Below are positions 1-64,000 of a stretch of 64,000 nt of DNA, in pieces (position 1 is the first letter of the stretch; each line of letters opens with the position of its first letter). A program made the translations under genes and the position numbers. The DNA lies in NCBI GenBank assembly GCA_026129865.1, contig JAHCHG010000004.1:186001-250000 (forward strand). Direction: 5' to 3'. Source of the stretch: Pyrinomonadaceae bacterium. Lineage in GTDB: Bacteria > Acidobacteriota > Blastocatellia > Pyrinomonadales > Pyrinomonadaceae. The notes beneath the pieces are model-generated. The model saw only the letters and a list, made by a program, of their open reading frames with translations. It searched no databases and was not told the origin of the DNA.

Positions 1-105
1 CGCTAAGATGATGTTCCGGGGAAAGTCGGTAAAGATTTTGTAAAAGCAGCTGTTCAGGAACTGTTGTTGTGAACGGCGCCGAAAACCGTTTAATAGATGC
101 GGCAT
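1..105 (-). CDS. Possible partial gene running off the left edge
   Basis: A reading frame starts with ATG at 105 on the minus strand and stays open to the window edge (35 codons, beginning MPHLLNGFRRR). It lies about 40 bases downstream of a good leftward promoter, which is the main reason to list it. No family is recognisable in so short a piece, and the Shine-Dalgarno sequence is weak. It could equally be an untranslated leader of a gene further left. Confidence 0.25.
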   Translation of the reverse strand, partial: MPHLLNGFRRRSQQQFLNSCFYKIFTDFPRNIILA

Positions 106-152
106 CTCGATCGAAGGATCGCAGAAAATCGGCTGAAAAAACCTTAAGCGCG

Positions 153-181
153 ATTATACACAATCCTAAAAGCGATGTGAA
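153..181 (-). promoter_or_regulatory. Sigma-70-type promoter, leftward
   Basis: Read on the minus strand, TTCACA (181-176) and a perfect TATAAT (158-153) are separated by exactly 17 bases. It lies just past the stop of the beta-lactamase-like gene and points out of the window, so it probably drives a gene beginning near base 105 or beyond the edge. Confidence 0.5.
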
Positions 182-194
182 TTTTCAAAAATTT

Positions 195-1169
195 TCATTT
201 TTTGAGCATATCTTTCAAAACCGCTCCGGCAATTTCCGGAATAATCGTCCGAACCTGCGCGTTATTTTTTGTAAACACGACGATCACGACCTCGACACCG
301 TCGGCAGTTTTTATGTAAGCAGCATCGTGCCGCGTCGAGCTTGTCCAGCCGGCTTTCGAATAAAGTTTTGCGTCTTTCAATCCCAGATCGATTAGTGCGA
401 TTCCGGTAAACCCGTGCGCCTGGTCGTCAATATCCTTCGTCGGCGCAAAGGGATCGCGTGCCATCAGATCAAGCATTTTTGCACTTCGTTCCTTTGAAAC
501 GAATTCTCCGCGTGCAATTTCGGCAAGCAGCCGCGCAGTGGCGTTCGTTGTCAGCATATTTCGGTTTTCGCCGCGAAAATTTCGAAATTGCTGCTCGCGA
601 CCGTATGCGTCTTCGCAATAGGTTTTTTGATTCACATTGATGTTTTCATAACCGAGCGACGAAAAGTATCTGTTGACGGCGTTTCGTTTGAATGACCATT
701 CCTGAAACTCTTTTTCCGGAAGTTCGCCGCCGCTCGAGGTGTCGGTTAAAACATCCAAAATATAATGCGTAGCGTCATTCGAAGAATCGACGATCATATC
801 CTTCAAGCCGCGCTCGAGTTCCGGGGTCAATTTGATCTTTCCGTCTTCAAGCCAGCGATGGATCGCTGCCAGATAGAACATTTTGACGACACTTGCCGGA
901 TAGATCTTCTGATCGCCGTTTACATCGGCATAAGTCATTGTTTTTAAGTCGATTACCGTCGCAGCGACATCTTCGGATTTAACATTTTTAACGGAATCAG
1001 CATCGATCGCTTTCGCCACAGCACTGGAAAGACTCTGCGCGAGCGTTTCCGAACGCTTGAACTTTTCTTCGAAACCGATCTTTTTACCGGTTGCCGTCAG
1101 ATCTTGACCTGCAGCTGCAGCAGAAAGCAGCACAAGCGACATAAAGATTGCAGTAAATGTTCGCATCAA
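195..1169 (-). CDS. Secreted beta-lactamase-like serine hydrolase
   Basis: This is an exported penicillin-recognising serine hydrolase of the class A beta-lactamase fold. A signal peptide covers about residues 1-21 (hydrophobic core, then AAAAGQ). The catalytic Ser-x-x-Lys motif is S93-V-V-K96, the second motif reads SSN at 129-131 (class A: SDN), and the third is KAG within SKAGWTSS instead of KTG. Near residue 205, ENRNMLTTNATARLL resembles the stretch after the class A omega loop, but a clear Glu166 equivalent is not obvious. Deacylation, and so true beta-lactamase activity, is therefore uncertain; a peptidoglycan or ester hydrolase is possible. AAGGAG sits 8 bases before the ATG. The gene is divergent from the permease. 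Confidence 0.85.
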   Translation of the reverse strand: MMRTFTAIFMSLVLLSAAAAGQDLTATGKKIGFEEKFKRSETLAQSLSSAVAKAIDADSVKNVKSEDVAATVIDLKTMTYADVNGDQKIYPASVVKMFYLAAIHRWLEDGKIKLTPELERGLKDMIVDSSNDATHYILDVLTDTSSGGELPEKEFQEWSFKRNAVNRYFSSLGYENINVNQKTYCEDAYGREQQFRNFRGENRNMLTTNATARLLAEIARGEFVSKERSAKMLDLMARDPFAPTKDIDDQAHGFTGIALIDLGLKDAKLYSKAGWTSSTRHDAAYIKTADGVEVVIVVFTKNNAQVRTIIPEIAGAVLKDMLKK

Positions 1170-1290
1170 TTAAACTCCTTCGAGACAGTTTTCAAATCTA
1201 CTATAAACCATCGTTCCGTAACAATTAAAAGTTCAAAACTGCTGAGAGCAATCGTGCGGTTTTGTTGTCCGGAAATATTTTAATACCGAT

Positions 1291-2583
1291 ATGCAGGAAG
1301 AAAAACTGATCCGCGGGATAAGCCGCAACGACCTAATCGCCATCACAATCAATACAATTATCGGCGCCGGAATTTTTGGTCTTCCGTCAAAGGTTAATGC
1401 GCTGATCGGCAGTTACAGTTTGATCGCGTTCGTAGTTTGCGCGCTGATCGTCGGATTTATCGTCCTCTGTTTTGCCGAAGTCAGCAGCCGGTTTGACTCA
1501 ACCGGCGGTTCGTATCTTTATGCAAATGAGGCATTTGGCTCGTTCGTCGGTTTCGAGGTCGGTTGGATGTATTGGATCGTCCGCGTTACGACATTTGCGG
1601 CGAACTGTAATCTGCTGGTCGCTTATCTGGGATTTTTTTACGACGGAGCAAATACGGGAACGAGTCGAATAGTCTTGGTCGCGTCGATCGTCACGGTCAT
1701 CTCTATCATAAATTTGGTCGGTGTCAGACCGTCGGCGATCGTCACTAATATTTTCACTGTCGGAAAGCTCGTCCCGCTCGTTATTTTTATCGTGGTCGGT
1801 CTGTTTTACATTCGACCCGAGAATTTTGTTTTTGATGTGGTGCCGGAAGCCGGAGCTTTTTCAGGCGCGGTGTTGATCCTGATCTATGCCTTCGTCGGTT
1901 TTGAGGTCGCTGCTATTCCGGCGGGTGAAACGAAAGATCCGCAGCGAAACGTGCCGATCGCGCTCCTTTCTGCCCTCGGGATTGTGGCGATACTTTATAT
2001 ATTGATTCAGATAGTTGCGATCGGAACTCTGCCGGGAATTGCTGCTTCCGAGCGTCCGCTGGCAGATGCGGCTGGAAAATTTCTCGGATTTTTCGGGGCT
2101 TCGTTCATCACCATCGGCGCGCTTATTTCGATCTTTGGAAATCTTAACGGCGGTTATTTGACTGCGTCGCGAATACCTTTCGCTATGGCTGTCCAGAAGG
2201 AATTGCCGGGATTTTTAGCCAAAGTTCATGAAAAATTCAAAACTCCGCATTTCGCGTTGATGATCACGTCGGTCGTGATCTTGATCTTTACCATCCGGAC
2301 ATCTTTTCTTGAAGCATTGACGATAAGCACGATCACCAGACTGCTTGTTTATGCAACGACCTGCGCCGCGCTGCCCGTTTTTCGTTTTAGAAAAGACGCT
2401 CCCGAGGCGAAATTTGTTGTTCCGTGGGGAACGTTAGCGGCGGTAATATCGCTCGGGTTGACGGGCTGGCTGCTGCTTTCGGTCAAGTTTAAGGAAGTCC
2501 AATTGATCGCGATCGTCGCCGTAATCGGCGCGGTATTGTTTGTCCTCCGCCGTTTTTGGAAGGCATCGAAAGTGAAGTCTTAG
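1291..2583 (+). CDS. APC-family amino acid permease
   Basis: This 430-residue integral membrane protein of the amino acid-polyamine-organocation superfamily imports or exchanges amino acids or related amines at the inner membrane. About twelve hydrophobic segments span the whole length. The first helix carries the family's unwound substrate motif as GAGIFGLP (about residues 26-33), and the sixth-helix region contains YAFVGFEVAAIPAGE (about 199-213), also typical. The substrate cannot be told from sequence. It is followed immediately by the palindromic repeat array, so it is probably transcribed alone. The ATG at 1291 lacks a clear Shine-Dalgarno sequence, but no better start precedes the first helix. 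Confidence 0.9.
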   Translation: MQEEKLIRGISRNDLIAITINTIIGAGIFGLPSKVNALIGSYSLIAFVVCALIVGFIVLCFAEVSSRFDSTGGSYLYANEAFGSFVGFEVGWMYWIVRVTTFAANCNLLVAYLGFFYDGANTGTSRIVLVASIVTVISIINLVGVRPSAIVTNIFTVGKLVPLVIFIVVGLFYIRPENFVFDVVPEAGAFSGAVLILIYAFVGFEVAAIPAGETKDPQRNVPIALLSALGIVAILYILIQIVAIGTLPGIAASERPLADAAGKFLGFFGASFITIGALISIFGNLNGGYLTASRIPFAMAVQKELPGFLAKVHEKFKTPHFALMITSVVILIFTIRTSFLEALTISTITRLLVYATTCAALPVFRFRKDAPEAKFVVPWGTLAAVISLGLTGWLLLSVKFKEVQLIAIVAVIGAVLFVLRRFWKASKVKS

Positions 2584-2693
2584 ATCCCATAGGGGAAATT
2601 AAAAGAATCGCTAGTTAGCTTTTTGATAATGCAAACAATTGACTGTGGAAATGCGCGGCAAAAAAATATCAGGCAGGCTCGAAGACTAAACGA

Positions 2694-3049
2694 GGCAGAA
2701 ACGCGACCGCCAGGGAGCGTGCGGTTCAAGGGCGGAAACGCGACCGCTAGGGAGCGTGCCCCACACTTCGCATTCCCGCTGCGCCGTTGACGGCGAACAT
2801 TTTGCACGCTTGCTTGCGCGCGCGTTTCTGCCCTTCCCGCGGCGGAAACGCGACCGCTAGGGAGCGTGCCACCACTCCGCATTCGCCGGGCTCCGTTGAC
2901 GGCGAGCATTTCGCACGCTTGCTGGCGCGCGCGTTTCTGCCCTTCCCGCGGCGGAAACGCGACCGCTAGGGAGCGTGCCTACGCTTTGAATTCTCGGACT
3001 CGGCTGACGGCGAGCATTTCGCACGCTTGCTGGCGCGCGCGTTTCTGCC
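2694..3049. repeat. Tandem array of long imperfect palindromes (REP/BIME-like)
   Basis: Two 29-base arms alternate. Arm A (ggcggaaacgcgaccgctag + ggagcgtgc) occurs at 2731-2759, 2841-2869 and 2950-2978, with a variant copy at 2694-2722. Arm B (gcacgcttgctggcgcgcgc + gtttctgcc) occurs at 2804-2832, 2913-2941 and 3021-3049. Arm B is nearly the reverse complement of arm A (about 23 of 29 bases), so each A-B pair can fold into a long hairpin. The spacing is 108-110 bases. Between the arms lie about 25 variable bases plus a conserved gacggcgagcattt. Short reading frames here follow the repeat and are not credible genes. Confidence 0.85.
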
Positions 3050-3072
3050 GTTAGATGCGTGCCCGGCGACAT

Positions 3073-3825
3073 TTATTTGCGATCCGCAGAACGTTCGAAA
3101 AGGTCGCGCAAGCCTTCAAGAATCAAGTTTTCTTCGACGCGGTCGATCGATACCGTATGCTGCGCAATCAATTTTGCGAATCCTCCGGTCGCGATGACCG
3201 GGCATTCGTTTCCCATCTTTTCCTTCATCCGCAAAATCACCCCTTCGGCAGCACCGACAACAGCAAACAACACTCCTGATTGAATTGAGGTGACAGTCGT
3301 GTTCCCGAATACATCGCCGCGCGCGGCGATCTCGATCGCGGGAAGTTTGGACGACCGTGAAGAGAGCGATTCCGCCATAGTTTTTGGTCCCGGAAAGATA
3401 ACTCCGCCGATATATTCATTTTGTGAATTTACCGCGTCGATCGTTACCGCGGTTCCGAAATCACAGACGATTACCGGAATTCCGACTCTTTCTTTGGCAG
3501 CAAAAGCGGCAACCAGACGATCGATTCCGCAGGTATTTTCGGGAAAATATTTTACAGAAAAACCAAAGTCGAAACTATGATCGACCGAAACCGGATCGAT
3601 TCCGTAAATTCGAAAAAACATTTCTCGAATCTCCGTTTCGATCTCGGGTACTACAGACGAAATGATGATCGAATCGACCTTTTCAGGCAGAAATTTTTCT
3701 AAATTCGTAAAAGTTGACGTCAGGTCTCTGCGAACGGTTGGCAGCGCAAATCTGTTTACGAGCGCTTTTTCGTTAAAAACGCCAAATTTTATTGAAGTAT
3801 TTCCCGCATCAACCGTTAAAAGCAT
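3073..3825 (-). CDS. coaX: Type III pantothenate kinase
   Basis: CoaX phosphorylates pantothenate with ATP, the first committed step of coenzyme A synthesis, and is the form not inhibited by CoA. The N-terminus MLLTVDAGNTSIKFGVF is the family's phosphate-binding strand with the conserved DxGNT. Further ASKHA-fold motifs are VVCDFGTAVTIDAV (the second Asp and a Thr-rich loop) and GGVIFPGP; the C-terminal part carries VIATGGFAKL. The start at 3825 gives 250 residues, the usual family length; an upstream in-frame ATG at 3861 would add twelve unconserved residues. The gene ends a leftward group after birA and the acidic protein. BirA followed by CoaX is a common order in bacteria. Confidence 0.93.
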   Translation of the reverse strand: MLLTVDAGNTSIKFGVFNEKALVNRFALPTVRRDLTSTFTNLEKFLPEKVDSIIISSVVPEIETEIREMFFRIYGIDPVSVDHSFDFGFSVKYFPENTCGIDRLVAAFAAKERVGIPVIVCDFGTAVTIDAVNSQNEYIGGVIFPGPKTMAESLSSRSSKLPAIEIAARGDVFGNTTVTSIQSGVLFAVVGAAEGVILRMKEKMGNECPVIATGGFAKLIAQHTVSIDRVEENLILEGLRDLFERSADRK

Positions 3826-3884
3826 GTTATGAAAAAAATAAAGCGGACAAAAAGTCCGCATTCATCTACACCTTATTGAAACTA

Positions 3885-4232
3885 TTACCCGCGCAGCGGT
3901 AATCCGTCGTAAACGACCGCCCAGCCGTTCGCGCGGCTCGTGCGAAGGCTCTTAGTAAACCATTCCATCGCCTTTTCCGGATCGTCGTAAAGCTGAACCG
4001 AAGGGTTAGGTTCGCGCGGATCCACGCGGCAGATCGCGCCGCCCTTGTTGGCGGTTTTTACGCATAACAGCGCCAGCATATTGTTCTTTTGGAGGATCGC
4101 GGTACGAATATTAACGTCCTGCAATTCAAACTCGTCAAATTCCGACGAATCCAGTTCGTCGAACTCTTCAAGTTCTTCCGTAAATTCGCCAAAATCCAGA
4201 TCTTCCGCTTCAAATTCAATATCGTCGTTCAT
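3885..4232 (-). CDS. Small acidic protein of unknown function
   Basis: No family was recognised for this 115-residue protein. Residues 1-40 are extremely acidic (MNDDIEFEAEDLDFGEF and more Glu/Asp with regular Phe/Leu) and probably disordered. Residues 41-115 look like a compact alpha/beta domain (NIRTAILQKNNMLALLCVKT, then EKAMEWFTKSLRTSRANGW). There is no signal peptide or membrane segment, so it is probably cytoplasmic. It sits between birA (52 bases upstream) and coaX (59 bases downstream) on the same strand and may be co-transcribed. The conserved-looking C-terminal half and the genomic position argue that it is a real gene. Confidence 0.7.
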   Translation of the reverse strand: MNDDIEFEAEDLDFGEFTEELEEFDELDSSEFDEFELQDVNIRTAILQKNNMLALLCVKTANKGGAICRVDPREPNPSVQLYDDPEKAMEWFTKSLRTSRANGWAVVYDGLPLRG

Positions 4233-4283
4233 AAAAAATCAATAAAAACTCCAAATACACGGTACACTTTCGGATGATAAAGT

Positions 4284-5099
4284 TCAATCTTGCGAAATAA
4301 CTGAAGGATTCTTGCGAATTCGGGTGACATCGCCCGCTTGAATTATTACAAGACCTTCGTCCGCCGTTTCGATCTTTAGCGCGCCCGTTTCCGTAATTCC
4401 GCTGGTTCGTCCCGAAATTGTTCGATCCGGAAGGGTGGCACGCACTTCTTTTCCGTTTGCATAACTCGACCGCTCGATCCATTCCTCGCAGGTCTTCTCA
4501 ACTCCATTCGGCAAGTGAAGTCCGGCGTATCGCGAGGAAAACTCCCCGATCAGAGATTGAAGAACGGTCTGTTTATCCGGCGGCGATCCTGTTTCGTTTT
4601 CGATTGACGTCGCCGTTTCACTTAGTTCCGGCGATATTGCGTTTCGACGCAAATTTATCCCGATTCCCAAAACGACAGCCATTCCATATTCTGAATCCGC
4701 AGTTTCGGCTAAGATTCCGGCGATCTTTTTTTCACCGACCAGGACGTCATTTGCCCATTTGATGTCGGGCGAAAGAGAAAAATTGGTGCGAAGACAATCG
4801 TAAACCGCGATCGCGCCGGCAAACGTCAGGAGCGGCAAATATCGGATTTCGATCGCCGGACGAAGCACGATGCTCAAATAAAGCCCGGCATTTTTCGGTG
4901 AGATCCATGTACGACCGTGCCGACCACGCCCCGCCGTCTGCGACTCGGCGACCACGCAGAGTCCTTCCTTTGCGCCTCTTTTTGCCTGATTTGCGGCTTC
5001 AAGATTCGTGGAATCGATCGATTCGAAGTTTAATATCGTGATGTCGATAGACGGATTTAATAACTCTGGAGTTGAAAAAACTAACCCGCCGGTTTCCAA
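4284..5099 (-). CDS. birA: Biotin--[acetyl-CoA carboxylase] ligase
   Basis: This enzyme makes biotinyl-AMP and attaches biotin to the carrier lysine of acetyl-CoA carboxylase. The catalytic domain starts with FESIDSTN, followed by the ATP/biotin loop AGRGRHGRTW (about residues 56-65), then DIKWANDVLV with the catalytic Lys, KKIAGILAE and GIGINLR. The small C-terminal SH3-like domain covers about residues 220-271. There is no N-terminal helix-turn-helix, so it is the monofunctional form and not a biotin repressor. The start is probably the TTG at 5099, because no ATG lies before the conserved core; this overlaps the end of egtD by 19 bases and suggests translational coupling. Confidence 0.93.
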   Translation of the reverse strand: METGGLVFSTPELLNPSIDITILNFESIDSTNLEAANQAKRGAKEGLCVVAESQTAGRGRHGRTWISPKNAGLYLSIVLRPAIEIRYLPLLTFAGAIAVYDCLRTNFSLSPDIKWANDVLVGEKKIAGILAETADSEYGMAVVLGIGINLRRNAISPELSETATSIENETGSPPDKQTVLQSLIGEFSSRYAGLHLPNGVEKTCEEWIERSSYANGKEVRATLPDRTISGRTSGITETGALKIETADEGLVIIQAGDVTRIRKNPSVISQD

Positions 5100-6052
5100 A
5101 GCGAGTTTGTATAAAACCTGTTTTCATCAAAAAAGTTTTTGCCGACATAGAAACCGCTCTCGGCAGCGAGACGTTCGATCATTCCGATCCCGTATTTTTG
5201 CGAAACCTCCATATAGATCGGCTCCCATTTTTTGAATTCAAAAGTTTTGCCGATCGCATCGATCGTAACGGTCTGGTTTTTTTGACTAATTAGAAACGAA
5301 CGCGCCGCACGTTCGAGCGGATGATAGCTGGCGTAATGCGAAAACTCTTCGATGTTAAAATCGGCGCCAAGTTCGCGATTGATTCGTTTTAGTAGGTTCA
5401 AGTTGAACTTTGCCGTAACGCCCTGCGAATCGTCATAGGCATTTAAGATAGTTTTCGGGTTTTTATGAAGATCGAATCCGATTAGCAGAAAATCGTGGTC
5501 GTTCATTACAAGCCGAAGTTTCCGGAAAAAGTCGAGCGCCTGCTCTTCGCTGAAATTCCCGACGTTCGAACCTAGAAATAAGATCACTTTTTTTCGCTGT
5601 GAGCGTTTTGAAAGGGTTTCGATTGTTTTAAAATAATCGCCCTGTTCCGGATTTATTTCTAGAGCCGGGAATTTCAAATGGAATTTGTCGGTCAAAAAAT
5701 TTAAAGCTTCTGCCGAAATATCAACCGGAATATAACGAAACTGCGCATTCCGTTCAATGAAATGGCTGACCAAGACAGAGGTTTTCAAGCCGTCGCCGGC
5801 GCCGAGCTCGATAAGATCAAATTCGCGTTCTCCGCCTTCGATCGTTTCAAAAATTTCCTGTGTAGAGTTGGTAAATATCTCAAGCTCGCTTCTGGTGAGG
5901 TAATATTCAGGCAATTTCATTATTTCCTGAAAAAGCCTTGAACCTTCGTCATCGTAAAAATATTTTGAAGATAAAAATTTCGGATCGGCGGAAAGACCCG
6001 TATCTATGTCTCCCGCGAAAGTCCCGTATTTGGTTCCGCTTGCGCTCTGCAT
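5081..6052 (-). CDS. egtD: L-histidine N-alpha-methyltransferase (EgtD)
   Basis: EgtD trimethylates histidine with S-adenosylmethionine to give hercynine, the precursor of ergothioneine. The N-terminal region has KYFYDDEGSRLFQEIMKLPEYY, split here as KYFYDDEGSRLFQEI and LPEYYLTRSE, typical of the family; the SAM-binding motif is IELGAGDG, and later LFLGSNVGN and the GFDLHKN loop match. The start chosen at 6052 (MQSASGTKYG) has AGGGGA upstream and gives 323 residues, very close to the 321 of the mycobacterial enzyme; in-frame ATGs at 6073 and 6139 lack a ribosome site. It lies directly downstream of egtB, so the pair forms a minimal ergothioneine operon. Confidence 0.93.
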   Translation of the reverse strand: MQSASGTKYGTFAGDIDTGLSADPKFLSSKYFYDDEGSRLFQEIMKLPEYYLTRSELEIFTNSTQEIFETIEGGEREFDLIELGAGDGLKTSVLVSHFIERNAQFRYIPVDISAEALNFLTDKFHLKFPALEINPEQGDYFKTIETLSKRSQRKKVILFLGSNVGNFSEEQALDFFRKLRLVMNDHDFLLIGFDLHKNPKTILNAYDDSQGVTAKFNLNLLKRINRELGADFNIEEFSHYASYHPLERAARSFLISQKNQTVTIDAIGKTFEFKKWEPIYMEVSQKYGIGMIERLAAESGFYVGKNFFDENRFYTNSLWKPAG

Positions 6053-6060
6053 TTTTGTTA

Positions 6061-6066
6061 TCCCCT
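6061..6066 (-). promoter_or_regulatory. Shine-Dalgarno that decides the egtD start
   Basis: On the minus strand AGGGGA lies about 8 bases before the ATG at 6052. The two alternative upstream ATG codons (6073, 6139) have no comparable sequence, so this site selects the 323-residue form. Confidence 0.6.
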
Positions 6067-6105
6067 GGTTCATTATTTTTAAGGTTTGAAATGATTTAAT
6101 TACTT

Positions 6106-7290
6106 TTATCGTGCTAAGCGGATGCCGGTAAACTGCCACCGCAGCGGCGGATGAAAAAAGTTTCGATATGTTTTGCGGCTGTGACCGTCCGGTGTAGCGA
6201 CCGAAGCGCCGCGCAGAACCATCTGATTTATCATAAATTTGCCGTTATATTCGCCGACCGCGCCCTCCGGCTTTTTGAATTTCGGATACGGCAAATATGC
6301 CGAATTCGTCCATTCCCAGCGCAATCCCCATTCGAACATTTCACTTGCAGCTTCCCATTCAAATTCAGTTGGCAGCCGCATTCCTTTCCATTCAGCGAAT
6401 GCCGCAGCTTCGTAATAGGAGATATGACAAACTGCGTTGTTTTCATTCAGTTTCCGCAGTCCGCCCAGCGTAAATTGATTCCATTCGCCGTTCTGATGGT
6501 TCCAGTAAAGCGGATGCGCGACCTTATTTTCGTTGACCCAATCCCAGCCTTCCGAATGCCATAAGCGGTGATCCGCATAACCGCCGTCTTCGATAAATTC
6601 CAGAAATTCACCGTTTGAAACGATGTTCGGGGAAATGGAAAAATCTTCCAGGAAAACGCGGTGACGTCCGAGCTCATTATCGAAATGAAATCCTTCGCCG
6701 GCAAATCCGATCTCGAAAATACCGCCTTCGATGTCGATCATTTCCGACGGTTCGACTTCGCCGATCTCGGCGAGAATAAAGTCGGGATGATAAGCAGGGA
6801 AAAGCGGATTGCAGCTAAGCGTGTATTTCAGATCGGTAACGAATAATTCCTGATGCTGCTGCTCGTGGTTCAATCCCAAAACTACAAGCTCTTTGACGGA
6901 AGCCGGAAGCGCGGTTTTCAGAAACGCCTCCATTTTTTCATCGACATATTTTCGGTACTCGAAAACTTGTTCAACCGTCGGTCGCGAAAGATCGCCCCGG
7001 TTGTCCCGCTTGGTTCGCTCGCCGATAGAGTTGTAATAACTGTTAAAAAGGAAGCCGAAATTCGAGTCAAATTCGCGATAGCCCTCAGAAAACTGCTTGA
7101 GGACCATTTCCTCAAAAAACCACGTTGTATGGGCAATGTTCCACTTCGGAGGGCTGACATCAACTATCGGCTGAGGAATGTAATCTTCAATGTTGAGAGG
7201 TTCGCACAGCTTTTCGGTTTTACCGCGAACATTTTGATAAAATCCGAGCAAACCGGACGTTTCAGTTATACCTTGCTTGATCCCTTGCAT
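6106..7290 (-). CDS. egtB: Ergothioneine sulfoxide synthase (EgtB)
   Basis: EgtB is the non-heme iron enzyme that joins hercynine to a thiol substrate with oxygen, forming the C-S bond of ergothioneine. An N-terminal DinB-like four-helix domain carries the iron ligands: H54 in NIAHTTWFFEE, and H142 and H146 in LNHEQQHQELF. The C-terminal half (from about residue 185) is a formylglycine-generating-enzyme-type domain with MRLPTEFEWEAA, EWTNSAYLPYP and RNFFHPPLRWQFTGIRLAR. At 394 residues it is slightly shorter than mycobacterial EgtB. An acidobacterial EgtB (Chloracidobacterium) is known to differ in active-site layout and may use cysteine directly; whether this one does cannot be settled by eye. 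egtD follows. Confidence 0.92.
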   Translation of the reverse strand: MQGIKQGITETSGLLGFYQNVRGKTEKLCEPLNIEDYIPQPIVDVSPPKWNIAHTTWFFEEMVLKQFSEGYREFDSNFGFLFNSYYNSIGERTKRDNRGDLSRPTVEQVFEYRKYVDEKMEAFLKTALPASVKELVVLGLNHEQQHQELFVTDLKYTLSCNPLFPAYHPDFILAEIGEVEPSEMIDIEGGIFEIGFAGEGFHFDNELGRHRVFLEDFSISPNIVSNGEFLEFIEDGGYADHRLWHSEGWDWVNENKVAHPLYWNHQNGEWNQFTLGGLRKLNENNAVCHISYYEAAAFAEWKGMRLPTEFEWEAASEMFEWGLRWEWTNSAYLPYPKFKKPEGAVGEYNGKFMINQMVLRGASVATPDGHSRKTYRNFFHPPLRWQFTGIRLAR

Positions 7291-7465
7291 TTGTTTATTA
7301 AACCAAACTCGCAGGAAAAATAGAAGAGGGAATATTTCATCTTTAGCTCACACAAACCGTCCAATGCGGGGAAAATTTTGCAAATTCGCCGGATTTCACG
7401 CGGAGAAAGACCGTCTGCCGTGTAGAAGAACGACAGCAGTCCGGAAAGAAATCTAACTGTTGTAT

Positions 7466-7699
7466 TTAACTTCCGACAGACGTCCTGAGTCGCTGAAGAC
7501 GCATCGACTCCCATTCGGAAACCTGACGAGCACGCCGGTTTTCGTAGGATGACGCGAGCATTGCGATCAAATCGTCGCTTTGGTTGGTGGTGTTTCGTAA
7601 GTTAGTTAAAGAAGTTTGCTGCGGAGGGTACGCTTTATAAGCTGATTCGGATTGTGCGCTGTAGTTTTCGGATAAATTGCTGTTTCTCTTGTTGACCAT
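7466..7699 (-). CDS. Small hypothetical protein with strong ribosome site
   Basis: This 77-residue protein belongs to no family that was recognised. It is polar and Ser/Asn/Gln/Arg rich (MVNKRNSNLSENYSAQSES, then DDLIAMLASSYENRRARQV, ending RLQRLRTSVGS). There is no signal peptide or membrane segment. The C-terminal 35 residues could form one or two basic amphipathic helices; the first half is probably disordered. A perfect AAGGAGG lies 5 bases before the ATG, the best ribosome site in this part of the window, which supports real and strong translation. It stands alone between egtB and leuS, divergent from leuS. Confidence 0.6.
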   Translation of the reverse strand: MVNKRNSNLSENYSAQSESAYKAYPPQQTSLTNLRNTTNQSDDLIAMLASSYENRRARQVSEWESMRLQRLRTSVGS

Positions 7700-7704
7700 C
7701 TTGC

Positions 7705-7711
7705 CCTCCTT
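7705..7711 (-). promoter_or_regulatory. Consensus Shine-Dalgarno (AAGGAGG)
   Basis: Minus-strand AAGGAGG is complementary to the 16S rRNA 3' end and lies 5 bases from the ATG at 7699. It is the main evidence that the 77-residue frame is translated. Confidence 0.7.
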
Positions 7712-8116
7712 CGATTCGGCAGACAGTCAAGCGACGATGAAACTTATCTTTTGACTGCCGTTTGCGTGATTTCTATCATAAACTGCCTTGACTAGATCTC
7801 CCGAACCATCTAAAAATTTTGCACCTCTATATATATCACAGCGATAAGCAGTTACGCAATAATTTTTCCTGCGAAAGCTAGACATTTACTGACTTATTCA
7901 ATAGACTAACCGCATGAATTTCATAAGGCTTTCTCCAAAGCTTCTTCTTACCTAGCCACCTCGCTTCGCAAATTTTGCCGGCGTGCGTGGCGGACTACCT
8001 TTTCAAACCAAGATAATAGTTGATTTGTTTTCTCGGGTTTCTTTTGACTGGTGAATTCCGGCTGAAATTACTAAACTCGAGTCTTTACAATGATAAGGCG
8101 ACGATTGAGCAAGATT
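7712..8116. other. Gene-free divergent region upstream of leuS
   Basis: About 400 bases without a credible gene separate the small hypothetical gene from leuS. It is AT-rich in the middle (tatatatatcac near 7831-7842). No T-box leader, tRNA or convincing terminator was seen. Promoters for both flanking genes must lie here, but none was clear enough to place. Confidence 0.5.
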
Positions 8117-10765
8117 ATGGACGAGAAATATTACGCTGAAAAGATCGAAAAGAAATGGCAGCAGCGATGGGCTGAACGCGGGACTTTTGAAGTTAACGTA
8201 GACGAAGAGAAGGAGAAGTTTTATTGCCTTGAAATGCTTCCTTATCCGTCGGGTAGACTTCACATGGGGCATGTTCGCAACTATTCGATCGGCGATGCTT
8301 TGAGCTGGTACAAACGGCTTCAGGGATTTAATGTTCTGCATCCGATCGGATGGGATTCGTTCGGTCAGCCAGCCGAACAGGCTGCGATCAAGAAAGGCGT
8401 CAATCCGCGGGATTGGACGGAGGACAACATCGAACAGATGCGCGATCAGCTTCAGCGTTTGGGGCTGAGTTACGACTGGAGCAGGGAATTCGCCGCGCAT
8501 CGACCGGATTATTATAAATTCGATCAATGGTTTTTTCTGAAAATGCGCGAAATGGGCTTGGCATATAAAAAAATGACCAAGGTCAACTGGTGTCCGAAAG
8601 ATGAAACGACCCTTTCAAACGAACAGGCGAGCGGCGGCATGTGCTGGCGCTGCGGCAGCGCGGTCGAAAAGATCGATCTGGCGCAGTGGTTTTTGAAGAT
8701 CACCGACTATGCCGAAGAACTCTTGACAGGAATGGATCAGCTTGAGGGGAATTGGTCGGAACGCGTTTTGACGATGCAGCGCAACTGGATCGGTAAAAGC
8801 TCGGGCGCGTACGTCGATTTCAAACTGGATCTGCATGACGCGAACATCGAAAACGACTCGATAAAAGTGTTCACTACGCGGATCGATACTATTTACGGAG
8901 CAAATTCGGTCGTCGTCGCTCCGGAGCATCCCGTCGTTCTGGAAAACATTGAACGATTTTCGAACGACGTAAAAGCAAAGATCAAGTCGATGAAGACCGA
9001 ACTTTTGAAACCGCGCGATTACGGCGAAGAAGTTGAAAAAGACGGAGTCGATACGGGTTTGAAGGCGGTCAATCCGTTCAGCGGCGAAGAGCTGCCGGTT
9101 TGGGTCGGAAATTACGTAATGATGGAGTACGGGACTGGAGCAGTAATGAGCGTTCCGGCGCACGATGAACGCGATTTCGAATTTGCAAATAAATTCGGAC
9201 TTCCTATCCGGCAAGTGATCTCTGAACCGCATCTCGTACATGAACATCATCAGATGCAGGCACTTGCGCTTGATAAAGCATTTACCGAAAAAGGCATTTT
9301 GGTTCATTCGGACGATTGGAACGGCAAATCGAGCGAGGAAGCAAAACGCGAAATGACGGAGTTTGCCGAAAAACACGGATTTGGCGAATCGGCGATCACG
9401 TATAGGCTGCGAGACTGGGGAATTTCCCGTCAGAGATTTTGGGGCGCTCCGATTCCGATCGTTTATTGCGACGATTGCGGCGAAGTTCCGGTGCCGTACG
9501 ATCAGCTGCCGGTCGAATTGCCCGAAAGCGCGCCGTTTACCGGCGTCGGTGAATCGCCGCTGGCAAAAGCTCCGGAGTTCGTAAATACAACTTGCCCGCA
9601 ATGCGAAAAAGGCGAAGCGCGCCGCGAGATCGATACGATGGATACGTTTGTCGATTCGAGCTGGTACTATTTTCGCTATGTCGATCCAAAGAACGAGATT
9701 CTTCCTTTTGATCCGAACGCGGCGAAATATTGGATCCCGGTCGATCAATATATCGGCGGAGTCGATCATGCCGTAATGCATTTGCTTTATACGCGGTTTT
9801 GGACCAAGGCGATGCGGGATATGGGTATGATCGATTTTGACGAACCGGTCAAAAAGCTTTTGACGCAGGGAATGGTCGTCGGCGAATCGTATTACAGCGA
9901 CGATCATGCGAGCTATTTTCCCGAAGATGCCGTAAGCATTGAACGCGACGAGCGCGGAAAAGTTCTGAGCGCAAAGCTGAAAGAAGACGGTATGCCGGTG
10001 AAAGTCGCCGTCGAAAAGATGTCGAAATCGAAATATAACGGCGTCGATCCCGATGATATGGTGCTTGCGTACGGCGCTGACGCTGTGCGAATTTTCGCGC
10101 TTTTTGCCGCCCCGGTCGAGAACGAACTGGTATGGCAGGAAACCGGCATCGACGGCGCGGTCAGATTTTTGCAGAGAATTTACCGTTATTTTTACCGCTG
10201 GAACGATTCTCCTGCAAATTTTTCGGGCAGTGAACCTTCGGAATTCTCGGCGGCTGCCCGCAAACTGCGCCGGAAAACTCACCAAACTATTAAACGGGTC
10301 ACCGAAAACTTCGAGTCCGGACAATTTAACACGCCGGTTGCCGCATTGATGGAACTGTTAAATTCAATGCAGGATTTTTCGATCGAGCCTGAAAATGCTG
10401 AAGACGGCGATCTTTTTGCGGTTAACGAAGCGATCTCAAGCCTTTTGTTAATGCTGACGCCGTACGCCCCGCACCTGTGCGAGGAGTTGTGGGAAATTAA
10501 AACGGGCAGCGACATCGGGATAATTAATTCCGGCGCGCGATTTCCGTTGGTTCTTGAAGATTGGGCAAAGGTTGACGAACTCGAAATAGCGATTCAGGTT
10601 AACGGCAAACTTCGTTCGCGAGTTTTCGCGGACCCTGAAGCCGATAATTCGTTGCTCGAAAAGCTCGCGTTAGAGGACGAAAAGATCATCGAACACACCG
10701 CGGGCAAGTCGATCGTAAAGGTGATCGTAGTACCGAAACGGCTGGTTAATATTGTGGTCAAATAA
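8117..10765 (+). CDS. leuS: Leucyl-tRNA synthetase
   Basis: This class I aminoacyl-tRNA synthetase charges tRNA-Leu. The HIGH motif appears as HMGH in PYPSGRLHMGHVRNYS, and KMSKS as VEKMSKSKYNGVDP. The large editing (CP1) insertion lies between them, with FTTRIDTIYGAN (the threonine-rich editing loop) and VPAHDERDFEFA (the editing-site Asp region). The C-terminal anticodon-binding and leucine-specific domains follow. The start is placed at the ATG at 8117 (MDEKYYAEKIEKKWQQRW), which matches the usual family N-terminus; an in-frame ATG at 8090 would add nine residues. The length of 882 is normal for bacterial LeuS. Confidence 0.96.
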   Translation: MDEKYYAEKIEKKWQQRWAERGTFEVNVDEEKEKFYCLEMLPYPSGRLHMGHVRNYSIGDALSWYKRLQGFNVLHPIGWDSFGQPAEQAAIKKGVNPRDWTEDNIEQMRDQLQRLGLSYDWSREFAAHRPDYYKFDQWFFLKMREMGLAYKKMTKVNWCPKDETTLSNEQASGGMCWRCGSAVEKIDLAQWFLKITDYAEELLTGMDQLEGNWSERVLTMQRNWIGKSSGAYVDFKLDLHDANIENDSIKVFTTRIDTIYGANSVVVAPEHPVVLENIERFSNDVKAKIKSMKTELLKPRDYGEEVEKDGVDTGLKAVNPFSGEELPVWVGNYVMMEYGTGAVMSVPAHDERDFEFANKFGLPIRQVISEPHLVHEHHQMQALALDKAFTEKGILVHSDDWNGKSSEEAKREMTEFAEKHGFGESAITYRLRDWGISRQRFWGAPIPIVYCDDCGEVPVPYDQLPVELPESAPFTGVGESPLAKAPEFVNTTCPQCEKGEARREIDTMDTFVDSSWYYFRYVDPKNEILPFDPNAAKYWIPVDQYIGGVDHAVMHLLYTRFWTKAMRDMGMIDFDEPVKKLLTQGMVVGESYYSDDHASYFPEDAVSIERDERGKVLSAKLKEDGMPVKVAVEKMSKSKYNGVDPDDMVLAYGADAVRIFALFAAPVENELVWQETGIDGAVRFLQRIYRYFYRWNDSPANFSGSEPSEFSAAARKLRRKTHQTIKRVTENFESGQFNTPVAALMELLNSMQDFSIEPENAEDGDLFAVNEAISSLLLMLTPYAPHLCEELWEIKTGSDIGIINSGARFPLVLEDWAKVDELEIAIQVNGKLRSRVFADPEADNSLLEKLALEDEKIIEHTAGKSIVKVIVVPKRLVNIVVK

Positions 10766-10778
10766 TATGAGCTAAGTA

Positions 10779-10811
10779 GCCGTTCGACGGGCTTAAAATT
10801 GATCGAACGGC
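10779..10811 (+). terminator. Hairpin after leuS
   Basis: A perfect 9-base inverted repeat (gccgttcga / tcgaacggc) with a 15-base loop begins 14 bases after the leuS stop. No T-run follows, so it is a weak or factor-assisted terminator or an mRNA-stabilising hairpin. Confidence 0.4.
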
Positions 10812-10880
10812 ATGAATTGATCTCAAAAACATCGAAAGCGTCAAATTTTGCTTATTTCTTGATCGAAGAACCGTAAGCGA

Positions 10881-10899
10881 TTAACATTATTTATGTTAA
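10881..10899 (+). promoter_or_regulatory. Operator-like palindrome before the kinase gene
   Basis: TTAACAT-TATTT-ATGTTAA is a perfect 7-base inverted repeat, 74 bases before the kinase start codon. The size and symmetry suit a dimeric repressor site overlapping a promoter, but AT-rich palindromes also arise by chance. Confidence 0.3.
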
Positions 10900-10972
10900 A
10901 ATGTACCTTCTTTATTTTCGGTTCGGCGGCAGCGCTCGAATTTCATAGTTTTCCTATTGCTTCTTAGTCAAG

Positions 10973-13231
10973 ATGAAAGAATGCCAGCTCTGTAAAAACT
11001 GCTTTACTGACGATGTAAATACTTGTCCGCACGATGGAATGCCGACGTTTCATTCGATTAGCGGCGAGCCTGTGCTGGAAGGAAAATATCATCTTGAATG
11101 CCGTCTCGGACAAGGCGGGATGGGTGTTGTTTACAAAGCCCGCCACCAGTATTTAAAGACACTTCACGCGATCAAAATTATTCTGCCGGACCTTGTCGGG
11201 AACGATCCGGAGCTTGTTACTCGGTTTCGTCAGGAAGCGCTTGCGGCAGCTGCGATCCGTCATCAAAACGTGGTCGGCGTTTCCGATTACGGCGTGGCGC
11301 AAGGCACGATGCCGTTCCTGGTAATGGAGTATGTCGAAGGCGAATCGCTCCACGATCTTTTGGAACGCGAGGGGAAACTTTCGCCCGAGAAAGCGCTTGA
11401 ATTGATGTCTGCGATCGCCGCAGGAATTGGCGTTGCGCATAAGCAGGGAATTGTTCACCGCGATTTAAAACCGCTCAACATAATGATCGTAAAGGATCAG
11501 CCGAAAATGTCCGAGGCGGTCAAGATACTCGATTTCGGATTGGCAAAGATCAAATCGGGCGAACTTTTGGGTTCGTTCATTCAAGCCCAGACGACGGGAT
11601 TAATGGGATCGCCGTTTTACATGGCGCCAGAGCAATGGGCGGACGAAGAACCGGACGCGACATCGGATATTTACAGTCTCGGAATAATGTTCTATCAGAT
11701 GCTTTCGGGCGATGTTCCGTTCAAAGGTTCGTCGATTCCGGCGATCATGAAAAAACATATTTCCGATCTTCCGCCGACGTTTGCCTCGCTTGGGCTGAAA
11801 GTCAGCGCGCCGGTCGAAAAAGCCGTTCGCCACGCATTGGAAAAAGATCGAAAAGCGCGCACTCAAACTGTCGAACAATTTATTGAAGAACTGAAAGAAG
11901 CACTTCGCGGTGAAGGCGGCGAAGAAGAGTTCAGCGCCGTAACTAATTCGCAGACGTTGACCTCGTCGCTTCAGGTGCTGACCATTCCGCCGGGTTCTGC
12001 GGTTTTTGTTGACGATAAAGCCGTCGGAAAAAGCGGCGACGATGGATGGATAATCTTCAATCAAATGAAGGTCGGGAAACATCACATCCGCGTCCGCGCT
12101 GAAGGATTTTTTGACTGGGAAACCGAATTTACGCTGAGTGACACTCCAAAAGAGCTCGTTGCACATTTGAAAAAAGACACACTTGCAATTCCGAAACCGG
12201 AAATTGCTGAAATGTCCGCAATTTCTGCCGCAAATGAAACGCAGCGCGATATGGTCATCAGTCAGGGAACTCAGCCGTTCATTCCGCAAACAACTCCACC
12301 GGAGATCGATCCGACTTCGCAGCAAAATTTCCAGCCTGTTCAAACCGGCGGTTTTCAAAATTCGATGCCGGCACCGCCGAAATCTTTCTTTTCGCCGGTC
12401 GTGATCGCTGTAATTGGAATTTTCGGGTTATTCGCACTTGGTATAATTGGAGCCGGCGGAGCATATATGGCTGGAGTGTTCGGCGGGTCGCCGTCGCCGG
12501 AACCGACTGCCGAAACTTCTCCGACGCCTGTTCAGGAAGATCCGCGAAACGAAATGGTTGAAATTCCCGGCGGAACGTTCATGATGGGAAACAACAAGGG
12601 GCGCGACAACGAAAAGCCGGAGCACGAAGTTATTGTCAAGCCATTTTTCCTTGATAAAACAGAGGTTACGAACGCCGAGTATTACCTTTTTGTCAAAGAG
12701 AGCGGTCACATCCCGCCGGCGCATTTCGTTAACGGAAAACCGGCGCCCGGTCAGGAGAAATTTCCGGTCTATTTTGTTTCGCACAAAGATGCGATGGCAT
12801 TCGCACAGTGGCGTTCGAAACGCGACGGCAAGGAATATAGGCTTCCGACGGAGGCTGAGTGGGAATATGCTGCGAGAAACGGCAGCGATGGGAATCTTTA
12901 TCCGTGGGGAAACGAGTTGCTCGAAGATATGGCGGTACTCGACCGTCCCAACGGAAATGCTTTGCCGGTCGGATCGAAAAAAGGCGCAAATAAATGGGGA
13001 GTTCAGGATCTGATCGGAAATGTTTGGGAATGGACCGGATCGGAGGCGAAACTTTATCCGGGCAGTTTAGGAATTGAAAATGAGCTTAAGGACAAATACT
13101 TCATTATCCGCGGCGGTGGAGCCATTTCGGCTTCGGAAGGGGATCTCGCGGTAAACTCTACTTTTCGGGTGCCGACAGAGGAAAACGAGGCGAACAAAGT
13201 GCTCGGGTTCCGGCTGGCTCGATCTAAATAA
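10973..13231 (+). CDS. Ser/Thr kinase with PEGA, TM and FGE-like domain
   Basis: This is a transmembrane eukaryotic-like (Hanks-type) protein kinase. A zinc-knuckle-like N-terminus has C4, C7, C10 and C18. The kinase domain (about 39-310) has the glycine loop LGQGGMGVVYKA, Lys68 in HAIKII, catalytic HRDLKPLN with D164, DFG at 187-189 and APE at 218-220, so it looks active. A PEGA-type domain follows (about 332-400), then a Pro/Gln-rich linker, one membrane helix (about 473-500) and an outward-facing formylglycine-generating-enzyme-like domain (about 527-752; MVEIPGGTFMMG, LPTEAEWEYAA, GNVWEWTGS). Kinase inside and FGE-like sensor outside is the likely topology. It heads a same-strand cluster that includes a protein with three FHA domains, a plausible phospho-target. 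Confidence 0.93.
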   Translation: MKECQLCKNCFTDDVNTCPHDGMPTFHSISGEPVLEGKYHLECRLGQGGMGVVYKARHQYLKTLHAIKIILPDLVGNDPELVTRFRQEALAAAAIRHQNVVGVSDYGVAQGTMPFLVMEYVEGESLHDLLEREGKLSPEKALELMSAIAAGIGVAHKQGIVHRDLKPLNIMIVKDQPKMSEAVKILDFGLAKIKSGELLGSFIQAQTTGLMGSPFYMAPEQWADEEPDATSDIYSLGIMFYQMLSGDVPFKGSSIPAIMKKHISDLPPTFASLGLKVSAPVEKAVRHALEKDRKARTQTVEQFIEELKEALRGEGGEEEFSAVTNSQTLTSSLQVLTIPPGSAVFVDDKAVGKSGDDGWIIFNQMKVGKHHIRVRAEGFFDWETEFTLSDTPKELVAHLKKDTLAIPKPEIAEMSAISAANETQRDMVISQGTQPFIPQTTPPEIDPTSQQNFQPVQTGGFQNSMPAPPKSFFSPVVIAVIGIFGLFALGIIGAGGAYMAGVFGGSPSPEPTAETSPTPVQEDPRNEMVEIPGGTFMMGNNKGRDNEKPEHEVIVKPFFLDKTEVTNAEYYLFVKESGHIPPAHFVNGKPAPGQEKFPVYFVSHKDAMAFAQWRSKRDGKEYRLPTEAEWEYAARNGSDGNLYPWGNELLEDMAVLDRPNGNALPVGSKKGANKWGVQDLIGNVWEWTGSEAKLYPGSLGIENELKDKYFIIRGGGAISASEGDLAVNSTFRVPTEENEANKVLGFRLARSK

Positions 13232-13252
13232 TTCGAATAAAGGTTCGAAGTT

Positions 13253-14596
13253 ATGAATATTAAGATATTTTTGCTGGCAGCGACCATGACCGTTTTAATT
13301 TTACCGGTCGTCGTATTTTCCCAAGATCTGGGAAGCAGCACCGAAGTTTTGAAAACTACCAAGAAGACGAAAGCTACGCCTCGAACCCGAACTTCGCCGA
13401 CAAAACGAAGGAGCACAACTAGGAGAACGTCGACGTCCAGTAAGAAAAAAAATAACACCCGACCGGCTGCAACGCCCGACGTCGCTGAAAAAATCACGCC
13501 TGTTGCGGAGATAAAACCCGAGAAAAAAGTAGAAATTAAGCCGGCAAACGAGATCGTTATCAAGGTTGGTGAAAAGGTTACCGGAAATTTTGATGAATTG
13601 TATGAAAAAGCGATCGAAGAAGGTAATGCGGCGAGGAACGAGCGGAACTACGACGCGGCGGAAACGGCTTATCTCCGAGGCAAGAGTTTAAGAACCGACG
13701 ATTATCGTGCCGCTTACGGATTGGGAAATCTTTACAGCGACCAAGCGCGATGGGAGGAATCCGAAACAGCCTATCGCGAGGCAATAAAAATCGAACCGGG
13801 CGTACCTGAGCCATATATTGCGCTGAGTTTTGTGTTGACACAGCCGATCGCGGGAACAAATTTGATCGAACGCTATTCGGAAGCTGAAAAGTTGGCGCGC
13901 AAAGCGCTTGAACTCGATCCGCAAAACAGCGTGGCGAATGACCAATTGGGCGTTGCGTTGGAACTGCAGGGCGATATTTCCGAGGCGACGCAGAGTTATT
14001 ATGAAAAAGCCGTAAGGACGGATCCGACGTTTGCGCTTGCCTATGCTCATCTCGGACGGCTGCTGCGCAAACGCGGTTCGATCGCGGAATCTTCGCAGGC
14101 GTATGTTAACGCCATACAGTTTTCGGTCGATGTTCCGACGATGATCCAGGTCGCGGATGTGATGCAGTCGCAGCAAAAATATCTCGATTCGGAACAGCTT
14201 CTGCGCCGCGCTTTGAAGGAAGATCCGAAAAACCCGACGGCGCTTTACCTGCTCGGTAAAGCTCTGACAACGCGCGGGACGTATGATGAGGCAGAGTCGG
14301 TCCTAAAGAAAAGCGCTCAGGTAAGTCCCCGAAGTTTCGTTTCTTACACGCTTTTGGGATCGCTGTTCCTGCGTCAGAAAAAGCTTGAATCGGCGGAAAA
14401 ATATCTTGAAGAAGCTGTCAAAGTAGTTTCCCAAAATGAAAAAAGGCGGCTCGCGCTAGATTTCGAAGCTGTCGGAGACGCTTATCTTCAAAACGGTCGA
14501 AACGCGGATGCGGGGCGGATGTACAGGAAAGCGTTCGCACTCGACGAAGCCCGCAGCGACATTGCGAAAAAATTAAAATCTCTTGAATTAAATTAG
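13253..14596 (+). CDS. Secreted TPR-repeat protein
   Basis: This 447-residue exported protein has tetratricopeptide repeats, which mediate protein-protein contacts. The signal peptide spans about residues 1-24 (hydrophobic core ending VVVFSQ). Residues 35-65 are a strongly basic Thr/Arg/Lys tract (KTTKKTKATPRTRTSPTKRR), followed by Lys/Glu-rich linker. TPRs occupy about residues 115-445, seen in repeated A..A....LDP and AYGLGNLY / AHLGRLL / ALYLLGKAL patterns, with about eight to nine units. The product has no catalytic motif. It begins 21 bases after the kinase gene and is probably co-transcribed; the basic tract could bind nucleic acid, cell wall or the acidic tract of the next gene's product (inference). 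Confidence 0.85.
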   Translation: MNIKIFLLAATMTVLILPVVVFSQDLGSSTEVLKTTKKTKATPRTRTSPTKRRSTTRRTSTSSKKKNNTRPAATPDVAEKITPVAEIKPEKKVEIKPANEIVIKVGEKVTGNFDELYEKAIEEGNAARNERNYDAAETAYLRGKSLRTDDYRAAYGLGNLYSDQARWEESETAYREAIKIEPGVPEPYIALSFVLTQPIAGTNLIERYSEAEKLARKALELDPQNSVANDQLGVALELQGDISEATQSYYEKAVRTDPTFALAYAHLGRLLRKRGSIAESSQAYVNAIQFSVDVPTMIQVADVMQSQQKYLDSEQLLRRALKEDPKNPTALYLLGKALTTRGTYDEAESVLKKSAQVSPRSFVSYTLLGSLFLRQKKLESAEKYLEEAVKVVSQNEKRRLALDFEAVGDAYLQNGRNADAGRMYRKAFALDEARSDIAKKLKSLELN

Positions 14597-14635
14597 TCCG
14601 GGAAATTCTCAAAAAAGGCGGATCAACTAAACATA

Positions 14636-16390
14636 ATGCTTTATTGTCCAAAATGTCAGGCGACATATACCGATGGAACTCAGCGCTTTTGCACCAACGA
14701 AGGCGCGCGGCTTCAACCTTATCATTCGGAATCGGGAAGCAGATCGCGCGGAGTTTTTACAAGCATTCTAAATAAGAATCTCAGTGAAAAAAGTACGACA
14801 GCGAAATCGTCCGACGATATCAAGAACGAGTCAACGGCAGAACTGAGAACTCCTTCGGAAAGCCGGTTTTTTAAAGCGAAATCGGATTCAGCCGAAACTT
14901 CGCCTGTCCCGCCGAAAGTAGAGAAAGAATTGCCGCTCGAACTCGAAATTGACGAGCCGGATGAGAAGTCTTTCCAACCGATCCCGATCGCGCGCGTGAT
15001 AGACCCGCGGGCGATTCCCGAACGTGGAAGTTCGAAGGACCGCTCGTCTAAGCGGAAACGAAAGATTTCGCCTTCGCCCTTATTTTCTCCGAATGAGGAG
15101 ATCTCGCTCGACGTGTTCGATAGTGAACCTGAAGCGGAATTTCAGCTTGATCCCGAAGATCCGCTCGGCGCGACCGATCTTTTCGATTCGGAAACGGCGC
15201 AAGATCTTTCGAAACCTCAGCCCGATGACCTGTTATCGCTCGAATCGCCTCAAATTTCAGATCTGCGATCGAACGAACCGGTAGAGACGTTAGAAAAGAT
15301 CGAGCTCGATCCGGAAAGCTCCGCAGAAGTGGATGTTATCCATTCGATTCCGCCTATCGAACTTGAGCTCCGAAGCGAAGAAAAAGCGGAACCGGTCGAG
15401 GAAAACTTGATCTTTCCTCCGGTCGATCACTCGGTTGACGAAACGACCCCGCAAATAGATGAAAGATCAGACGAATCCGAATCGGCTGCGGCAGCGGTCG
15501 TACCGGCAGCGGAAACCGCCGATACAAAAAAAGCGGTCACAGAGGAAGCTTGGGAAAAACGCTCGTCGGACGCTGCCGATCTCGAGGAATCGACCTGGTA
15601 TCTTTATCCTGTGATCGGTGTTCTGATCCTTTTACTCGGTGCTGTAGCGTTATATTTTCTGCTGCGCTCCGATTCAACTGTTGAAATCCCGGCGAATAAC
15701 GGCAATCTCGCAGCCGAACAGCCGGCGGTGAACGCAAATGCGGCAAATTCGAATTTCTTGCCGCAAGTTGAACCGTCGATCGAACCGCCGCCGCAATCTG
15801 CGCTGCTCGATATTCCGCCGCCGCCGCGAATCATAAAACAGCCGCCGAACACCGTTTTGTACCGCAATCAAAAACGCGGTCAAAGCGGTAAGCTCGCACA
15901 AAAGTTTCTTGAGTTTTCGATTTACTACCCGAAAGACTGGACGATCGTCGATACCGGAAACAAGTTTCTCGACATCGCCCGGCGAAATCCTGAGGGTGTG
16001 CCGATAAAGCAGATATTGATCTCGCAATATGACAGCAACGGCACGTTTGAAGCCGATAAAGCGCTGTTTCCCGAACTCGTAAAGAATTCGAATCTTGATC
16101 TGAGCAAAATACTTGCAAATTATAATGTTTTGTCTGAAGGCGAGATCGTTTTTCAAAACGGACGCTGGCGCGCCTGGGAAGTAAAATTTGAGGGAATCGG
16201 CGGAAAACAAAAACTGACGACATGGGGAAGAAGACTTTGGATTCCCGTCCAGCGTCGCGGAATGAAAAGCGGTTTTATAATTACAGTCATCGCGACGTCG
16301 CTGGCAAATAATATCAAGAGTGCCAACGATCTGGATAACGACAAAGAGATCGAGGCAATTCTAAAAACTTTTGAACCGGATTTGAATTAA
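14636..16390 (+). CDS. Zinc-ribbon membrane protein with long acidic linker
   Basis: The function is unknown. The N-terminus is a zinc-ribbon-like knuckle with C4, C7 and C19 (MLYCPKCQATYTDGTQRFC). Residues 50-310 are low-complexity and highly acidic (many Glu/Asp/Ser/Pro, with motifs such as LDPEDPLGATDLFDSE) and surely disordered. One membrane helix lies at about 322-343 (LYPVIGVLILLLGAVALYFL). After an Asn/Ala/Pro linker, a globular C-terminal domain (about 412-584; FSIYYPKDWTIVDTGN) resembles PsbP-like or lipoprotein beta-sandwich folds, but this is a guess. The Ser-rich acidic linker could be a kinase substrate. It follows the TPR gene by 39 bases and precedes a hairpin terminator. Confidence 0.75.
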   Translation: MLYCPKCQATYTDGTQRFCTNEGARLQPYHSESGSRSRGVFTSILNKNLSEKSTTAKSSDDIKNESTAELRTPSESRFFKAKSDSAETSPVPPKVEKELPLELEIDEPDEKSFQPIPIARVIDPRAIPERGSSKDRSSKRKRKISPSPLFSPNEEISLDVFDSEPEAEFQLDPEDPLGATDLFDSETAQDLSKPQPDDLLSLESPQISDLRSNEPVETLEKIELDPESSAEVDVIHSIPPIELELRSEEKAEPVEENLIFPPVDHSVDETTPQIDERSDESESAAAAVVPAAETADTKKAVTEEAWEKRSSDAADLEESTWYLYPVIGVLILLLGAVALYFLLRSDSTVEIPANNGNLAAEQPAVNANAANSNFLPQVEPSIEPPPQSALLDIPPPPRIIKQPPNTVLYRNQKRGQSGKLAQKFLEFSIYYPKDWTIVDTGNKFLDIARRNPEGVPIKQILISQYDSNGTFEADKALFPELVKNSNLDLSKILANYNVLSEGEIVFQNGRWRAWEVKFEGIGGKQKLTTWGRRLWIPVQRRGMKSGFIITVIATSLANNIKSANDLDNDKEIEAILKTFEPDLN

Positions 16391-16418
16391 CAGCCGCAGT
16401 AAACTGAATAAAACCGGG

Positions 16419-16454
16419 CAAAAAGCGTTTGGCAGTTAAACCTTACGCTTTTTG
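16419..16454 (+). terminator. Hairpin terminator or attenuator inside the kinase cluster
   Basis: The perfect 10-base inverted repeat caaaaagcgt / acgctttttg with a 16-base loop ends in a T-run, as in intrinsic terminators (the Ts are within the stem). It lies only 27 bases before the next start codon, leaving no room for a promoter in between, so read-through to the FHA-ABC gene is likely and the hairpin may set the ratio between the halves of the cluster. Confidence 0.5.
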
Positions 16455-16481
16455 TCGTTATTCCGAAAAAGCCCAACAAAA

Positions 16482-19400
16482 ATGAAGATCACTTTAGCTG
16501 AAGTCCGAAACGGCGTAAAACTGCCGGAAACATCGTTCGATCTTGATCTGATCCGTGTCGGCAGAAACGCCGAGCAATGTCAGATAGTTTATGATAACGC
16601 GGCTTTTCCGATGGTCTCGCGCGTCCATGCCGAACTTCGCTGGCAGGGAGCAAATTGGGTTGTCTTTGACGCTAATTCCAGTTTTGGAACCTACGTTAAC
16701 GGTCAAAAGATCTCGTCGCCGCATCCGGTTTCTGCCGGTTCGAAAATACAGTTTGGAACTAACGGTCCGATAGTTGAGATTTTGAGTGTGGGCGACAAAC
16801 CCGCTGCTCCCCCGAAAGATGTTTCCGATTCCGGCTGGGCAACGCCGCCGCCCGCCGCCGCTAAACCGCAAACTCCGCCGCAAGTTCATCAACCAGCGCC
16901 GAGAACGCTGGAGAAACCGGTGCTGGAATTTCTGGATTCCGGCGCGCAGCCAATAGAGATCACTAAATCGTCGATCTGGCTCGGTCGCGATCCCGGCGGT
17001 GATATCGTTTTTGAATCTACAAAGATCATGGTTTCGCGAAAACACGCCGAAATTCGAAATGAAAACGGCAAATTCGTGCTCCATGACAATAAAAGTTTTA
17101 ACGGTACGTTGGTAAACGAGCAGCGCATTTCGGTTCCGACACCGCTGTATCACGACGACCGGATCAGACTCGGGTTAGGCGGACCGGTTCTCCGATTCAA
17201 GTCGCCTTCGCGAACGGCGCCGGCGGGTGCGGCGCTTGCCGGGCAGCGTTCGATCGCAATAAATCAGCTTGCCGAAATTTCTCCTGCGAACGAATCCGTC
17301 GGTTCGAAAACGATGGTCTTCAAAGTTGAAGATCTTACATCGCGCACACCTTCGGCAGCATCGGCGGAACCGCAATTACTTATGTCGCTTACGTTTGGCG
17401 GCAAGAAAGAATTGCTGATAGGTCGCGGCGAAGATTGCGACATTCATCTTGACGGTCTGCAGATTTCAAACCGCCACGCAAAGCTTTCGATGACCGGATC
17501 GGGCATTGTCGTCGAAGATCTAAATTCGACCAACGGCGTATATTTAAATGGCAATCGAATCAGCCGGCAATCGATCGGCATTGACGATTCGGTTCAGATC
17601 GGTTCATTTGTCATCAGGGTCGATCAGGCAAACAACATCGGCGTGTTCGATACACGCGCGAAAACGCGGATCGATTCCGTGAACATAACAAAAGAAGTCA
17701 AAAACCGCGCCGGCGGCGGAATGATCAAGCTTTTGGACAATGTTTCGCTTTCTATTCAACCGAACGAATTTGTCGGTCTTTTAGGACCGTCCGGTGCCGG
17801 AAAATCGACTTTGATGGACGCGATGAACGGAATGCGACCCGCGACCGGCGGCAGCGTCTTGATCAACAATCTCGATCTTTACCGCCATCTCGATTCATTG
17901 AAACAATCGATCGGCTATGTGCCGCAGGACGACATAATTCATCGAGAACTAACGGTTTACAGAACGCTTTATTATGTCGCCAAACTTCGCCTTTCGCGCG
18001 ATGTTTCAACGTCCGAGATAGATCAGATAATCGACGAAGTGCTTGATGTTACAGGGCTTTCCGAGCGGCGCGAAGTTCCAATAAATCAACTTTCCGGCGG
18101 ACAGCGAAAGCGCGTTTCGATCGCTGTCGAGTTAATTACAAAGCCGTCCGTGATCTTTCTTGACGAACCGACGTCCGGTCTCGATCCCGCGACGGAAGAA
18201 AAGATAATGATCCTTTTTCGCCAGATCGCGGAATCGGGACGAACCGTTATTTTGACCACTCACGCGATGGAGAACGTCAAACTTTTTGACAAACTCGTAG
18301 TTTTAATGCGCGGAAAACTCGTTTTTTACGGAACTCCGGATGAGGCGCTTGCCCATGTCGGCGCGTCGAGTTTTAAGGAACTTTACGACAAACTCGAAGC
18401 GCCGATCGAAGAAAGGCTGGAAAGATCGGGCGGAAGCCGTTTTCAGGTTACGGAGCAGGTTGCAGAAGAATGGAAGGATAAATTTACTAAAACCGCGCAA
18501 TATCGGAACAATGTTTACGAACCGCTGAAGGAACTCGGAACGCTTCAATCCGGCGGCGTCCAAAAGAAAAACCGGCTGGGTCTGTTCGGCGCGATTCGCC
18601 AATGGGCGACGCTTTCACGGCGTTATTCTCAGGTTTTGCTGCGCGATAAATTAACGCTTTTCATTTTGCTTGTTCAGGCACCGATAATCGCGTTTCTGGT
18701 TTTTTTGGTGATGGGCGACGATCAGCCGCGTGATTTCGCTTATTTTATGCTGTCGCTTGTCGCCGTTTGGTTTGGAACGTCTGTCGCCGCACGCGAGATC
18801 ATTCGCGAACGTGCCGTTTTCAAACGCGAGCGAATGGTCAATCTCGGGCTGATCCCTTATTTGTTTTCAAAGCTGTTCGTCCTCGGTGTGATCGTCGGCA
18901 TTCAATGTTTGCTGCTTTTTTTGCCGCTGAAATTCTTCGATATCGTCGGATTGATGCCGATGCCGGGCGTGCTGGCGGGAATTCCTCAGCTTTGGGTTAT
19001 GCTTTTGACCGCCGGCGTCGGAATTGCGCTCGGGCTTTTGATATCGGCTCTGGTGAAAACTTCCGAAATGGCGACGAGCCTTGTTCCGCTGATCTTGATA
19101 CCGCAAATATTATTTTCGGGATTAATGGGCGTGCCTCAGGGTATTAATAAAGCAGCCGGTCTTATCATGCCGGCGACCTGGTCGTTCGATACGATGAAAC
19201 GCTACTCTACGCTCGACACGCTCGAACCGGAAGGCGCTATAAAGGGCGGCGAGACAGATGGTCTCGGGCTTTATAAATTCATTGAGAAAGAAAACGATAA
19301 AATAATTGCCGATGCGAAAAGCGAATTGGACGATTACAAAAAAGATTCCGAGAAAAAGCTTGAAAATTATCAAAAGGAGTTGATGAGCGGAGGAAGTCCC

Positions 19401-19589
19401 GCCGCGCCGAAGCTTGACGATCCGCCCGCGATCGCCGATGCGAAGAAACTTCCGGAGAATTTGAGCGGGTACATAAATTTTCTGCATCCATGGATGCACG
19501 AGATTTTAAACCAACTTGTATTGATGTTAATGTTTGGAATGTTAGTTATTGCAACACTTATAGTTCTGCGATTGCAGGACACTCGTTAA
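16482..19589 (+). CDS. ABC exporter with three FHA domains
   Basis: This 1035-residue protein fuses a phosphothreonine-reading module to an ABCG-type half-transporter. Three FHA domains lie at about residues 20-100, 150-240 and 298-380, each with the GR...S/N-R-x-H-A core (VGRN..SRVHAEL; LGRD..SRKHAEI; IGRG..SNRHAKL). The nucleotide-binding domain has Walker A GPSGAGKST (about 434-442), signature LSGGQRKR and Walker B VIFLDEPTSGLDP. The ABC-2 permease at the C-terminus has about six membrane helices and a charged coiled-coil-like extracytoplasmic loop before the last. This layout recalls mycobacterial Rv1747, whose FHA domains are phosphorylated/bound by kinase PknF. The start is the ATG at 16482; an upstream TTG at 16452 lies inside the terminator hairpin. 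The transported substrate is unknown. Confidence 0.93.
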   Translation: MKITLAEVRNGVKLPETSFDLDLIRVGRNAEQCQIVYDNAAFPMVSRVHAELRWQGANWVVFDANSSFGTYVNGQKISSPHPVSAGSKIQFGTNGPIVEILSVGDKPAAPPKDVSDSGWATPPPAAAKPQTPPQVHQPAPRTLEKPVLEFLDSGAQPIEITKSSIWLGRDPGGDIVFESTKIMVSRKHAEIRNENGKFVLHDNKSFNGTLVNEQRISVPTPLYHDDRIRLGLGGPVLRFKSPSRTAPAGAALAGQRSIAINQLAEISPANESVGSKTMVFKVEDLTSRTPSAASAEPQLLMSLTFGGKKELLIGRGEDCDIHLDGLQISNRHAKLSMTGSGIVVEDLNSTNGVYLNGNRISRQSIGIDDSVQIGSFVIRVDQANNIGVFDTRAKTRIDSVNITKEVKNRAGGGMIKLLDNVSLSIQPNEFVGLLGPSGAGKSTLMDAMNGMRPATGGSVLINNLDLYRHLDSLKQSIGYVPQDDIIHRELTVYRTLYYVAKLRLSRDVSTSEIDQIIDEVLDVTGLSERREVPINQLSGGQRKRVSIAVELITKPSVIFLDEPTSGLDPATEEKIMILFRQIAESGRTVILTTHAMENVKLFDKLVVLMRGKLVFYGTPDEALAHVGASSFKELYDKLEAPIEERLERSGGSRFQVTEQVAEEWKDKFTKTAQYRNNVYEPLKELGTLQSGGVQKKNRLGLFGAIRQWATLSRRYSQVLLRDKLTLFILLVQAPIIAFLVFLVMGDDQPRDFAYFMLSLVAVWFGTSVAAREIIRERAVFKRERMVNLGLIPYLFSKLFVLGVIVGIQCLLLFLPLKFFDIVGLMPMPGVLAGIPQLWVMLLTAGVGIALGLLISALVKTSEMATSLVPLILIPQILFSGLMGVPQGINKAAGLIMPATWSFDTMKRYSTLDTLEPEGAIKGGETDGLGLYKFIEKENDKIIADAKSELDDYKKDSEKKLENYQKELMSGGSPAAPKLDDPPAIADAKKLPENLSGYINFLHPWMHEILNQLVLMLMFGMLVIATLIVLRLQDTR

Positions 19590-19600
19590 ATGAGGGGTTA

Positions 19601-20188
19601 ATGAAGAAAATTTTTAATTATTTTGCACTTTTTATAGTTCTTACTTTGGCTATTTCCGGCTTAACGTCGTGTAAAAACAGCTCGACAAGCGAAAGCGGCG
19701 ATACTACCGCATCCGCGCAAACGAAAGACAAAGGACAGTTTCCGCCGCTTCCCGAAAAGATCGCCGCCGCGGACATTAAAATGATCGACGGAAGTTCGTT
19801 CAAACTCGCCGACAAAAAAGGCAAGGTCGTTTTGGTAAACCTATGGGCGACCTGGTGCAGCCCGTGCCGCGCAGAAATGCCGGAACTTGTTGAAATGCAT
19901 ACCAAATACGCGGATAAAGGTTTTGAGGTCATCGGACTGGATACCGATCAGGGCGAGACCGTCGATCAGATCCAGGCTTTTGCTAAAGAGATGAACTTAA
20001 ACTATCCGTTGGGTTATGCGGACGACGAAATGTTTCGCCAGTTTGTCAGAATAAGCGGTCTGCAGGGAATTCCGCAGAGTATTTTGGTCAACCGCGAAGG
20101 GAAAATGACCGGCGTTTTTGCAGGCGGAAACCCGGAAACCATTAAAAAGATGGCTCAAACCGTCGAAAAGACCGTTAATGCGGACTAA
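19601..20188 (+). CDS. TlpA-like lipoprotein thioredoxin
   Basis: This is a membrane-anchored thiol-disulfide oxidoreductase of the TlpA/ResA family, acting in the periplasm. The lipoprotein signal ends in the lipobox LTSC with Cys24. After a Ser/Thr-rich linker, the AhpC/TSA-Redoxin domain has LVNLWATWCSPCRAEMPEL with the redox pair C86-x-x-C89, and the cis-Pro loop GIPQSILVNREG. Start codon ATG 19601 has GAGGGG 4 bases upstream; the open frame extends further up but overlaps the FHA-ABC gene. It follows that gene by 11 bases, so it belongs to the same transcript. Its usual job would be keeping exported cysteines reduced, for example in cytochrome maturation or in cell-surface proteins. It converges with the next gene with a 4-base overlap. 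Confidence 0.9.
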   Translation: MKKIFNYFALFIVLTLAISGLTSCKNSSTSESGDTTASAQTKDKGQFPPLPEKIAAADIKMIDGSSFKLADKKGKVVLVNLWATWCSPCRAEMPELVEMHTKYADKGFEVIGLDTDQGETVDQIQAFAKEMNLNYPLGYADDEMFRQFVRISGLQGIPQSILVNREGKMTGVFAGGNPETIKKMAQTVEKTVNAD

Positions 20189-21627
20189 CTATCACCGCCC
20201 TGCGGATTTTTCGGTTCAACGAGCAGCGTTTTAAAACTTGCCAGACTTACCAGACCCGGAGCGGCACCTTTTGGTTTGTTTACGAACTTTTTCTGCGTGT
20301 AATGAACCGCCGCTTTTGGTTCCGATTTCGCTTTGCTGAAAAAAGCCGCGAGTTCGGCGGCTTCGAGCAGTGTTCTCTGCGGAATCTCAAGCCGGTTCGG
20401 ATTACGAACGACGACGTGCGATCCCGGATAATCTGCTGCGTGAAGCCAAAGATCGAGCGAGCGGGCTACTTTGAAGGTCAGAATATCATTGTCTTTTGAC
20501 CTCCGACCGACGAGTATTTCAAAACCGTCGGACGATGTATATCTTCTAAATCCGTCGCCCGAATCTATTGGCTTTTTACGCTTTCCCGGAAGTTCGTCCC
20601 TTGTCGGCAAAAGCGCTTCAATGGCGGAGACGTCTTCATCGGCGACCGCCTCTTCGAGAGCTTCTTTGCGCTTGTAAAGCATTTCGAGCTCCGCTTTTAC
20701 GTCTTTCACTCTGGATGAGATCGCCGCCGCCGCATTGCGCGCCTTCGTATATTTCTTGAAATAATTTTCGGCAGCTTCCGCTATGGAATGATTTTCATCG
20801 GCTTCTATCTCAATTTCGGGTGTATCACCGGCGTAATAGTCAACGACGACAAACTTATCATTTTCCCGGCGCGCCGTTGCTGCGTTTGCCAGCAAAAGAT
20901 CTCCGCACCGCTTCCAATGTTCGGCGCTGCCGTGTTCGGAAAGATCCTTTTCTAAATTTCGTAATAATTTTTCGCTTTTCCTGATCTCACGTTTTACCGA
21001 AGCGCGTGCGGTTGAGGCGAGATTTCGCAGTTTTGTGCGGGTTTCTTTTTCGAGATAAAACGAGTCGAGCGCAGTTGAAAGATCGACAAAACCTTTTGAA
21101 GGAAAAACTGCATTTTCAGAAGCAGCTCGATCCGATTCGAACGGTGCCGGCGGCGAATATTCGTCGCCAACCTCTTGCCCGGGACCGGATGTTTCTCGTG
21201 TGGACGTCAGGATCAGCCCGCGTTCATCGAGCAAAAAAAGATTTGAAGACCGCCCGGAAAACTGAGCGATCATAAGATACTTTGAGGTTATTCCTACGTC
21301 GTCGCGAACTTCGAATTCAAACCGAAAAATTCTGTCATCCGGCAGTTTATGCAACGATGTCAACGTCCCGCCGGACAGACGGTTTCGCAAAAATTGCAAA
21401 AAAGGGGTAAGAGTTTTAGATTGCGCATCAAGATCGCGAAACCGCCGGATAACGAGATACATTCGCGGCGAATTCGGTTCGATGCTAATGAATAGATATT
21501 TAGAATCGGGAAGCCGGAGATCAATAATTATCTGATTCCGTGTCAGAGGAAAAATTTTGCCGAACTTACTTCCGGTCAATTCGGAACTAAGTTCGGCGGC
21601 AATTGCAGAAAACGTTGCTTCGTTCAT
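20185..21627 (-). CDS. rqcH: NFACT-family protein (RqcH/FbpA-like)
   Basis: NFACT proteins (Rqc2/RqcH) bind 50S subunits carrying stalled nascent chains and recruit tRNA-Ala to add C-terminal alanine tails for degradation; older names are fibronectin-binding protein. The NFACT-N domain is at about 1-200 and contains DDRIFRFEF, matching the Asp-Arg motif essential for tRNA recruitment. A charged coiled-coil region spans about 200-340. The NFACT-R domain (about 365-470) has RSLDLWLHAADYPGSHVVVR and VHYTQKKFVNKPKG, both diagnostic. At 480 residues it is shorter than the roughly 570 of Bacillus RqcH, so the middle (HhH/coiled-coil) part is reduced. AAAGG lies before the ATG. It converges on the TlpA gene. 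Confidence 0.88.
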   Translation of the reverse strand: MNEATFSAIAAELSSELTGSKFGKIFPLTRNQIIIDLRLPDSKYLFISIEPNSPRMYLVIRRFRDLDAQSKTLTPFLQFLRNRLSGGTLTSLHKLPDDRIFRFEFEVRDDVGITSKYLMIAQFSGRSSNLFLLDERGLILTSTRETSGPGQEVGDEYSPPAPFESDRAASENAVFPSKGFVDLSTALDSFYLEKETRTKLRNLASTARASVKREIRKSEKLLRNLEKDLSEHGSAEHWKRCGDLLLANAATARRENDKFVVVDYYAGDTPEIEIEADENHSIAEAAENYFKKYTKARNAAAAISSRVKDVKAELEMLYKRKEALEEAVADEDVSAIEALLPTRDELPGKRKKPIDSGDGFRRYTSSDGFEILVGRRSKDNDILTFKVARSLDLWLHAADYPGSHVVVRNPNRLEIPQRTLLEAAELAAFFSKAKSEPKAAVHYTQKKFVNKPKGAAPGLVSLASFKTLLVEPKNPQGGDS

Positions 21628-21684
21628 AACGGTTGACCTTTGATGTTACCGAAAAATCAAGCGTTTTTGAATCGAATGCGGCAA

Positions 21685-23055
21685 TTAGAATTCTTTAACA
21701 ACTATCGTTCGCGAAACGATGTCATGGATCGCACGATTTTCTTCATTAAAGAAAATAGAGATAAAACCGGCGCCTAGAAAACCAAGCGAAACTAAGTAAA
21801 GACAGGAACTTACAGCAGCCTGGTGAACTGTCGGATACTCTTCGCCTTCGATATCGACGACCTCGAGCGAAAAGAGTCTCATTCCGAACGTGCGTCCGTA
21901 AAAACCGACCGACGCCGTCATATAGATCATTAGAACGACCGCTGTGGTCAGCAAAAATGCCAGTACGCCCGACAGAGTAAACCATTCGCCGCCGATCGCC
22001 ATAAACGGCGTTAAGAGTATCAGGCTCGCAAATGCGCCGATAATGACGTCGAATAAACCAGCGTTAAAACGAACCGCGAGCGGCGCGCAATCGTCAATTT
22101 CCTGCAGTTCGAGATCTTCTTCCTGTTCGTTTTCGATCGATTCGATGTCCAGATCATCGGGTCTTAGTTCTTCACGAATGATCGGACGTTTCTGGCGAAA
22201 ATCGGTTTCGATTATCTCGGCTGACTCTGTGTCGAAACTCGACGAGATCTGCGCAGGTTTCGGAAGCTCCGGAAGTTTGTTCGTGTCGAGTTGTCCGCTG
22301 TCCGTCAATGGAGGATTTGAAGCTTTACTTTCAAAACGATATGAACCGGGAGTTACCGGCAAATGATCGTTTGGTTTCGCCGTAAAATACAGAAGCGTGT
22401 TGTTCGATTTTGCTTTTTCTCCAAACGTCAGTTCCTGCGGCTCTTCCGGTTCCAAAAACTGCCGCCGCGATTTTTCGATGCGGCGAAGCGCTGCTGCGAG
22501 TTTCGGATTAGAAACTCCTTCCGCGTCCGGTGTCGACGGTGCTTCTTCAACTTTCAGCGCGTTTGCTCCGCTCGTTGCAAGAGTTTTTCTTCGAATTGAA
22601 GGAGAATCCGCAATTTCAATGGTTCCGGTTTCGCCGGAATAATTCGACGAACGCTGGCGAACCGCGTTTTTTAACTGCAGCCGCCATTCCGGCAGCTGTG
22701 CGTTCTTGTTGTGAAATTCGACCAGTGTCGGACTCGTATGTTTAGGTTCAAATTCCGTTGTTTCCACTGGCTCTTTCTTGATCTCGCTCTTAACTTCAGG
22801 CGCATACGTAAATTCGATCCGCGTTTTCGGCAAACTTTGAAGGTCGTATTTCGGCGTCTGCGGCGCACTCGGTTTGATCGGGTAATTGTCGGAAATTCCA
22901 GGCAGATCGATCTTTTCCGGCTTTGGAATCGGTTTTATAAGCGGCGTTATCTTGGTGATCAATTCTTCACGAACCGAATCGTTGATCATTGTTCCGCAGC
23001 TCGGGCAGATCGATAATGTAAAAGCGTTATCTCGTTTACAAACAGGACAGTTCAT
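21685..23055 (-). CDS. Zinc-ribbon protein with RDD membrane domain
   Basis: This protein has a zinc ribbon at the N-terminus (C3, C6, C17, C20), a long Pro/Glu/Ser-rich disordered stretch (about 30-320) and a C-terminal RDD domain (about 326-456) in the inner membrane. The RDD signature is seen as PLAVRFNAGLFDVIIG (Arg and Asp), GRTFGMRLFSLEVVD, and the late ENRAIHDIVSRTIVV. Three or more hydrophobic helices lie within it. RDD proteins include Na+/H+ antiporter-like and regulatory members, but the function here cannot be assigned. It is one of six zinc-ribbon-headed proteins in the window. It follows the NFACT start by 57 bases on the same strand. Confidence 0.85.
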   Translation of the reverse strand: MNCPVCKRDNAFTLSICPSCGTMINDSVREELITKITPLIKPIPKPEKIDLPGISDNYPIKPSAPQTPKYDLQSLPKTRIEFTYAPEVKSEIKKEPVETTEFEPKHTSPTLVEFHNKNAQLPEWRLQLKNAVRQRSSNYSGETGTIEIADSPSIRRKTLATSGANALKVEEAPSTPDAEGVSNPKLAAALRRIEKSRRQFLEPEEPQELTFGEKAKSNNTLLYFTAKPNDHLPVTPGSYRFESKASNPPLTDSGQLDTNKLPELPKPAQISSSFDTESAEIIETDFRQKRPIIREELRPDDLDIESIENEQEEDLELQEIDDCAPLAVRFNAGLFDVIIGAFASLILLTPFMAIGGEWFTLSGVLAFLLTTAVVLMIYMTASVGFYGRTFGMRLFSLEVVDIEGEEYPTVHQAAVSSCLYLVSLGFLGAGFISIFFNEENRAIHDIVSRTIVVKEF

Positions 23056-23229
23056 AATTTTAAAAGATAGAAACTAGAATTGGAATTCTAAGAGAATTAG
23101 GGAAAAAACCTAGGAAATGATTCAAACTTTGTGGATAGTATCAGAATGTACTTTAACTAGTCAATAGTAAATTTATGAGAACAGGCGAGTTCGCCGATGA
23201 GATAGCGAATTCGTCAAAAAATTATCCGG

Positions 23230-23622
23230 TCACAGTCTTTGCCTGCCGGCGAAACCGCCTTCCAGATCGTGCCACCATTCAATTACGGGCGGTTCGTCGA
23301 GCTGCCAGCAGAGAAGAACAAGCTTTCCTGCACGCATGGTCGGAAAATCGATCAAACCGCGGGTATAGTCTTTTATCTGTACGCCGAGCTCGATCACTTC
23401 GGTTGTTAATTTTCCTATTTCAACCAGCGATGTAATATACATCGAACCATGTTCGGTTCCGCCGCCGCCGCTTTCTGCCGCCTTCGCCGCGCGTTTGGCA
23501 GCATCGCGAAGTCTTGAGACCGTTTGAGAATGCGAGCGAATATCGGTGAGTTTCGGAATTATCACCGGCAGCATATCGTTCGCTTCGTCAACGGTAAAGA
23601 TCTTCATTTCTTCAACAATCAT
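23230..23622 (-). CDS. DUF2203 family protein
   Basis: This is a small cytoplasmic protein of the DUF2203 family, whose function is unknown. Family features are the N-terminal FTVDEANDMLPVI, a helical middle, and the C-terminal GLIDFPTMRAGKLVLLCWQL followed by EWWHDLEGGFAGRQ. The Gly-rich insert SGGGGTEHG at about residues 52-60 is unusual. It starts 9 bases after the end of the NYN-domain gene, which argues for one transcript. The start could also be the ATG at 23607, five codons in. Confidence 0.88.
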   Translation of the reverse strand: MIVEEMKIFTVDEANDMLPVIIPKLTDIRSHSQTVSRLRDAAKRAAKAAESGGGGTEHGSMYITSLVEIGKLTTEVIELGVQIKDYTRGLIDFPTMRAGKLVLLCWQLDEPPVIEWWHDLEGGFAGRQRL

Positions 23623-23631
23623 AAGAAAATT

Positions 23632-24342
23632 TTAGTTGTCGTCGCTTACGCGGACGTATTCCGAAACTTCATCGTCATCTTCGGCAAACCCCGAATCTAT
23701 CGCGACTTTATCGTCCGTTCTGCGGAATGATTTCGACGAACGGTCGAGGACTCTCTCGTTCATCATCTCGCCAGCCGGGACGAAGGTCGGTATGTCATAT
23801 TCATCCATCTGTGTCGAATCTTTACACACCAGGTCGGCGATGTCGCCGAGATCGATGAAAAAGTCGGATACGTCTATCAGTCGAGGTGCGGTATTTGAGC
23901 GGAATCCGGCAACTTCGACACGGCAACCCTTATACGCGACAGCGTTTAAGGCGTAGACGAAATCCTCGTCGCCGGAAACCAAAACTGCTGTATCATATCG
24001 ACCCGCAAGGCTGAGCATGTCAACTGCGATCTCCACATCGAGGTTCGCTTTTCGGGTTCCGTCATAAAACGTCTTTAATTCTTTCTGAATGACGCGAAAA
24101 CCGTTTCTCCGCATCCATAAAAGAAAGCCCTGCTGTCGTTCCGCTCCGGCGTCAACGCCTGTGTAGAAGAAAGCACGCAAAAGCCGACCATCGCCGAGCA
24201 ATACGCGCAGAAGTTTGTTGTAATCGATATCGAGATTGTGAAATCTAGCTGCGTGAAATAAGTTGTTTCCGTCAATGAAAACCGCGACCCGACCGCGATG
24301 TCCAAATTGCCAGGAAGAATTTGTTGCCATATCAAACTGCAT
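23632..24342 (-). CDS. NYN-domain (LabA/DUF88-like) putative ribonuclease
   Basis: This protein has a PIN-like NYN domain, a fold found in metal-dependent RNases. The acidic active-site pattern is visible: VAVFIDGNNLFH near residue 20, KANLDVEIAVDML in the middle, and VLVSGDEDFVYAL. These correspond to the conserved Asp residues that bind metal, so it is probably catalytic. After about residue 175 the tail is polar and acidic (ending DDDEVSEYVRVSDDN), without a recognised domain; LabA proteins with an OST-HTH tail differ. It precedes DUF2203 by 9 bases. AAGG lies upstream of the ATG. The substrate RNA is unknown. Confidence 0.9.
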   Translation of the reverse strand: MQFDMATNSSWQFGHRGRVAVFIDGNNLFHAARFHNLDIDYNKLLRVLLGDGRLLRAFFYTGVDAGAERQQGFLLWMRRNGFRVIQKELKTFYDGTRKANLDVEIAVDMLSLAGRYDTAVLVSGDEDFVYALNAVAYKGCRVEVAGFRSNTAPRLIDVSDFFIDLGDIADLVCKDSTQMDEYDIPTFVPAGEMMNERVLDRSSKSFRRTDDKVAIDSGFAEDDDEVSEYVRVSDDN

Positions 24343-24766
24343 TATTAAAACCTTTTAAATAAAAATTAAGATAAAAGCTGCGGCAGTTGTTATGGAATTT
24401 CGAAGGAACTTAAGGTCGGAAACTAAAAGCAAATGTGCCGAAATCAAACATTTATACGGCAGAAACGGCATTATCGTGATTTGCTAATTCTGAAAAGTAT
24501 CTAAAAATAACGCCGTATTAATACGCCTGCTTTTAATAGATATACTAATTAATAGATCCGAAATTCTAATGGTCAACTGCAAAAAAAATATAAAAAAATA
24601 ATTGAATAAGATTCTGCCTGCTTGTCTTTACGTCGGTCAAGCTGATTAATATAAACATACTCGTTTTCGAAGAGTAAATCAAAAATCAGATCTGCAGAAC
24701 GCCAAGAGATCGCTTCCGTGACTGCTGCGATCTGCTCAAATAATTAAGGGAAAATATAAGAAATAA
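24343..24766. other. AT-rich intergenic region with a palindrome
   Basis: About 420 AT-rich bases lie between the divergent NYN gene and the next zinc-ribbon gene, with no credible reading frame. The perfect 12-base palindrome CGTATTAATACG at 24514-24525 could be a regulator site. No terminator or RNA gene was recognised. Confidence 0.4.
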
Positions 24767-25714
24767 ATGGACCAATTGCTCGAATGTGAAAAATGTTCGC
24801 GAAAATCGCCGCCCGCCAGGTCGGAATGTCTCTATTGCGGCGCACCGCTCGCCGGCGCCGTTGACCGTAGCCGACCGATCCGCAAAATGCCGCGTATTTT
24901 GGATGAATGGGAAAAAGGCTTTAATGTGGTTGTTAAGCCGATCGCCAATCAAACTGGTCGATTTGAACGAGTCAATGTAGAAGAGATAGCGGCTGAACTA
25001 GATCTGGTAGTTGACGATCTGATAAAACTCTTTTCAGCCAACGTACCGTTTCCGGCAGCGAGAGTTGAAAGTTCTGCGGAAGCTGAGGCAATTTCGGCGG
25101 TTTTGCGCGAGTACGGCGTCGAAACTGAAGTTGTTGCGGATCAAAAATTAGGTTTAAGTTCACCGCAGAAACGTGTCCGGGCGGTCGCGATCAAAGGCGG
25201 ATCGATCTCATTTACGCTATTTAATACAGGCGACGTAGAAAATTTTTCATCGGAAGATCTAAAATTGATCGTTACCGGATCCGTTTTCGAAAAGACGATC
25301 GAAACAGTTGAAAAACATTCGAAAAAACATACGAATAAGACTTTGAACATCGGTCACACGGCACGCGATCAGCGAATGATAGATGTATATGCCGGAAATG
25401 AGATGATCGGCTACCGGATTATTCCGACCGGATTTGATTTCTCTGCGCTTGGTGCTGAAATGAGCATTTTGGCAACGGAAAATCTGCAGAAATTGTTCGT
25501 AAAACTCAGTAATTGTATCGCGAACGGCGAAGCGATCAACGGATACGACGAGATCAGAAATTCCTTAACGAATATTTGGAGTTTTGAAGAAGTGAACAGC
25601 ACAAAAGGCGTTACAAAAAAAGGAGTCGGAAATGTCAACGTTGCGCGCCAGACTATAGTTACGAATTTAAACCAATTTACGCGCTTTTCGCGGTTGTGCC
25701 GGCAGTTCATATGA
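24767..25714 (+). CDS. Zinc-ribbon protein of unknown function
   Basis: This 315-residue, apparently soluble protein has an N-terminal zinc ribbon (C7, C10, C21, C24; LECEKC and CLYCGAPL). The rest was not recognised. Residues about 65-125 could be a helical module (VNVEEIAAELDLVVDDLIKL, then AEAISAVLREYGVETEVV), resembling the ferredoxin-like folds of ribosome-associated or ClpS-like proteins only vaguely. A mixed alpha/beta region then extends to about residue 265 (including LKLIVTGSVFEKTIE and MIGYRIIPTGFDFSALG). The stop overlaps the start of the rRNA methyltransferase (ATGA), so the two are translationally coupled, which suggests but does not prove a link to RNA modification or translation. 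Confidence 0.75.
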   Translation: MDQLLECEKCSRKSPPARSECLYCGAPLAGAVDRSRPIRKMPRILDEWEKGFNVVVKPIANQTGRFERVNVEEIAAELDLVVDDLIKLFSANVPFPAARVESSAEAEAISAVLREYGVETEVVADQKLGLSSPQKRVRAVAIKGGSISFTLFNTGDVENFSSEDLKLIVTGSVFEKTIETVEKHSKKHTNKTLNIGHTARDQRMIDVYAGNEMIGYRIIPTGFDFSALGAEMSILATENLQKLFVKLSNCIANGEAINGYDEIRNSLTNIWSFEEVNSTKGVTKKGVGNVNVARQTIVTNLNQFTRFSRLCRQFI

Positions 25715-26526
25715 AAAAAAACAGGCGAAATTTCGACAAAAAACCACGTGAGTTCGACGACCGCGGTGCGGAAAAGGAAAACAAAGGCGGCGCAGTTATC
25801 TGCGGAGTGTCACCGGTTTTAGAATCGCTTCGAGCGGAAAAACGTAGGATCGACAAGTTGTTTATTGCCGAAAATTCGAACGAACATAGAATTTCCGAGA
25901 TTCTCGAACTCGCACGTCAAAAAGGAATCCAGTTTCAGCGAAGTCCGCGAGAAAAGTTAAATTCTCTTGTAGAACCGGGCGCAAATCATCAGGGAGTTGT
26001 TGCGATCGCGGCGTCTGCGCGGTATTTCGACGCCGACCAGCTGATCGCAGATCTCTCGTCCGATCCTTCCGCACTTGGATTGATCCTGGACGGTGTTGAA
26101 GACCCGAGAAACCTCGGCGCGATCTTGCGCGTTGCAGAATGTGCGGGTGTCAATTCGGTTTTTATCCCGGAACGCCGCGCGGTCGGTTTGACGGAAACGG
26201 TTGCAAAATCTTCCGCGGGTGCCATCGAACATGTCCGTGTCGCAAAAGCTGCGAACGTGAACCGTTTGATCGATCTTTTGAAAAAGGAGAACATCTGGAT
26301 TATCGGTGCTGCGGGCGAAGCCGACGCGGATTACACCGAATGGGATTGGACGCAGCCGTCCGTGCTCGTGATGGGCGGAGAGGGCGGCGGACTTCATCGT
26401 TTGACCGCGGAGAAATGCGATAGTTTGGTGAAAATTCCGATGAAAGGTAAAATCGAATCTTTGAACGTTTCAGTTGCGGCGGGCGTTATACTCTTTGAAG
26501 CTCTTCGTCAACGAAATTTGAAATGA
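25711..26526 (+). CDS. rlmB: TrmH/RlmB-type 2'-O-ribose RNA methyltransferase
   Basis: This SPOUT-class methyltransferase adds a methyl group to a ribose 2'-OH; the family member RlmB modifies G2251 of 23S rRNA. The basic N-terminus precedes an L30e-like substrate domain (about 25-100). The SpoU domain shows motif 1 DPRNLGAILRVAE, motif 2 VLVMGGEGGGLHRL and motif 3 IPMKGKIESLNVSVAAGVI, which form the SAM-binding knot. The ATG at 25711 overlaps the previous stop; an upstream GTG in the same frame lies within that gene. RlmB is favoured by the N-terminal domain, but a TrmH-like specificity for another RNA is possible. Confidence 0.88.
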   Translation: MKKNRRNFDKKPREFDDRGAEKENKGGAVICGVSPVLESLRAEKRRIDKLFIAENSNEHRISEILELARQKGIQFQRSPREKLNSLVEPGANHQGVVAIAASARYFDADQLIADLSSDPSALGLILDGVEDPRNLGAILRVAECAGVNSVFIPERRAVGLTETVAKSSAGAIEHVRVAKAANVNRLIDLLKKENIWIIGAAGEADADYTEWDWTQPSVLVMGGEGGGLHRLTAEKCDSLVKIPMKGKIESLNVSVAAGVILFEALRQRNLK

Positions 26527-26541
26527 ATAAAAGGAAAATCT

Positions 26542-27087
26542 ATGTTTTGTCCAAAGTGCGGTGTTAAGAATCCGGATAACGGTAAGTTTTGTAGAAACTG
26601 CGGCACTGATCTCAAGCCGGTTTCCGAAGCTCTTTCGGGACGTCCGACTTCTAGCGGGACGTTTCAATGTGTGAACAGCAAAGGAAAACCGATCACCTGG
26701 GAGAGCGCGTTTGGAAAGCTTTTCACGGGTCTGGCATTCGTCGGCGTGACGATCGCACTGGCAAATTCTCAAATGGGTCGAGGCTGGTGGTTTTGGATGT
26801 TGATTCCGGCGCTGACAATGATCGGCGCGGGCATTGCGCAGGTCGTCCAAATAAAATCGAGCGAGCGCCGTGTTACGGGACTTGGCAATTTTAATCGAAC
26901 CATTGAACTCGATCAGCCGGAAGTTCAAAGCTTGCCGTCAGCCAAAACCGAATATGTCGCGCCGTCCAAAGATTCCAAATACAAGACGGGCGATCTCGTT
27001 CCTTCGAGTGTTACGGATTCGACGACCAGGCATCTGGAAATGGATTCCGAAGGCGAGACGATGACACTGCCGAAATCTAATCTTTAG
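26542..27087 (+). CDS. Zinc-ribbon protein with two membrane helices
   Basis: The function is unknown. A zinc ribbon occupies the N-terminus (C3, C6, C17, C20; MFCPKCGVKNPDNGKFCRNC). A hydrophobic hairpin follows, with helices at about 57-77 and 82-104. The C-terminal 75 residues are polar and Ser/Thr/Pro-rich (TGDLVPSSVTDSTTRHLE), probably disordered and a possible phosphorylation target. AAGGA lies before the ATG. The gene begins 15 bases after rlmB. The 290 bases after it hold palindromic repeats and no gene. Confidence 0.8.
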   Translation: MFCPKCGVKNPDNGKFCRNCGTDLKPVSEALSGRPTSSGTFQCVNSKGKPITWESAFGKLFTGLAFVGVTIALANSQMGRGWWFWMLIPALTMIGAGIAQVVQIKSSERRVTGLGNFNRTIELDQPEVQSLPSAKTEYVAPSKDSKYKTGDLVPSSVTDSTTRHLEMDSEGETMTLPKSNL

Positions 27088-27155
27088 AAGCGGTCGGATT
27101 AAGAAAGAGGATGTCTGAAAAGACCTTAAATTCGCTGAAAGCGATAATTTTGATA

Positions 27156-27315
27156 GCGCGGGTTAAAGCGAAGCAGCACCCACGTATGTTTGAGTCATAC
27201 ATTCCGACGCTGAAGGAGTCGAAAATAAATGGTTGATTGTACGACACTTCCAGCGTCGGGACATGTGCTATATCGAACGTAGGGTGTCGCTCATTTACAT
27301 TCGCTCTACCCTACG
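27156..27315. repeat. Cluster of three intergenic inverted repeats
   Basis: Three inverted repeats follow one another. IR1 is an imperfect gcgcgggt / acccacgt (27156-27163, 27178-27185). IR2 is ccgacgctgaaggagtcg / cgacacttccagcgtcggg (27204-27221, 27242-27260), about 17 paired bases with three mismatches. IR3 is cgtagggt / accctacg (27278-27285, 27308-27315), perfect. The words cgtgggtt/aacccacg, cgacgctgaaagagtcg and gtagggtg/caccctac look like degenerate dispersed palindromic repeats and not a terminator, since no T-run follows. Confidence 0.6.
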
Positions 27316-27376
27316 CTATTAAATTTGTCCCCGTTGTAGTCTTTAAGGAATTTACGTTTCAGACCGCCTCTTTTCA

Positions 27377-28207
27377 TTATTCGGAACGGTTCGAAATTTT
27401 ATTCATTGTTGCCGGCGGAAGAACGAAGGAATTTTGACCGGAATTTACAAAGACCGGTGAATTCCAAATGGCGAAACCATCGCCCGTTTTCGTTATTCCG
27501 AATAAATAATAGCTTCCCGGTTTAACCCCGCTCAGCGTCGCCATTCCGCTCGAATCCGTAATAGCGTCAAATTTCATATTTTCCTCGATCGCCTTTAAGG
27601 ATTTGGTTCGAATTTCAGGATATTTTGACGGATTCAATATTGCCAGACCAAATGAATTTACAAGCGATTGCCCGTCAATACTCTTAATATTTGCTTCGCG
27701 CAGCACGGTTTCAAGGTCCTTTTCGAGAAGATAGAATTTTTCGCGCTTTACGGTTTTTTCTTCACCGTCTTCGTCCAATATTTTTGCTTCGATCTTGATC
27801 GTGCCGGAACTTGGGGTGTCCGGTTCGATCACGGTCGTTTGTGTGTCGGGCGGAATTGATTGAGTAACGGTTTGATCGGGAACCGTCTGCACGACCGTCC
27901 GATCGCGTTCCGGAACTCTTACTTCGTCCGCACCGCTCGTGCGCTGTTTTGCCAGATTTACGTTGATATTACTTTCAGGATCGTTGTTTCGCATTAAAGC
28001 AAAAACTACAAAGATAAAGATCAATCCCAAAACTCCGATCGGGATTATGATCCATTTCGGAAATTCATCGCGCTGCGTAACGACCGGCTGCGTTACAACC
28101 CGATTTTTCACATGCGGCGGTGCAGAAAGCGGATGTCCGCAATTTGGACAAGCTGACGCGGCATTTGAAACTTCGTGTCCGCATTCAGGACAGTTTATTA
28201 AAGACAT
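27377..28207 (-). CDS. Zinc-ribbon membrane protein with carboxypeptidase-regulatory-like end
   Basis: The N-terminal zinc ribbon (C6, C9, C20, C23; INCPECGHEV and CPNCGHPL) faces the cytoplasm, one membrane helix lies at about 52-72, and a Thr/Val/Gln-rich linker (about 75-140) leads to an outer domain. The end of that domain (DAITDSSGMATLSGVKPGSYYLFGI, shown in part: DSSGMATLSGVKPGSYYLFG) is a carboxypeptidase-regulatory/SdrD-B-like beta-sandwich, often used for surface adhesion or structure. GGAGG precedes the ATG. The function is unknown. It is divergent from the DUF389 gene. Confidence 0.8.
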   Translation of the reverse strand: MSLINCPECGHEVSNAASACPNCGHPLSAPPHVKNRVVTQPVVTQRDEFPKWIIIPIGVLGLIFIFVVFALMRNNDPESNINVNLAKQRTSGADEVRVPERDRTVVQTVPDQTVTQSIPPDTQTTVIEPDTPSSGTIKIEAKILDEDGEEKTVKREKFYLLEKDLETVLREANIKSIDGQSLVNSFGLAILNPSKYPEIRTKSLKAIEENMKFDAITDSSGMATLSGVKPGSYYLFGITKTGDGFAIWNSPVFVNSGQNSFVLPPATMNKISNRSE

Positions 28208-28332
28208 AATTAATTTTCCTCCATCAAAATACTCTTTCGAAGTTTCAATTTTTTCCGAAAAACATTATGATTTCAGTCTTTCAGACGTTTTATTTCTAAA
28301 ACTTCTAACGATTTCACGGCAATTGACGGACC

Positions 28333-30108
28333 ATGACCAAAAACACCGACACGTTTAGACTTTTCCGAATCATTCTGCGTCTTTGGAAAAATTTTCGAGA
28401 TCGTTTTGCCGACTCGTTAAATGTCGATGAAGATCGAAAAGCGGCGATTTATATCGATCTATCGAAATCGGCTACTTTGCGCGACATAACATATTGGCTG
28501 CAGATATTCTTTTCTGCCGGAATTGCGACCTTAGGACTGGTACTGAATTCACCTGCGGTTATTATCGGTGCGATGCTTATTTCGCCGCTGATGGGACCGA
28601 TCCTTTCCGGCGGACTCGCGCTTGCGACGGGCGATCTTATTCTTGCCGTCCGGTCGTTTGTAAATCTGTTACTTAGTTCATTTGGCGCGATCATATTTGC
28701 AATGATCCTCGTCGCATTCTTGCCGTTCAAAGAAGGGAATCAGGAAATTTTAAGCAGGACGTCGCCGAACACGCTCGATCTCGGGATCGCGCTTTTTTCC
28801 GGTGCCATCGGTTCGCTAGCTGTATGTAAAGAGGTGAAAGGAGTCGTGACGTCGATTCCCGGCGTCGCCATCGCTGTTGCGTTGATGCCGCCGCTTTGTG
28901 TTGTCGGATACGGAATGGGATTGGCGGTCAGTTTGAACTTTTCGGACGGCTGGCGTTTTGCCAGCGGCGGCGGATTGCTCTATTTAACAAACCTGGTTGC
29001 GATCACCTTCATGGCAATGGTCGTCTTTATCCTGCTGCGGATAGATTCACCCGGTGTCAGAAAACGCGTTCGTGAATGGCGCGCTACCGATTCCGAAAGT
29101 ATCGCTTGGCAAAACGCGATCGCGAAGATCCCTTCGCTCGAGCAAGCACGGGAGATCAGAAGCATGTCCTTAAGACTGCTGATGATCCTTTTGCCGCTGC
29201 TGCTGATCTTTATTCCGCTAACTCAGTCGTACTACAAATTGAAGAACGAAATTCAGGTAAAACAAGCCGAGAATCAAATTCAACAGACAGCAAAAGCTGT
29301 TTGGAATGAAGGGTTTTCGAAACAGGAAAATGGTGAAGCGAGGATATTGGACGAGATTCGTGTCGCGACGAAGGATGAAAAATTAGAGATATATCTCCGC
29401 ATTTTTGATAACGAACCGTACACGCAGGAAGAGCGAAACCAGTTTCTGACGGAATTGTCTAAAAGGCTCGACCGCCGCGAGGATTCTGTTGCCCTGCAGT
29501 TGATCGAAATACCTACTTCTGCGCGGGACGATCTGACGGTTAAGGCGGAATCGACTCCGGTGCCGTTGTCCATTTCCGAACTCCAAACTCAATTTCTACA
29601 ACGCGTTCAAAACGCCTTGACCGGTGTATCGCTTCCGGCGCCGGCGAAAACTCTCGATTTTGTAATAAATTACAGCAGCGGTATAAACAACGCCGGAGTG
29701 ATAATATTTTATGCGAGCGAACGTGAGATCGATAACGACGCGAAAGAACTTCTTCGCGGAAATATCCGGCAGCGGCTGAATCTTCCTAACGCTTCGATCT
29801 CGTTCGAACGCGTCAGCACGGAGAAACGCGCATTTTCGTTCATCAACAACACCGCGGAACTTTCTCCGGAAGCCAGTCAGGAACTTGCCGAAGCAATGGA
29901 AGTATTGCGCGCTCATCCGCAGCTTAAAGCGGTGTTCGAGCTGAATTCGAAGGTCAACGGAACGCTGCTCGCAGAACGGCAAAAAGCTGTTGCTGCTTAC
30001 TTTAAGGAGATCGGGGCGATACCGGAAAACAGATTGTCATTTGTAAAATCCGACCAACAGTCTAATAATGGTAAAACCGATTTTTATAGGATCGCTCTTG
30101 GTGAGTAA
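28333..30108 (+). CDS. DUF389 membrane protein with OmpA-like C-terminus
   Basis: This 591-residue protein has an inner-membrane DUF389 domain of unknown function (about 40-245) with six or so helices and the typical GLVLNSPAVIIGAMLISPLM and SIPGVAIAVALMPPLCVVGYG. A seventh hydrophobic segment near 285-305 precedes a long extramembrane region. That region includes two alpha/beta stretches with charged helices (about 310-410) and a last domain (about 505-591) that resembles a degenerate OmpA-type peptidoglycan-binding fold: AELSPEASQELAEAMEVLRA, then NGTLLAERQKAVAAYFKEIG. The usual OmpA Asp/Arg anchor residues are only partly present. Most DUF389 proteins lack such a tail. Confidence 0.85.
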   Translation: MTKNTDTFRLFRIILRLWKNFRDRFADSLNVDEDRKAAIYIDLSKSATLRDITYWLQIFFSAGIATLGLVLNSPAVIIGAMLISPLMGPILSGGLALATGDLILAVRSFVNLLLSSFGAIIFAMILVAFLPFKEGNQEILSRTSPNTLDLGIALFSGAIGSLAVCKEVKGVVTSIPGVAIAVALMPPLCVVGYGMGLAVSLNFSDGWRFASGGGLLYLTNLVAITFMAMVVFILLRIDSPGVRKRVREWRATDSESIAWQNAIAKIPSLEQAREIRSMSLRLLMILLPLLLIFIPLTQSYYKLKNEIQVKQAENQIQQTAKAVWNEGFSKQENGEARILDEIRVATKDEKLEIYLRIFDNEPYTQEERNQFLTELSKRLDRREDSVALQLIEIPTSARDDLTVKAESTPVPLSISELQTQFLQRVQNALTGVSLPAPAKTLDFVINYSSGINNAGVIIFYASEREIDNDAKELLRGNIRQRLNLPNASISFERVSTEKRAFSFINNTAELSPEASQELAEAMEVLRAHPQLKAVFELNSKVNGTLLAERQKAVAAYFKEIGAIPENRLSFVKSDQQSNNGKTDFYRIALGE

Positions 30109-30196
30109 AGAGAAATTTCACATTAAGCAGCGGTTCTTTTTCAAACTCTTGCGAAAATCTTTCATTAAAACTTAATAAATTTGCGAGGATCATTTT

Positions 30197-31621
30197 ATGG
30201 ATGCCGAGAAACAGGGAAGAAATTTTCTAGCCAGCGTGGATCACTATTTTGACAAAGCCGCTGCATATACCAATTATCCGGATGGACTTTTAACGCAGAT
30301 CAAGATCTGCAACAGCGTTTACTCATTTCAATTTCCGATTAAAAAAGGCAACGGCTACGAGGTTGTAACTGCGTGGCGCGCCGAACATAGCCATCATAAG
30401 CTGCCGGTCAAGGGCGGGATCAGATATTCGGAACATGCGAGTTCCGACGAGGTCGTAGCACTTGCGACACTGATGTCGTATAAATGTGCCGTCGTCGATG
30501 TGCCATTCGGCGGCGGAAAGGGCGCGATCAAGATCAATCCTAAAGAATTCACGATAGAAGAACTTGAAAAAGTTACCCGGCGTTATACTTCGGAGCTGAT
30601 CAAAAAGAATTTTATCGGTCCCGCGATCGACGTACCGGCGCCAGACTACGGAACGGGCGCGCGCGAAATGGCTTGGATCGCAGATACGTATCAGGTTTTT
30701 AACCCCGGACAGATCGACGCGCTCGGATGCGTTACCGGAAAAACGATCCCGCAGGGCGGAATTCGCGGTCGTAACGAAGCGACCGGTCTCGGCGTATTTT
30801 ACGGGCTTCGCGAAGCGTGCGACAGCGAAGAAGACATGAAGGCGATCGGTCTGACAAAAGGGATCGATGGAAAAACTTTTGTCGTTCAAGGTCTCGGAAA
30901 CGTCGGTTATCACGCCGCAAAATTCTGCATCGAAGGCGGTGCGGTAATGGTCGGAGTTGCCGAATATGAAGGCGGAATTTACAACAAGAACGGCATCGAT
31001 CTTGAGAAATTGATGGCGCACCGCAAGCAGAATAATGGTTCAATGATGGATTATCCGGGAGCGGAAAATCTTCCGAATCGTGAAGCGGCGCTTGAACTTG
31101 AATGCGATATATTAATTCCCGCGGCTTTGGAAAATCAGATCACCGCCGCCAATGCGGGTCGGATCAAAGCCAAGATCATCGGCGAAGGCGCAAACGGTCC
31201 GATCACTTCGGACGCTGAAGATATTCTCGAAGTTAAAAATATAATGGTCGTTCCCGATCTTTATTTGAACGCCGGCGGTGTTACGGTTTCGTATTTCGAA
31301 TGGTTGAAAAATCTTTCACATGTGCGATTCGGAAGAATGGAGAAACGGTTTGTCCAAAACACCTTCGACCGTTTGATCGAATATGTCGAATCTGCAACGG
31401 AAAGACCGCTGACGAGCGAAGAAAAGAACCGGATCGCTCATGGTGCGGACGAAGCCGAACTGGTTTATTCCGGTTTGGAGGAAACGATGATCACGTCGTA
31501 TCACCAGATCCGCGAGATCCTAAAACAAACAAAAGGTATGACCAATTTGCGGACGGCGGCGTTCAAAAATGCGATAGATAAGATCGCGACCTGCTATTTC
31601 GAGCTCGGTATCTTTCCGTAA
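30197..31621 (+). CDS. gdhA: Glutamate dehydrogenase (Glu/Leu/Phe/Val family)
   Basis: This enzyme catalyses reversible oxidative deamination of glutamate (or a related amino acid) with NAD(P). The N-terminal dimerisation domain contains the substrate lysine loop [11 protein letters not shown] and the catalytic lysine in [25 protein letters not shown] holds the catalytic Asp. The Rossmann domain has [15 protein letters not shown] (nucleotide loop) and a later GEGANGPIT. The length of 474 is slightly above the usual 420-450 because of extra residues near the N-terminus and C-terminus. The GLGNVG loop with its following acidic residue (E in CIEGG) leans toward NAD, but that is a weak inference. 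GAGGA precedes the ATG. A clear terminator follows. Confidence 0.94.
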
Positions 31622-31661
31622 ACTGCAGAAACCCGCACAATGTAAGGGTAATAAACTGAAG

Positions 31662-31717
31662 AAAAAACCCCGCACGCGGTCGGTGAATAAGATCACCAAT
31701 GCGTCGTGCGGGTTTTT
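31662..31717. terminator. Bidirectional intrinsic terminator
   Basis: The inverted repeat cccgcacg (31669-31676) / cgtgcggg (31705-31712), with an inner stem region, is flanked by AAAAAA on the left and TTTTT on the right. It lies between convergent gdhA and the DAHP synthase gene and can stop transcription from both sides. Confidence 0.85.
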
Positions 31718-31744
31718 ATATTATTAACTCGTGCTTGTTTAAAG

Positions 31745-32776
31745 TTAGATCGCCATCATTTCCATATGCTCGCTCGCTAGGATTTTATGGATCGCGCTGA
31801 TCTGTTCATGAAGTTCCAGGTACTGTTCCGGTGTTAACGCCTGCGCACCGTCGCAGAGTGCTTCTTCCGGGCACGGATGTACTTCGATTATCAGTCCATC
31901 TGCGCCGACCGCAACTCCGGCTCGCGCCATCGGGTTTACCATATAATTTCTTCCGGTTCCGTGCGACGGATCGACAATGATCGGCAAATGCGTCAAACGA
32001 TGAACTGCCGGAATTACCGAAAGATCCATCGTATTGCGCGCATGCGTTCCGAAAGTCCTGATCCCGCGTTCGCAAAGAATTACGTCGTAATTTCCTTCCG
32101 CCATGACGTATTCGGCAGCGAGCAAAAATTCTTCGAGCGTGGCGGAAAGACCGCGCTTTAACAGCACGGGCTTTCGCGTTTTTCCGGCGTATTTTAAAAG
32201 CGAAAAATTTTGCATATTTCGCGCGCCGATCTGAATGCAGTCGCCGTATTTTTCTACGAGATCGATGCCGCGCTCATCCATCGCTTCGGTAACGATGTTT
32301 AATCCGAACCGATCGCGAACCTCGGAAAGGATCTTCAGCCCGTCCTCACCTTTGCCTTGAAAAGCATACGGCGAGGTTCGCGGCTTGAACGCGCCGCCGC
32401 GGAAAAATTTTGCGCCGCTTTTAGCAACGAATTCCGCAACCTTAAAAACCTGATCCGGAGTTTCTACCGCGCAAGGACCGGCAATTACCGCCAGTTCGTC
32501 GCCGCCGATCTCCGCGTTTCCGACTTTGATAACCGACTTTTCCGGACGAAGGTCCTTCGAGATCAATTTATACGGCTTCGTTACGCGAATTGCGTCTGCG
32601 ACGCCCGGCAAATTTTCAAAATGCGCCGGGTCGACCGCGCCTTGATTGCCGGTGATTCCGATCGCCGTTCGGCTCGCGCCCGGCATTAAATGCGGTCGAT
32701 AGCCGAGTTTTTCTACTATTTCCGCGACGCGGTCGACATCTGCCTGAACCGCATCGGCTTTCATTACAATTAACAT
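31745..32776 (-). CDS. aroF: DAHP synthase (type I beta)
   Basis: 3-Deoxy-7-phosphoheptulonate synthase condenses phosphoenolpyruvate and erythrose 4-phosphate, the first step of the shikimate pathway. The N-terminal ~70 residues ([20 protein letters not shown]) match the ferredoxin-like regulatory domain of Thermotoga-type enzymes, which binds Tyr/Phe. The catalytic barrel shows [54 protein letters not shown] and [15 protein letters not shown], all diagnostic. The length of 343 is typical. It is followed on the left by the terminator shared with gdhA, and lies 76 bases downstream of argS, possibly in the same transcript. No aromatic-pathway neighbours are present. Confidence 0.95.
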
Positions 32777-32852
32777 TTTTCAGTGTTTGATAATTTTGCC
32801 GCACAAGATCGCGCAGCTTTTATCGCCATTTATTATAAATTTCTAATTAAAA

Positions 32853-34865
32853 CTACATTTTTTCCGGCACTTTAATTCCGAGCGTTTCAAGCGCGGTCGT
32901 CAAGCTCCGTCTGACAAGATCGGCAGTCGCTATCAAGACGGCACGTTTTGCTTCGTTCTCTTCAGCAATGATCTTGTGATTATGATAGAAAAGATTAAAT
33001 GCCTTCGCCAGATTAAAACTGTACTTCGCCAGGATCGCCGGTTCAGATGCATTTATCGCCGTCTCAACCGTTTCTTCGAGCCGCGCCGCGAGGATCGCGA
33101 CCGACCAGATATCGCTTCCATGTTCCGATTCAAAAACTTCGGCGACCGACTCCGGATTCTGGCGAATAAACTGCCTGCTCTCTACCAGATCCGATTCTTT
33201 CAGCTTTCGAAAGATCGAATTTGCCCGCACTGCCGAATACTGGCAGAAAACGCCGGTCTCACCTTCGAACGAAAGCGCCTCTTTGAAATCGAAAACAATG
33301 ATCGTATTTTTTGTAAATTTCAATAGAAAATAACGCAGTGCGCCGACCGCGATCGTCGTCGCGATCTCTTTTCGCTCGGAGTGCGGCGCGTCCGGATGAC
33401 GAGATTCGACCTCTTTCAGCGCATTCGCCTCCAACCGGTCGATCAGATCGTCCGCCTTTACGCCGAGTCCCTTTCGCCCGGACATTTCGACGAACGGTTT
33501 CTTGCGGTCTTCATCGGAAAGCTCGAATCCTAATTCTTCCGCGGCGGCGGATGACAGCGCGACCATTTCATACGAAAGATGAACGCTCGCGTCTTCTCCC
33601 TTTTCCGGAAAGATCGTCGCAACTCCTTTTTTTACAACTTCCTGCGGGTATGATTGACGTGTGTCAATAACGTTATAAACGGTTTCGCAATGCCCAAATT
33701 GCGGAATGTCCCCGCCGAAGGATTCGTTCGCGGTCGTTATCCAGACATCTTTACCGTTTTCGTATGTGTGGAACAGTTTGTAATTGAAATCAAGCCCGAG
33801 AAGACCGAGTTTCCACATCTGGTAAGCGATGTCTTTGCCGGTATATGTAACCGTTCCGTTCGATCTTACCAGTATTTTATCGGCGTCGTGCTCGTCGTTT
33901 CCGGTATGAGATTCGAACGGCATTACCCAACAGCCGGCATTTTTGCCTTCGGTTTCAAATTTTATGACCCCGCGCGACTTCATCTTTTCAAATGCTTTCT
34001 GCCAGAAATGAAGATGAAGAATTTCCGATTCGCGCGGAAGAAGATCATATCGGATGGATAACCGTTCCATCGTTCTTAAAATACAGTGAACATTTGTCGT
34101 TGCAACAAAATCGGCAAGTTTTGCAGTGTCGTTTCCGCCTTCTTCGATCAGATGAAGAACCTCTGCGCGCTTCGATTTCAGTTCTTCATTGTGCTGATAT
34201 TCCTGCCCGATGCGGGCGTAAAGATCCCAGCAGTAAAAATCGAACGAAACTCCGTCAGCCTGCAATCGTTCGTTCAAATCTTCGATGTCGGCGAGATCCA
34301 TTTTCAGCAAATGTATAAATCCGACGACGACGTCGGCGACCTGAACGCCTGTATTATCAATGTAATTCTGGATCTCAACGCGCTTTCCGCTTGCTTTTAA
34401 TATGCGGACAAAACTATCGCCGAGTACAGAATTTCGAATATGACCGATATGCGCCGACTTATTCGGATTAACCGAAGTATGTTCGACACAAACCTTCTTT
34501 GCCGTCGTTGATTTCGAAAGCGATTCGTTCGGTAAAAGCCCGGCGTCTGACGATTCCGCCAAAAATCGCGAACGATTGTAGAAAATATTTAAATAGCCGG
34601 GACCGGCAATGTCGATCTTCTGGATAAAAATTAGATCTTCGAGCTTTGCTTTCAGCTTCTCGGCGATCGCACGCGGATTTTGCTTTTCACCGGTCTTTTG
34701 CTTTATTTGTTTCGCAAGTTCGAACGCAGCCGGAAACGCGAGATCGCCGAACTCGGTTTTTGGCGGAACTTCCGCCGCGATCTGTTCGATCTCAATATCA
34801 AAAAGCTCGACCGCCGAGCGTCTTACCGTTTCCCTGATCTGTTCCTGCAACTTTAAAAGATTCAT
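32853..34865 (-). CDS. argS: Arginyl-tRNA synthetase
   Basis: This class I synthetase charges tRNA-Arg. The N-terminal Arg-tRNA synthetase additional domain (about 1-100) precedes the HIGH motif as HIGH in NKSAHIGHIRNSVLGD. The KMSKS-equivalent loop is the degenerate MSGRKGLGVK, and the C-terminal DALR anticodon-binding domain follows (FCQYSAVRANSIFRKL; NLAKAFNLFYHNHKI). At 670 residues it is longer than the ~580 of E. coli; extra sequence lies in the catalytic core around FDFYCWDLYARIGQEYQ and WKLGLLGLDFNYKLFHTY. The start is set to the ATG at 34865 (MNLLKLQEQIRE), because the 16 extra residues from 34913 are not synthetase-like. Confidence 0.95.
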   Translation of the reverse strand: MNLLKLQEQIRETVRRSAVELFDIEIEQIAAEVPPKTEFGDLAFPAAFELAKQIKQKTGEKQNPRAIAEKLKAKLEDLIFIQKIDIAGPGYLNIFYNRSRFLAESSDAGLLPNESLSKSTTAKKVCVEHTSVNPNKSAHIGHIRNSVLGDSFVRILKASGKRVEIQNYIDNTGVQVADVVVGFIHLLKMDLADIEDLNERLQADGVSFDFYCWDLYARIGQEYQHNEELKSKRAEVLHLIEEGGNDTAKLADFVATTNVHCILRTMERLSIRYDLLPRESEILHLHFWQKAFEKMKSRGVIKFETEGKNAGCWVMPFESHTGNDEHDADKILVRSNGTVTYTGKDIAYQMWKLGLLGLDFNYKLFHTYENGKDVWITTANESFGGDIPQFGHCETVYNVIDTRQSYPQEVVKKGVATIFPEKGEDASVHLSYEMVALSSAAAEELGFELSDEDRKKPFVEMSGRKGLGVKADDLIDRLEANALKEVESRHPDAPHSERKEIATTIAVGALRYFLLKFTKNTIIVFDFKEALSFEGETGVFCQYSAVRANSIFRKLKESDLVESRQFIRQNPESVAEVFESEHGSDIWSVAILAARLEETVETAINASEPAILAKYSFNLAKAFNLFYHNHKIIAEENEAKRAVLIATADLVRRSLTTALETLGIKVPEKM

Positions 34866-34960
34866 AGCTTTTTGGAAACAAGCAGTATAACGAGCATCAG
34901 CCGAATAAAGCAAAAGCGCTCTTCAGTGTGCCGGTTTGGGCGCGCTGCAATTGCACCGAA

Positions 34961-34990
34961 GTGCGGAAATCCGATCGATTAAGGTATGAT
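34961..34990 (+). promoter_or_regulatory. Sigma-70-type promoter for sirtuin-larC
   Basis: TTGCAC (34961-34966) and TATGAT (34985-34990) are separated by 18 bases, 42 bases before the sirtuin start codon. The match to the housekeeping consensus is good and the position is right for the following rightward genes. Confidence 0.45.
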
Positions 34991-35031
34991 AATTTCACGG
35001 CAGGAATTGATCGGATATCAAAAGAAATTTT

Positions 35032-35754
35032 ATGGAAAACCTTTCGCAAGTTAAGGAATTGTTAAAAAATTCAAAACGCGTCTGCGTCTTAACCGGCGCA
35101 GGAGTTTCTGCCGAATCGGGAATTCCGACATTTCGCGGGGGCGGCGACTCTGCGGTTTGGAAAGGAATGCCGTTCGAAAAGATCTCGTCAGCGGAAATGG
35201 TCGAAAAAGATCTCGACGCGGTCTGGGAATGGTTCGATCACAGACGCGCACTTTACAAAGATTGTCTGCCGAACGCTGCGCACCGCGCGTTTACGCTCTG
35301 GCAGGAAAGGTTCGAAGAATTTACATTGATCACGCAAAATGTCGACGGTTTGCACGAACGCGCAGGTTCAAGAGAGATCCTGGAACTTCACGGAAATATC
35401 AACCACGCAAAATGTGTCGATTGCAGCGGGATTTACCGGATCGATCCGCAGATCGTTCCGCATCAGCCGTCGGAATGCAGCGAATGCGGCTCGAAACTGC
35501 GACCCGACGTTGTTCTTTTTGGCGAAATGCTGCCGATCGAAACGTTTCAAAAAGCGGAGCGGCGTTCGAAACGGTGCGATGTTTTTTTTGTCGTCGGAAC
35601 GTCGGCGCTGGTTTATCCGGCGATCGGTCTTGCCGATCTGGCAAAATATGCCGGTGCAAAATTGGTAGAAGTAAATCCGGAAGAAACTCCGATGACATCG
35701 TTTTGCGATTTTTCGCTGTGCGGAAACGCGGGCGACATAATTCCGCTGATCTAA
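35032..35754 (+). CDS. cobB: NAD-dependent protein deacylase (sirtuin)
   Basis: Sir2-family enzymes remove acetyl or other acyl groups from protein lysines using NAD. The Rossmann NAD loop is LTGAGVSAESGIPTFRG, the catalytic region reads ITQNVDGLHERAG with His in LELHGNI, and the zinc is bound by two Cys pairs (CVDC and CSEC). The length of 240 fits class III bacterial sirtuins. In class III enzymes a Tyr-x-x-Arg pair recognises succinyl/malonyl lysine; here the aligned positions read F-D-H-R in WEWFDHRRAL, so Arg is kept but Tyr is Phe. Preference for acidic acyl groups is thus uncertain. It is followed 39 bases later by larC. Confidence 0.93.
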   Translation: MENLSQVKELLKNSKRVCVLTGAGVSAESGIPTFRGGGDSAVWKGMPFEKISSAEMVEKDLDAVWEWFDHRRALYKDCLPNAAHRAFTLWQERFEEFTLITQNVDGLHERAGSREILELHGNINHAKCVDCSGIYRIDPQIVPHQPSECSECGSKLRPDVVLFGEMLPIETFQKAERRSKRCDVFFVVGTSALVYPAIGLADLAKYAGAKLVEVNPEETPMTSFCDFSLCGNAGDIIPLI

Positions 35755-35793
35755 ATTTTGTTTTGAGCGCCGCTTTATGTTCAAATTCTTTTT

Positions 35794-36990
35794 ATGAAAA
35801 CGCTTTATTTTGATTGCTTTGCGGGCGCGAGCGGAAACATGATACTCGGCGCATTGATCGCGCTCGGGGTTGACGAAGCCGAGCTGAAACGACAGCTTGG
35901 GCTTTTGTCGATCAGTGATTTTCAGATCGATCTATCTATTCGCGATAAATCCGGCATTTCAGCGCTTCATGCACAGGTGATCGTACCTGACGAAAAAGAC
36001 CACAGGCATTTAAGTACGATCGAAAAGATCATTTCAGATTCCGGACTTTCGGATGGCGTAAAACGGCGTTCGACAGATATTTTTCGAAATCTCGCACGTG
36101 CTGAGGCAAAAGTACACGGAATCGAGCTCGAAAAGGTTCATTTTCACGAAGTCGGCGCGCTTGATGCGATCGTTGACATCGTCGGTTCGTGCATCGGTTT
36201 CGAGCTATTGGAGATCGACAAATTTGTTTGTTCAAAGATTCATGTCGGCAGCGGTTTCGTCAATATGGCGCACGGGAAATTTCCGGTTCCGCCGCCCGCA
36301 GTTGCCGAGCTTTTGACCGGAATTCCGGTTTATTCGACCGAGATCGAAGGCGAATTGATCACTCCGACCGGCGCGGCGATAATTTCTACAGTTTGCGAGA
36401 AATTTGGAACAATGCCGGAAATGACGGTGGAAAAAACCGCTTACGGAGCAGGTTCGCGCGATTATAAAGATTTTCCGAACGTTCTTAGATTGATGATCGG
36501 CAAAACAACTCCGGCGGCGAACGGCGAAGCGCCGCATACCGATTCGCTGACGCTGATCGAAACGAACATTGACGATCTGTCGCCGCAGATTCTCGGTTAC
36601 GTAATGGACCGTTCGATCGAACTCGGAGCACTCGATTGCTGGTTTACGCCAATCCAGATGAAGAAAAATCGTCCGGCGACGATGGTTTCGATACTTTGCG
36701 ACCCGTCGAAAACCGGGAAATTGTCGGAATTGCTTTACACTGAAACGTCAACGATCGGCATTCGCCTAAATAGCGTCAAACGCGACTGTCTGCCGCGGGA
36801 AATTGTCAATGTCGCCACGAAATTTGGAGATTTCGATATCAAGATCGCAAGATATAACGGAAAAGTCGTGAACGCAAAACCCGAGCATGACCAGATTCGA
36901 AAGGCGGCTGAAAGCTACGGCGTGAGTTTGCGGGAGATCGAGGAAACTGTCTTATTGAATTTTAGAAAGACATATTCTCAAGCGGCTTAA
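35794..36990 (+). CDS. larC: Nickel-pincer cofactor nickel insertase LarC
   Basis: LarC uses CTP to insert nickel into the pyridinium dithiocarboxylate pincer cofactor of lactate racemase and related enzymes. The N-terminus MKTLYFDCFAGASGNMILGA is diagnostic of this family (old DUF111), as are HFHEVGALDAIVDIVGS, VGSGFVNMAHGKFPVPPPA and ELITPTGAAI. The C-terminal part (about 260-398) contains the nickel/CTP-associated ETNIDDLSPQILGYVMD. It is a single intact 398-residue frame, unlike the frameshifted larC of Lactobacillus. LarB, LarE and a racemase are not in the window, so the client enzyme is unknown. Confidence 0.93.
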   Translation: MKTLYFDCFAGASGNMILGALIALGVDEAELKRQLGLLSISDFQIDLSIRDKSGISALHAQVIVPDEKDHRHLSTIEKIISDSGLSDGVKRRSTDIFRNLARAEAKVHGIELEKVHFHEVGALDAIVDIVGSCIGFELLEIDKFVCSKIHVGSGFVNMAHGKFPVPPPAVAELLTGIPVYSTEIEGELITPTGAAIISTVCEKFGTMPEMTVEKTAYGAGSRDYKDFPNVLRLMIGKTTPAANGEAPHTDSLTLIETNIDDLSPQILGYVMDRSIELGALDCWFTPIQMKKNRPATMVSILCDPSKTGKLSELLYTETSTIGIRLNSVKRDCLPREIVNVATKFGDFDIKIARYNGKVVNAKPEHDQIRKAAESYGVSLREIEETVLLNFRKTYSQAA

Positions 36991-37007
36991 CAAAATTTAC
37001 TAAATTT

Positions 37008-37014
37008 AAGAGGA
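37008..37014 (+). promoter_or_regulatory. Ribosome site supporting a TTG start for folE
   Basis: AAGAGGA ends 6 bases before the TTG at 37021. No ATG lies between it and the first conserved residues of FolE, so it fixes TTG as the start. Confidence 0.6.
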
Positions 37015-37020
37015 AATCCA

Positions 37021-37596
37021 TTGGCTGAAGAAAGAAAGGTAGATATTGAGAAAATTGCAAAGGGCGTTCGCCTGATGCTTGAAGGCATTGGCGAAGATCC
37101 GGACCGCGACGGGCTGCAAAAAACGCCGGAGCGGGTTGCGAATTTTTACGCTGAGTTGACCGAAGGAATGTGGCACGACGCAAAAGCCGAGATCGTTCCG
37201 CTGCCGGGCGATTCGCATGACGAAATGGTGATCGTAAAAGATATTTCGATCGCATCGGTCTGTGAACATCACCTCGCTCCGTTCGTCGGAAAAGTCCATA
37301 TCGCCTACATTCCGAAAGGCGGGCGCATTGTCGGACTTTCAAAACTAGCCCGCATCGCGGAGATCTTCGCAAAACGGCTTCAGGTTCAGGAACGTTTGAC
37401 CCAGCAGATCGCGCAGACGCTTTTTGACGAACTCCAGCCGATCGGCGTAATGGTCGTAATGGAAGCCGAACATACCTGCATGACGCTGCGCGGCGTAAAG
37501 AAACCCGGTTCGAAAACGATAACATCAAGCGTTTTAGGCGGATTCCGAAGCGATGCCAGAACCCGGGCTGAAGCGATGAGTTTGATAAAGGGATAA
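37021..37596 (+). CDS. folE: GTP cyclohydrolase I
   Basis: FolE converts GTP to dihydroneopterin triphosphate, the first step of folate and pterin synthesis. Zinc and active-site residues are seen in ASVCEHHLAPFVGKVHIAYIP (in two parts: SVCEHHLAPF and GKVHIAYIP), and in MEAEHTCMTLRGVKKPGS, where Cys and the two His residues form the zinc site. QERLTQQIAQTL is also conserved. The length of 191 is typical. Translation starts at TTG with a good ribosome site, 30 bases after larC, so it may be co-transcribed with cobB and larC. No other folate genes are nearby. Confidence 0.95.
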   Translation: MAEERKVDIEKIAKGVRLMLEGIGEDPDRDGLQKTPERVANFYAELTEGMWHDAKAEIVPLPGDSHDEMVIVKDISIASVCEHHLAPFVGKVHIAYIPKGGRIVGLSKLARIAEIFAKRLQVQERLTQQIAQTLFDELQPIGVMVVMEAEHTCMTLRGVKKPGSKTITSSVLGGFRSDARTRAEAMSLIKG

Positions 37597-37639
37597 ATTA
37601 TTCAGTGGCGCAAAACTTGAATTTTTCGATATAGATTAA

Positions 37640-37688
37640 AACTGATAGCTTATAGATTTTAGATCCGCTTACCCAAAATCTATCAGTT
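37640..37688 (+). repeat. Overlapping alternative hairpins after folE
   Basis: aactgatag (37640-37648) pairs with ctatcagtt (37680-37688), and atagatttt (37652-37660) pairs with aaaatctat (37675-37683). Both stems have nine perfect pairs and compete for the same ctat. It may be a terminator-like or regulatory structure before the peptidase gene, or a degenerate repeat. Confidence 0.3.
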
Positions 37689-37753
37689 ATCATCTAATAT
37701 CTATTCCGTTTTGAAATTAAGACGGAAAACGGAACCACCGCTTAGAATCAATT

Positions 37754-39421
37754 ATGAAAAGAGCAACATTAATTTTTTTGACTTCGGTTTTTTTCGCAGC
37801 TACGATTTTTTCGCAAGCAAGTAACGATTATTCAAAATATTTTAGCGAAAGCGATCTGCGGACGACTGTTAAGTTTCTTTCCGGAGACGGTTTCGAAGGT
37901 CGCGCACCGGGCAGCCGCGGCGGGGAACTGGCTGCGAAATATATCGCGCACAGGCTGGAACTTGCGGGAATAAAGCCTGGAAATAACGGCAGTTATTTTC
38001 AGCCGGTTTCGCTGGTCGGATTGACGCCCGATCCGAACACTGTGATGGACGTTACGCGCAGTTCGGACAGTAAAAATTTTCAATTTAACTTTGGAAAGGA
38101 TTTCGTCGGATTTACCGATCTTCAGAAAGACGACGTTTCTGTCGAAGGAGATCTGGTTTTTGTCGGTTACGGCATCGACGCGCCGGAGCAAAACTGGAAC
38201 GATTACAAAGGCGACGCATCGCAATATAAAGACAAGATCTTGCTGATGCTCGTCAACGATCCGCCGGCGACCGCAGCCGAACCGGAGCTTTTCGGCGGAA
38301 AAGCGCTTACTTATTACGGTCGCTGGACTTATAAATACGAAGAAGCCGCGCGAAAAGGTGCGAAAGGCGTCATTTTGATCCATACGGACGCGTCCGCCGG
38401 ATACGGTTGGAACGTTGTCGAAACCTCGTTCGGGGGGACCGAAAGATTCGACATTGCGCGGTCGGAGACCGACAAGTCGCCGGCGCTGCAGATGAAAGCC
38501 TGGATGCGCGATTCAAGCGTTATGGAATTTATTAAATTTTCCGGAACCAGCCTGAATTCTTTGATCGAAAAAGCGAAAACGCGCGATTTTCAGCCGGTTG
38601 ATCTAAATACGAGGATCTCGATCGATCTCAAAGCGAAACTCAAAAGGGTTGATTCGAATAATGTTATCGGGATATGGGAAGGCGCGGACCCGAAATTAAA
38701 AGACGAATACGTCGTTTACACGGCTCACTGGGACCACCTCGGTGTCGGTAAACCCAACGCGAGCGGCGATACTATTTACAACGGCGCGCTCGACAACGCG
38801 TCCGGAGTTGCGCAGGTTATCGCGTTGGCGGATGCGTTTACAAAACTTCCAAAAAACATGCAGCCCAAAAGGTCGCAGGTTTTTCTTTTCGTAACTGCGG
38901 AAGAACAGGGCTTGCTCGGTTCCGAATGGTATGCGAAACATCCTGTTTTTCCGCTCGATAAAACCGCGGCGAACATTAATATCGACGGCGGCAATTTTTA
39001 CGGTAAAACCAAAAATTTCGGCGCACTCGGCGCAGAACGATCTTCGCTGGAGGTCATCGTCAACGACGAACTGGCGAAACGATCGATGAAATTCATGCCG
39101 GATAATCGACCGGAACAAGGCTCGTTTTTTCGCTCGGACCATTTTCCGTTTGCCAAGAAAGGCGTTCCGGCGTTGAGTATCCGAAGCGGCGACGATTTTA
39201 TCGGTCGTGAAAAAGGCTGGGCGGATAAGTTTTTTGCAGATTTCAATAAGAATCATTATCACCAGCCGTCCGATGAATTTCGCGAAGACTGGCAGTTCGA
39301 CGGAATGGTTCAAACGCTCGACATCGCAATGGCGATCGGTCTCCGCGCTTCCAATATCGAAAAACTGCCTGCGTACAAACAGAGCGACGAATTTGCAAGA
39401 GCTCAGCCGAATCGAAAGTAA
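37754..39421 (+). CDS. Secreted M28-family metallopeptidase
   Basis: This exported zinc aminopeptidase-like enzyme has a signal peptide at about 1-20 (LIFLTSVFFAATIFSQA). A PA-type insertion lies at about 140-260 (VFVGYGIDAPEQNWNDYKG and KGVILIH). The two-zinc catalytic domain has the ligands in order: His in YTAHWDHLGVG, the bridging Asp in NGALDNASGVAQV, the catalytic Glu-Glu in TAEEQGLLGSEW, Asp in NINIDGGN and the last His in RSDHFPFAKKGVP. All are intact, so it should be active. It probably degrades peptides in the periplasm or outside the cell. At 555 residues it matches the large PA-containing subfamily. It stands as a single unit. Confidence 0.93.
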   Translation: MKRATLIFLTSVFFAATIFSQASNDYSKYFSESDLRTTVKFLSGDGFEGRAPGSRGGELAAKYIAHRLELAGIKPGNNGSYFQPVSLVGLTPDPNTVMDVTRSSDSKNFQFNFGKDFVGFTDLQKDDVSVEGDLVFVGYGIDAPEQNWNDYKGDASQYKDKILLMLVNDPPATAAEPELFGGKALTYYGRWTYKYEEAARKGAKGVILIHTDASAGYGWNVVETSFGGTERFDIARSETDKSPALQMKAWMRDSSVMEFIKFSGTSLNSLIEKAKTRDFQPVDLNTRISIDLKAKLKRVDSNNVIGIWEGADPKLKDEYVVYTAHWDHLGVGKPNASGDTIYNGALDNASGVAQVIALADAFTKLPKNMQPKRSQVFLFVTAEEQGLLGSEWYAKHPVFPLDKTAANINIDGGNFYGKTKNFGALGAERSSLEVIVNDELAKRSMKFMPDNRPEQGSFFRSDHFPFAKKGVPALSIRSGDDFIGREKGWADKFFADFNKNHYHQPSDEFREDWQFDGMVQTLDIAMAIGLRASNIEKLPAYKQSDEFARAQPNRK

Positions 39422-39437
39422 GTTGTAAAAAATTCAT

Positions 39438-39509
39438 CCGCAGTTTCGCACAGATAAACACTGATTTTCATTGATTATCCGATCGTTGTTTACCTGTGCT
39501 AATCTGTGG
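39438..39509. repeat. Long imperfect inverted repeat before metG
   Basis: Left arm ccgcagtttcgcacagataa+ac (39438-39459) and right arm gtttacctgtgctaatctgt+gg (39488-39509) are complementary over 22 bases with about four mismatches, around a 28-base loop. The wording (cacagat...atctgtgg) resembles a common dispersed bacterial intergenic repeat. It ends 16 bases before metG, so it could also fold in the metG leader. Confidence 0.6.
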
Positions 39510-39525
39510 TTTCTAGTTTGATCTT

Positions 39526-41628
39526 ATGAACAGTTTTTATATTACGACGCCAATTTATTACGCTAATTCCGAGCCGCATTTTGGACATCTTTATACAACG
39601 ATGGTGGCGGACGTCGTAAACCGCTATAAAAAACAGCGCGGTTTTGACACGTTTTTTCTGACCGGCACGGACGAACACGGGATAAATATTCAGCGGGCGG
39701 CGGAAAAGAACGGCAGAACGCCGAAGCAGCAGGTCGATCATATTTCGGACGCGATCAAGCAATTGTTTGCGGATTTTGAATTAGACACTGCGTCCGGCGG
39801 TTACGATATTTTCATGCGAACGACCGAACCGTTTCATTACGAAGCGGTTCAAAATCTATGGAAAAAGATCGCGGAAAATAAAACACCGAAGGGAAATTCG
39901 ACGATTTATAAAGGATTTTACGAAGGCTGGTTCTGCGCGCCCTGTGCTGAATTTAAATCGGAAGACGATTTCTACTCCGAAGAAAATTCGGACATTCCGC
40001 TTTGCAGGGTCCATGAAAGACCGCTCGATAAAGTTTCCGAAGAAAGCTATTTTTTCAGACTTTCGGATTACGGCGACGAACTGCTGGCATCAATAGATGA
40101 AAACCCGAATTTGATACGACCGGAATCGCGGCGAAATGAAGTAACCTCTTTTATTAAGAGTGGCTTGCAGGACCTTTCGATCTCGCGCGAGAAGGGCTCG
40201 GTATCATGGGGCGTTCCCGTTCCCGGCGATGAAAATCATGTAATGTATGTCTGGCTCGATGCGCTTTCAAATTACATAACCGCGATCGGGTTTGGAAATG
40301 AAACGCAAAAGTCGATCGGTTTCGAAAAATACTGGCAAAATGTCGTGCATCTGGTTGGCAAAGATATTTTGCGGTTCCACACGGTTTACTGGTTTTCATT
40401 TTTAAAGGCTGCCGGTATCGATCTTCCGAAAACGGTGTTCGCGCACGGTTTATGGCTCGACGGCGACGGTCGAAAAATGAGCAAAACTATCGGTAATGTC
40501 ATCGATCCGTCGATCTTAAAGCAGCATTTTTCGATAGATTCGGTTCGATATTTTACTTTGCGCGAGATGGTTTTCGGACAAGATGGGAAATTCAGCTACG
40601 AAAATCTGATCGACAGAACGAACAGCGACCTGGCGAGCGGTCTCGGCAATCTTTCTTCGCGAACTCTTTCAATGATAGGCAAATATCGCGACGGAGTAGT
40701 TCCTGATGAGGTCATTCACGATAAAAATTATATTTTTGCGAAACGCGCCGGAATTAACCCGGATTCGCAGGAACTTGCGTCGATCCTTGAGTTAGCACGT
40801 GATGAATTTCTGCGCCATTTCGATAATTTTGAATTTAGCCGCGCTCTGGAAACAGTTTGGGGCGTGATCGCAAAGATCGACAAGATGATCTCCGATGCAA
40901 AACCGTGGGAATTGATAAAAGACGAAAATCAAAACGAAACGCTGAACGCCGTGCTTTACCGCGCGACCGAAACGCTTCGCTGGCTCTGCGTTTTGCTATA
41001 TCCGGTTATGCCGCGCGCAACCGTCGAGATCTATCATCAGATCGGGCTCGAAGGCGAACTTGCTGCGACCGATCCGAAAAGTTTGAAATGGGGCGAATTG
41101 ACATCCGGTTCGAAGATCGGCGAAACAAATCCGGTTTTCCCCCGCATTGATAAAAATAAAGTACTTAAAGAGATAATGAACAACGAAAATAAAGAAACGG
41201 GAAATAACGAAAAAGAAATAGTTCGGACGTCTTCGGTCGCGCCGGCGGCGGTCGATCAGGCAAATGCTGTTGCTGAAGATAAAGAAGAAGAATTCATCAC
41301 TATCGATGATTTCTTCAAAGTTCAGTTGAAGGTCGGCGAGATTCTGGTTGCGGAAAAGGTTCCGAATGCCGATAAATTGCTCCGATTTGAGATCGATCTC
41401 GGTGAAGAAAATCCGCGGCAAATTCTTGCGGGATTGGCGGAATATTATGATCCGGAAAAGCTCGTCGGGCGAAAAGTTGTCGTCGTTGCGAACCTTAAAC
41501 CGCGAACGATGCGCGGGCTCGAATCTCAAGGAATGATCTGCGCAGCAAGTCTCGAAGGCGGCGACGACCTCGCGCCGGCAATGGCGACGTTTGTCGAAGC
41601 TGTTAAAAACGGCGCTCGACTCAAATAA
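39526..41628 (+). CDS. metG: Methionyl-tRNA synthetase with tRNA-binding domain
   Basis: This class I synthetase charges tRNA-Met. The HIGH motif is HFGH in YYANSEPHFGHLYTT, and KMSKS is KMSKTIGNVIDP. A reduced zinc knuckle has FCAPCAEF with a further Cys in PLCRVHERP. The anticodon-binding helical domain (about 370-530) is followed by a charged linker (about 545-590; ENKETGNNEKEIV) and a C-terminal OB-fold tRNA-binding domain (about 590-700; FFKVQLKVGEILVAEKVPNA; ILAGLAEYY; RGLESQGMICAAS). The length of 700 fits the MetG form with this dimerising tail. The gene is preceded by an inverted repeat. Confidence 0.96.
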   Translation: MNSFYITTPIYYANSEPHFGHLYTTMVADVVNRYKKQRGFDTFFLTGTDEHGINIQRAAEKNGRTPKQQVDHISDAIKQLFADFELDTASGGYDIFMRTTEPFHYEAVQNLWKKIAENKTPKGNSTIYKGFYEGWFCAPCAEFKSEDDFYSEENSDIPLCRVHERPLDKVSEESYFFRLSDYGDELLASIDENPNLIRPESRRNEVTSFIKSGLQDLSISREKGSVSWGVPVPGDENHVMYVWLDALSNYITAIGFGNETQKSIGFEKYWQNVVHLVGKDILRFHTVYWFSFLKAAGIDLPKTVFAHGLWLDGDGRKMSKTIGNVIDPSILKQHFSIDSVRYFTLREMVFGQDGKFSYENLIDRTNSDLASGLGNLSSRTLSMIGKYRDGVVPDEVIHDKNYIFAKRAGINPDSQELASILELARDEFLRHFDNFEFSRALETVWGVIAKIDKMISDAKPWELIKDENQNETLNAVLYRATETLRWLCVLLYPVMPRATVEIYHQIGLEGELAATDPKSLKWGELTSGSKIGETNPVFPRIDKNKVLKEIMNNENKETGNNEKEIVRTSSVAPAAVDQANAVAEDKEEEFITIDDFFKVQLKVGEILVAEKVPNADKLLRFEIDLGEENPRQILAGLAEYYDPEKLVGRKVVVVANLKPRTMRGLESQGMICAASLEGGDDLAPAMATFVEAVKNGARLK

Positions 41629-41660
41629 TTTTAATAGCACCCCGTTTTGCAAAAACTTAC

Positions 41661-43337
41661 ATGAAGATCTTAATAAATTTTCTCGCGGCAGCCGCACTTG
41701 TAACGCTGTTGCTCGGTTCAAATGGGCGCGGACAGGATAAGCCGCCTCCGACGCTAAGTCCGCCGGCTCCTTCGAACGATTATTATCCCGCGTCCTGGAA
41801 AGAGTTTGTTTCGACAGCCGCCGGATTCAGCGTGAAGCTTCCGCGGACTCCGCAGGAAAGACAGATCGTTCGGGAGTCCGACGGCGAAGCGATCGGGCGA
41901 AAATACCGTTTGGGTTCTGAAAACTTTATCGTTTACACGATCGAAGCAGTCGATCTTGGATCATCGGAAAAATTCGAACAGGACCAAAAAAAGGTTTTTC
42001 TGTCGATGCGCGACGAGAGAGCAAAAAATTTCGAATCGCCCGTGAGCGTGGTTTCAGAATTGAGCGCAATGCGCAACGGCTATCCTTCTTTTTACGCAGA
42101 ATTTAATGCAGGTAAAGACCTTCGTTATCGAGAACTCTACGTGTTCGGAGACGGCGTTTTTTATCTTGTGTCGATCCGGACATTTCGCGGGCACAAAGAA
42201 TTTGTCATGGGTTCAAAGGACGATTACGGTGAGATCGCAAAGGCTTTCATCCAATCGTTCAAAGTGCTCGGCGACGACGAAACTAAAAAGTTGACCTCGA
42301 CGCCGCTGGCTGGAAATTCGGGCGGAAAGTTTCGCGACGAAGAATATCGGTTTTCCGTCAATATTCCGGGCGAGCTTGAGATTCTTGAATCAAAGACCGA
42401 TTCTGAGGCAGTTGACGTTACATTCGAATCGGTCGTGGATGACACCGTTTATACCGTCGTTGCGAAAAAGATCTCGGATATTTTTTCGTTCTCCGACGGA
42501 ATTCGCGAGATGTTCTACGACAACTGGCGAAACGGGTACTTGAAAGGCGTTGAAGGAAAGCTGGAATCGGAAAAGTCGTTTGAATATAAAGGGATCAAAG
42601 GTCGAGACTTAGTCGTATCAAGCCCGAAAGTAAAAGCACCTCTTTTTTGCAGGATTTTAGCGATGAACGGAAAGTTCTATTCTTTAAAAACCTTGCATGT
42701 TAAAGAAAATCTGTCTCCGGAGCTGCGGGCTAAGTTTGAGAGCGATACTCAAAAGTTCTTTAATTCGTTCGAAAAGCTTTTCGAATTTGAACCGCCGAAG
42801 TATTACGGAATAGTTTTCGATGATGTTTACACCAGTGAATATTACCGGATCGTGATAAATCTGCCGAAAAAATGGAATGTCGTGGGCGGACAGGTGATGG
42901 TTTCATTTGGCGACGATCGCGAAGATGTCGGGTTTGACGTCGATGCTCCGCAGAAACTTGAACCGGAGCTTCTCAGAATCTCGAGACCCGGCTCAACGAC
43001 CGGAGAACCGGCTTTCATTCTGATGGATGCAAAGTTTTTTGGTTCCGCAGATCTTCCGATGAAACAGGTTGCGCTGAGCGCAGAAAAACAAATCATCGAA
43101 AAACGTCCGGGATTAGCGGTCGCTGAACAGTTTGCGCCGTTTAAGGTCAACGGAGTCGAAATTTGGAAGGGCATTTTTAAATTTACCGACGCTGATAACG
43201 CAGGTAAATTTGTGGTCAGCTATTATATAAAAGAAGGAAATTACCTGTTCACGATAAATGGCGGTTACAAATTAGCCGAGGACGGCAAATTGATCGACGA
43301 CGCTGTGCGTTCGATCCGGTTTCTCCCGAAATTATGA
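41661..43337 (+). CDS. Secreted protein with three similar modules, function unknown
   Basis: Residues 1-25 are a signal peptide, followed by a Pro-rich linker. The mature protein seems to contain three related modules of about 150-180 residues, starting near 55 (FSVKLPRTPQE), 230 (FSVNIPGELE) and 396 (YRIVINLPKKWNVV). Each opens with a beta strand ending in a proline and has later aromatic strands such as RYRELYVFGDGVFYLVSIRT (first module) and FVVSYYIKEGNYLFTI (third). This pattern recalls PsbP/Mog1-like or DcrB-type domains, but is not certain. It is probably periplasmic or cell-surface. The stop overlaps the start of tatD (ATGA), indicating coupling, and it follows metG by 32 bases. Confidence 0.75.
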   Translation: MKILINFLAAAALVTLLLGSNGRGQDKPPPTLSPPAPSNDYYPASWKEFVSTAAGFSVKLPRTPQERQIVRESDGEAIGRKYRLGSENFIVYTIEAVDLGSSEKFEQDQKKVFLSMRDERAKNFESPVSVVSELSAMRNGYPSFYAEFNAGKDLRYRELYVFGDGVFYLVSIRTFRGHKEFVMGSKDDYGEIAKAFIQSFKVLGDDETKKLTSTPLAGNSGGKFRDEEYRFSVNIPGELEILESKTDSEAVDVTFESVVDDTVYTVVAKKISDIFSFSDGIREMFYDNWRNGYLKGVEGKLESEKSFEYKGIKGRDLVVSSPKVKAPLFCRILAMNGKFYSLKTLHVKENLSPELRAKFESDTQKFFNSFEKLFEFEPPKYYGIVFDDVYTSEYYRIVINLPKKWNVVGGQVMVSFGDDREDVGFDVDAPQKLEPELLRISRPGSTTGEPAFILMDAKFFGSADLPMKQVALSAEKQIIEKRPGLAVAEQFAPFKVNGVEIWKGIFKFTDADNAGKFVVSYYIKEGNYLFTINGGYKLAEDGKLIDDAVRSIRFLPKL

Positions 43338-44131
43338 TCTTTGTCGACAGTCATTGCCATATCGACGGTGAACAATTTGACGACGACCGCGAAGAAGTTA
43401 TTCAGCGGGCGCTGGACGGCGGCGTGCGCGCGATGCTTAACGTGGGAACTGGAAGTCCGAAGGATCGTTCTTTCGAGAAGACCGTGGAACTTGCCGAAAT
43501 GCATGACGCGATCTTCGCGGCTGTCGGAATTCATCCGCACGACGCGCGTGAGTTCGACGAAACTGTCGAAAATCGTTTGATCGATCTGATAAAAACTTCA
43601 ACAAAAGTAATTGCCTGGGGCGAGATCGGGTTGGATTTCTATTACGATCATTCGCCGCGTGAAACACAGATCGAGGTTTTTCGCCGTCAGATTCGCGCGG
43701 CACGAAAGCTTGATCTTCCGATAATCATTCATTCTCGTGATGCAAATGACGAAACCGTTGAGATCCTCCGTGATGAATGCTCGTACGATTCTTTCCGCGG
43801 CGGAGTAATGCATTGTTTCGGCGGCACGCCGGAAATGGCAACGGAACTCTTGAAAATCGGTTTTTACATCTCTTTTGCGGGAAATGTCACTTTTAAAAAA
43901 GCCGAAAATCTGCGCGAATCTGCCCGAGTCGTTCCGCTTGACCGGCTTTTGATCGAAACCGACTGCCCTTATCTGACGCCGATCCCGTACCGAGGAAAAA
44001 GAAACGAGCCGGTGCGTGTCGTCGAAACTGCGAAGTTTCTCGCCGATCTATTGAATGTCGATCTGGAAACGTTCGCTCGCCGGACTTCCGATAATTTTTT
44101 TGACCTCTTCCGAATTCAATCGTTAAAGTAA
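43334..44131 (+). CDS. tatD: TatD-family metal-dependent hydrolase
   Basis: TatD enzymes are TIM-barrel metal hydrolases with DNase activity toward single-stranded or damaged DNA. The family motifs are complete: VDSHCHIDGEQF (two His ligands), GIHPHD, GEIGLDFYYDHSPRETQIEVF (in part GEIGLDFYYDHSP), PIIIHSRDAN, MHCFGG and LIETDCPYLTP. The length of 265 is standard. In many bacteria a TatD gene follows metG, so the order here (metG, secreted protein, tatD) is a variant of that arrangement with one gene inserted. Start ATG 43334 lies inside the previous stop. Confidence 0.95.
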   Translation: MIFVDSHCHIDGEQFDDDREEVIQRALDGGVRAMLNVGTGSPKDRSFEKTVELAEMHDAIFAAVGIHPHDAREFDETVENRLIDLIKTSTKVIAWGEIGLDFYYDHSPRETQIEVFRRQIRAARKLDLPIIIHSRDANDETVEILRDECSYDSFRGGVMHCFGGTPEMATELLKIGFYISFAGNVTFKKAENLRESARVVPLDRLLIETDCPYLTPIPYRGKRNEPVRVVETAKFLADLLNVDLETFARRTSDNFFDLFRIQSLK

Positions 44132-44535
44132 CGGCTGCATTTGAACCGCTGACATAAATACCAAAGCGGTACGCCGAAATGCGGTGATATGCGGAAAATT
44201 TCCGGTAAGAATTTTCTTGCGGACCGGACAGGAAATACTGTTCCGATCCCGTCTCGTACCGCCGTCATAACAAAGTTGCCGTCGACCCGTTTTTCTGGAC
44301 TTTTCCGGCACGGTTCGTAAGTGAGATCGTCGATCGATCGAATCTTCCAATTCGACCGGCGGTCACCGCGGGCGGTTCCGGATAAATATTATTAACCGGT
44401 AACAGCGCTTAAGAAAAATGTTCGAAAATATGCCGGTGAAAGTTGGTTTATTCGGTGGTTTAATACAGTGAAATTAAGGTTTTAGCTGTTTTGACTGCTT
44501 ATATTTCGGTGTTATTCTCTAGTGCGAGGAAAATT
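44132..44535. other. Gene-free region before yajQ
   Basis: About 400 bases contain no convincing gene. A short inverted repeat accgct/agcggt (44145-44150, 44165-44170) lies just after tatD. The minus strand holds a 75-codon frame that looks unstructured and has no ribosome site; it may be repeat-derived or decayed. The yajQ promoter must be near its end. Confidence 0.4.
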
Positions 44536-45033
44536 ATGGCAAAAGAAAACTCATTCGATATTGTTTCCAAAACCGACTATGCGGAAGTAGGCAACGCGAT
44601 AAATCAGACAAAAAAAGAGATCAGTCAACGGTTCGACTTCAAAGGCAGCAAAGCACTGGTCGAACTTCACCAAAACGATATAATTTTAAGCGCCGAAGAC
44701 GAAACAAAACTGAGAAATATGAACGATATTTTTCAAAGTAAACTCGTAAAACGCGGCATCGCTTTGAAAGCGATGGAATACGGCAAGGTCGAGCCGTCCG
44801 CCGGAGGAACGGTCAGACAGGTCGTTTCGATCCAGCAGGGAATTCCGACCGAAAAGGCGAAAGAGATCGTAAAGTTCATTAAGGAAGAGAAATTAAAGGT
44901 CCAGGCTTCGATTCAGGGAGATTCAGTGCGCGTTTCCGGCAAGGACCGCGACACGCTGCAGGATGTTATTGCGAAGCTGAAGTCAAAAGATTTTGGAATC
45001 GACATGAAGTTCGATAACTACCGAAGTAATTGA
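44536..45033 (+). CDS. yajQ: YajQ-family nucleotide-binding protein
   Basis: YajQ proteins are small cytoplasmic nucleic acid- or nucleotide-binding proteins; a homologue in Xanthomonas binds cyclic di-GMP. The sequence has ENSFDIVSKTDYAEVGNAIN, RFDFKGSKALVEL, a middle RQVVSIQQGIP, and a C-terminus SGKDRDTLQDVIAKLKSKD, all typical, in two ferredoxin-like halves. The start ATG at 44536 has GCGAGG upstream; fifteen further residues in the same frame upstream are not conserved. The length of 165 is usual. The polyprenyl synthase gene follows 10 bases later, so the two are probably co-transcribed. Confidence 0.93.
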   Translation: MAKENSFDIVSKTDYAEVGNAINQTKKEISQRFDFKGSKALVELHQNDIILSAEDETKLRNMNDIFQSKLVKRGIALKAMEYGKVEPSAGGTVRQVVSIQQGIPTEKAKEIVKFIKEEKLKVQASIQGDSVRVSGKDRDTLQDVIAKLKSKDFGIDMKFDNYRSN

Positions 45034-45043
45034 TCTCATAAAA

Positions 45044-46063
45044 ATGCAAAGTTTTTCGCCGATCAAAGAAAAATTAAATCCGGTAATTGCTGCAGAACGG
45101 GTATTCAGCCTGATCAAACACGAGCTTTCACTGGTTGAAAAGGAGTTTGCCCGGCAGGCTGAATCGAATGTACAGGTCATAAATTATCTGGGTTCGTACC
45201 TTCAAAAGTCTGGCGGAAAGCGCGTTCGACCGGCGCTTTCGATCCTTTCAAATTACGCCGTCGGCGGCGATAGTTCCGGTGAAAACTCGATTCGGATAGC
45301 GACGGTGATGGAATTTCTCCACACCGCAACATTGGTTCACGACGATATTATCGACAATGCGGACACGCGGCGAAACCGACCATCGGTCAACGCAAGGTTC
45401 GGCAACCAGGCGTCCGTGCTGATGGGCGATTGGTTGTACATGACCGCGTTTGAAACCAGTTTGACGGAACGTTCGCTTGAGATCCTGGACATCTTGACGC
45501 TGATCACGCGAAAAATGACCGAGGGCGAACTGATTCAGCTGACTACGCTTGGAAAATCGGACATTTCGCAGGACGAATATTTTGACATTATCCGCCGGAA
45601 GACTGCTTATCTCTTTTCCGCAAGCTGCGAGATTGGTGCGATTGTCGGAAGAGCGTCGCCGGACGAGCAAGCGGCATTGAAAAATTACGGTTTAAACCTC
45701 GGAACCGCGTTTCAGCTGGCTGATGATATTTTGGATTTCGTATCCGATGAAAAAGATCTCGGCAAGGCTACAGGTGCCGATCTTATCGAAGGAAAAGTAA
45801 CTTTACCGTTGATTCTTTTGCTCGCAGATCGTCCGGAAATGAAAGCGGATATTGAACGAATAATGATCGATGGAAACTATCAATCGTTCTCACGGTCGAA
45901 CCTTTTGGACGCGCTCGAATCGGGCGGATATCTTTCGCGAACGAGGAAACAGGCTTATCAATACGCAGAGCGAGCATTAAAAAATCTTGAAATTTTGCCG
46001 CAAACACGCTATCGTCAAGCTTTGGAGGAAATTCCTTCTTTCCTGATCGATCGAAAAAACTAG
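45044..46063 (+). CDS. Polyprenyl diphosphate synthase
   Basis: This trans-isoprenyl diphosphate synthase extends allylic diphosphates with isopentenyl diphosphate, usually giving the side chain of menaquinone or ubiquinone. The first Asp-rich motif is VHDDIIDNADTRR (DDxxD) and the second is LADDILDFVSDEKDLGK. The substrate lysine/Arg region is SGGKRVRPALSIL, and GKVTLPLILL is conserved near the C-terminus. The two residues before the first motif (TATLVHDD) are small, which fits long-chain products (seven to ten units). At 339 residues it is like octaprenyl/heptaprenyl synthase component II. It is 10 bases after yajQ. Confidence 0.93.
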   Translation: MQSFSPIKEKLNPVIAAERVFSLIKHELSLVEKEFARQAESNVQVINYLGSYLQKSGGKRVRPALSILSNYAVGGDSSGENSIRIATVMEFLHTATLVHDDIIDNADTRRNRPSVNARFGNQASVLMGDWLYMTAFETSLTERSLEILDILTLITRKMTEGELIQLTTLGKSDISQDEYFDIIRRKTAYLFSASCEIGAIVGRASPDEQAALKNYGLNLGTAFQLADDILDFVSDEKDLGKATGADLIEGKVTLPLILLLADRPEMKADIERIMIDGNYQSFSRSNLLDALESGGYLSRTRKQAYQYAERALKNLEILPQTRYRQALEEIPSFLIDRKN

Positions 46064-46075
46064 AGTCATTCGGTA

Positions 46076-46720
46076 ATGACCGCACGCTTCCGCAAGCAAT
46101 TTTCCGGTATGTTAAACGAAAATCTGATCGCGACATTAGAACAGAGCCTTCGCCAGACGCGCAATGCGCAGGGCAGGCTTGTCGGTCGTTTGCGCGAAGT
46201 CGAAACGGAAGCTGAAAGTCTTCGCCAGGAGATCGAAGCAATGGAAAACAGTGCGGCGCAGACCGAACAGGCGATCTATAGTCTTCTTGCAACAATGGGT
46301 TCGGGAAACAAATTATGGAAAGTGAACAAACCTCAGCAGAACGAACCGGAATATCGTCCGCAGGAAATCGACCAGAGTTCGCGAAATTCTCCGCCGCCGC
46401 AAAACTATAACCGCGGGGGATCCGTTTCCTACATAAATTCCAGAAATTCAGGTTCGCACGGACAAAATATCGAGCCGTTAAGCCACCGATTTTCAGATAG
46501 AACTATCACTCAGGCTTGCACTTTGCTGCTTCGCGAAGCGAGCCGTCCGCTTCATGTAAATGATCTATACACACAGCTTGTCGCCGGCGGATTTGAGTTT
46601 AAGGGAAATAATCCGACAATTTCGATCGCGGTTTCGCTAAACCGAAATCGCCGGTTTCGAAAGGTCGCGCCGGGAACTTTCGACCTGATCATGCGCGACG
46701 CTTCGCAAGCCGCATCGTAG
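46076..46720 (+). CDS. Coiled-coil protein with putative winged-helix (HARE-like) domain
   Basis: The protein was not assigned to a family. Residues about 12-70 form a long charged helix, probably coiled coil (LIATLEQSLRQTRNAQGRL, then EAESLRQEIEAME). A Pro/Asn/Ser-rich linker runs from about 80 to 140. The C-terminal 70 residues (TITQACTLLLREASRPLHVN then DLYTQLVAGGFEFKG and FRKVAPGTFDLI) look like a winged helix, close in pattern to the HARE-HTH domain found in RNA polymerase delta and some restriction enzymes. That suggests DNA or polymerase contact, but this is inference. The start is unclear (46076 or 46109); neither has a good ribosome site. Confidence 0.6.
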   Translation: MTARFRKQFSGMLNENLIATLEQSLRQTRNAQGRLVGRLREVETEAESLRQEIEAMENSAAQTEQAIYSLLATMGSGNKLWKVNKPQQNEPEYRPQEIDQSSRNSPPPQNYNRGGSVSYINSRNSGSHGQNIEPLSHRFSDRTITQACTLLLREASRPLHVNDLYTQLVAGGFEFKGNNPTISIAVSLNRNRRFRKVAPGTFDLIMRDASQAAS

Positions 46721-46763
46721 ATCTTAACCTGGTCTGCGTAATTTTTTAGAAAAGTTAAATAAA

Positions 46764-46798
46764 TTCCGCAGCATTTTTTCAAAGTAAGTGCTGCGGAA
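46764..46798 (+). terminator. Hairpin terminator
   Basis: ttccgcagca / tgctgcggaa is a perfect 10-base stem with a 15-base loop, about 45 bases after the winged-helix gene's stop. The following bases (cttgtcttta) are T-rich but interrupted, so it is probably a moderate terminator. Confidence 0.55.
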
Positions 46799-46871
46799 CT
46801 TGTCTTTATTAGGGATTTGAGCCAAGATTTCGACGTATTATTTAAGTCCGAGGTTTTATGAGGAAATGTTG

Positions 46872-48938
46872 ATGGAATCATCCAGAATTCTGAAAACGTC
46901 ATTGGTCGTTTTTGCATTTGTTTTAGTGGTTTCTGCCGGTGCTTTTGAAGCTTTCGCCCAAAAAGTTCGTCTCCGTGCGCAGATCAATCCGCCGTGTGCT
47001 ACGTCGTCGCGTTTAAAGTTTGCAGACATTTATGCGGACGGAAACATCGCCGTTCAGGGAAGTTATAACTGTCGCGGTGCGTTCATTTATGACATCTCAA
47101 ATCCGGATAATCCCGTATTGGCGAGCTGGTATAATCCGGGCGCTAACATTCAGTTTCTGGAAGCGATCGTCGTCGGAAATCGCGGATACTTTGGAAGCGG
47201 CAACGGATTCGGTGTTCACATAGTCGATCTGACCGATCCGTATAATCCGATTTTTCTCGGAAAAGTCGACGCGTCGAGCGGCAATGGTCATAATTCGATC
47301 CATGAAATGATGGTCTGGGGCAATTATCTGATCGAAAATTTTAACGGATTTTCGAGCAAGATAATCAAGTTCATCAATATCAGCAACCCTGCGAATCCCG
47401 TTTTTGTGCGCGATCTGAATCCGACGGAAGTTAACTGGGTTCACGCAATGCACATTCGCGGGAACAGAATGTTTACCTCGGGCTGGGGAAATTCATCAAA
47501 TCGCGCCAGAACCGAAATTTACGATATTTCAAACATCGCTTCTCAGGCGCCGACTCTTCTCGGGTTTATCGAAGATCAAACCAGCGTAACGGCAGGCAAC
47601 AGCATGCATTCGTCGTGGTCGAGCGAAGACGGAAATTATCTTTACAGCTGCCGCGAAACGACCAGCGGCAACGGCGATGTTCGTGTTTACAACATCACAA
47701 ATCCCGCACAGCCATTGCTTGTTAAAAGTATTCGAATGGACGATCTCGGTTTAAATGCAGTTACGCCGCATAATCCTGTGGTGGTTGGAAATTTGCTTTA
47801 TGTTGCCTGGTATCAAGCCGGATTGCAGGTCTTCGATATTTCGATTCCGTCCGATCCGAAGCGTGTAGGACAGTACGACACGTATCAACCCGTTTTTGCG
47901 CCCTCGGATGACGAAAAAGAACGTGCGCTGAACTCCGATCCGTGGGACATAGTTTGCGGAAGCGACGAACTGCAGAATATTTTGCCGACAACATATGACG
48001 GCAACTGGGCGGTTTATCCGTTTCTCGGTCAGGACACCGTTTTACTCGGCGATCTGACCAACGGCTTGATCGTTGTCGATGCAAGTCGAGTTATGGCGCC
48101 GGCGAAAAATCAAGTTTCGGATTTTGACGGCGACGGCAAAACGGATCTTTCCGTTTACCGCCCGCAGTCCGGGACGTGGTCGATCGAAAACAGTTCCAAT
48201 TCTAATTCGATTTCTACAAATTTCGGCTTGGCTGACGACAAACTGGTTTCCGGCGATTACGACGGTGACGGCAGATCGGACATTGCCGTTTGGAGACCGT
48301 CCACGGGCGTTTGGTACGTGCTGAAAAGCACCGGCGGATTTCTTGCGCAGCAATTTGGCGCCGCCGGAGATATTCCGGTTCCCGGCGATTTCGACGCGGA
48401 CGGTAAAACGGACCTGGCTGTTTGGCGACCTTCCACGGGCGTCTGGTACGTTCAGCAAAGCTCGCTTGGTGTCAGGATCGTAAAATGGGGTTCGACGAAC
48501 GATCTGCCGCTTGTCGGCGATTATGAGGGCGACGGAAAGGCGGATATGACGGTATTTCGACCTTCGACCGGCGTTTGGTATGTTTTGCGAAGCAGTTCTA
48601 GTCTTCCGATCGTAGTTCAGTTCGGATTGGGATCAGACAAACCGGTTTCAGCCGATTTTGACGGAGACGCGATTTCAGATTTTGCAGTTTACCGACCGTC
48701 CGAAGGCAACTGGTACATTCTGAGATCTGAGACCAATTCCATCAGCGTTATACGATTCGGAAGTTCCGCGGATACGCCGATTCCGTCTGATTTTGACGGC
48801 GACGGTAAAGCTGACATTGCCGTTTTCCGCGCGTCGGAAAACAACTGGTATCGTCTCGACAGTTCCAACGGAGCATTTAACGTCCGCGCCTTCGGGCAAT
48901 CTGGCGATCTTCCTTCGCCGGGATCGGCGCAGCCGTAA
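46872..48938 (+). CDS. Secreted LVIVD / FG-GAP repeat protein
   Basis: This protein is exported by a signal peptide (about 1-28, ending AFEAFAQ). The first half (about 30-410) has LVIVD-type repeats (GAFIYDISNPDNPVLASW; GVHIVDLTDPYNPIFLG; VRVYNITNPAQPLLV), which fold into a beta propeller. The second half (about 415-680) has six FG-GAP/VCBS units of about 45 residues with calcium-binding DFDGDGKTDLSVYRP, DYDGDGRSDIAVWRPSTGVWY and so on. Both are surface or extracellular modules for adhesion or substrate binding, and no catalytic residues are seen. The start is ATG 46872, with AGGAA six bases upstream; ATG 46866 is too close to that site. A strong terminator follows. Confidence 0.88.
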   Translation: MESSRILKTSLVVFAFVLVVSAGAFEAFAQKVRLRAQINPPCATSSRLKFADIYADGNIAVQGSYNCRGAFIYDISNPDNPVLASWYNPGANIQFLEAIVVGNRGYFGSGNGFGVHIVDLTDPYNPIFLGKVDASSGNGHNSIHEMMVWGNYLIENFNGFSSKIIKFINISNPANPVFVRDLNPTEVNWVHAMHIRGNRMFTSGWGNSSNRARTEIYDISNIASQAPTLLGFIEDQTSVTAGNSMHSSWSSEDGNYLYSCRETTSGNGDVRVYNITNPAQPLLVKSIRMDDLGLNAVTPHNPVVVGNLLYVAWYQAGLQVFDISIPSDPKRVGQYDTYQPVFAPSDDEKERALNSDPWDIVCGSDELQNILPTTYDGNWAVYPFLGQDTVLLGDLTNGLIVVDASRVMAPAKNQVSDFDGDGKTDLSVYRPQSGTWSIENSSNSNSISTNFGLADDKLVSGDYDGDGRSDIAVWRPSTGVWYVLKSTGGFLAQQFGAAGDIPVPGDFDADGKTDLAVWRPSTGVWYVQQSSLGVRIVKWGSTNDLPLVGDYEGDGKADMTVFRPSTGVWYVLRSSSSLPIVVQFGLGSDKPVSADFDGDAISDFAVYRPSEGNWYILRSETNSISVIRFGSSADTPIPSDFDGDGKADIAVFRASENNWYRLDSSNGAFNVRAFGQSGDLPSPGSAQP

Positions 48939-48958
48939 AAACATAATTGTTTTGATCT

Positions 48959-48999
48959 TAAAAAAGCCGTGCGGTTTTGCGCGGTTTTTTTTGTTTTTG
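48959..48999 (+). terminator. Intrinsic terminator
   Basis: aaaaaagccgtgc / gcgcggtttttttt forms a hairpin with a 6-base loop followed directly by a run of eight Ts. It ends the LVIVD/FG-GAP gene. Confidence 0.8.
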
Positions 49000-49014
49000 T
49001 CACAAAATGCCGGT

Positions 49015-49043
49015 TTGTAAACGGATCGAAAGTTACTTATAGT
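49015..49043 (+). promoter_or_regulatory. Sigma-70-type promoter for the acyl-CoA dehydrogenase
   Basis: TTGTAA (49015-49020) and TATAGT (49038-49043) are separated by exactly 17 bases and lie 32 bases before the acyl-CoA dehydrogenase start, just past the preceding terminator. Confidence 0.5.
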
Positions 49044-49074
49044 TTAGAAATATTTCACTGAAACCTTAGATTTT

Positions 49075-50220
49075 ATGAACTTTGTTCTGAACGACGAACA
49101 GGAACTTGTGCGGAATTCGGTCCGCGAGTTTGCTCAAAACGAAATTGCTCCGCTGGCTCGCGAATATGATGAGGAAGAGAAGTTTCCGCGAACGCAGCTT
49201 GACGGTTTGGCACAGCTCGGTCTGCTCGGGATGATCATTCCGGAAGAATACGGCGGCGCGGGATTCGACTCTGTTTCATATGCGCTTGCGCTCGAAGAAA
49301 TAGCGAAAGCCGACGCTTCCGTGGCGGTGATCGTCGGCGTAACGAACTCCGTTTGCTGTTATCCGATCCTTAGTTTTGGAACCGAGGAACAAAAGCAAAA
49401 ATATCTGAAGCCATTGGCGATGGGTGAAAAGCTTGGCGCATTTTGCCTTTCGGAACCTCAAGCCGGTTCGGACGCGACGAATTTGAAAACGCGCGGCGAG
49501 AAACGAGGCGATCATTATGTGATAAACGGAACAAAATCGTGGGTAACGAACGGCGGAGAAGCGGAAACGCACATCGTTATGGCGGTTACCGGCGAGAACG
49601 ACGGTCGATCGGAAATAACAGCTTTTATGGTTGAAAAAGATTCTGACGGGCTTTCGGTTTCTTCGGTCGAACATAAACTCGGACAGCGCGCTTCGAAAAC
49701 GACGGAGATGAGCTTTGTCGATGTCAATGTTCCGGCGGAAAATGTCCTCGGCGGCGTCGGCAGCGGAATGCGCGTCGCATTTAACAGTTTGGACAATGGA
49801 CGAATCGGAATTGGCGCGCTTTCGGTCGGCATTGCTCAAGCTGCGTTTGAAGAAGCGACTGCCTATGCAAAAGACCGAACCGCGTTCGGGCGTCCGATCG
49901 GTGATTTTCAGGCGATCAAATTTAAGCTTGCGGATATGGCGACCGAGATCGAAGCCGCACGGCTGCTGACTTTGCGCGCCGCGTCAATGAAGGACGCGAA
50001 TCACAAAAACACGAGTGTTTTTTCTTCGATGGCGAAGCTTTACGCTTCGGAGATCGCGAATAAAGTCTGCGCGGACGCGATCCAGATCCACGGCGGAAAC
50101 GGTTATTCACGCCATTACAATGTTGAAAAATATTATCGCGATGCGCGGATCACGACGATTTACGAAGGCACGAGTGAGATCCAGAGGATCGTTATTTCTA
50201 GAGGCATTTTGAAAGACTGA
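49075..50220 (+). CDS. Acyl-CoA dehydrogenase (short/branched-chain type)
   Basis: This flavoenzyme introduces a 2,3 double bond into acyl-CoA in fatty acid or branched-chain amino acid breakdown. The family domains follow in order: helical N-terminus (FVLNDEQELVRNSVREFA), middle barrel (FCLSEPQAGSDATNLKTRG; THIVMAVTG) and the C-terminal four-helix bundle. FAD-binding and catalytic positions are in RTAFGRPIGDFQAIKF, IQIHGGNGYSRHYNVEKYYRD and IYEGTSEIQR, where E364 is the expected catalytic base. The length of 381 fits butyryl/isobutyryl type enzymes. It appears to be a single gene with its own promoter. The acyl chain preference cannot be read from the sequence. Confidence 0.93.
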   Translation: MNFVLNDEQELVRNSVREFAQNEIAPLAREYDEEEKFPRTQLDGLAQLGLLGMIIPEEYGGAGFDSVSYALALEEIAKADASVAVIVGVTNSVCCYPILSFGTEEQKQKYLKPLAMGEKLGAFCLSEPQAGSDATNLKTRGEKRGDHYVINGTKSWVTNGGEAETHIVMAVTGENDGRSEITAFMVEKDSDGLSVSSVEHKLGQRASKTTEMSFVDVNVPAENVLGGVGSGMRVAFNSLDNGRIGIGALSVGIAQAAFEEATAYAKDRTAFGRPIGDFQAIKFKLADMATEIEAARLLTLRAASMKDANHKNTSVFSSMAKLYASEIANKVCADAIQIHGGNGYSRHYNVEKYYRDARITTIYEGTSEIQRIVISRGILKD

Positions 50221-50286
50221 TCTCCTTTGTTAAAAATTTGCGCGTTACCTAATTGAATCGAAATTTTTCGATGAAGGAGCAGCGCA

Positions 50287-51144
50287 ATGAAGCTTAATAT
50301 CCGAAACGCCGAGTCGTCGGATGCACCGGTTCTCGGACGCATTTGCTACGAAGCATTTTACAAGATTTCCGACGAGCATAATTTTCCGGCTGATTTTCCG
50401 ACGCCCGAAGTCGGCATCGGTCTTATTTCATCGCTGATCGAAAGAAACGACGTCTATTCGGTCGTTGCAGAGCTTGAAGGAAAGATCGTCGGAAGCAATT
50501 TTTTATGGAAAGGGAATTCGGTTGCCGGTGTGGGACCGATAACGATCGATCCCGGCGTTCAAAACCGGTCGGTCGGCAGATCGCTGATGGACGAAGTCTT
50601 GCTCCACGCGCAAATGAGAGGTTTTCTCTCAGTAAGGCTCGTTCAAGCGGCATATCATAATCGATCGCTTTCACTGTATTCAAAATTAGGTTTTAAGGTC
50701 GACGAACCGTTGTCGACTATTCAGGGTACAGCTATTAATAAGACAATTGACGGTTATCATGTTCGGGAAATGACAGATGATGATGTCGAAGATTGCGACC
50801 AGCTTTGCAGTCGCGTTCACGGACATACTCGTATTCGGGACATACGCGATGCGGTTGATCAAAAAACCGGAACTGTTGTTGAAAGCGATAACCGAATATC
50901 CGGCTATTCGACGACCGTCGGATATTTCGGTCACACAGTTGGCGAGTCGAACAATGATATTAAGGCGCTCATCGGCGCTGCAAGGGAATTTCCGGGACCA
51001 GGTTTTCTGCTTCCGACAAGGAACTTTGAAGTATTGTCGTGGTGTCTGGAAAATGGATTGCGGATAGTTCAGCCTTTAAATCTAATGAGCCGCGGTTTCT
51101 ATCAGGTGCCCCGCGGCGCATTTATGCCTTCGATACTTTTCTAA
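50287..51144 (+). CDS. GNAT-family N-acetyltransferase
   Basis: This protein contains a GCN5-type acetyltransferase domain at about 1-145, with the acetyl-CoA loop as VQNRSVGRSLMDEVL (Q/R-x-x-G-x-G/A pattern, here RSVGRS) and YHNRSLSLYSKLGF at the end of the fold. The second half (about 155-285; VREMTDDDVEDCDQLCSRVH) looks like a further GNAT-like or SCP2-like half without a clear acetyl-CoA loop, as in tandem GNAT proteins. The acceptor is unknown. AAGGAG lies 7 bases before the ATG. It converges on proS with 30 bases between. Confidence 0.85.
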   Translation: MKLNIRNAESSDAPVLGRICYEAFYKISDEHNFPADFPTPEVGIGLISSLIERNDVYSVVAELEGKIVGSNFLWKGNSVAGVGPITIDPGVQNRSVGRSLMDEVLLHAQMRGFLSVRLVQAAYHNRSLSLYSKLGFKVDEPLSTIQGTAINKTIDGYHVREMTDDDVEDCDQLCSRVHGHTRIRDIRDAVDQKTGTVVESDNRISGYSTTVGYFGHTVGESNNDIKALIGAAREFPGPGFLLPTRNFEVLSWCLENGLRIVQPLNLMSRGFYQVPRGAFMPSILF

Positions 51145-51174
51145 AGAAAGTAGAAGAAACGAAATTAATTTTTC

Positions 51175-52644
51175 TTAATAAGCCTTCGCAAAAACGACTC
51201 GTTTTGCCGAAGGCTTTCCTGAATAGACGTCCTCGCCGGCTTCCTCGACGGAATTCAGCGGAATGCAGCGGATGGTCGCTTTTGTTTCGGCTTTGATCTT
51301 TTCCTCCGTTTCCGCGCTGCCGTCCCAATGTGCTAAAACGAATCCTTTGTCGATCAATTCTTTAAATTCGTCCCACGAATCTGCGATATAAGTATTTTCG
51401 TCTCTAAATTTAAGCGCTTGATCGTAGATGTTCTGCTGAATTTCATCGAGCAAGTTCCGGATATATTCGGCGATGCCGTCGATCGATCTTGATTCCTTCG
51501 TTAGTGTGTCGCGGCGGGCGATCTCGATCGTGCCGTTTTCAAGATCGCGCATTCCTATAGCGAGCCGCACAGGAACTCCCTTCAATTCGTATTCGGCAAA
51601 TTTGTATCCGGGTTTGTATTTGTCGTCATCATCAAATTTCACCGAAATTCCGAGTAAACGCAGCTCATTAATTACCGGATCGACTTTCGCAGTTATTTGC
51701 GCCAGGTCTTCTTCTGCACGATAGATCGGCACGATGACGACCTGGATCGGCGCCAATTTCGGCGGAAGAACGAGTCCCTGATCGTCCGAATGAGCCATTA
51801 CGAGCGCGCCCATCAAACGTGTCGAAACGCCCCACGAGGTCGCCCAAGGATATTCGAGCTCGTTATCTTTGTTGACAAATTTTACGTCGAACGATTTAGC
51901 AAAATTCTGTCCAAGAAAATGCGAAGTTCCGGATTGCAAAGCTTTACCGTCCTGCATCAGGGCTTCGATGCAGTAGGTTTCCACGGCTCCGGCAAATCTT
52001 TCGGAAGGCGTTTTAACGCCCTGAATTACCGGCATCGCCATCCAATTTTCAGCAAACTCCGCGTAAACTCCCAACATTCTTTCAGCTTCTTCGATCGCTT
52101 CCTGTTCGGTCGCGTGCGCCGTATGACCTTCCTGCCAGAGAAATTCGGCGGTGCGAAGAAAAAGCCGTGTCCGCATCTCCCAACGGACGACATTCGCCCA
52201 TTGATTTATCAGGATCGGAAGATCGCGCCAGGACTGGATCCATCCCTTATAGCTATTCCAAATAACGGCTTCAGAAGTTGGGCGAACGATTAGTTCTTCT
52301 TCAAGTTTCGCTTCCGGATCGACGATCAGTCCTTTTCCGTCGGGATTATTTTTCAGCCGGTAATGCGTTACCACCGCACATTCCTTTGCAAAACCCTCAG
52401 CGTGTTCTTCTTCAAGCTCCAGAAAAGATTTCGGCACAAAAAGCGGAAAATACGCGTTTTGATGACCGGTTGCTTTGAACATATCGTCCAATGCACCCTG
52501 CATTTTTTCCCAGATCGCAAATCCGTAGGGTTTAATGACCATACAGCCGCGCACCGCGGAATTTTCCGCCAGATCGGCTCGCTTAACGATTTCGTTGTAC
52601 CACGCCGAATAATCTTCGCTTCGTTTTGGAAGTCCTTTACTCAT
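51175..52644 (-). CDS. proS: Prolyl-tRNA synthetase (eukaryote/archaeal type)
   Basis: This class II synthetase charges tRNA-Pro. It is the ProS type 3 form without the bacterial editing insertion. Motif 1 region reads [17 protein letters not shown], motif 2 contains [20 protein letters not shown], split as [11 protein letters not shown] and EFLWQEGH, and motif 3 is in [33 protein letters not shown] is a substrate loop. The anticodon-binding domain starts near [13 protein letters not shown], and the C-terminal tail ends in [16 protein letters not shown], a trimmed form of the archaeal zinc domain. The length of 489 is normal. It is divergent from proline dehydrogenase, which may be coincidence. 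Confidence 0.95.
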
Positions 52645-52752
52645 AATAATTTTCCGGTAATTCTGCTTATTTCAAATGTCGCTTAGCAAAGCTTTAAATG
52701 ATAATTGAAAAGCAGATTAGAAACAAAGCGCCGTCCGGGTAAATGCCGCCGC

Positions 52753-52783
52753 TTGAAACTGTCTGAATTCAAACGACTATGCT
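52753..52783 (+). promoter_or_regulatory. Possible promoter for proline dehydrogenase
   Basis: TTGAAA (52753-52758) and TATGCT (52778-52783) are 19 bases apart. The start codon at 52796 follows after only 12 bases with no ribosome site, so the transcript would be nearly leaderless. The wide spacing makes this tentative. Confidence 0.3.
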
Positions 52784-52795
52784 AAATTATTGTAG

Positions 52796-53974
52796 ATGAG
52801 CGAGTTTAAATTGAATTTCCGGGACACGGAAACCGCATTTGCAGACAAAACGACCGCCGAACTCCGCGAAAAATATCGTTTGTTTAAATTGATGAATTCG
52901 CCGGTGCTTAACCAGATCGCGACAACTTCGGCAAAGGTTGCGCTGGCGCTGCATTTGCCGGTCGAATGGTTGATCAAAAATACCATTTTCGAGCAGTTTT
53001 GCGGCGGCGAAAATATCGAAGAATGTCAACCGACGATCGAAAAACTTGGCAGATCGAACATTGGAACGATCCTCGATTATTCGGTGGAAGGGAAATCAGA
53101 CGAAGCAGATTTTGAAAGAACCAAGGAAGAAACTATCTTAAATTTAAAACGCGCAAAGAACGACGATAAAATTCCATTTGCGGTTTTCAAGGTGACGGGC
53201 ATTGCTCCGCTCGGGACGCTGGAAAAGATCAGTTTAGACGCAGATCTAAAAGATTCGAACAAGGTAAAGTGGGAAAACACCAAGCGCCGTGTAAATGAGA
53301 TCTGCGAATATGCGCACTCCATCGGTCAGCCGATATTTATTGACGCAGAAGAAACCTGGATCCAGCCTGCCATCGACGCTCTGGCGACCGAGATGATGGA
53401 ACTTTATAACCGCGAGCTTCCGATAGTTTTCAACACGGTTCAATTGTATCGCCGCGACCGGCTGGAATATTTGAAATCTTCGCATTTGGCGGCAAAGGAA
53501 AAAGATTATCGCTACGCAGTAAAACTTGTGCGCGGAGCCTATATGGAAAAAGAACGCGACCGCGCGAAAGAATACGGATATCCGTCGCCGATACAGCCGG
53601 ATAAAGCAGCGACCGACCGAGATTTTGACGCGGCGTGCAGATATTGTTTGGAAAATCTTGAGGAAATCACGTTCGTCGCCGGAACGCACAACGAAAAAAG
53701 CGTACAGGATCTTGTCGTCGATATGCATGCAAACGAAATTGCTTCAGATCATAAAAGCGTTTATTTTTCGCAGCTTTACGGCATGAGCGATAATCTATCG
53801 TATATTTTGGCAGGTAACGGCTACAACGTTTCGAAATACGTCCCGTACGGACCGGTTCGCGATGCAGTTCCGTATTTGATTCGTCGCGCCAAAGAAAATA
53901 CATCGGTCATGGGACAGGTCAGCCGCGAACTTGATCTGATCGAAAAAGAAATTTCCCGGAGAAACTCTAAATAG
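52796..53974 (+). CDS. Proline dehydrogenase
   Basis: This FAD enzyme oxidises proline to pyrroline-5-carboxylate. It is the monofunctional form of the PutA PRODH barrel, more like eukaryotic and Bacteroidota enzymes. Typical motifs are [68 protein letters not shown] (in part [15 protein letters not shown]), [11 protein letters not shown] and the C-terminal [21 protein letters not shown], which holds the paired Arg residues that bind proline. The length of 392 is typical. No pyrroline-5-carboxylate dehydrogenase is adjacent. lptB begins 19 bases later on the same strand. Confidence 0.94.
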
Positions 53975-53993
53975 AAGTACCAAACAATTATTC

Positions 53994-54740
53994 GTGAGCG
54001 ATCATTCAAACGACTCTAAAAATTCACTGAAAGCCGAAGATCTTCAGAAAACCTACGGACGCCGGCGCGTTGTTGACGGCGTCAGTCTTTTTGTCGAACA
54101 GGGCGAGGTCGTCGGTCTGCTAGGAGCCAATGGGGCGGGAAAAACAACTACGTTCTATATGATGACGGGTTTGGAAAAAGCCGAAACCGGTCGCATTTTT
54201 TTGAACGGTCAGGACGTCACGAATCTTCCGATGTATCTTCGTGCGCGGCTCGGACTCGGTTATCTGCCGCAGGAACCGTCCATTTTCCGGAAAATGTCGG
54301 CGGAACAGAATATTTTGGCAATATTGGAAACAATGAAGTTCTCACGCGAACAACGGTTTGAGCGGCTCGACGAACTTTTGGATGAATTTGGCATCGATCA
54401 CGTCCGCAAAACCCGCGGCGATGCGCTTTCCGGCGGTGAGCGACGACGCGTTGAGATCGCGCGCTGTCTGGCGACCGAGCCGCAGTTCATTTTGCTGGAC
54501 GAACCGTTTGCAGGGATCGATCCGATCGCGATCGATGATATTCGCGAGATAATTTTGTATTTGAAAGGGCAGGGAATCGGCATTTTGATCACCGATCACA
54601 ATGTGCGCGAAACGCTGGGGATTACTGACCGTGCGTACATTATGGCGGAAGGGAAGATACTTCGGTCCGGTAATCCGGGCGAACTCGTCGAGGACAAAGA
54701 AGTTCGCAGACTTTATCTCGGCGAAAGATTTACACTTTGA
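53994..54740 (+). CDS. lptB: LPS export ABC transporter ATPase LptB
   Basis: LptB powers the LptFG machine that extracts lipopolysaccharide from the inner membrane. The ABC motifs are Walker [18 protein letters not shown]-loop [12 protein letters not shown], signature [15 protein letters not shown], Walker [14 protein letters not shown] and the switch [22 protein letters not shown] and the DHNVRETL sequence are characteristic of LptB rather than of branched-chain amino acid ATPases. It starts at GTG 53994. The next gene is rpoN, the same order as in many Proteobacteria. lptA, lptC, lptF and lptG are not in the window. Its presence implies an LPS-containing outer membrane. Confidence 0.93.
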
Positions 54741-54844
54741 TCCGGCGCGATTATCGATAAGATTACAATTTTTTTTCGATCGATGAAAAATATCAAAGCG
54801 CTAGTTTTACGGGTGGATGTGTATTATTCGTCCGCTCAATCGGT

Positions 54845-54850
54845 TATAAT
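54845..54850 (+). promoter_or_regulatory. Possible -10 element for the rpoN operon
   Basis: A perfect TATAAT lies 67 bases before the rpoN start in the 177-base gap after lptB. There is no recognisable -35 hexamer at the right distance (tattat), so it is a partial promoter call. Confidence 0.4.
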
Positions 54851-54917
54851 TTAGCCGTCCACAAGATTTTCGAATTATTGACTTGTTTGGTGTTCCAAAA
54901 TAAACTTTTTGTAAAGA

Positions 54918-56480
54918 ATGGCATCATTAAGACTTACACAAAAATTAGCCCAGCGGATGGTTTTGACGCCTCAGCTTCGTCAGCGCATCGAGATGCTTCA
55001 GATGACGACGTTGGAACTGAGCGAGCTCATCCAACAGGAACTTGTCGAAAATCCGGTGCTCGAAGAAGTTATGACCGACGAGGAATTTCAGGAAATTTCT
55101 GAAAAGATACTCGATCAAAACTCCGAAGGACAGGAAGAAACGTTTGACGACGCAAAAAAGTCCAGCGATTCCGATTCCGATAGTTTTGATGAGTTCGAAT
55201 CGGTTGCGGCTGAGTCCGTTTCGGAAAACAGCTTACCGGACGATGGCTCGGGCGATTCGGACGGCGACGACGTATCGGAAGATAATTCGGATGCGTTTGA
55301 AGAAGTCGATTTCGGTCGCGAATTTCAAGAGTATCTAGATCCCGGCTACAAAACTCAAGAGATCGAATATAAAGAAGACGCGCCGAGTTTTGAACAGTTT
55401 TTAACGCGGTCGCCGTCGCTGACAGATCATCTGGAATGGCAATTGAGCCTGACGCAGATCAGCGATGAACTTGAAGAGATCGCGTTTTGTATTATAGGAA
55501 ACCTTGACGCCGACGGACGCCTGACAGCGTCGGACGAAGAGATCTGCGAAATGTGCGGCTGCACGGAAGAAGCGGTCGAAGAAGCGAGGCAGATAGTTTT
55601 AATGCTCGATCCGGTCGGCTGCGGTGCGCGTAACGTGAAGGAATGTTTGCTGGCGCAGCTTCGTTCTAACGGCGAAGGCGAAAGCCTTGCATCGGAACTT
55701 GTTGAAAATCATCTTGAAGATCTTCAGCCCCATCGGCTTCAGCATTTATCTAAAGACACAGGAATCGACCTTCACGTTTTAAACGAAGAAATAAATAAGG
55801 TTAGAATTCTCGATCCGTATCCGGGAAGACGATATTCGAGCGACGAACCGATCTATGTCCAGCCTGAAGTTTATATCGAAAAGGTCGACGACGATTACAT
55901 AGTTTATTTCACCGACGACGGCAGTCCGAGGCTTCGCATCAGCCAATCGTATAAAAATCTGGTCGATCACGACGAAACTTCAAAGGAAACGAAAGATTTT
56001 ATCAAAGAGAAGGTTCGCTCGGCGGTTGATCTTTTGAGAAATATCGAACATCGCCGGCAGACGATCTATCGAGTTGTCGAATGCATCGTTAACCGCCAGC
56101 GGGATTTTCTCGAACATGGTGTGCAGCATATCAAACCGATGATGCTCAAGGATGTCGCCGAAGATATCGGAATGCATCTTTCGACGATTTCGCGCGTTGT
56201 AAATCGTAAATACGCGCACACTCCGCAAGGCGTTATCGAATTGCGCAGGTTTTTCTCGGAAGGAATGCTGAACGAAGACGGCGAAGAAGTTTCAACACGA
56301 ATATTGAAGTTGAAAATTAAAAAAATGATCGAGGAAGAAGATACTAAAAAGCCGTACACGGACGACGCGATCGCTAAAATACTGGCGAAAGGCGGCGTCA
56401 AACTGTCGCGCAGAACGGTCGCAAAATATCGCGATCAAATGCAGATACCCGGTTCCCGAGAAAGAAAAACGGTGATCTGA
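54918..56480 (+). CDS. rpoN: RNA polymerase sigma-54 factor
   Basis: RpoN directs polymerase to -24/-12 promoters that need AAA+ activators. Region I is the Gln/Leu-rich N-terminus (LAQRMVLTPQLRQRIEMLQM), region II is a long acidic stretch (about 55-150, many Asp/Ser/Glu), the core-binding region follows (about 155-350), and the C-terminus has the helix-turn-helix AEDIGMHLSTISRVVNRKYA and the RpoN box SRRTVAKYRDQM (consensus ARRTVAKYRE). The length of 520 is slightly above average because of region II. It is followed by hpf 88 bases later and starts an apparent operon to ddl. No AAA+ activator gene is in the window. Confidence 0.96.
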   Translation: MASLRLTQKLAQRMVLTPQLRQRIEMLQMTTLELSELIQQELVENPVLEEVMTDEEFQEISEKILDQNSEGQEETFDDAKKSSDSDSDSFDEFESVAAESVSENSLPDDGSGDSDGDDVSEDNSDAFEEVDFGREFQEYLDPGYKTQEIEYKEDAPSFEQFLTRSPSLTDHLEWQLSLTQISDELEEIAFCIIGNLDADGRLTASDEEICEMCGCTEEAVEEARQIVLMLDPVGCGARNVKECLLAQLRSNGEGESLASELVENHLEDLQPHRLQHLSKDTGIDLHVLNEEINKVRILDPYPGRRYSSDEPIYVQPEVYIEKVDDDYIVYFTDDGSPRLRISQSYKNLVDHDETSKETKDFIKEKVRSAVDLLRNIEHRRQTIYRVVECIVNRQRDFLEHGVQHIKPMMLKDVAEDIGMHLSTISRVVNRKYAHTPQGVIELRRFFSEGMLNEDGEEVSTRILKLKIKKMIEEEDTKKPYTDDAIAKILAKGGVKLSRRTVAKYRDQMQIPGSRERKTVI

Positions 56481-56568
56481 TCATCAGGGCAATGCCAAAA
56501 GTTGAAAGAATGCAGAAAGCAAAATTGGTCAAGTTTTTTGACCGGAACGAACAATCGAGGTGCAAAAT

Positions 56569-57099
56569 ATGAAAATTGAATACACAGGAAGACACATCGA
56601 CGTAACTCCCGCGCTGAAAGCGCATGTCGAGGAGCATTTTGAAAGGATCGACCATCTGTTCGAGGGAGCGCAAAGCAGCGCGCACGTGATAATCGAGGTC
56701 GAACGGGGCAAGCACCGCTCGGAAATTGTCGTAAAATGGCGCAATGAAGTCTTAACTGCGACGACAAGTGTCTCAGACATGTATAAATCTCTATCTCAAT
56801 CGATCGCAAAGATCGAAAAACAGGCTTTAAAATTAAAGAACAAAATTACCGATAAGCATCACAAAGCCGAAAAACTCGGAGCGATCGCTTCGCCGCAAAA
56901 CGACGTGCAGCCGGAACCGGACCAGCCGGGGATCATTAAAACGGAGAATTACTCGATAAAGCCGATGACGCCGGAAGAAGCGGTTCTGCAGCTCGAGCAG
57001 CAGGATAATCAGTTTTTAGTATTTAGGACGACGGCGGACCAGAGCGTCGCCGTTATTTACAAAAGAAACGACCGCAATTACGGATTGATCCATCCTTAA
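56569..57099 (+). CDS. hpf: Ribosome hibernation promoting factor, long form
   Basis: Long HPF binds the 30S decoding region and joins ribosomes into inactive 100S dimers in slow growth. The N-terminal RaiA domain (about 1-100) starts MKIEYTGRHIDVTPALKAHV and includes IIEVERGKHRSEIVVKW. A linker (about 100-120) leads to the C-terminal dimerisation domain (about 122-176; SIKPMTPEEAVLQLEQQDNQ; VIYKRNDRNYGLIHP). The start ATG at 56569 has GAGG upstream and gives 176 residues, the long-form size. Its place after rpoN is conserved in many bacteria. Confidence 0.95.
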   Translation: MKIEYTGRHIDVTPALKAHVEEHFERIDHLFEGAQSSAHVIIEVERGKHRSEIVVKWRNEVLTATTSVSDMYKSLSQSIAKIEKQALKLKNKITDKHHKAEKLGAIASPQNDVQPEPDQPGIIKTENYSIKPMTPEEAVLQLEQQDNQFLVFRTTADQSVAVIYKRNDRNYGLIHP

Positions 57100-57129
57100 T
57101 TTGCGGCGAATGACCGAAGAATCCCTTTA

Positions 57130-58098
57130 ATGCAGTTTGATATCACAGATCAGAGTCCGAAGATCTCGGTCGAGCGTTTTTTGGAACTCTCTTCGGAAAC
57201 TCTTCAACTTTCAATTCTTGCGGGAAGCGCTGGTCTTAAAGATCGAAAGATCAGTTCTTCCAGGATCCAAAAACTCGGGCTGGCGCTCGCCGGTTTTGCA
57301 CATTATATCCACGAAGGTCGTATTCAGATCGTCGGGCAAAGCGAGATCGCCTATCTAAATCAGCTGGAAATTGAAAAACGTCATGAGGCTTTAAGAAACC
57401 TCGATCTAGATAAAATTTGCTGCATTTTGGTGACCAAGGGACTCAAACCGCCGCGTGAACTGCTTGAAATTGCTGAAGATCGATCGCTTCCGGTAATTCA
57501 GACCGCTGATGTCAGTTCACTAGCCATCAATGAAGTTACAAAGTTTCTCGGCGAAATTCTTGCTCCGCGTGTAACAATTCATGGCGTTTTAATGGGGCTT
57601 TACGGCGTTGGCGTGTTGATGCTTGGCGATTCCGGAATCGGGAAGTCCGAATGTGCGCTTGACCTAATTTCACGCGGACACCGTTTGATCTCCGACGATT
57701 CCGTGTTGATAAAAAAGATAGGCGGAAGTCTGGAAGGTTCGTCTCCGGAGCTGACGCGCGAACATCTTGAGATCCGTGGACTTGGTATATTAAATATTCG
57801 TGATCTCTTCGGCATTTCAGCCGTCGGAAAATGCAAAAAGATCGAGTTAATAATCGAATTTGTAAAATGGGAAGACGCCGGCGAGATCGATCGTGTCGGA
57901 TTGGAGATCAGCAAACACGAAGTATTCGGCGTGCGGGTAAAGAAATTTAAATTGCCGGTCAGTGTCGGACGAAATCTTTCGACACTTGTCGAAACCGCTG
58001 TAAGGGTCTTTTTGATAAATCTTTCGGGCGGAAATGCGGCGCGCGATCTGATCGAAAAACATTCCGAACTATTAACGAAAGACGAAAACGCTAAATGA
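57130..58098 (+). CDS. hprK: HPr kinase/phosphorylase
   Basis: HprK phosphorylates and dephosphorylates a serine of HPr in response to metabolites. The N-terminal domain (about 1-130) precedes the kinase domain: H151 in IHGVL, Walker A GDSGIGKSE (166-174) and the acidic ISDDSVLI. The HPrK signature is LEIRGLGILNIRDLFG, and the C-terminal stretch with KLPVSVGRNLSTLVETAV (positions about 275-293) is also typical. All key residues are present. It starts 30 bases after hpf and overlaps rapZ by 4 bases. Its target HPr is encoded 1.3 kb downstream with the serine intact. Confidence 0.95.
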   Translation: MQFDITDQSPKISVERFLELSSETLQLSILAGSAGLKDRKISSSRIQKLGLALAGFAHYIHEGRIQIVGQSEIAYLNQLEIEKRHEALRNLDLDKICCILVTKGLKPPRELLEIAEDRSLPVIQTADVSSLAINEVTKFLGEILAPRVTIHGVLMGLYGVGVLMLGDSGIGKSECALDLISRGHRLISDDSVLIKKIGGSLEGSSPELTREHLEIRGLGILNIRDLFGISAVGKCKKIELIIEFVKWEDAGEIDRVGLEISKHEVFGVRVKKFKLPVSVGRNLSTLVETAVRVFLINLSGGNAARDLIEKHSELLTKDENAK

Positions 58099-58988
58099 AT
58101 AAAAAGTCCAATCACAAAGGAAGCGCTCCGAAATTCGTCATTATCACCGGCTTGAGTGGTTCGGGGATGAGTTCGGCGACAAATGCTTTTGAAGATCTCG
58201 GTTATTTCTGTGTCGACAATCTTCCGCTGACGATGCTTCGGACGTTTTCGCGCCTTCTTCTTCCAAATTCCGAAGACGTGGTTGCTATTGAAAAAGCTGC
58301 GCTTGTCATAAATATTCGTGAAAGACATTTTTTGTCGGATTTTCCCACAGAGCTTTCAAAAATGCGGAAAAGACTTTCGCCGTTCGTGTTATTCTTTGAA
58401 GCCTCCGACGAGGTTTTGCAGCGAAGATTCAGCGAAACACGCCGTCCGCATCCGGCTGACAGCGGCAAAGGGTTGGCGCGTGCGATTCGCGACGAACGTT
58501 CGGAACTTGCGAAGATCAGAAAAAACGCCGATCTGATCGTGGATACTTCCGAACACACCGTCCACACGCTGCGGCGGTTTCTGATCGAAGAATTCGGGCA
58601 TTTTGACGAAGGCGCGCCGCTTCATATTCAGTTGATGAGTTTTGGTCACAAGCACGGTTCGCCATCGAGGGTCGATTTGCTCTTTGATGTTCGCCATTTA
58701 CCTAACCCATATTTTGAAAGGGGTTTGCGCGAACTTCCCGGGACCAGTAAAGAAGTTATCGAGTTTCTTGAAAAACAGGACGAAGTGATAGAAACGACAG
58801 ATCGTTTTATCGACCTTTTGAGATATCTCATCCCGCTTTATAAAAAAGAGGGTAAATCTTATCTAATTATCGGGATCGGGTGCACGGGCGGACGGCACCG
58901 GTCTGTTATGGTTACAAACAAGATCGCGGAAGCATTAAAAGACGTCAATCATCAAATTTCCGTCGTTCACCGCGACGTAGAAAAATAA
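58095..58988 (+). CDS. rapZ: RapZ-family protein with altered Walker A
   Basis: RapZ is a nucleotide-binding RNase adaptor; in E. coli it guides RNase E to the small RNA GlmZ and so controls glucosamine-6-phosphate synthase. The N-terminal kinase-like domain has GLSGSGMSSATNAFEDLGYF followed by CVDNLP; the canonical Walker A is GxSGSGKS, so the lysine is replaced by Met25. The C-terminal domain has SFGHKHGSPSRVDLLFDVRH, PNPYF and IGIGCTGGRHRSVMVTNKIA, ending VVHRDVEK, all standard. The rest of the fold is intact and there is no frameshift, so loss or change of ATP binding, not decay of the gene, is the likely meaning. ATGA overlap with hprK. Confidence 0.93.
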   Translation: MNKKSNHKGSAPKFVIITGLSGSGMSSATNAFEDLGYFCVDNLPLTMLRTFSRLLLPNSEDVVAIEKAALVINIRERHFLSDFPTELSKMRKRLSPFVLFFEASDEVLQRRFSETRRPHPADSGKGLARAIRDERSELAKIRKNADLIVDTSEHTVHTLRRFLIEEFGHFDEGAPLHIQLMSFGHKHGSPSRVDLLFDVRHLPNPYFERGLRELPGTSKEVIEFLEKQDEVIETTDRFIDLLRYLIPLYKKEGKSYLIIGIGCTGGRHRSVMVTNKIAEALKDVNHQISVVHRDVEK

Positions 58989-58999
58989 ATTTGCAGGCT

Positions 59000-59425
59000 A
59001 TGAAGAAAATCGGTGGAGTTGTGGTTTCGCACGGACAGGTGGCAAACGAGCTGCTTGCCGCGGCAGAGACAGTGGTAGGTGACGCGACGCATATTGCAGC
59101 AGTTTCGATCGGCTGGCACGACGATGTAGAGGCAGCGAAAGAAGAGATCTCACGAGCGATCAAGTCGGTATCGGAAGGAAAGGGCGTGCTGCTTTTGACC
59201 GATATGTTCGGAGGAACGCCGACAAATATTTCCGCAATGTTCATAAAAGAGAACGAAGTTGAGATAATAACCGGCGTCAATTTGCCGATGGTTATAAAAC
59301 TGGCTTCGCAAAACAGGGACGTTTCGCTATCTGAACTTGCTAAAGAGGTTGAAGAACAAGGTAAAAAGGCGATCTACCGGACGAGCGAACTGCTTGAACC
59401 TAAAAAACACAAGAAGGATGGTTGA
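59000..59425 (+). CDS. PTS EIIA component, mannose family
   Basis: EIIA of the mannose family accepts phosphate from HPr on a histidine. The N-terminal active site is VVVSHGQVANELLAAAE with H11, and GVLLLTDMFGGTPTNISAMF is the second family signature. The length of 141 matches a stand-alone EIIA. There are no EIIB, EIIC or EIID genes nearby, so it probably acts as a regulatory phosphate acceptor and not in sugar uptake. The start at 59000 follows rapZ by 11 bases; the open frame begins earlier but inside rapZ. It overlaps HPr by 8 bases. Confidence 0.93.
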   Translation: MKKIGGVVVSHGQVANELLAAAETVVGDATHIAAVSIGWHDDVEAAKEEISRAIKSVSEGKGVLLLTDMFGGTPTNISAMFIKENEVEIITGVNLPMVIKLASQNRDVSLSELAKEVEEQGKKAIYRTSELLEPKKHKKDG

Positions 59426-59690
59426 AAAAAAGATTACAGTAATCAATCGGCTTGGGTTACATGCCCGCGCAGCGGCGCAGCTTGTCAGGCTGGCGGCGGG
59501 ATTTCAATCGAAAATAATCGTTCGGCGCTGCGACACTAACGTCTTTGCAGATGCGAAGTCGATCTTGAGCGTCCTAACGCTTGCCGCCGCAAAAGGAACC
59601 GAACTTATGCTGGCAATCGACGGCACGGATGAATCGGGCGCGATGGCTGCGGTTGAGCAGTTGTTCTTATCGGGATTTGGGGAAATGTAG
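59418..59690 (+). CDS. ptsH: Phosphocarrier protein HPr
   Basis: HPr carries phosphate between enzyme I and EIIA proteins. The histidine site is GLHARAAAQLVRLA with H15, and the HprK target serine is S48 in ADAKSILSVLTLAAAKG (Ser46 of Bacillus). Both sites are present, so it can serve the transport relay and the kinase. At 90 residues the length is normal. It overlaps the EIIA gene and is 5 bases before arginase. No enzyme I gene follows, which is where it would usually be found. Confidence 0.94.
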   Translation: MVEKKITVINRLGLHARAAAQLVRLAAGFQSKIIVRRCDTNVFADAKSILSVLTLAAAKGTELMLAIDGTDESGAMAAVEQLFLSGFGEM

Positions 59691-59695
59691 GTCTT

Positions 59696-60658
59696 ATGAG
59701 TGAAAAGGATAGATTCTTGCCGGGAGAAGGAAAAAAGCTTGGAATTCTTGGAGTTCCGCTGGGATTCGGAGCCGGGACGAAAGGCAGCGAGCTCGGTGTT
59801 ACTGCGATGCGGCTGTCGCTTGCGCAAGGTAAGCAGTTGACGGAGCATATTCAGGACCTTGGCTATGATCTAAAGGATTTCGGCGATGTCGAAATTGTTA
59901 AGCCCGACTACATTGCGTCCGATAACGAAAACCCCAAGTATTTATCTGAGATGGTCGAGAGCAGCCGCCGGATAATGGACGGTGTGCGTTCAATATTGGA
60001 AGACGGAAGAATTCCGCTTATTTTAGGTGGTGATCATTCGATAGCGATCGGATCGTTTTCCGGAATTTCGTCTTATTTCAACTCACAAGATCAAGAGATC
60101 GGATTGATCTGGTTCGACGCCCATGCTGACATCAACACGAACGAAACGTCGCCTTCGGGAAACATACACGGAATGCCGCTGGCGGCTCTTCTCGGTCGGG
60201 GAACCGAATCGCTGACACATATTGGAGACTTTTCACCGAAACTGAACACAAATTATTTTGCGCACATCGGCGCACGAGACCTGGACATTGGCGAAAAACG
60301 TTTGATACACGACCTTGGACTTCGCGACAACTTTTTTACCATGGCAGACGTCGACCGTCGCGGTATGAACGCTTGTATAAAAGACGCGATCGACATTGCT
60401 TCGAAAGCTCCAGGCGGATTTGCTGTAACTTTTGACGTGGACATGATCGATCCGAGGTTTGCACCGGGTTCGGGAACGCTTGTCCGCGGCGGAACGACAT
60501 ACCGCGAAGCGCACGTTGCGTTGGAAACGATCGCCGAGTCCGGCAAACTGCGCTCCCTCGAGATCGTTGAGGTTAATCCGATGCTCGATAAAAGCAATAT
60601 CACCGTGGAACTCGCGATCGAATTGATCCTGTCGGCACTGGGTAAAACGATCCTTTAA
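59696..60658 (+). CDS. rocF: Arginase
   Basis: Arginase splits arginine into ornithine and urea with a two-manganese centre. Metal-binding motifs are complete: LILGGDHSIAIGS, WFDAHADINTNETSPSGNIH (in part FDAHADIN and SGNIHGMPLA) and FDVDMIDPRFAPGSGT. The N-terminal GVPLGFGAGTKGSELG and the C-terminal EIVEVNPMLD also fit arginase more than agmatinase. The length of 320 is slightly above Bacillus RocF. It sits in the PTS-regulatory operon 5 bases after HPr and 6 bases before ddl, an unusual place for a catabolic gene. Confidence 0.92.
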   Translation: MSEKDRFLPGEGKKLGILGVPLGFGAGTKGSELGVTAMRLSLAQGKQLTEHIQDLGYDLKDFGDVEIVKPDYIASDNENPKYLSEMVESSRRIMDGVRSILEDGRIPLILGGDHSIAIGSFSGISSYFNSQDQEIGLIWFDAHADINTNETSPSGNIHGMPLAALLGRGTESLTHIGDFSPKLNTNYFAHIGARDLDIGEKRLIHDLGLRDNFFTMADVDRRGMNACIKDAIDIASKAPGGFAVTFDVDMIDPRFAPGSGTLVRGGTTYREAHVALETIAESGKLRSLEIVEVNPMLDKSNITVELAIELILSALGKTIL

Positions 60659-60664
60659 TTATTT

Positions 60665-61777
60665 ATGAAAACTCGTGTTGGAATCATTTACGGAGGGCGT
60701 TCGGGCGAGCACGAGATCTCGATTCGTTCCGCCGTCACAGTCATCGAAACGATCGATCGCGATAAGTATGATGTCATTCCGATCGCAATTTCGCCTGACG
60801 GACATTGGCTTAGCGCGTCGGAATCGATCGGTTTACTGCCGGAAAAGACTCGAGAAGTTTTTGGAGACGCGTCCAAATTCAATGATTCTGCAATATCGCT
60901 GACCGGCGATTCACGTTTTAAAGGTTTGCTTTCAGGCGACGGTAGTGTTTTTCCGATAGATGTCATCTTTCCCGTTCTGCACGGGACGTTCGGTGAAGAC
61001 GGAACAATTCAAGGATTGTTTGAAATGGCTGACATTCCGTATGTCGGCTGCGGCGTGTTGGCTTCGTCGTGCGGGATGGACAAGGTGTTTATGAAGACCC
61101 TTTTTCGCGATGCCGAACTGCCGATGTGTAGGTATGTCTGGTTTTTGCGGAGCGAATGGGAACGCGATCATGCGGTTGTCACCAGGCAGATCGAAAACAA
61201 GCTGGGATTTCCGTGCTTTGTTAAGCCTGCGAATCTAGGTTCTTCCGTCGGTGTTTCTATGGCGCGCGATAAGGAATCGCTCGAAGCCGCGATCGCGCTT
61301 GCCGCTGAATATGACCGGAAGATCATTGTCGAAGAAGGCTTGGACATGCGCGAGATCGAATGCGCCGTACTCGGCAACGATGACCCGAAAGCCAGTCTGC
61401 CGGGTGAATACATCGTTAAAACTGCCGATAAAAAATTCCTCGACTACACGGAAAAATATGCAGGAACCGGTAACAATGAGTTCGTCGTTCCTTCATTCGT
61501 TTCAAAAGAATTAACCGAAAAAATTCGTGAAATGGCGGTAACCGCATTTCGCGCGATCGACGGTGCAGGATTAGCTCGTGTAGATTTTTTCCTTCGTAAC
61601 GACAATGGCGCGCTGCTCATTAACGAGATCAACACGCTGCCCGGCTTGACCGATGCTTCCGGCTTTCCAAAAATGTGGAAGGGAACCGGAGTGGACTTCA
61701 GGGAAGTTATCGATGAATTGATAGAGCTTGCGTTTCAGCGGCACAAGGACCGTTCGCGCAATAAGACCAGTTTTTAA
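60665..61777 (+). CDS. ddl: D-alanine--D-alanine ligase
   Basis: Ddl joins two D-alanines with ATP for peptidoglycan synthesis. The N-terminal domain opens with GIIYGGRSGEHEISIRSA. The ATP-grasp motifs are FPVLHGTFGEDGTIQGLFE, GMDKVFMKTLF, FPCFVKPANLGSSVGVSMAR, IIVEEGLDMREIECAVLGND and INEINTLPGLTDASGFPKMW. In the serine-lid region the phenylalanine/tyrosine switch (EYIVKTADKKFLDY) reads Tyr-like, which fits D-Ala over D-Lac. The length of 370 is typical of the longer Ddl forms. It is the last gene of the rpoN-to-ddl run and overlaps the convergent VWA gene by 4 bases. Confidence 0.94.
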   Translation: MKTRVGIIYGGRSGEHEISIRSAVTVIETIDRDKYDVIPIAISPDGHWLSASESIGLLPEKTREVFGDASKFNDSAISLTGDSRFKGLLSGDGSVFPIDVIFPVLHGTFGEDGTIQGLFEMADIPYVGCGVLASSCGMDKVFMKTLFRDAELPMCRYVWFLRSEWERDHAVVTRQIENKLGFPCFVKPANLGSSVGVSMARDKESLEAAIALAAEYDRKIIVEEGLDMREIECAVLGNDDPKASLPGEYIVKTADKKFLDYTEKYAGTGNNEFVVPSFVSKELTEKIREMAVTAFRAIDGAGLARVDFFLRNDNGALLINEINTLPGLTDASGFPKMWKGTGVDFREVIDELIELAFQRHKDRSRNKTSF

Positions 61778-62682
61778 TTGGCTTTTTTCGCGTTGTAACC
61801 TTTTTTCGTTCGAATATTAACGTCTTTTTTTGCGACTTTCAACTCGATCTTTCTCCATTTTCCGTCGGTCTTCTTATTTTTGGGTTCGTATGCGATGGTA
61901 TATTGAAATCCGAGTTCTTCGACGATATTTCCAAACGCTTCCCTCATTGCGACTCCGCCAGGTGTCGCGACAAAAACTCCGCCGGTTTTTTCTGTAAAAT
62001 TTTTCAGCGCAGCCTGACTGATCATTTTTTCGCGGCTGCGGTCGTTCGTATCCGACATATCGACCGCATAGATCGTCGCGCCCGCTGCTATCGCAGCCTT
62101 TAGGGCTTCGGAAGTTGAATTTCCGCTTTTTGTGTCAGCGCCGTCTGAAAGCACGACGATGGCTTTGCGTCTTTCGGAGCGCTTTTTCAATAGATCGGCA
62201 GCTTCAACGACCGCGTCGTTCAGCACAGTCCATCCGTCTGCTTTAATATTAAAAAATTGAGACGCCACATCGCGGCTGTTGGAAAAGTCCTGAATTAGCG
62301 AAATCTTTGTATCGAAGCTGTAAATAGAAGCGACGTCGTTAACACGAAGTCCGTTGAGGAAATTGATCGCAGCAGATCGCGCCAGCGAAACGCGCCGTTC
62401 CATACTTCCGGAACTATCGAGCAAAATAACCGCGGCAAACGGAGTTTCAAAACTTTCAAATACCTCGATATCCTGTTCCACGCCGTCTTCAAAGACCTTA
62501 AAATCGGACAGTTTCAGTCCGGCTACCGGCTGACCTTTCGGATCGGTAATTGTTGCATTTAGTACAACTAACGTAGATTCGATCGTTACCGGTTCATCAT
62601 CTCGTTCCTGCCCTGCGATTGGGGAAAGTGAAGCGGTTAAGCACAGTGAAAACAAAAATAGAAGCAAAAATGATCGCATCAA
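61774..62682 (-). CDS. VWFA-related acidobacterial-type secreted protein
   Basis: This exported protein has a von Willebrand factor A domain of the subfamily first named from Acidobacteria. The signal peptide covers about 1-24. A short beta-sandwich-like N-terminal part (TLVVLNATITDPKGQPVAGL, then FKVFEDGVEQDI) precedes the VWA domain (about 80-260). The metal-ion site is complete: DSSGSMERR (DxSxS), a Thr in GWTVLNDAV and an Asp in LSDGADTKSG. It should bind a ligand by a divalent cation. It has no membrane anchor in the C-terminus, which is Lys-rich. It is last in a leftward three-gene operon of exported proteins. Confidence 0.92.
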   Translation of the reverse strand: MMRSFLLLFLFSLCLTASLSPIAGQERDDEPVTIESTLVVLNATITDPKGQPVAGLKLSDFKVFEDGVEQDIEVFESFETPFAAVILLDSSGSMERRVSLARSAAINFLNGLRVNDVASIYSFDTKISLIQDFSNSRDVASQFFNIKADGWTVLNDAVVEAADLLKKRSERRKAIVVLSDGADTKSGNSTSEALKAAIAAGATIYAVDMSDTNDRSREKMISQAALKNFTEKTGGVFVATPGGVAMREAFGNIVEELGFQYTIAYEPKNKKTDGKWRKIELKVAKKDVNIRTKKGYNAKKAN

Positions 62683-62723
62683 AATAAAAAAGACGAAAAA
62701 TTACCGTTTAGAGACTTAATGGA

Positions 62724-63227
62724 TCAAGAACGGAGATATCCTATCACGAGCAGTATTCGGTTACTGATATCGATCGCGGATACGGAGATCGCATAGCGCG
62801 AGACTTTTTGAATTTCCTGATCAAACAGTTCGATCTCCGCAAAAAGTCTTTCCATCGCAGCTTTTTTTGAAACCGGTTTTGCCATTTCCTCTACATCGCT
62901 GCTGCCGGACGCTCCGAGATCTTTGCGTAATTTTTTAATCAGCTTCTCCAGGTCTTTGAGTCGTGCAAGTTCGTTCGAAGTCAGTTTCTTATGCTTTGTA
63001 AATGATGTTTTAAGTTCGTCGCAAATATCAGAAGCTTCGCGGGCACGCTCTTTCAGTTCGTCAAATTCCTTTTTTTCGTACTCAATCCGCTGCTTTGCCA
63101 AGGTTTCCAAGATGCTTTGCGGTAACGGTTCCGACCGCTCGCGACCCGACGCAGTCTCTGAAGTGATCTGAGCCTGCGAAAAAACTGCCAATGAAAGGAA
63201 GATGATAATAAAACTAAAGATCTTCAT
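62724..63227 (-). CDS. Secreted coiled-coil protein of unknown function
   Basis: The start chosen is ATG 63227, giving MKIFSFIIIFLSLAVFSQAQ as a signal peptide. An upstream ATG at 63257 overlaps the preceding gene. The mature region (about 20-167) is almost all charged helix (KQRIEYEKKEFDELKERARE, then LARLKDLEKLIKKLRKDLG) with one Cys, and is probably a coiled coil. No domain or catalytic motif was recognised. It lies 16 bases after one exported protein gene and 41 bases before the VWA gene, so a shared role in the envelope is plausible. Confidence 0.72.
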   Translation of the reverse strand: MKIFSFIIIFLSLAVFSQAQITSETASGRERSEPLPQSILETLAKQRIEYEKKEFDELKERAREASDICDELKTSFTKHKKLTSNELARLKDLEKLIKKLRKDLGASGSSDVEEMAKPVSKKAAMERLFAEIELFDQEIQKVSRYAISVSAIDISNRILLVIGYLRS

Positions 63228-63243
63228 AAATAAATACCGGAAT

Positions 63244-63864
63244 TTACGGCTGTTCAACCTTTTGCGATTCGTCCGGCGAGATCCCGGTGATCATTTCCAC
63301 CAGTTTCGACAAAAACATATCCTCCGCCAAACCGGAACTCCGCAAAGTGTTCCATTCCTGAGTCAGTCCGCTGTTGGCGCGACCTTCGATCTTTGCGGTT
63401 ACGTAAACATTATTTTGAATGCCGTCGATCGATTGAACCTCGATCGTAAATGTGTAGCGACCGCGCGTCCAAGCAGTGTCCGAGTTGTCCAACACCGCAT
63501 AACGGTTTAATTCGGTATTTGAGGTAACCGGGCTTTTTGCAAATACATACGGCTGCGATACGATAATTCCGTCGTTCAGCCGCGACGCGGCATCGTCAAC
63601 GATGATCTGGTTCTCGCTCAGAATATTTACGATTGTTTCCACTAAAATATCGCGCCGCGAATTGAGTTTCAGCGGGTTGTCCAACCGTTCCCGAACGCGG
63701 GTTTTGCCGCTGCCCCAATTCCATGAACGAGTTACATCGTTTGTCCGCGCTGTTTTGTTGCCTTCGGTTTTGATCTTTTCCGTCTGCGGGTCGATGCCTT
63801 TTTGTCCGAAACAAAATACGGAAAACAAGAGCATGAATATCAATAAAGAGATCAATTTTTTCAT
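63244..63864 (-). CDS. Secreted protein of unknown function
   Basis: This protein has a signal peptide at about 1-20 (LISLLIFMLLFSVFCFGQ), not a clear lipobox. The mature domain starts with a charged stretch and RSWNWGSGKTRVRERL, then an alpha/beta region (RRDILVETIVNILSENQIIV; GRYTFTIEVQSIDGIQNNVY; KIEGRANSG). That strand and helix order recalls small periplasmic lipoprotein/BamC-like or DUF4136-like domains, but the match is too weak to name. GGAG lies 8 bases before the ATG. It is first of the leftward operon that ends with the VWA protein. Confidence 0.75.
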   Translation of the reverse strand: MKKLISLLIFMLLFSVFCFGQKGIDPQTEKIKTEGNKTARTNDVTRSWNWGSGKTRVRERLDNPLKLNSRRDILVETIVNILSENQIIVDDAASRLNDGIIVSQPYVFAKSPVTSNTELNRYAVLDNSDTAWTRGRYTFTIEVQSIDGIQNNVYVTAKIEGRANSGLTQEWNTLRSSGLAEDMFLSKLVEMITGISPDESQKVEQP

Positions 63865-64000
63865 ATAATTACTCCGCTCCTGCGAGCCGATTCAAATATA
63901 TCGTAAAGAGATTCGAAACTGAAGGTATGATGTGCCGTAAAAATTGCAGGTTGTACCGGGTAAAGATTTACCTGTGTTCGGCTTCCGCGGTCCGCTCGGA

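Follow-up and report, generated by a model that had tools for sequence, protein, structure and literature searches.

Conserved kinase and triple-FHA exporter operon of Pyrinomonadaceae with putative PknF-Rv1747-like control

The five-gene cluster at positions 10973-20188 of the window, a stretch of 64,000 nucleotides (positions 186001-250000 of a contig in a 4.4 Mb genome), may well represent a phosphorylation-controlled envelope-signalling operon, in which a Ser/Thr kinase (STK) would serve as the hub, a triple-FHA exporter (FHA-ABC) would be modified at Thr277 (T277), and a TPR protein and a zinc-ribbon protein (ZnR) would form a co-inherited side module. We give this reading a probability of about 0.55. 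In the literature that we found, kinase-controlled FHA-ABC exporters are experimentally known only from mycobacteria; this second, unrelated lineage, whose operon has more components, would allow the roles of the FHA domains and the linker threonines to be tested by comparison. As originally predicted, the cluster consists of five consecutive open reading frames, all on the plus strand, with gaps of 21, 39, 91, and 11 bases, and Pfam agrees with their assignment as a kinase with a formylglycine-generating enzyme (FGE)-like domain, a TPR protein, an ABC exporter with three FHA domains, and a thioredoxin (Trx):

10973-13231, plus strand: STK, Ser/Thr kinase of 752 aa (Pfam Pkinase 3.8e-47, FGE-sulfatase 1.1e-49, PEGA 1.8e-5)
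13253-14596, plus strand: TPR protein (Pfam TPR) with an apparent signal peptide, a Lys-rich mature N-terminus, and TPR repeats
14636-16390, plus strand: ZnR, 584 aa, zinc ribbon, acidic linker, transmembrane helix (TM), and PsbP-like domain (alignment with 28 long orthologues; tree)
16482-19589, plus strand: FHA-ABC, triple-FHA ABCG-type half-exporter of 1035 aa (Pfam; phmmer to ABCG2)
19601-20188, plus strand: Trx, TlpA/ResA-like lipoprotein with WCSPC (Pfam Redoxin 5.4e-20)

All products of the cluster except FHA-ABC are periplasmic in whole or in part. An alternative TTG start of FHA-ABC is possible upstream at 16452. Scanning the cluster for promoters and terminators returned signals at or below chance level, and a scan of genome contigs returned mostly unrelated ABC proteins. 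No PP2C phosphatase gene lies within the cluster, and two PP2C-family matches occur elsewhere in the genome, which also contains about 30 kinase matches.

Conservation of the cluster was surveyed at the order level in 119 genomes, with about 110 loci fetched. STK was matched in 96 of the 119 genomes, FHA-ABC in 79 (78 without one distant paralogue), and the outer domain of ZnR in 72. Where both STK and FHA-ABC were fetched, they share one locus and one strand in 31 of 48 genomes, which represent 11 genera of clades A and B, and occupy separate loci in the remaining 17. The arrangement leuS-STK-TPR-ZnR-FHA-ABC-Trx, followed by convergent NFACT and RDD genes, is complete or almost complete in g1, g3, g5, g13, g19, and g28, and the same four central genes without a directly adjoining Trx are found in g2, g11, g12, and g29. 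Other configurations include STK-FHA-ABC-Trx without TPR and ZnR (parts of g3, g5, and g22), STK-TPR-ZnR-Trx without FHA-ABC (g23 and genome G111), and split loci (parts of g22, g13, g6, and g21). The five-gene cluster is, as judged from these comparisons of gene order, an old one and probably an ancestral operon of the Pyrinomonadaceae, a soil-bacterial family of the Acidobacteriota. Chance gene order is ruled out by synteny over 11 genera.

Among genomes that are at least 90% complete, STK is present in 49 of the 50 that have FHA-ABC, and FHA-ABC is missing from 17 of the 66 that have STK; this co-occurrence is of modest significance (Fisher p = 0.025, kinship ignored). Because STK also occurs without the exporter, we regard it as a hub whose two partners, FHA-ABC and the TPR/ZnR module, can each be separated from it, rather than as a dedicated gate. 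The original prediction had proposed kinase-gated export: kinase and FHA exporter do co-occur in relatives, as neighbours in those 31 genomes, and control of the PknF-Rv1747 type is reasonable, but gating is too narrow a description of a kinase that so often lacks the exporter or is encoded apart from it. TPR and ZnR are both present in 51 cases, both absent in 26, and discordant in 3, two of them apparently because a contig ends there; in a few of the 26, ZnR lies on contigs outside the fetched set. The two genes are gained and lost together, as far as gene presence can tell. Among the class-level FHA-ABC orthologues, no kinase gene was seen beside the exporter outside the family, and no gene family is shared downstream of the exporters in other genera. 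Two loci from other Acidobacteriota encode distant FHA-ABC paralogues near Ser/Thr kinase genes, immediately downstream in L064 and two genes upstream in L234, which suggests that the kinase/FHA-ABC pairing recurs.

STK combines an N-terminal cysteine motif, a PknB-like kinase domain, a PEGA region, a TM, and an outer FGE-like domain:

11087-11863, plus strand: kinase domain, aa 39-297 (Pfam; GQGGMG, AIK, HRD, DFG, and APE)
12314-12316, plus strand: Thr448 (T448), candidate juxtamembrane autophosphorylation or docking site (T-x-x-Q motif; putative function)
12548-13222, plus strand: outer FGE-like domain, aa 526-750 (Pfam FGE-sulfatase; catalytic Cys lacking)

The five kinase motifs are invariant or nearly so among 58 orthologues; the catalytic lysine and both aspartates are kept in 58/58, and STK is predicted to be catalytically intact in every one of them. 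Four N-terminal cysteines, which form a zinc-ribbon-like motif, are invariant as well, and T448 is a threonine in 35 of 47 clade-B orthologues. The FGE-like domain is retained by the STKs of distant genera. Across the 58 STKs this domain contains no conserved cysteine at the active-site positions of formylglycine-generating enzyme or elsewhere, and a role as an FGE enzyme was therefore rejected. A coupled cysteine pair at residues 653 and 671 (window 12929-12931 and 12983-12985) occurs in 27 of 30 STKs of g22 and is absent from the STK of the window; this pair likely forms a disulfide and might be related to the adjacent thioredoxin.

Pfam assigned three FHA domains, ABC_tran, and ABC2_membrane to FHA-ABC. 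Residues 417-882 align with human ABCG2 (phmmer), and the protein is therefore read as a half-transporter of the ABCG type that is preceded by three FHA domains. Its Walker A, LSGGQ, and Walker B motifs are conserved. The features of the FHA region are as follows:

16551-16757, plus strand: FHA1 (PF00498, 67.5 bits; G-R, S, H, and G invariant in 55/55)
16977-17174, plus strand: FHA2 (PF00498, 67.9 bits; phosphothreonine-binding residues invariant)
17310-17312, plus strand: Thr277, candidate phosphoacceptor in the FHA2-FHA3 linker (SKTMVFK; T in 52/55 orthologues)
17415-17603, plus strand: FHA3 (PF00498, 64.3 bits; closest solved sequence GarA 6i2q, E 2.1e-8)

The phosphothreonine-reading residues (G-R, S, H, and N/G) of all three domains are invariant or nearly so among 55 orthologues, and FHA3 also matches an FHA domain of Rv1747 among solved sequences (E 2e-5). 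The linker between FHA2 and FHA3 varies in length and sequence, whereas T277 within it reaches a conservation of 0.95 compared with 0.35 +/- 0.18 for the other linker columns. Valine occupies position +2 in 47 of the 55 orthologues, and no other conserved threonine was found in this linker. T277 is hence, from conservation, the best candidate phosphosite. A similar threonine motif is present in the same linker of the class-level relatives L228-L230, in which no kinase gene adjoins; given this and the roughly 30 kinase matches in the window's genome, T277 could be the target of a different kinase.

The original prediction had described ZnR as an acidic-linker zinc ribbon. Both elements are indeed present, but they belong to a reduced membrane protein with a TM and a well-folded PsbP-like outer domain, in which Pfam found no match:

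14777-15595, plus strand: acidic linker, aa 48-320 (69 D/E vs 30 K/R; flanks align around the pseudokinase of relatives)
15776-16387, plus strand: outer PsbP/LpqN-like domain, aa 381-584 (AF2, Foldseek, Pfam PsbP_2)

The clade-B orthologues (g3, g4, g5, g13, g14, g19, g22, and g28) are about 715-840 aa long, with a kinase domain between the zinc ribbon and the TM; those of clade A are 365-508 aa long, without a kinase domain. The kinase domain of the relatives matches Pfam Pkinase at about 1e-28, is modelled with confidence (AF2 pLDDT 89.9), and has PknB/StkP as its best PDB matches (Foldseek). The VAIK lysine is missing in 24/24 (Arg in 22), the motif reading VVRVL-like, and the DFG aspartate in 21/24; the glycine loop is degraded, the activation segment has about 20 residues vs 34, and HRD and NFG are retained in most. 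By sequence and structure model, ZnR is thus a PknB-like pseudokinase in most relatives. The kinase fold is missing from the ZnR of the window when aligned with these proteins. Because the window's genus is nested in clade B in the kinase tree (support 97/87), its ZnR is free of a kinase domain, and the linker segments PIARVIDPRAI and EEAWEKRS still align with relatives on either side of their pseudokinase, the domain appears to have been lost in this lineage; an assembly deletion may also account for the gap, against which stand a clean ZnR reading frame and a long contig. We regard the window's ZnR as a reduced orthologue of the zinc-ribbon pseudokinases, in which the acidic linker would replace the lost domain; a "protein of unknown function" thereby acquires an evolutionary history. 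A second, apparently independent pseudokinase loss was noticed in locus L170 of genome G018 (ZnR at 4773-6131, minus strand; order TPR-ZnR-Trx-NFACT), and neither STK nor FHA-ABC was found in that genome.

The acidic linker, earlier proposed as a conserved substrate of the kinase, is a weak candidate for a key substrate: in this lineage specifically it takes the place of a domain, at the stretch where relatives carry the pseudokinase, and T277 is the better choice. T277 and the pseudokinase can be named as test targets in a phylum whose signalling has been studied very little. The C-terminal domain of ZnR is predicted with high confidence (AF2 pLDDT 94.7). A PDB sequence search with this domain gave nothing significant, so that a fold comparison was needed; Foldseek matched PsbP (2xb3, E 4e-6) and LpqN (6e5d, 7e-4), with DcrB also alike, which places the domain in the PsbP/LpqN/DcrB superfamily as a distant member with a PsbP-like fold (TM-score about 0.5). 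PsbP_2 of Pfam matches 23 of 46 ZnR members.

Inspection of the N-termini showed a common pattern among the TPR orthologues: a hydrophobic leader, then a conserved beginning of the mature protein (QDLGSSxGLF or GIFRPKNPE), then a Lys-rich stretch. The basic tract noted in the original prediction is therefore real but follows an apparent signal peptide, so the TPR protein should be periplasmic. Trx has the CxxC motif in 60 of 61 orthologues and a lipobox-like motif in 54 of 61, traits of TlpA/ResA thiol-disulfide oxidoreductases with a lipoprotein or periplasmic anchor, and scores below the NCBIfam equivalog cut-offs. The Trx gene overlaps the convergent NFACT gene by 4 bases at the stop codons (window 20185-20188).

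In the mechanism that we propose, STK would be the transmembrane hub, with its non-catalytic FGE-like domain as an outer sensor. It would phosphorylate T277 in the exporter linker and possibly its own juxtamembrane T448, and the FHA domains of the exporter may recognise these phosphothreonines in cis or on another copy. Such binding could assemble, cluster, or activate the ABCG-type half-transporter, as for PknF with Rv1747, and the exported substrate would presumably be an envelope lipid or glycolipid. The TPR and ZnR side module may report the state of the envelope to STK, and the cytoplasmic pseudokinase of most relatives could serve as a phospho-scaffold. Phosphorylation, FHA binding, gating, and sensing are all putative steps here.

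By analogy, the operon would be a PknF-Rv1747-like system of different construction. In mycobacteria, the ABCG-type exporter Rv1747 has two FHA domains and is encoded in one operon with PknF, a kinase that phosphorylates it and modulates it positively (PMC3908365); phosphorylation promotes condensation of the cytoplasmic part of Rv1747 (PMC9312465). Shared with this pair are a Ser/Thr kinase gene upstream of and co-directional with the gene of an FHA-ABC half-exporter, here often with TPR and ZnR in between, FHA domains with apparently intact phosphothreonine-binding residues on an ABCG-type half-exporter, and an FHA linker that is disordered and holds candidate phosphothreonines (PMC3908365, PMC9312465). 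Different from Rv1747, the exporter has three FHA domains with the conserved threonine between FHA2 and FHA3; different from PknF, the ectodomain of STK is FGE-like; and the operon includes additional TPR, PsbP-like (pseudokinase), and thioredoxin genes and belongs to Acidobacteriota, not mycobacteria. A kinase fused to an FGE-like domain resembles the chlamydial kinase with a NirV/FGE-like (DUF323) C-terminus (PMC1262709), although in STK a PEGA-like region and a TM precede this domain, and a cysteine motif stands at the N-terminus. As in GarA/OdhI, an FHA domain is preceded by a linear threonine motif; HMMER set TMVFKVEDL of the exporter against TSVFRADFL of GarA with a non-significant, sub-threshold score that serves as a hint only. 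GarA and OdhI are, however, soluble metabolic regulators rather than transporters, and F at +3 is not conserved in the exporter family. Our literature search returned no paper on FHA kinases of Acidobacteriota or on Pyrinomonadaceae kinases.

The relatives also recall PknB-MviN-FhaA, in which an active kinase, a membrane-anchored pseudokinase, and an FHA reader act in one envelope pathway (PMC12599244, PMC11898655). A comparable relay is possible, if tentative, in most Pyrinomonadaceae: an active kinase would act on a membrane pseudokinase with a PsbP-like sensor, the phosphorylated pseudokinase would dock on the FHA domains of the exporter, and the window would represent this three-tier system minus its middle domain, leaving only a direct action of the kinase on the exporter. 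The relatives' pseudokinase is fused to a zinc ribbon, a TM, and a PsbP-like domain instead of a MurJ-like flippase, the transporter itself is the FHA reader, the window's species is without the pseudokinase domain, and the motif of the MviN/ActPs3 family is VALT rather than VVRVL-like (PMC12599244). Five genomes without an exporter match (G044, G062, G065, G073, and G111) still encode the pseudokinase, which argues against a strict relay.

The same five genomes favour an alternative, to which we lend limited credence, that the real unit is an envelope-stress sensor composed of STK, TPR, and the ZnR (pseudo)kinase, with FHA-ABC as an inserted, separable gene whose FHA domains serve other kinases. 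The STK-TPR-ZnR triad does occur in g23, g28, and part of g22 with the exporter missing, and about 30 kinase matches would provide such other kinases. Nevertheless, exporter and STK still share a locus precisely in the genomes that lost TPR and ZnR (a g22 clade and species of g3 and g5), and nearly all good exporter genomes (49/50) have STK. It is improbable that, instead of acting as sensors, the TPR and PsbP-like proteins assist the exporter in the periplasm as accessory components, for instance as substrate acceptors in the manner of LpqN-like carriers: the PsbP/LpqN-like fold of the ZnR outer domain would suit this role, as would the Sec-type leader of the TPR protein and its basic mature region, but both proteins are absent from many genomes with STK and exporter, 17 good genomes have the exporter without the ZnR C-terminal domain, and TPR and ZnR are kept in exporter-free genomes.

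Least probable, and very doubtful in our view, is that the cluster reflects an inherited gene order beside leuS among neighbours without joint function. The unrelated housekeeping gene leuS upstream and NFACT/RDD downstream are conserved in order too; yet members of the cluster shift as blocks to new loci, TPR and ZnR come and go together, and kinase genes also adjoin the unrelated FHA-ABC paralogues of L064 and L234. The phosphorylation-controlled operon with STK as its hub is thus the reading that we prefer.

Several further features of the surrounding DNA were observed. The RDD-family membrane protein (window 21685-23055, minus strand), whose order beside the cluster is conserved, contains an N-terminal CxxC...CxxC zinc-ribbon-like motif. 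Two sizeable open reading frames (window 24767-25714 and 41661-43337) gave no Pfam match at 1e-8, and the position of the former is conserved in relatives. Four aminoacyl-tRNA synthetase genes, for Leu, Arg, Met, and Pro, are located within 45 kb (window 8090-10765, 32853-34913, 39526-41628, and 51175-52644).
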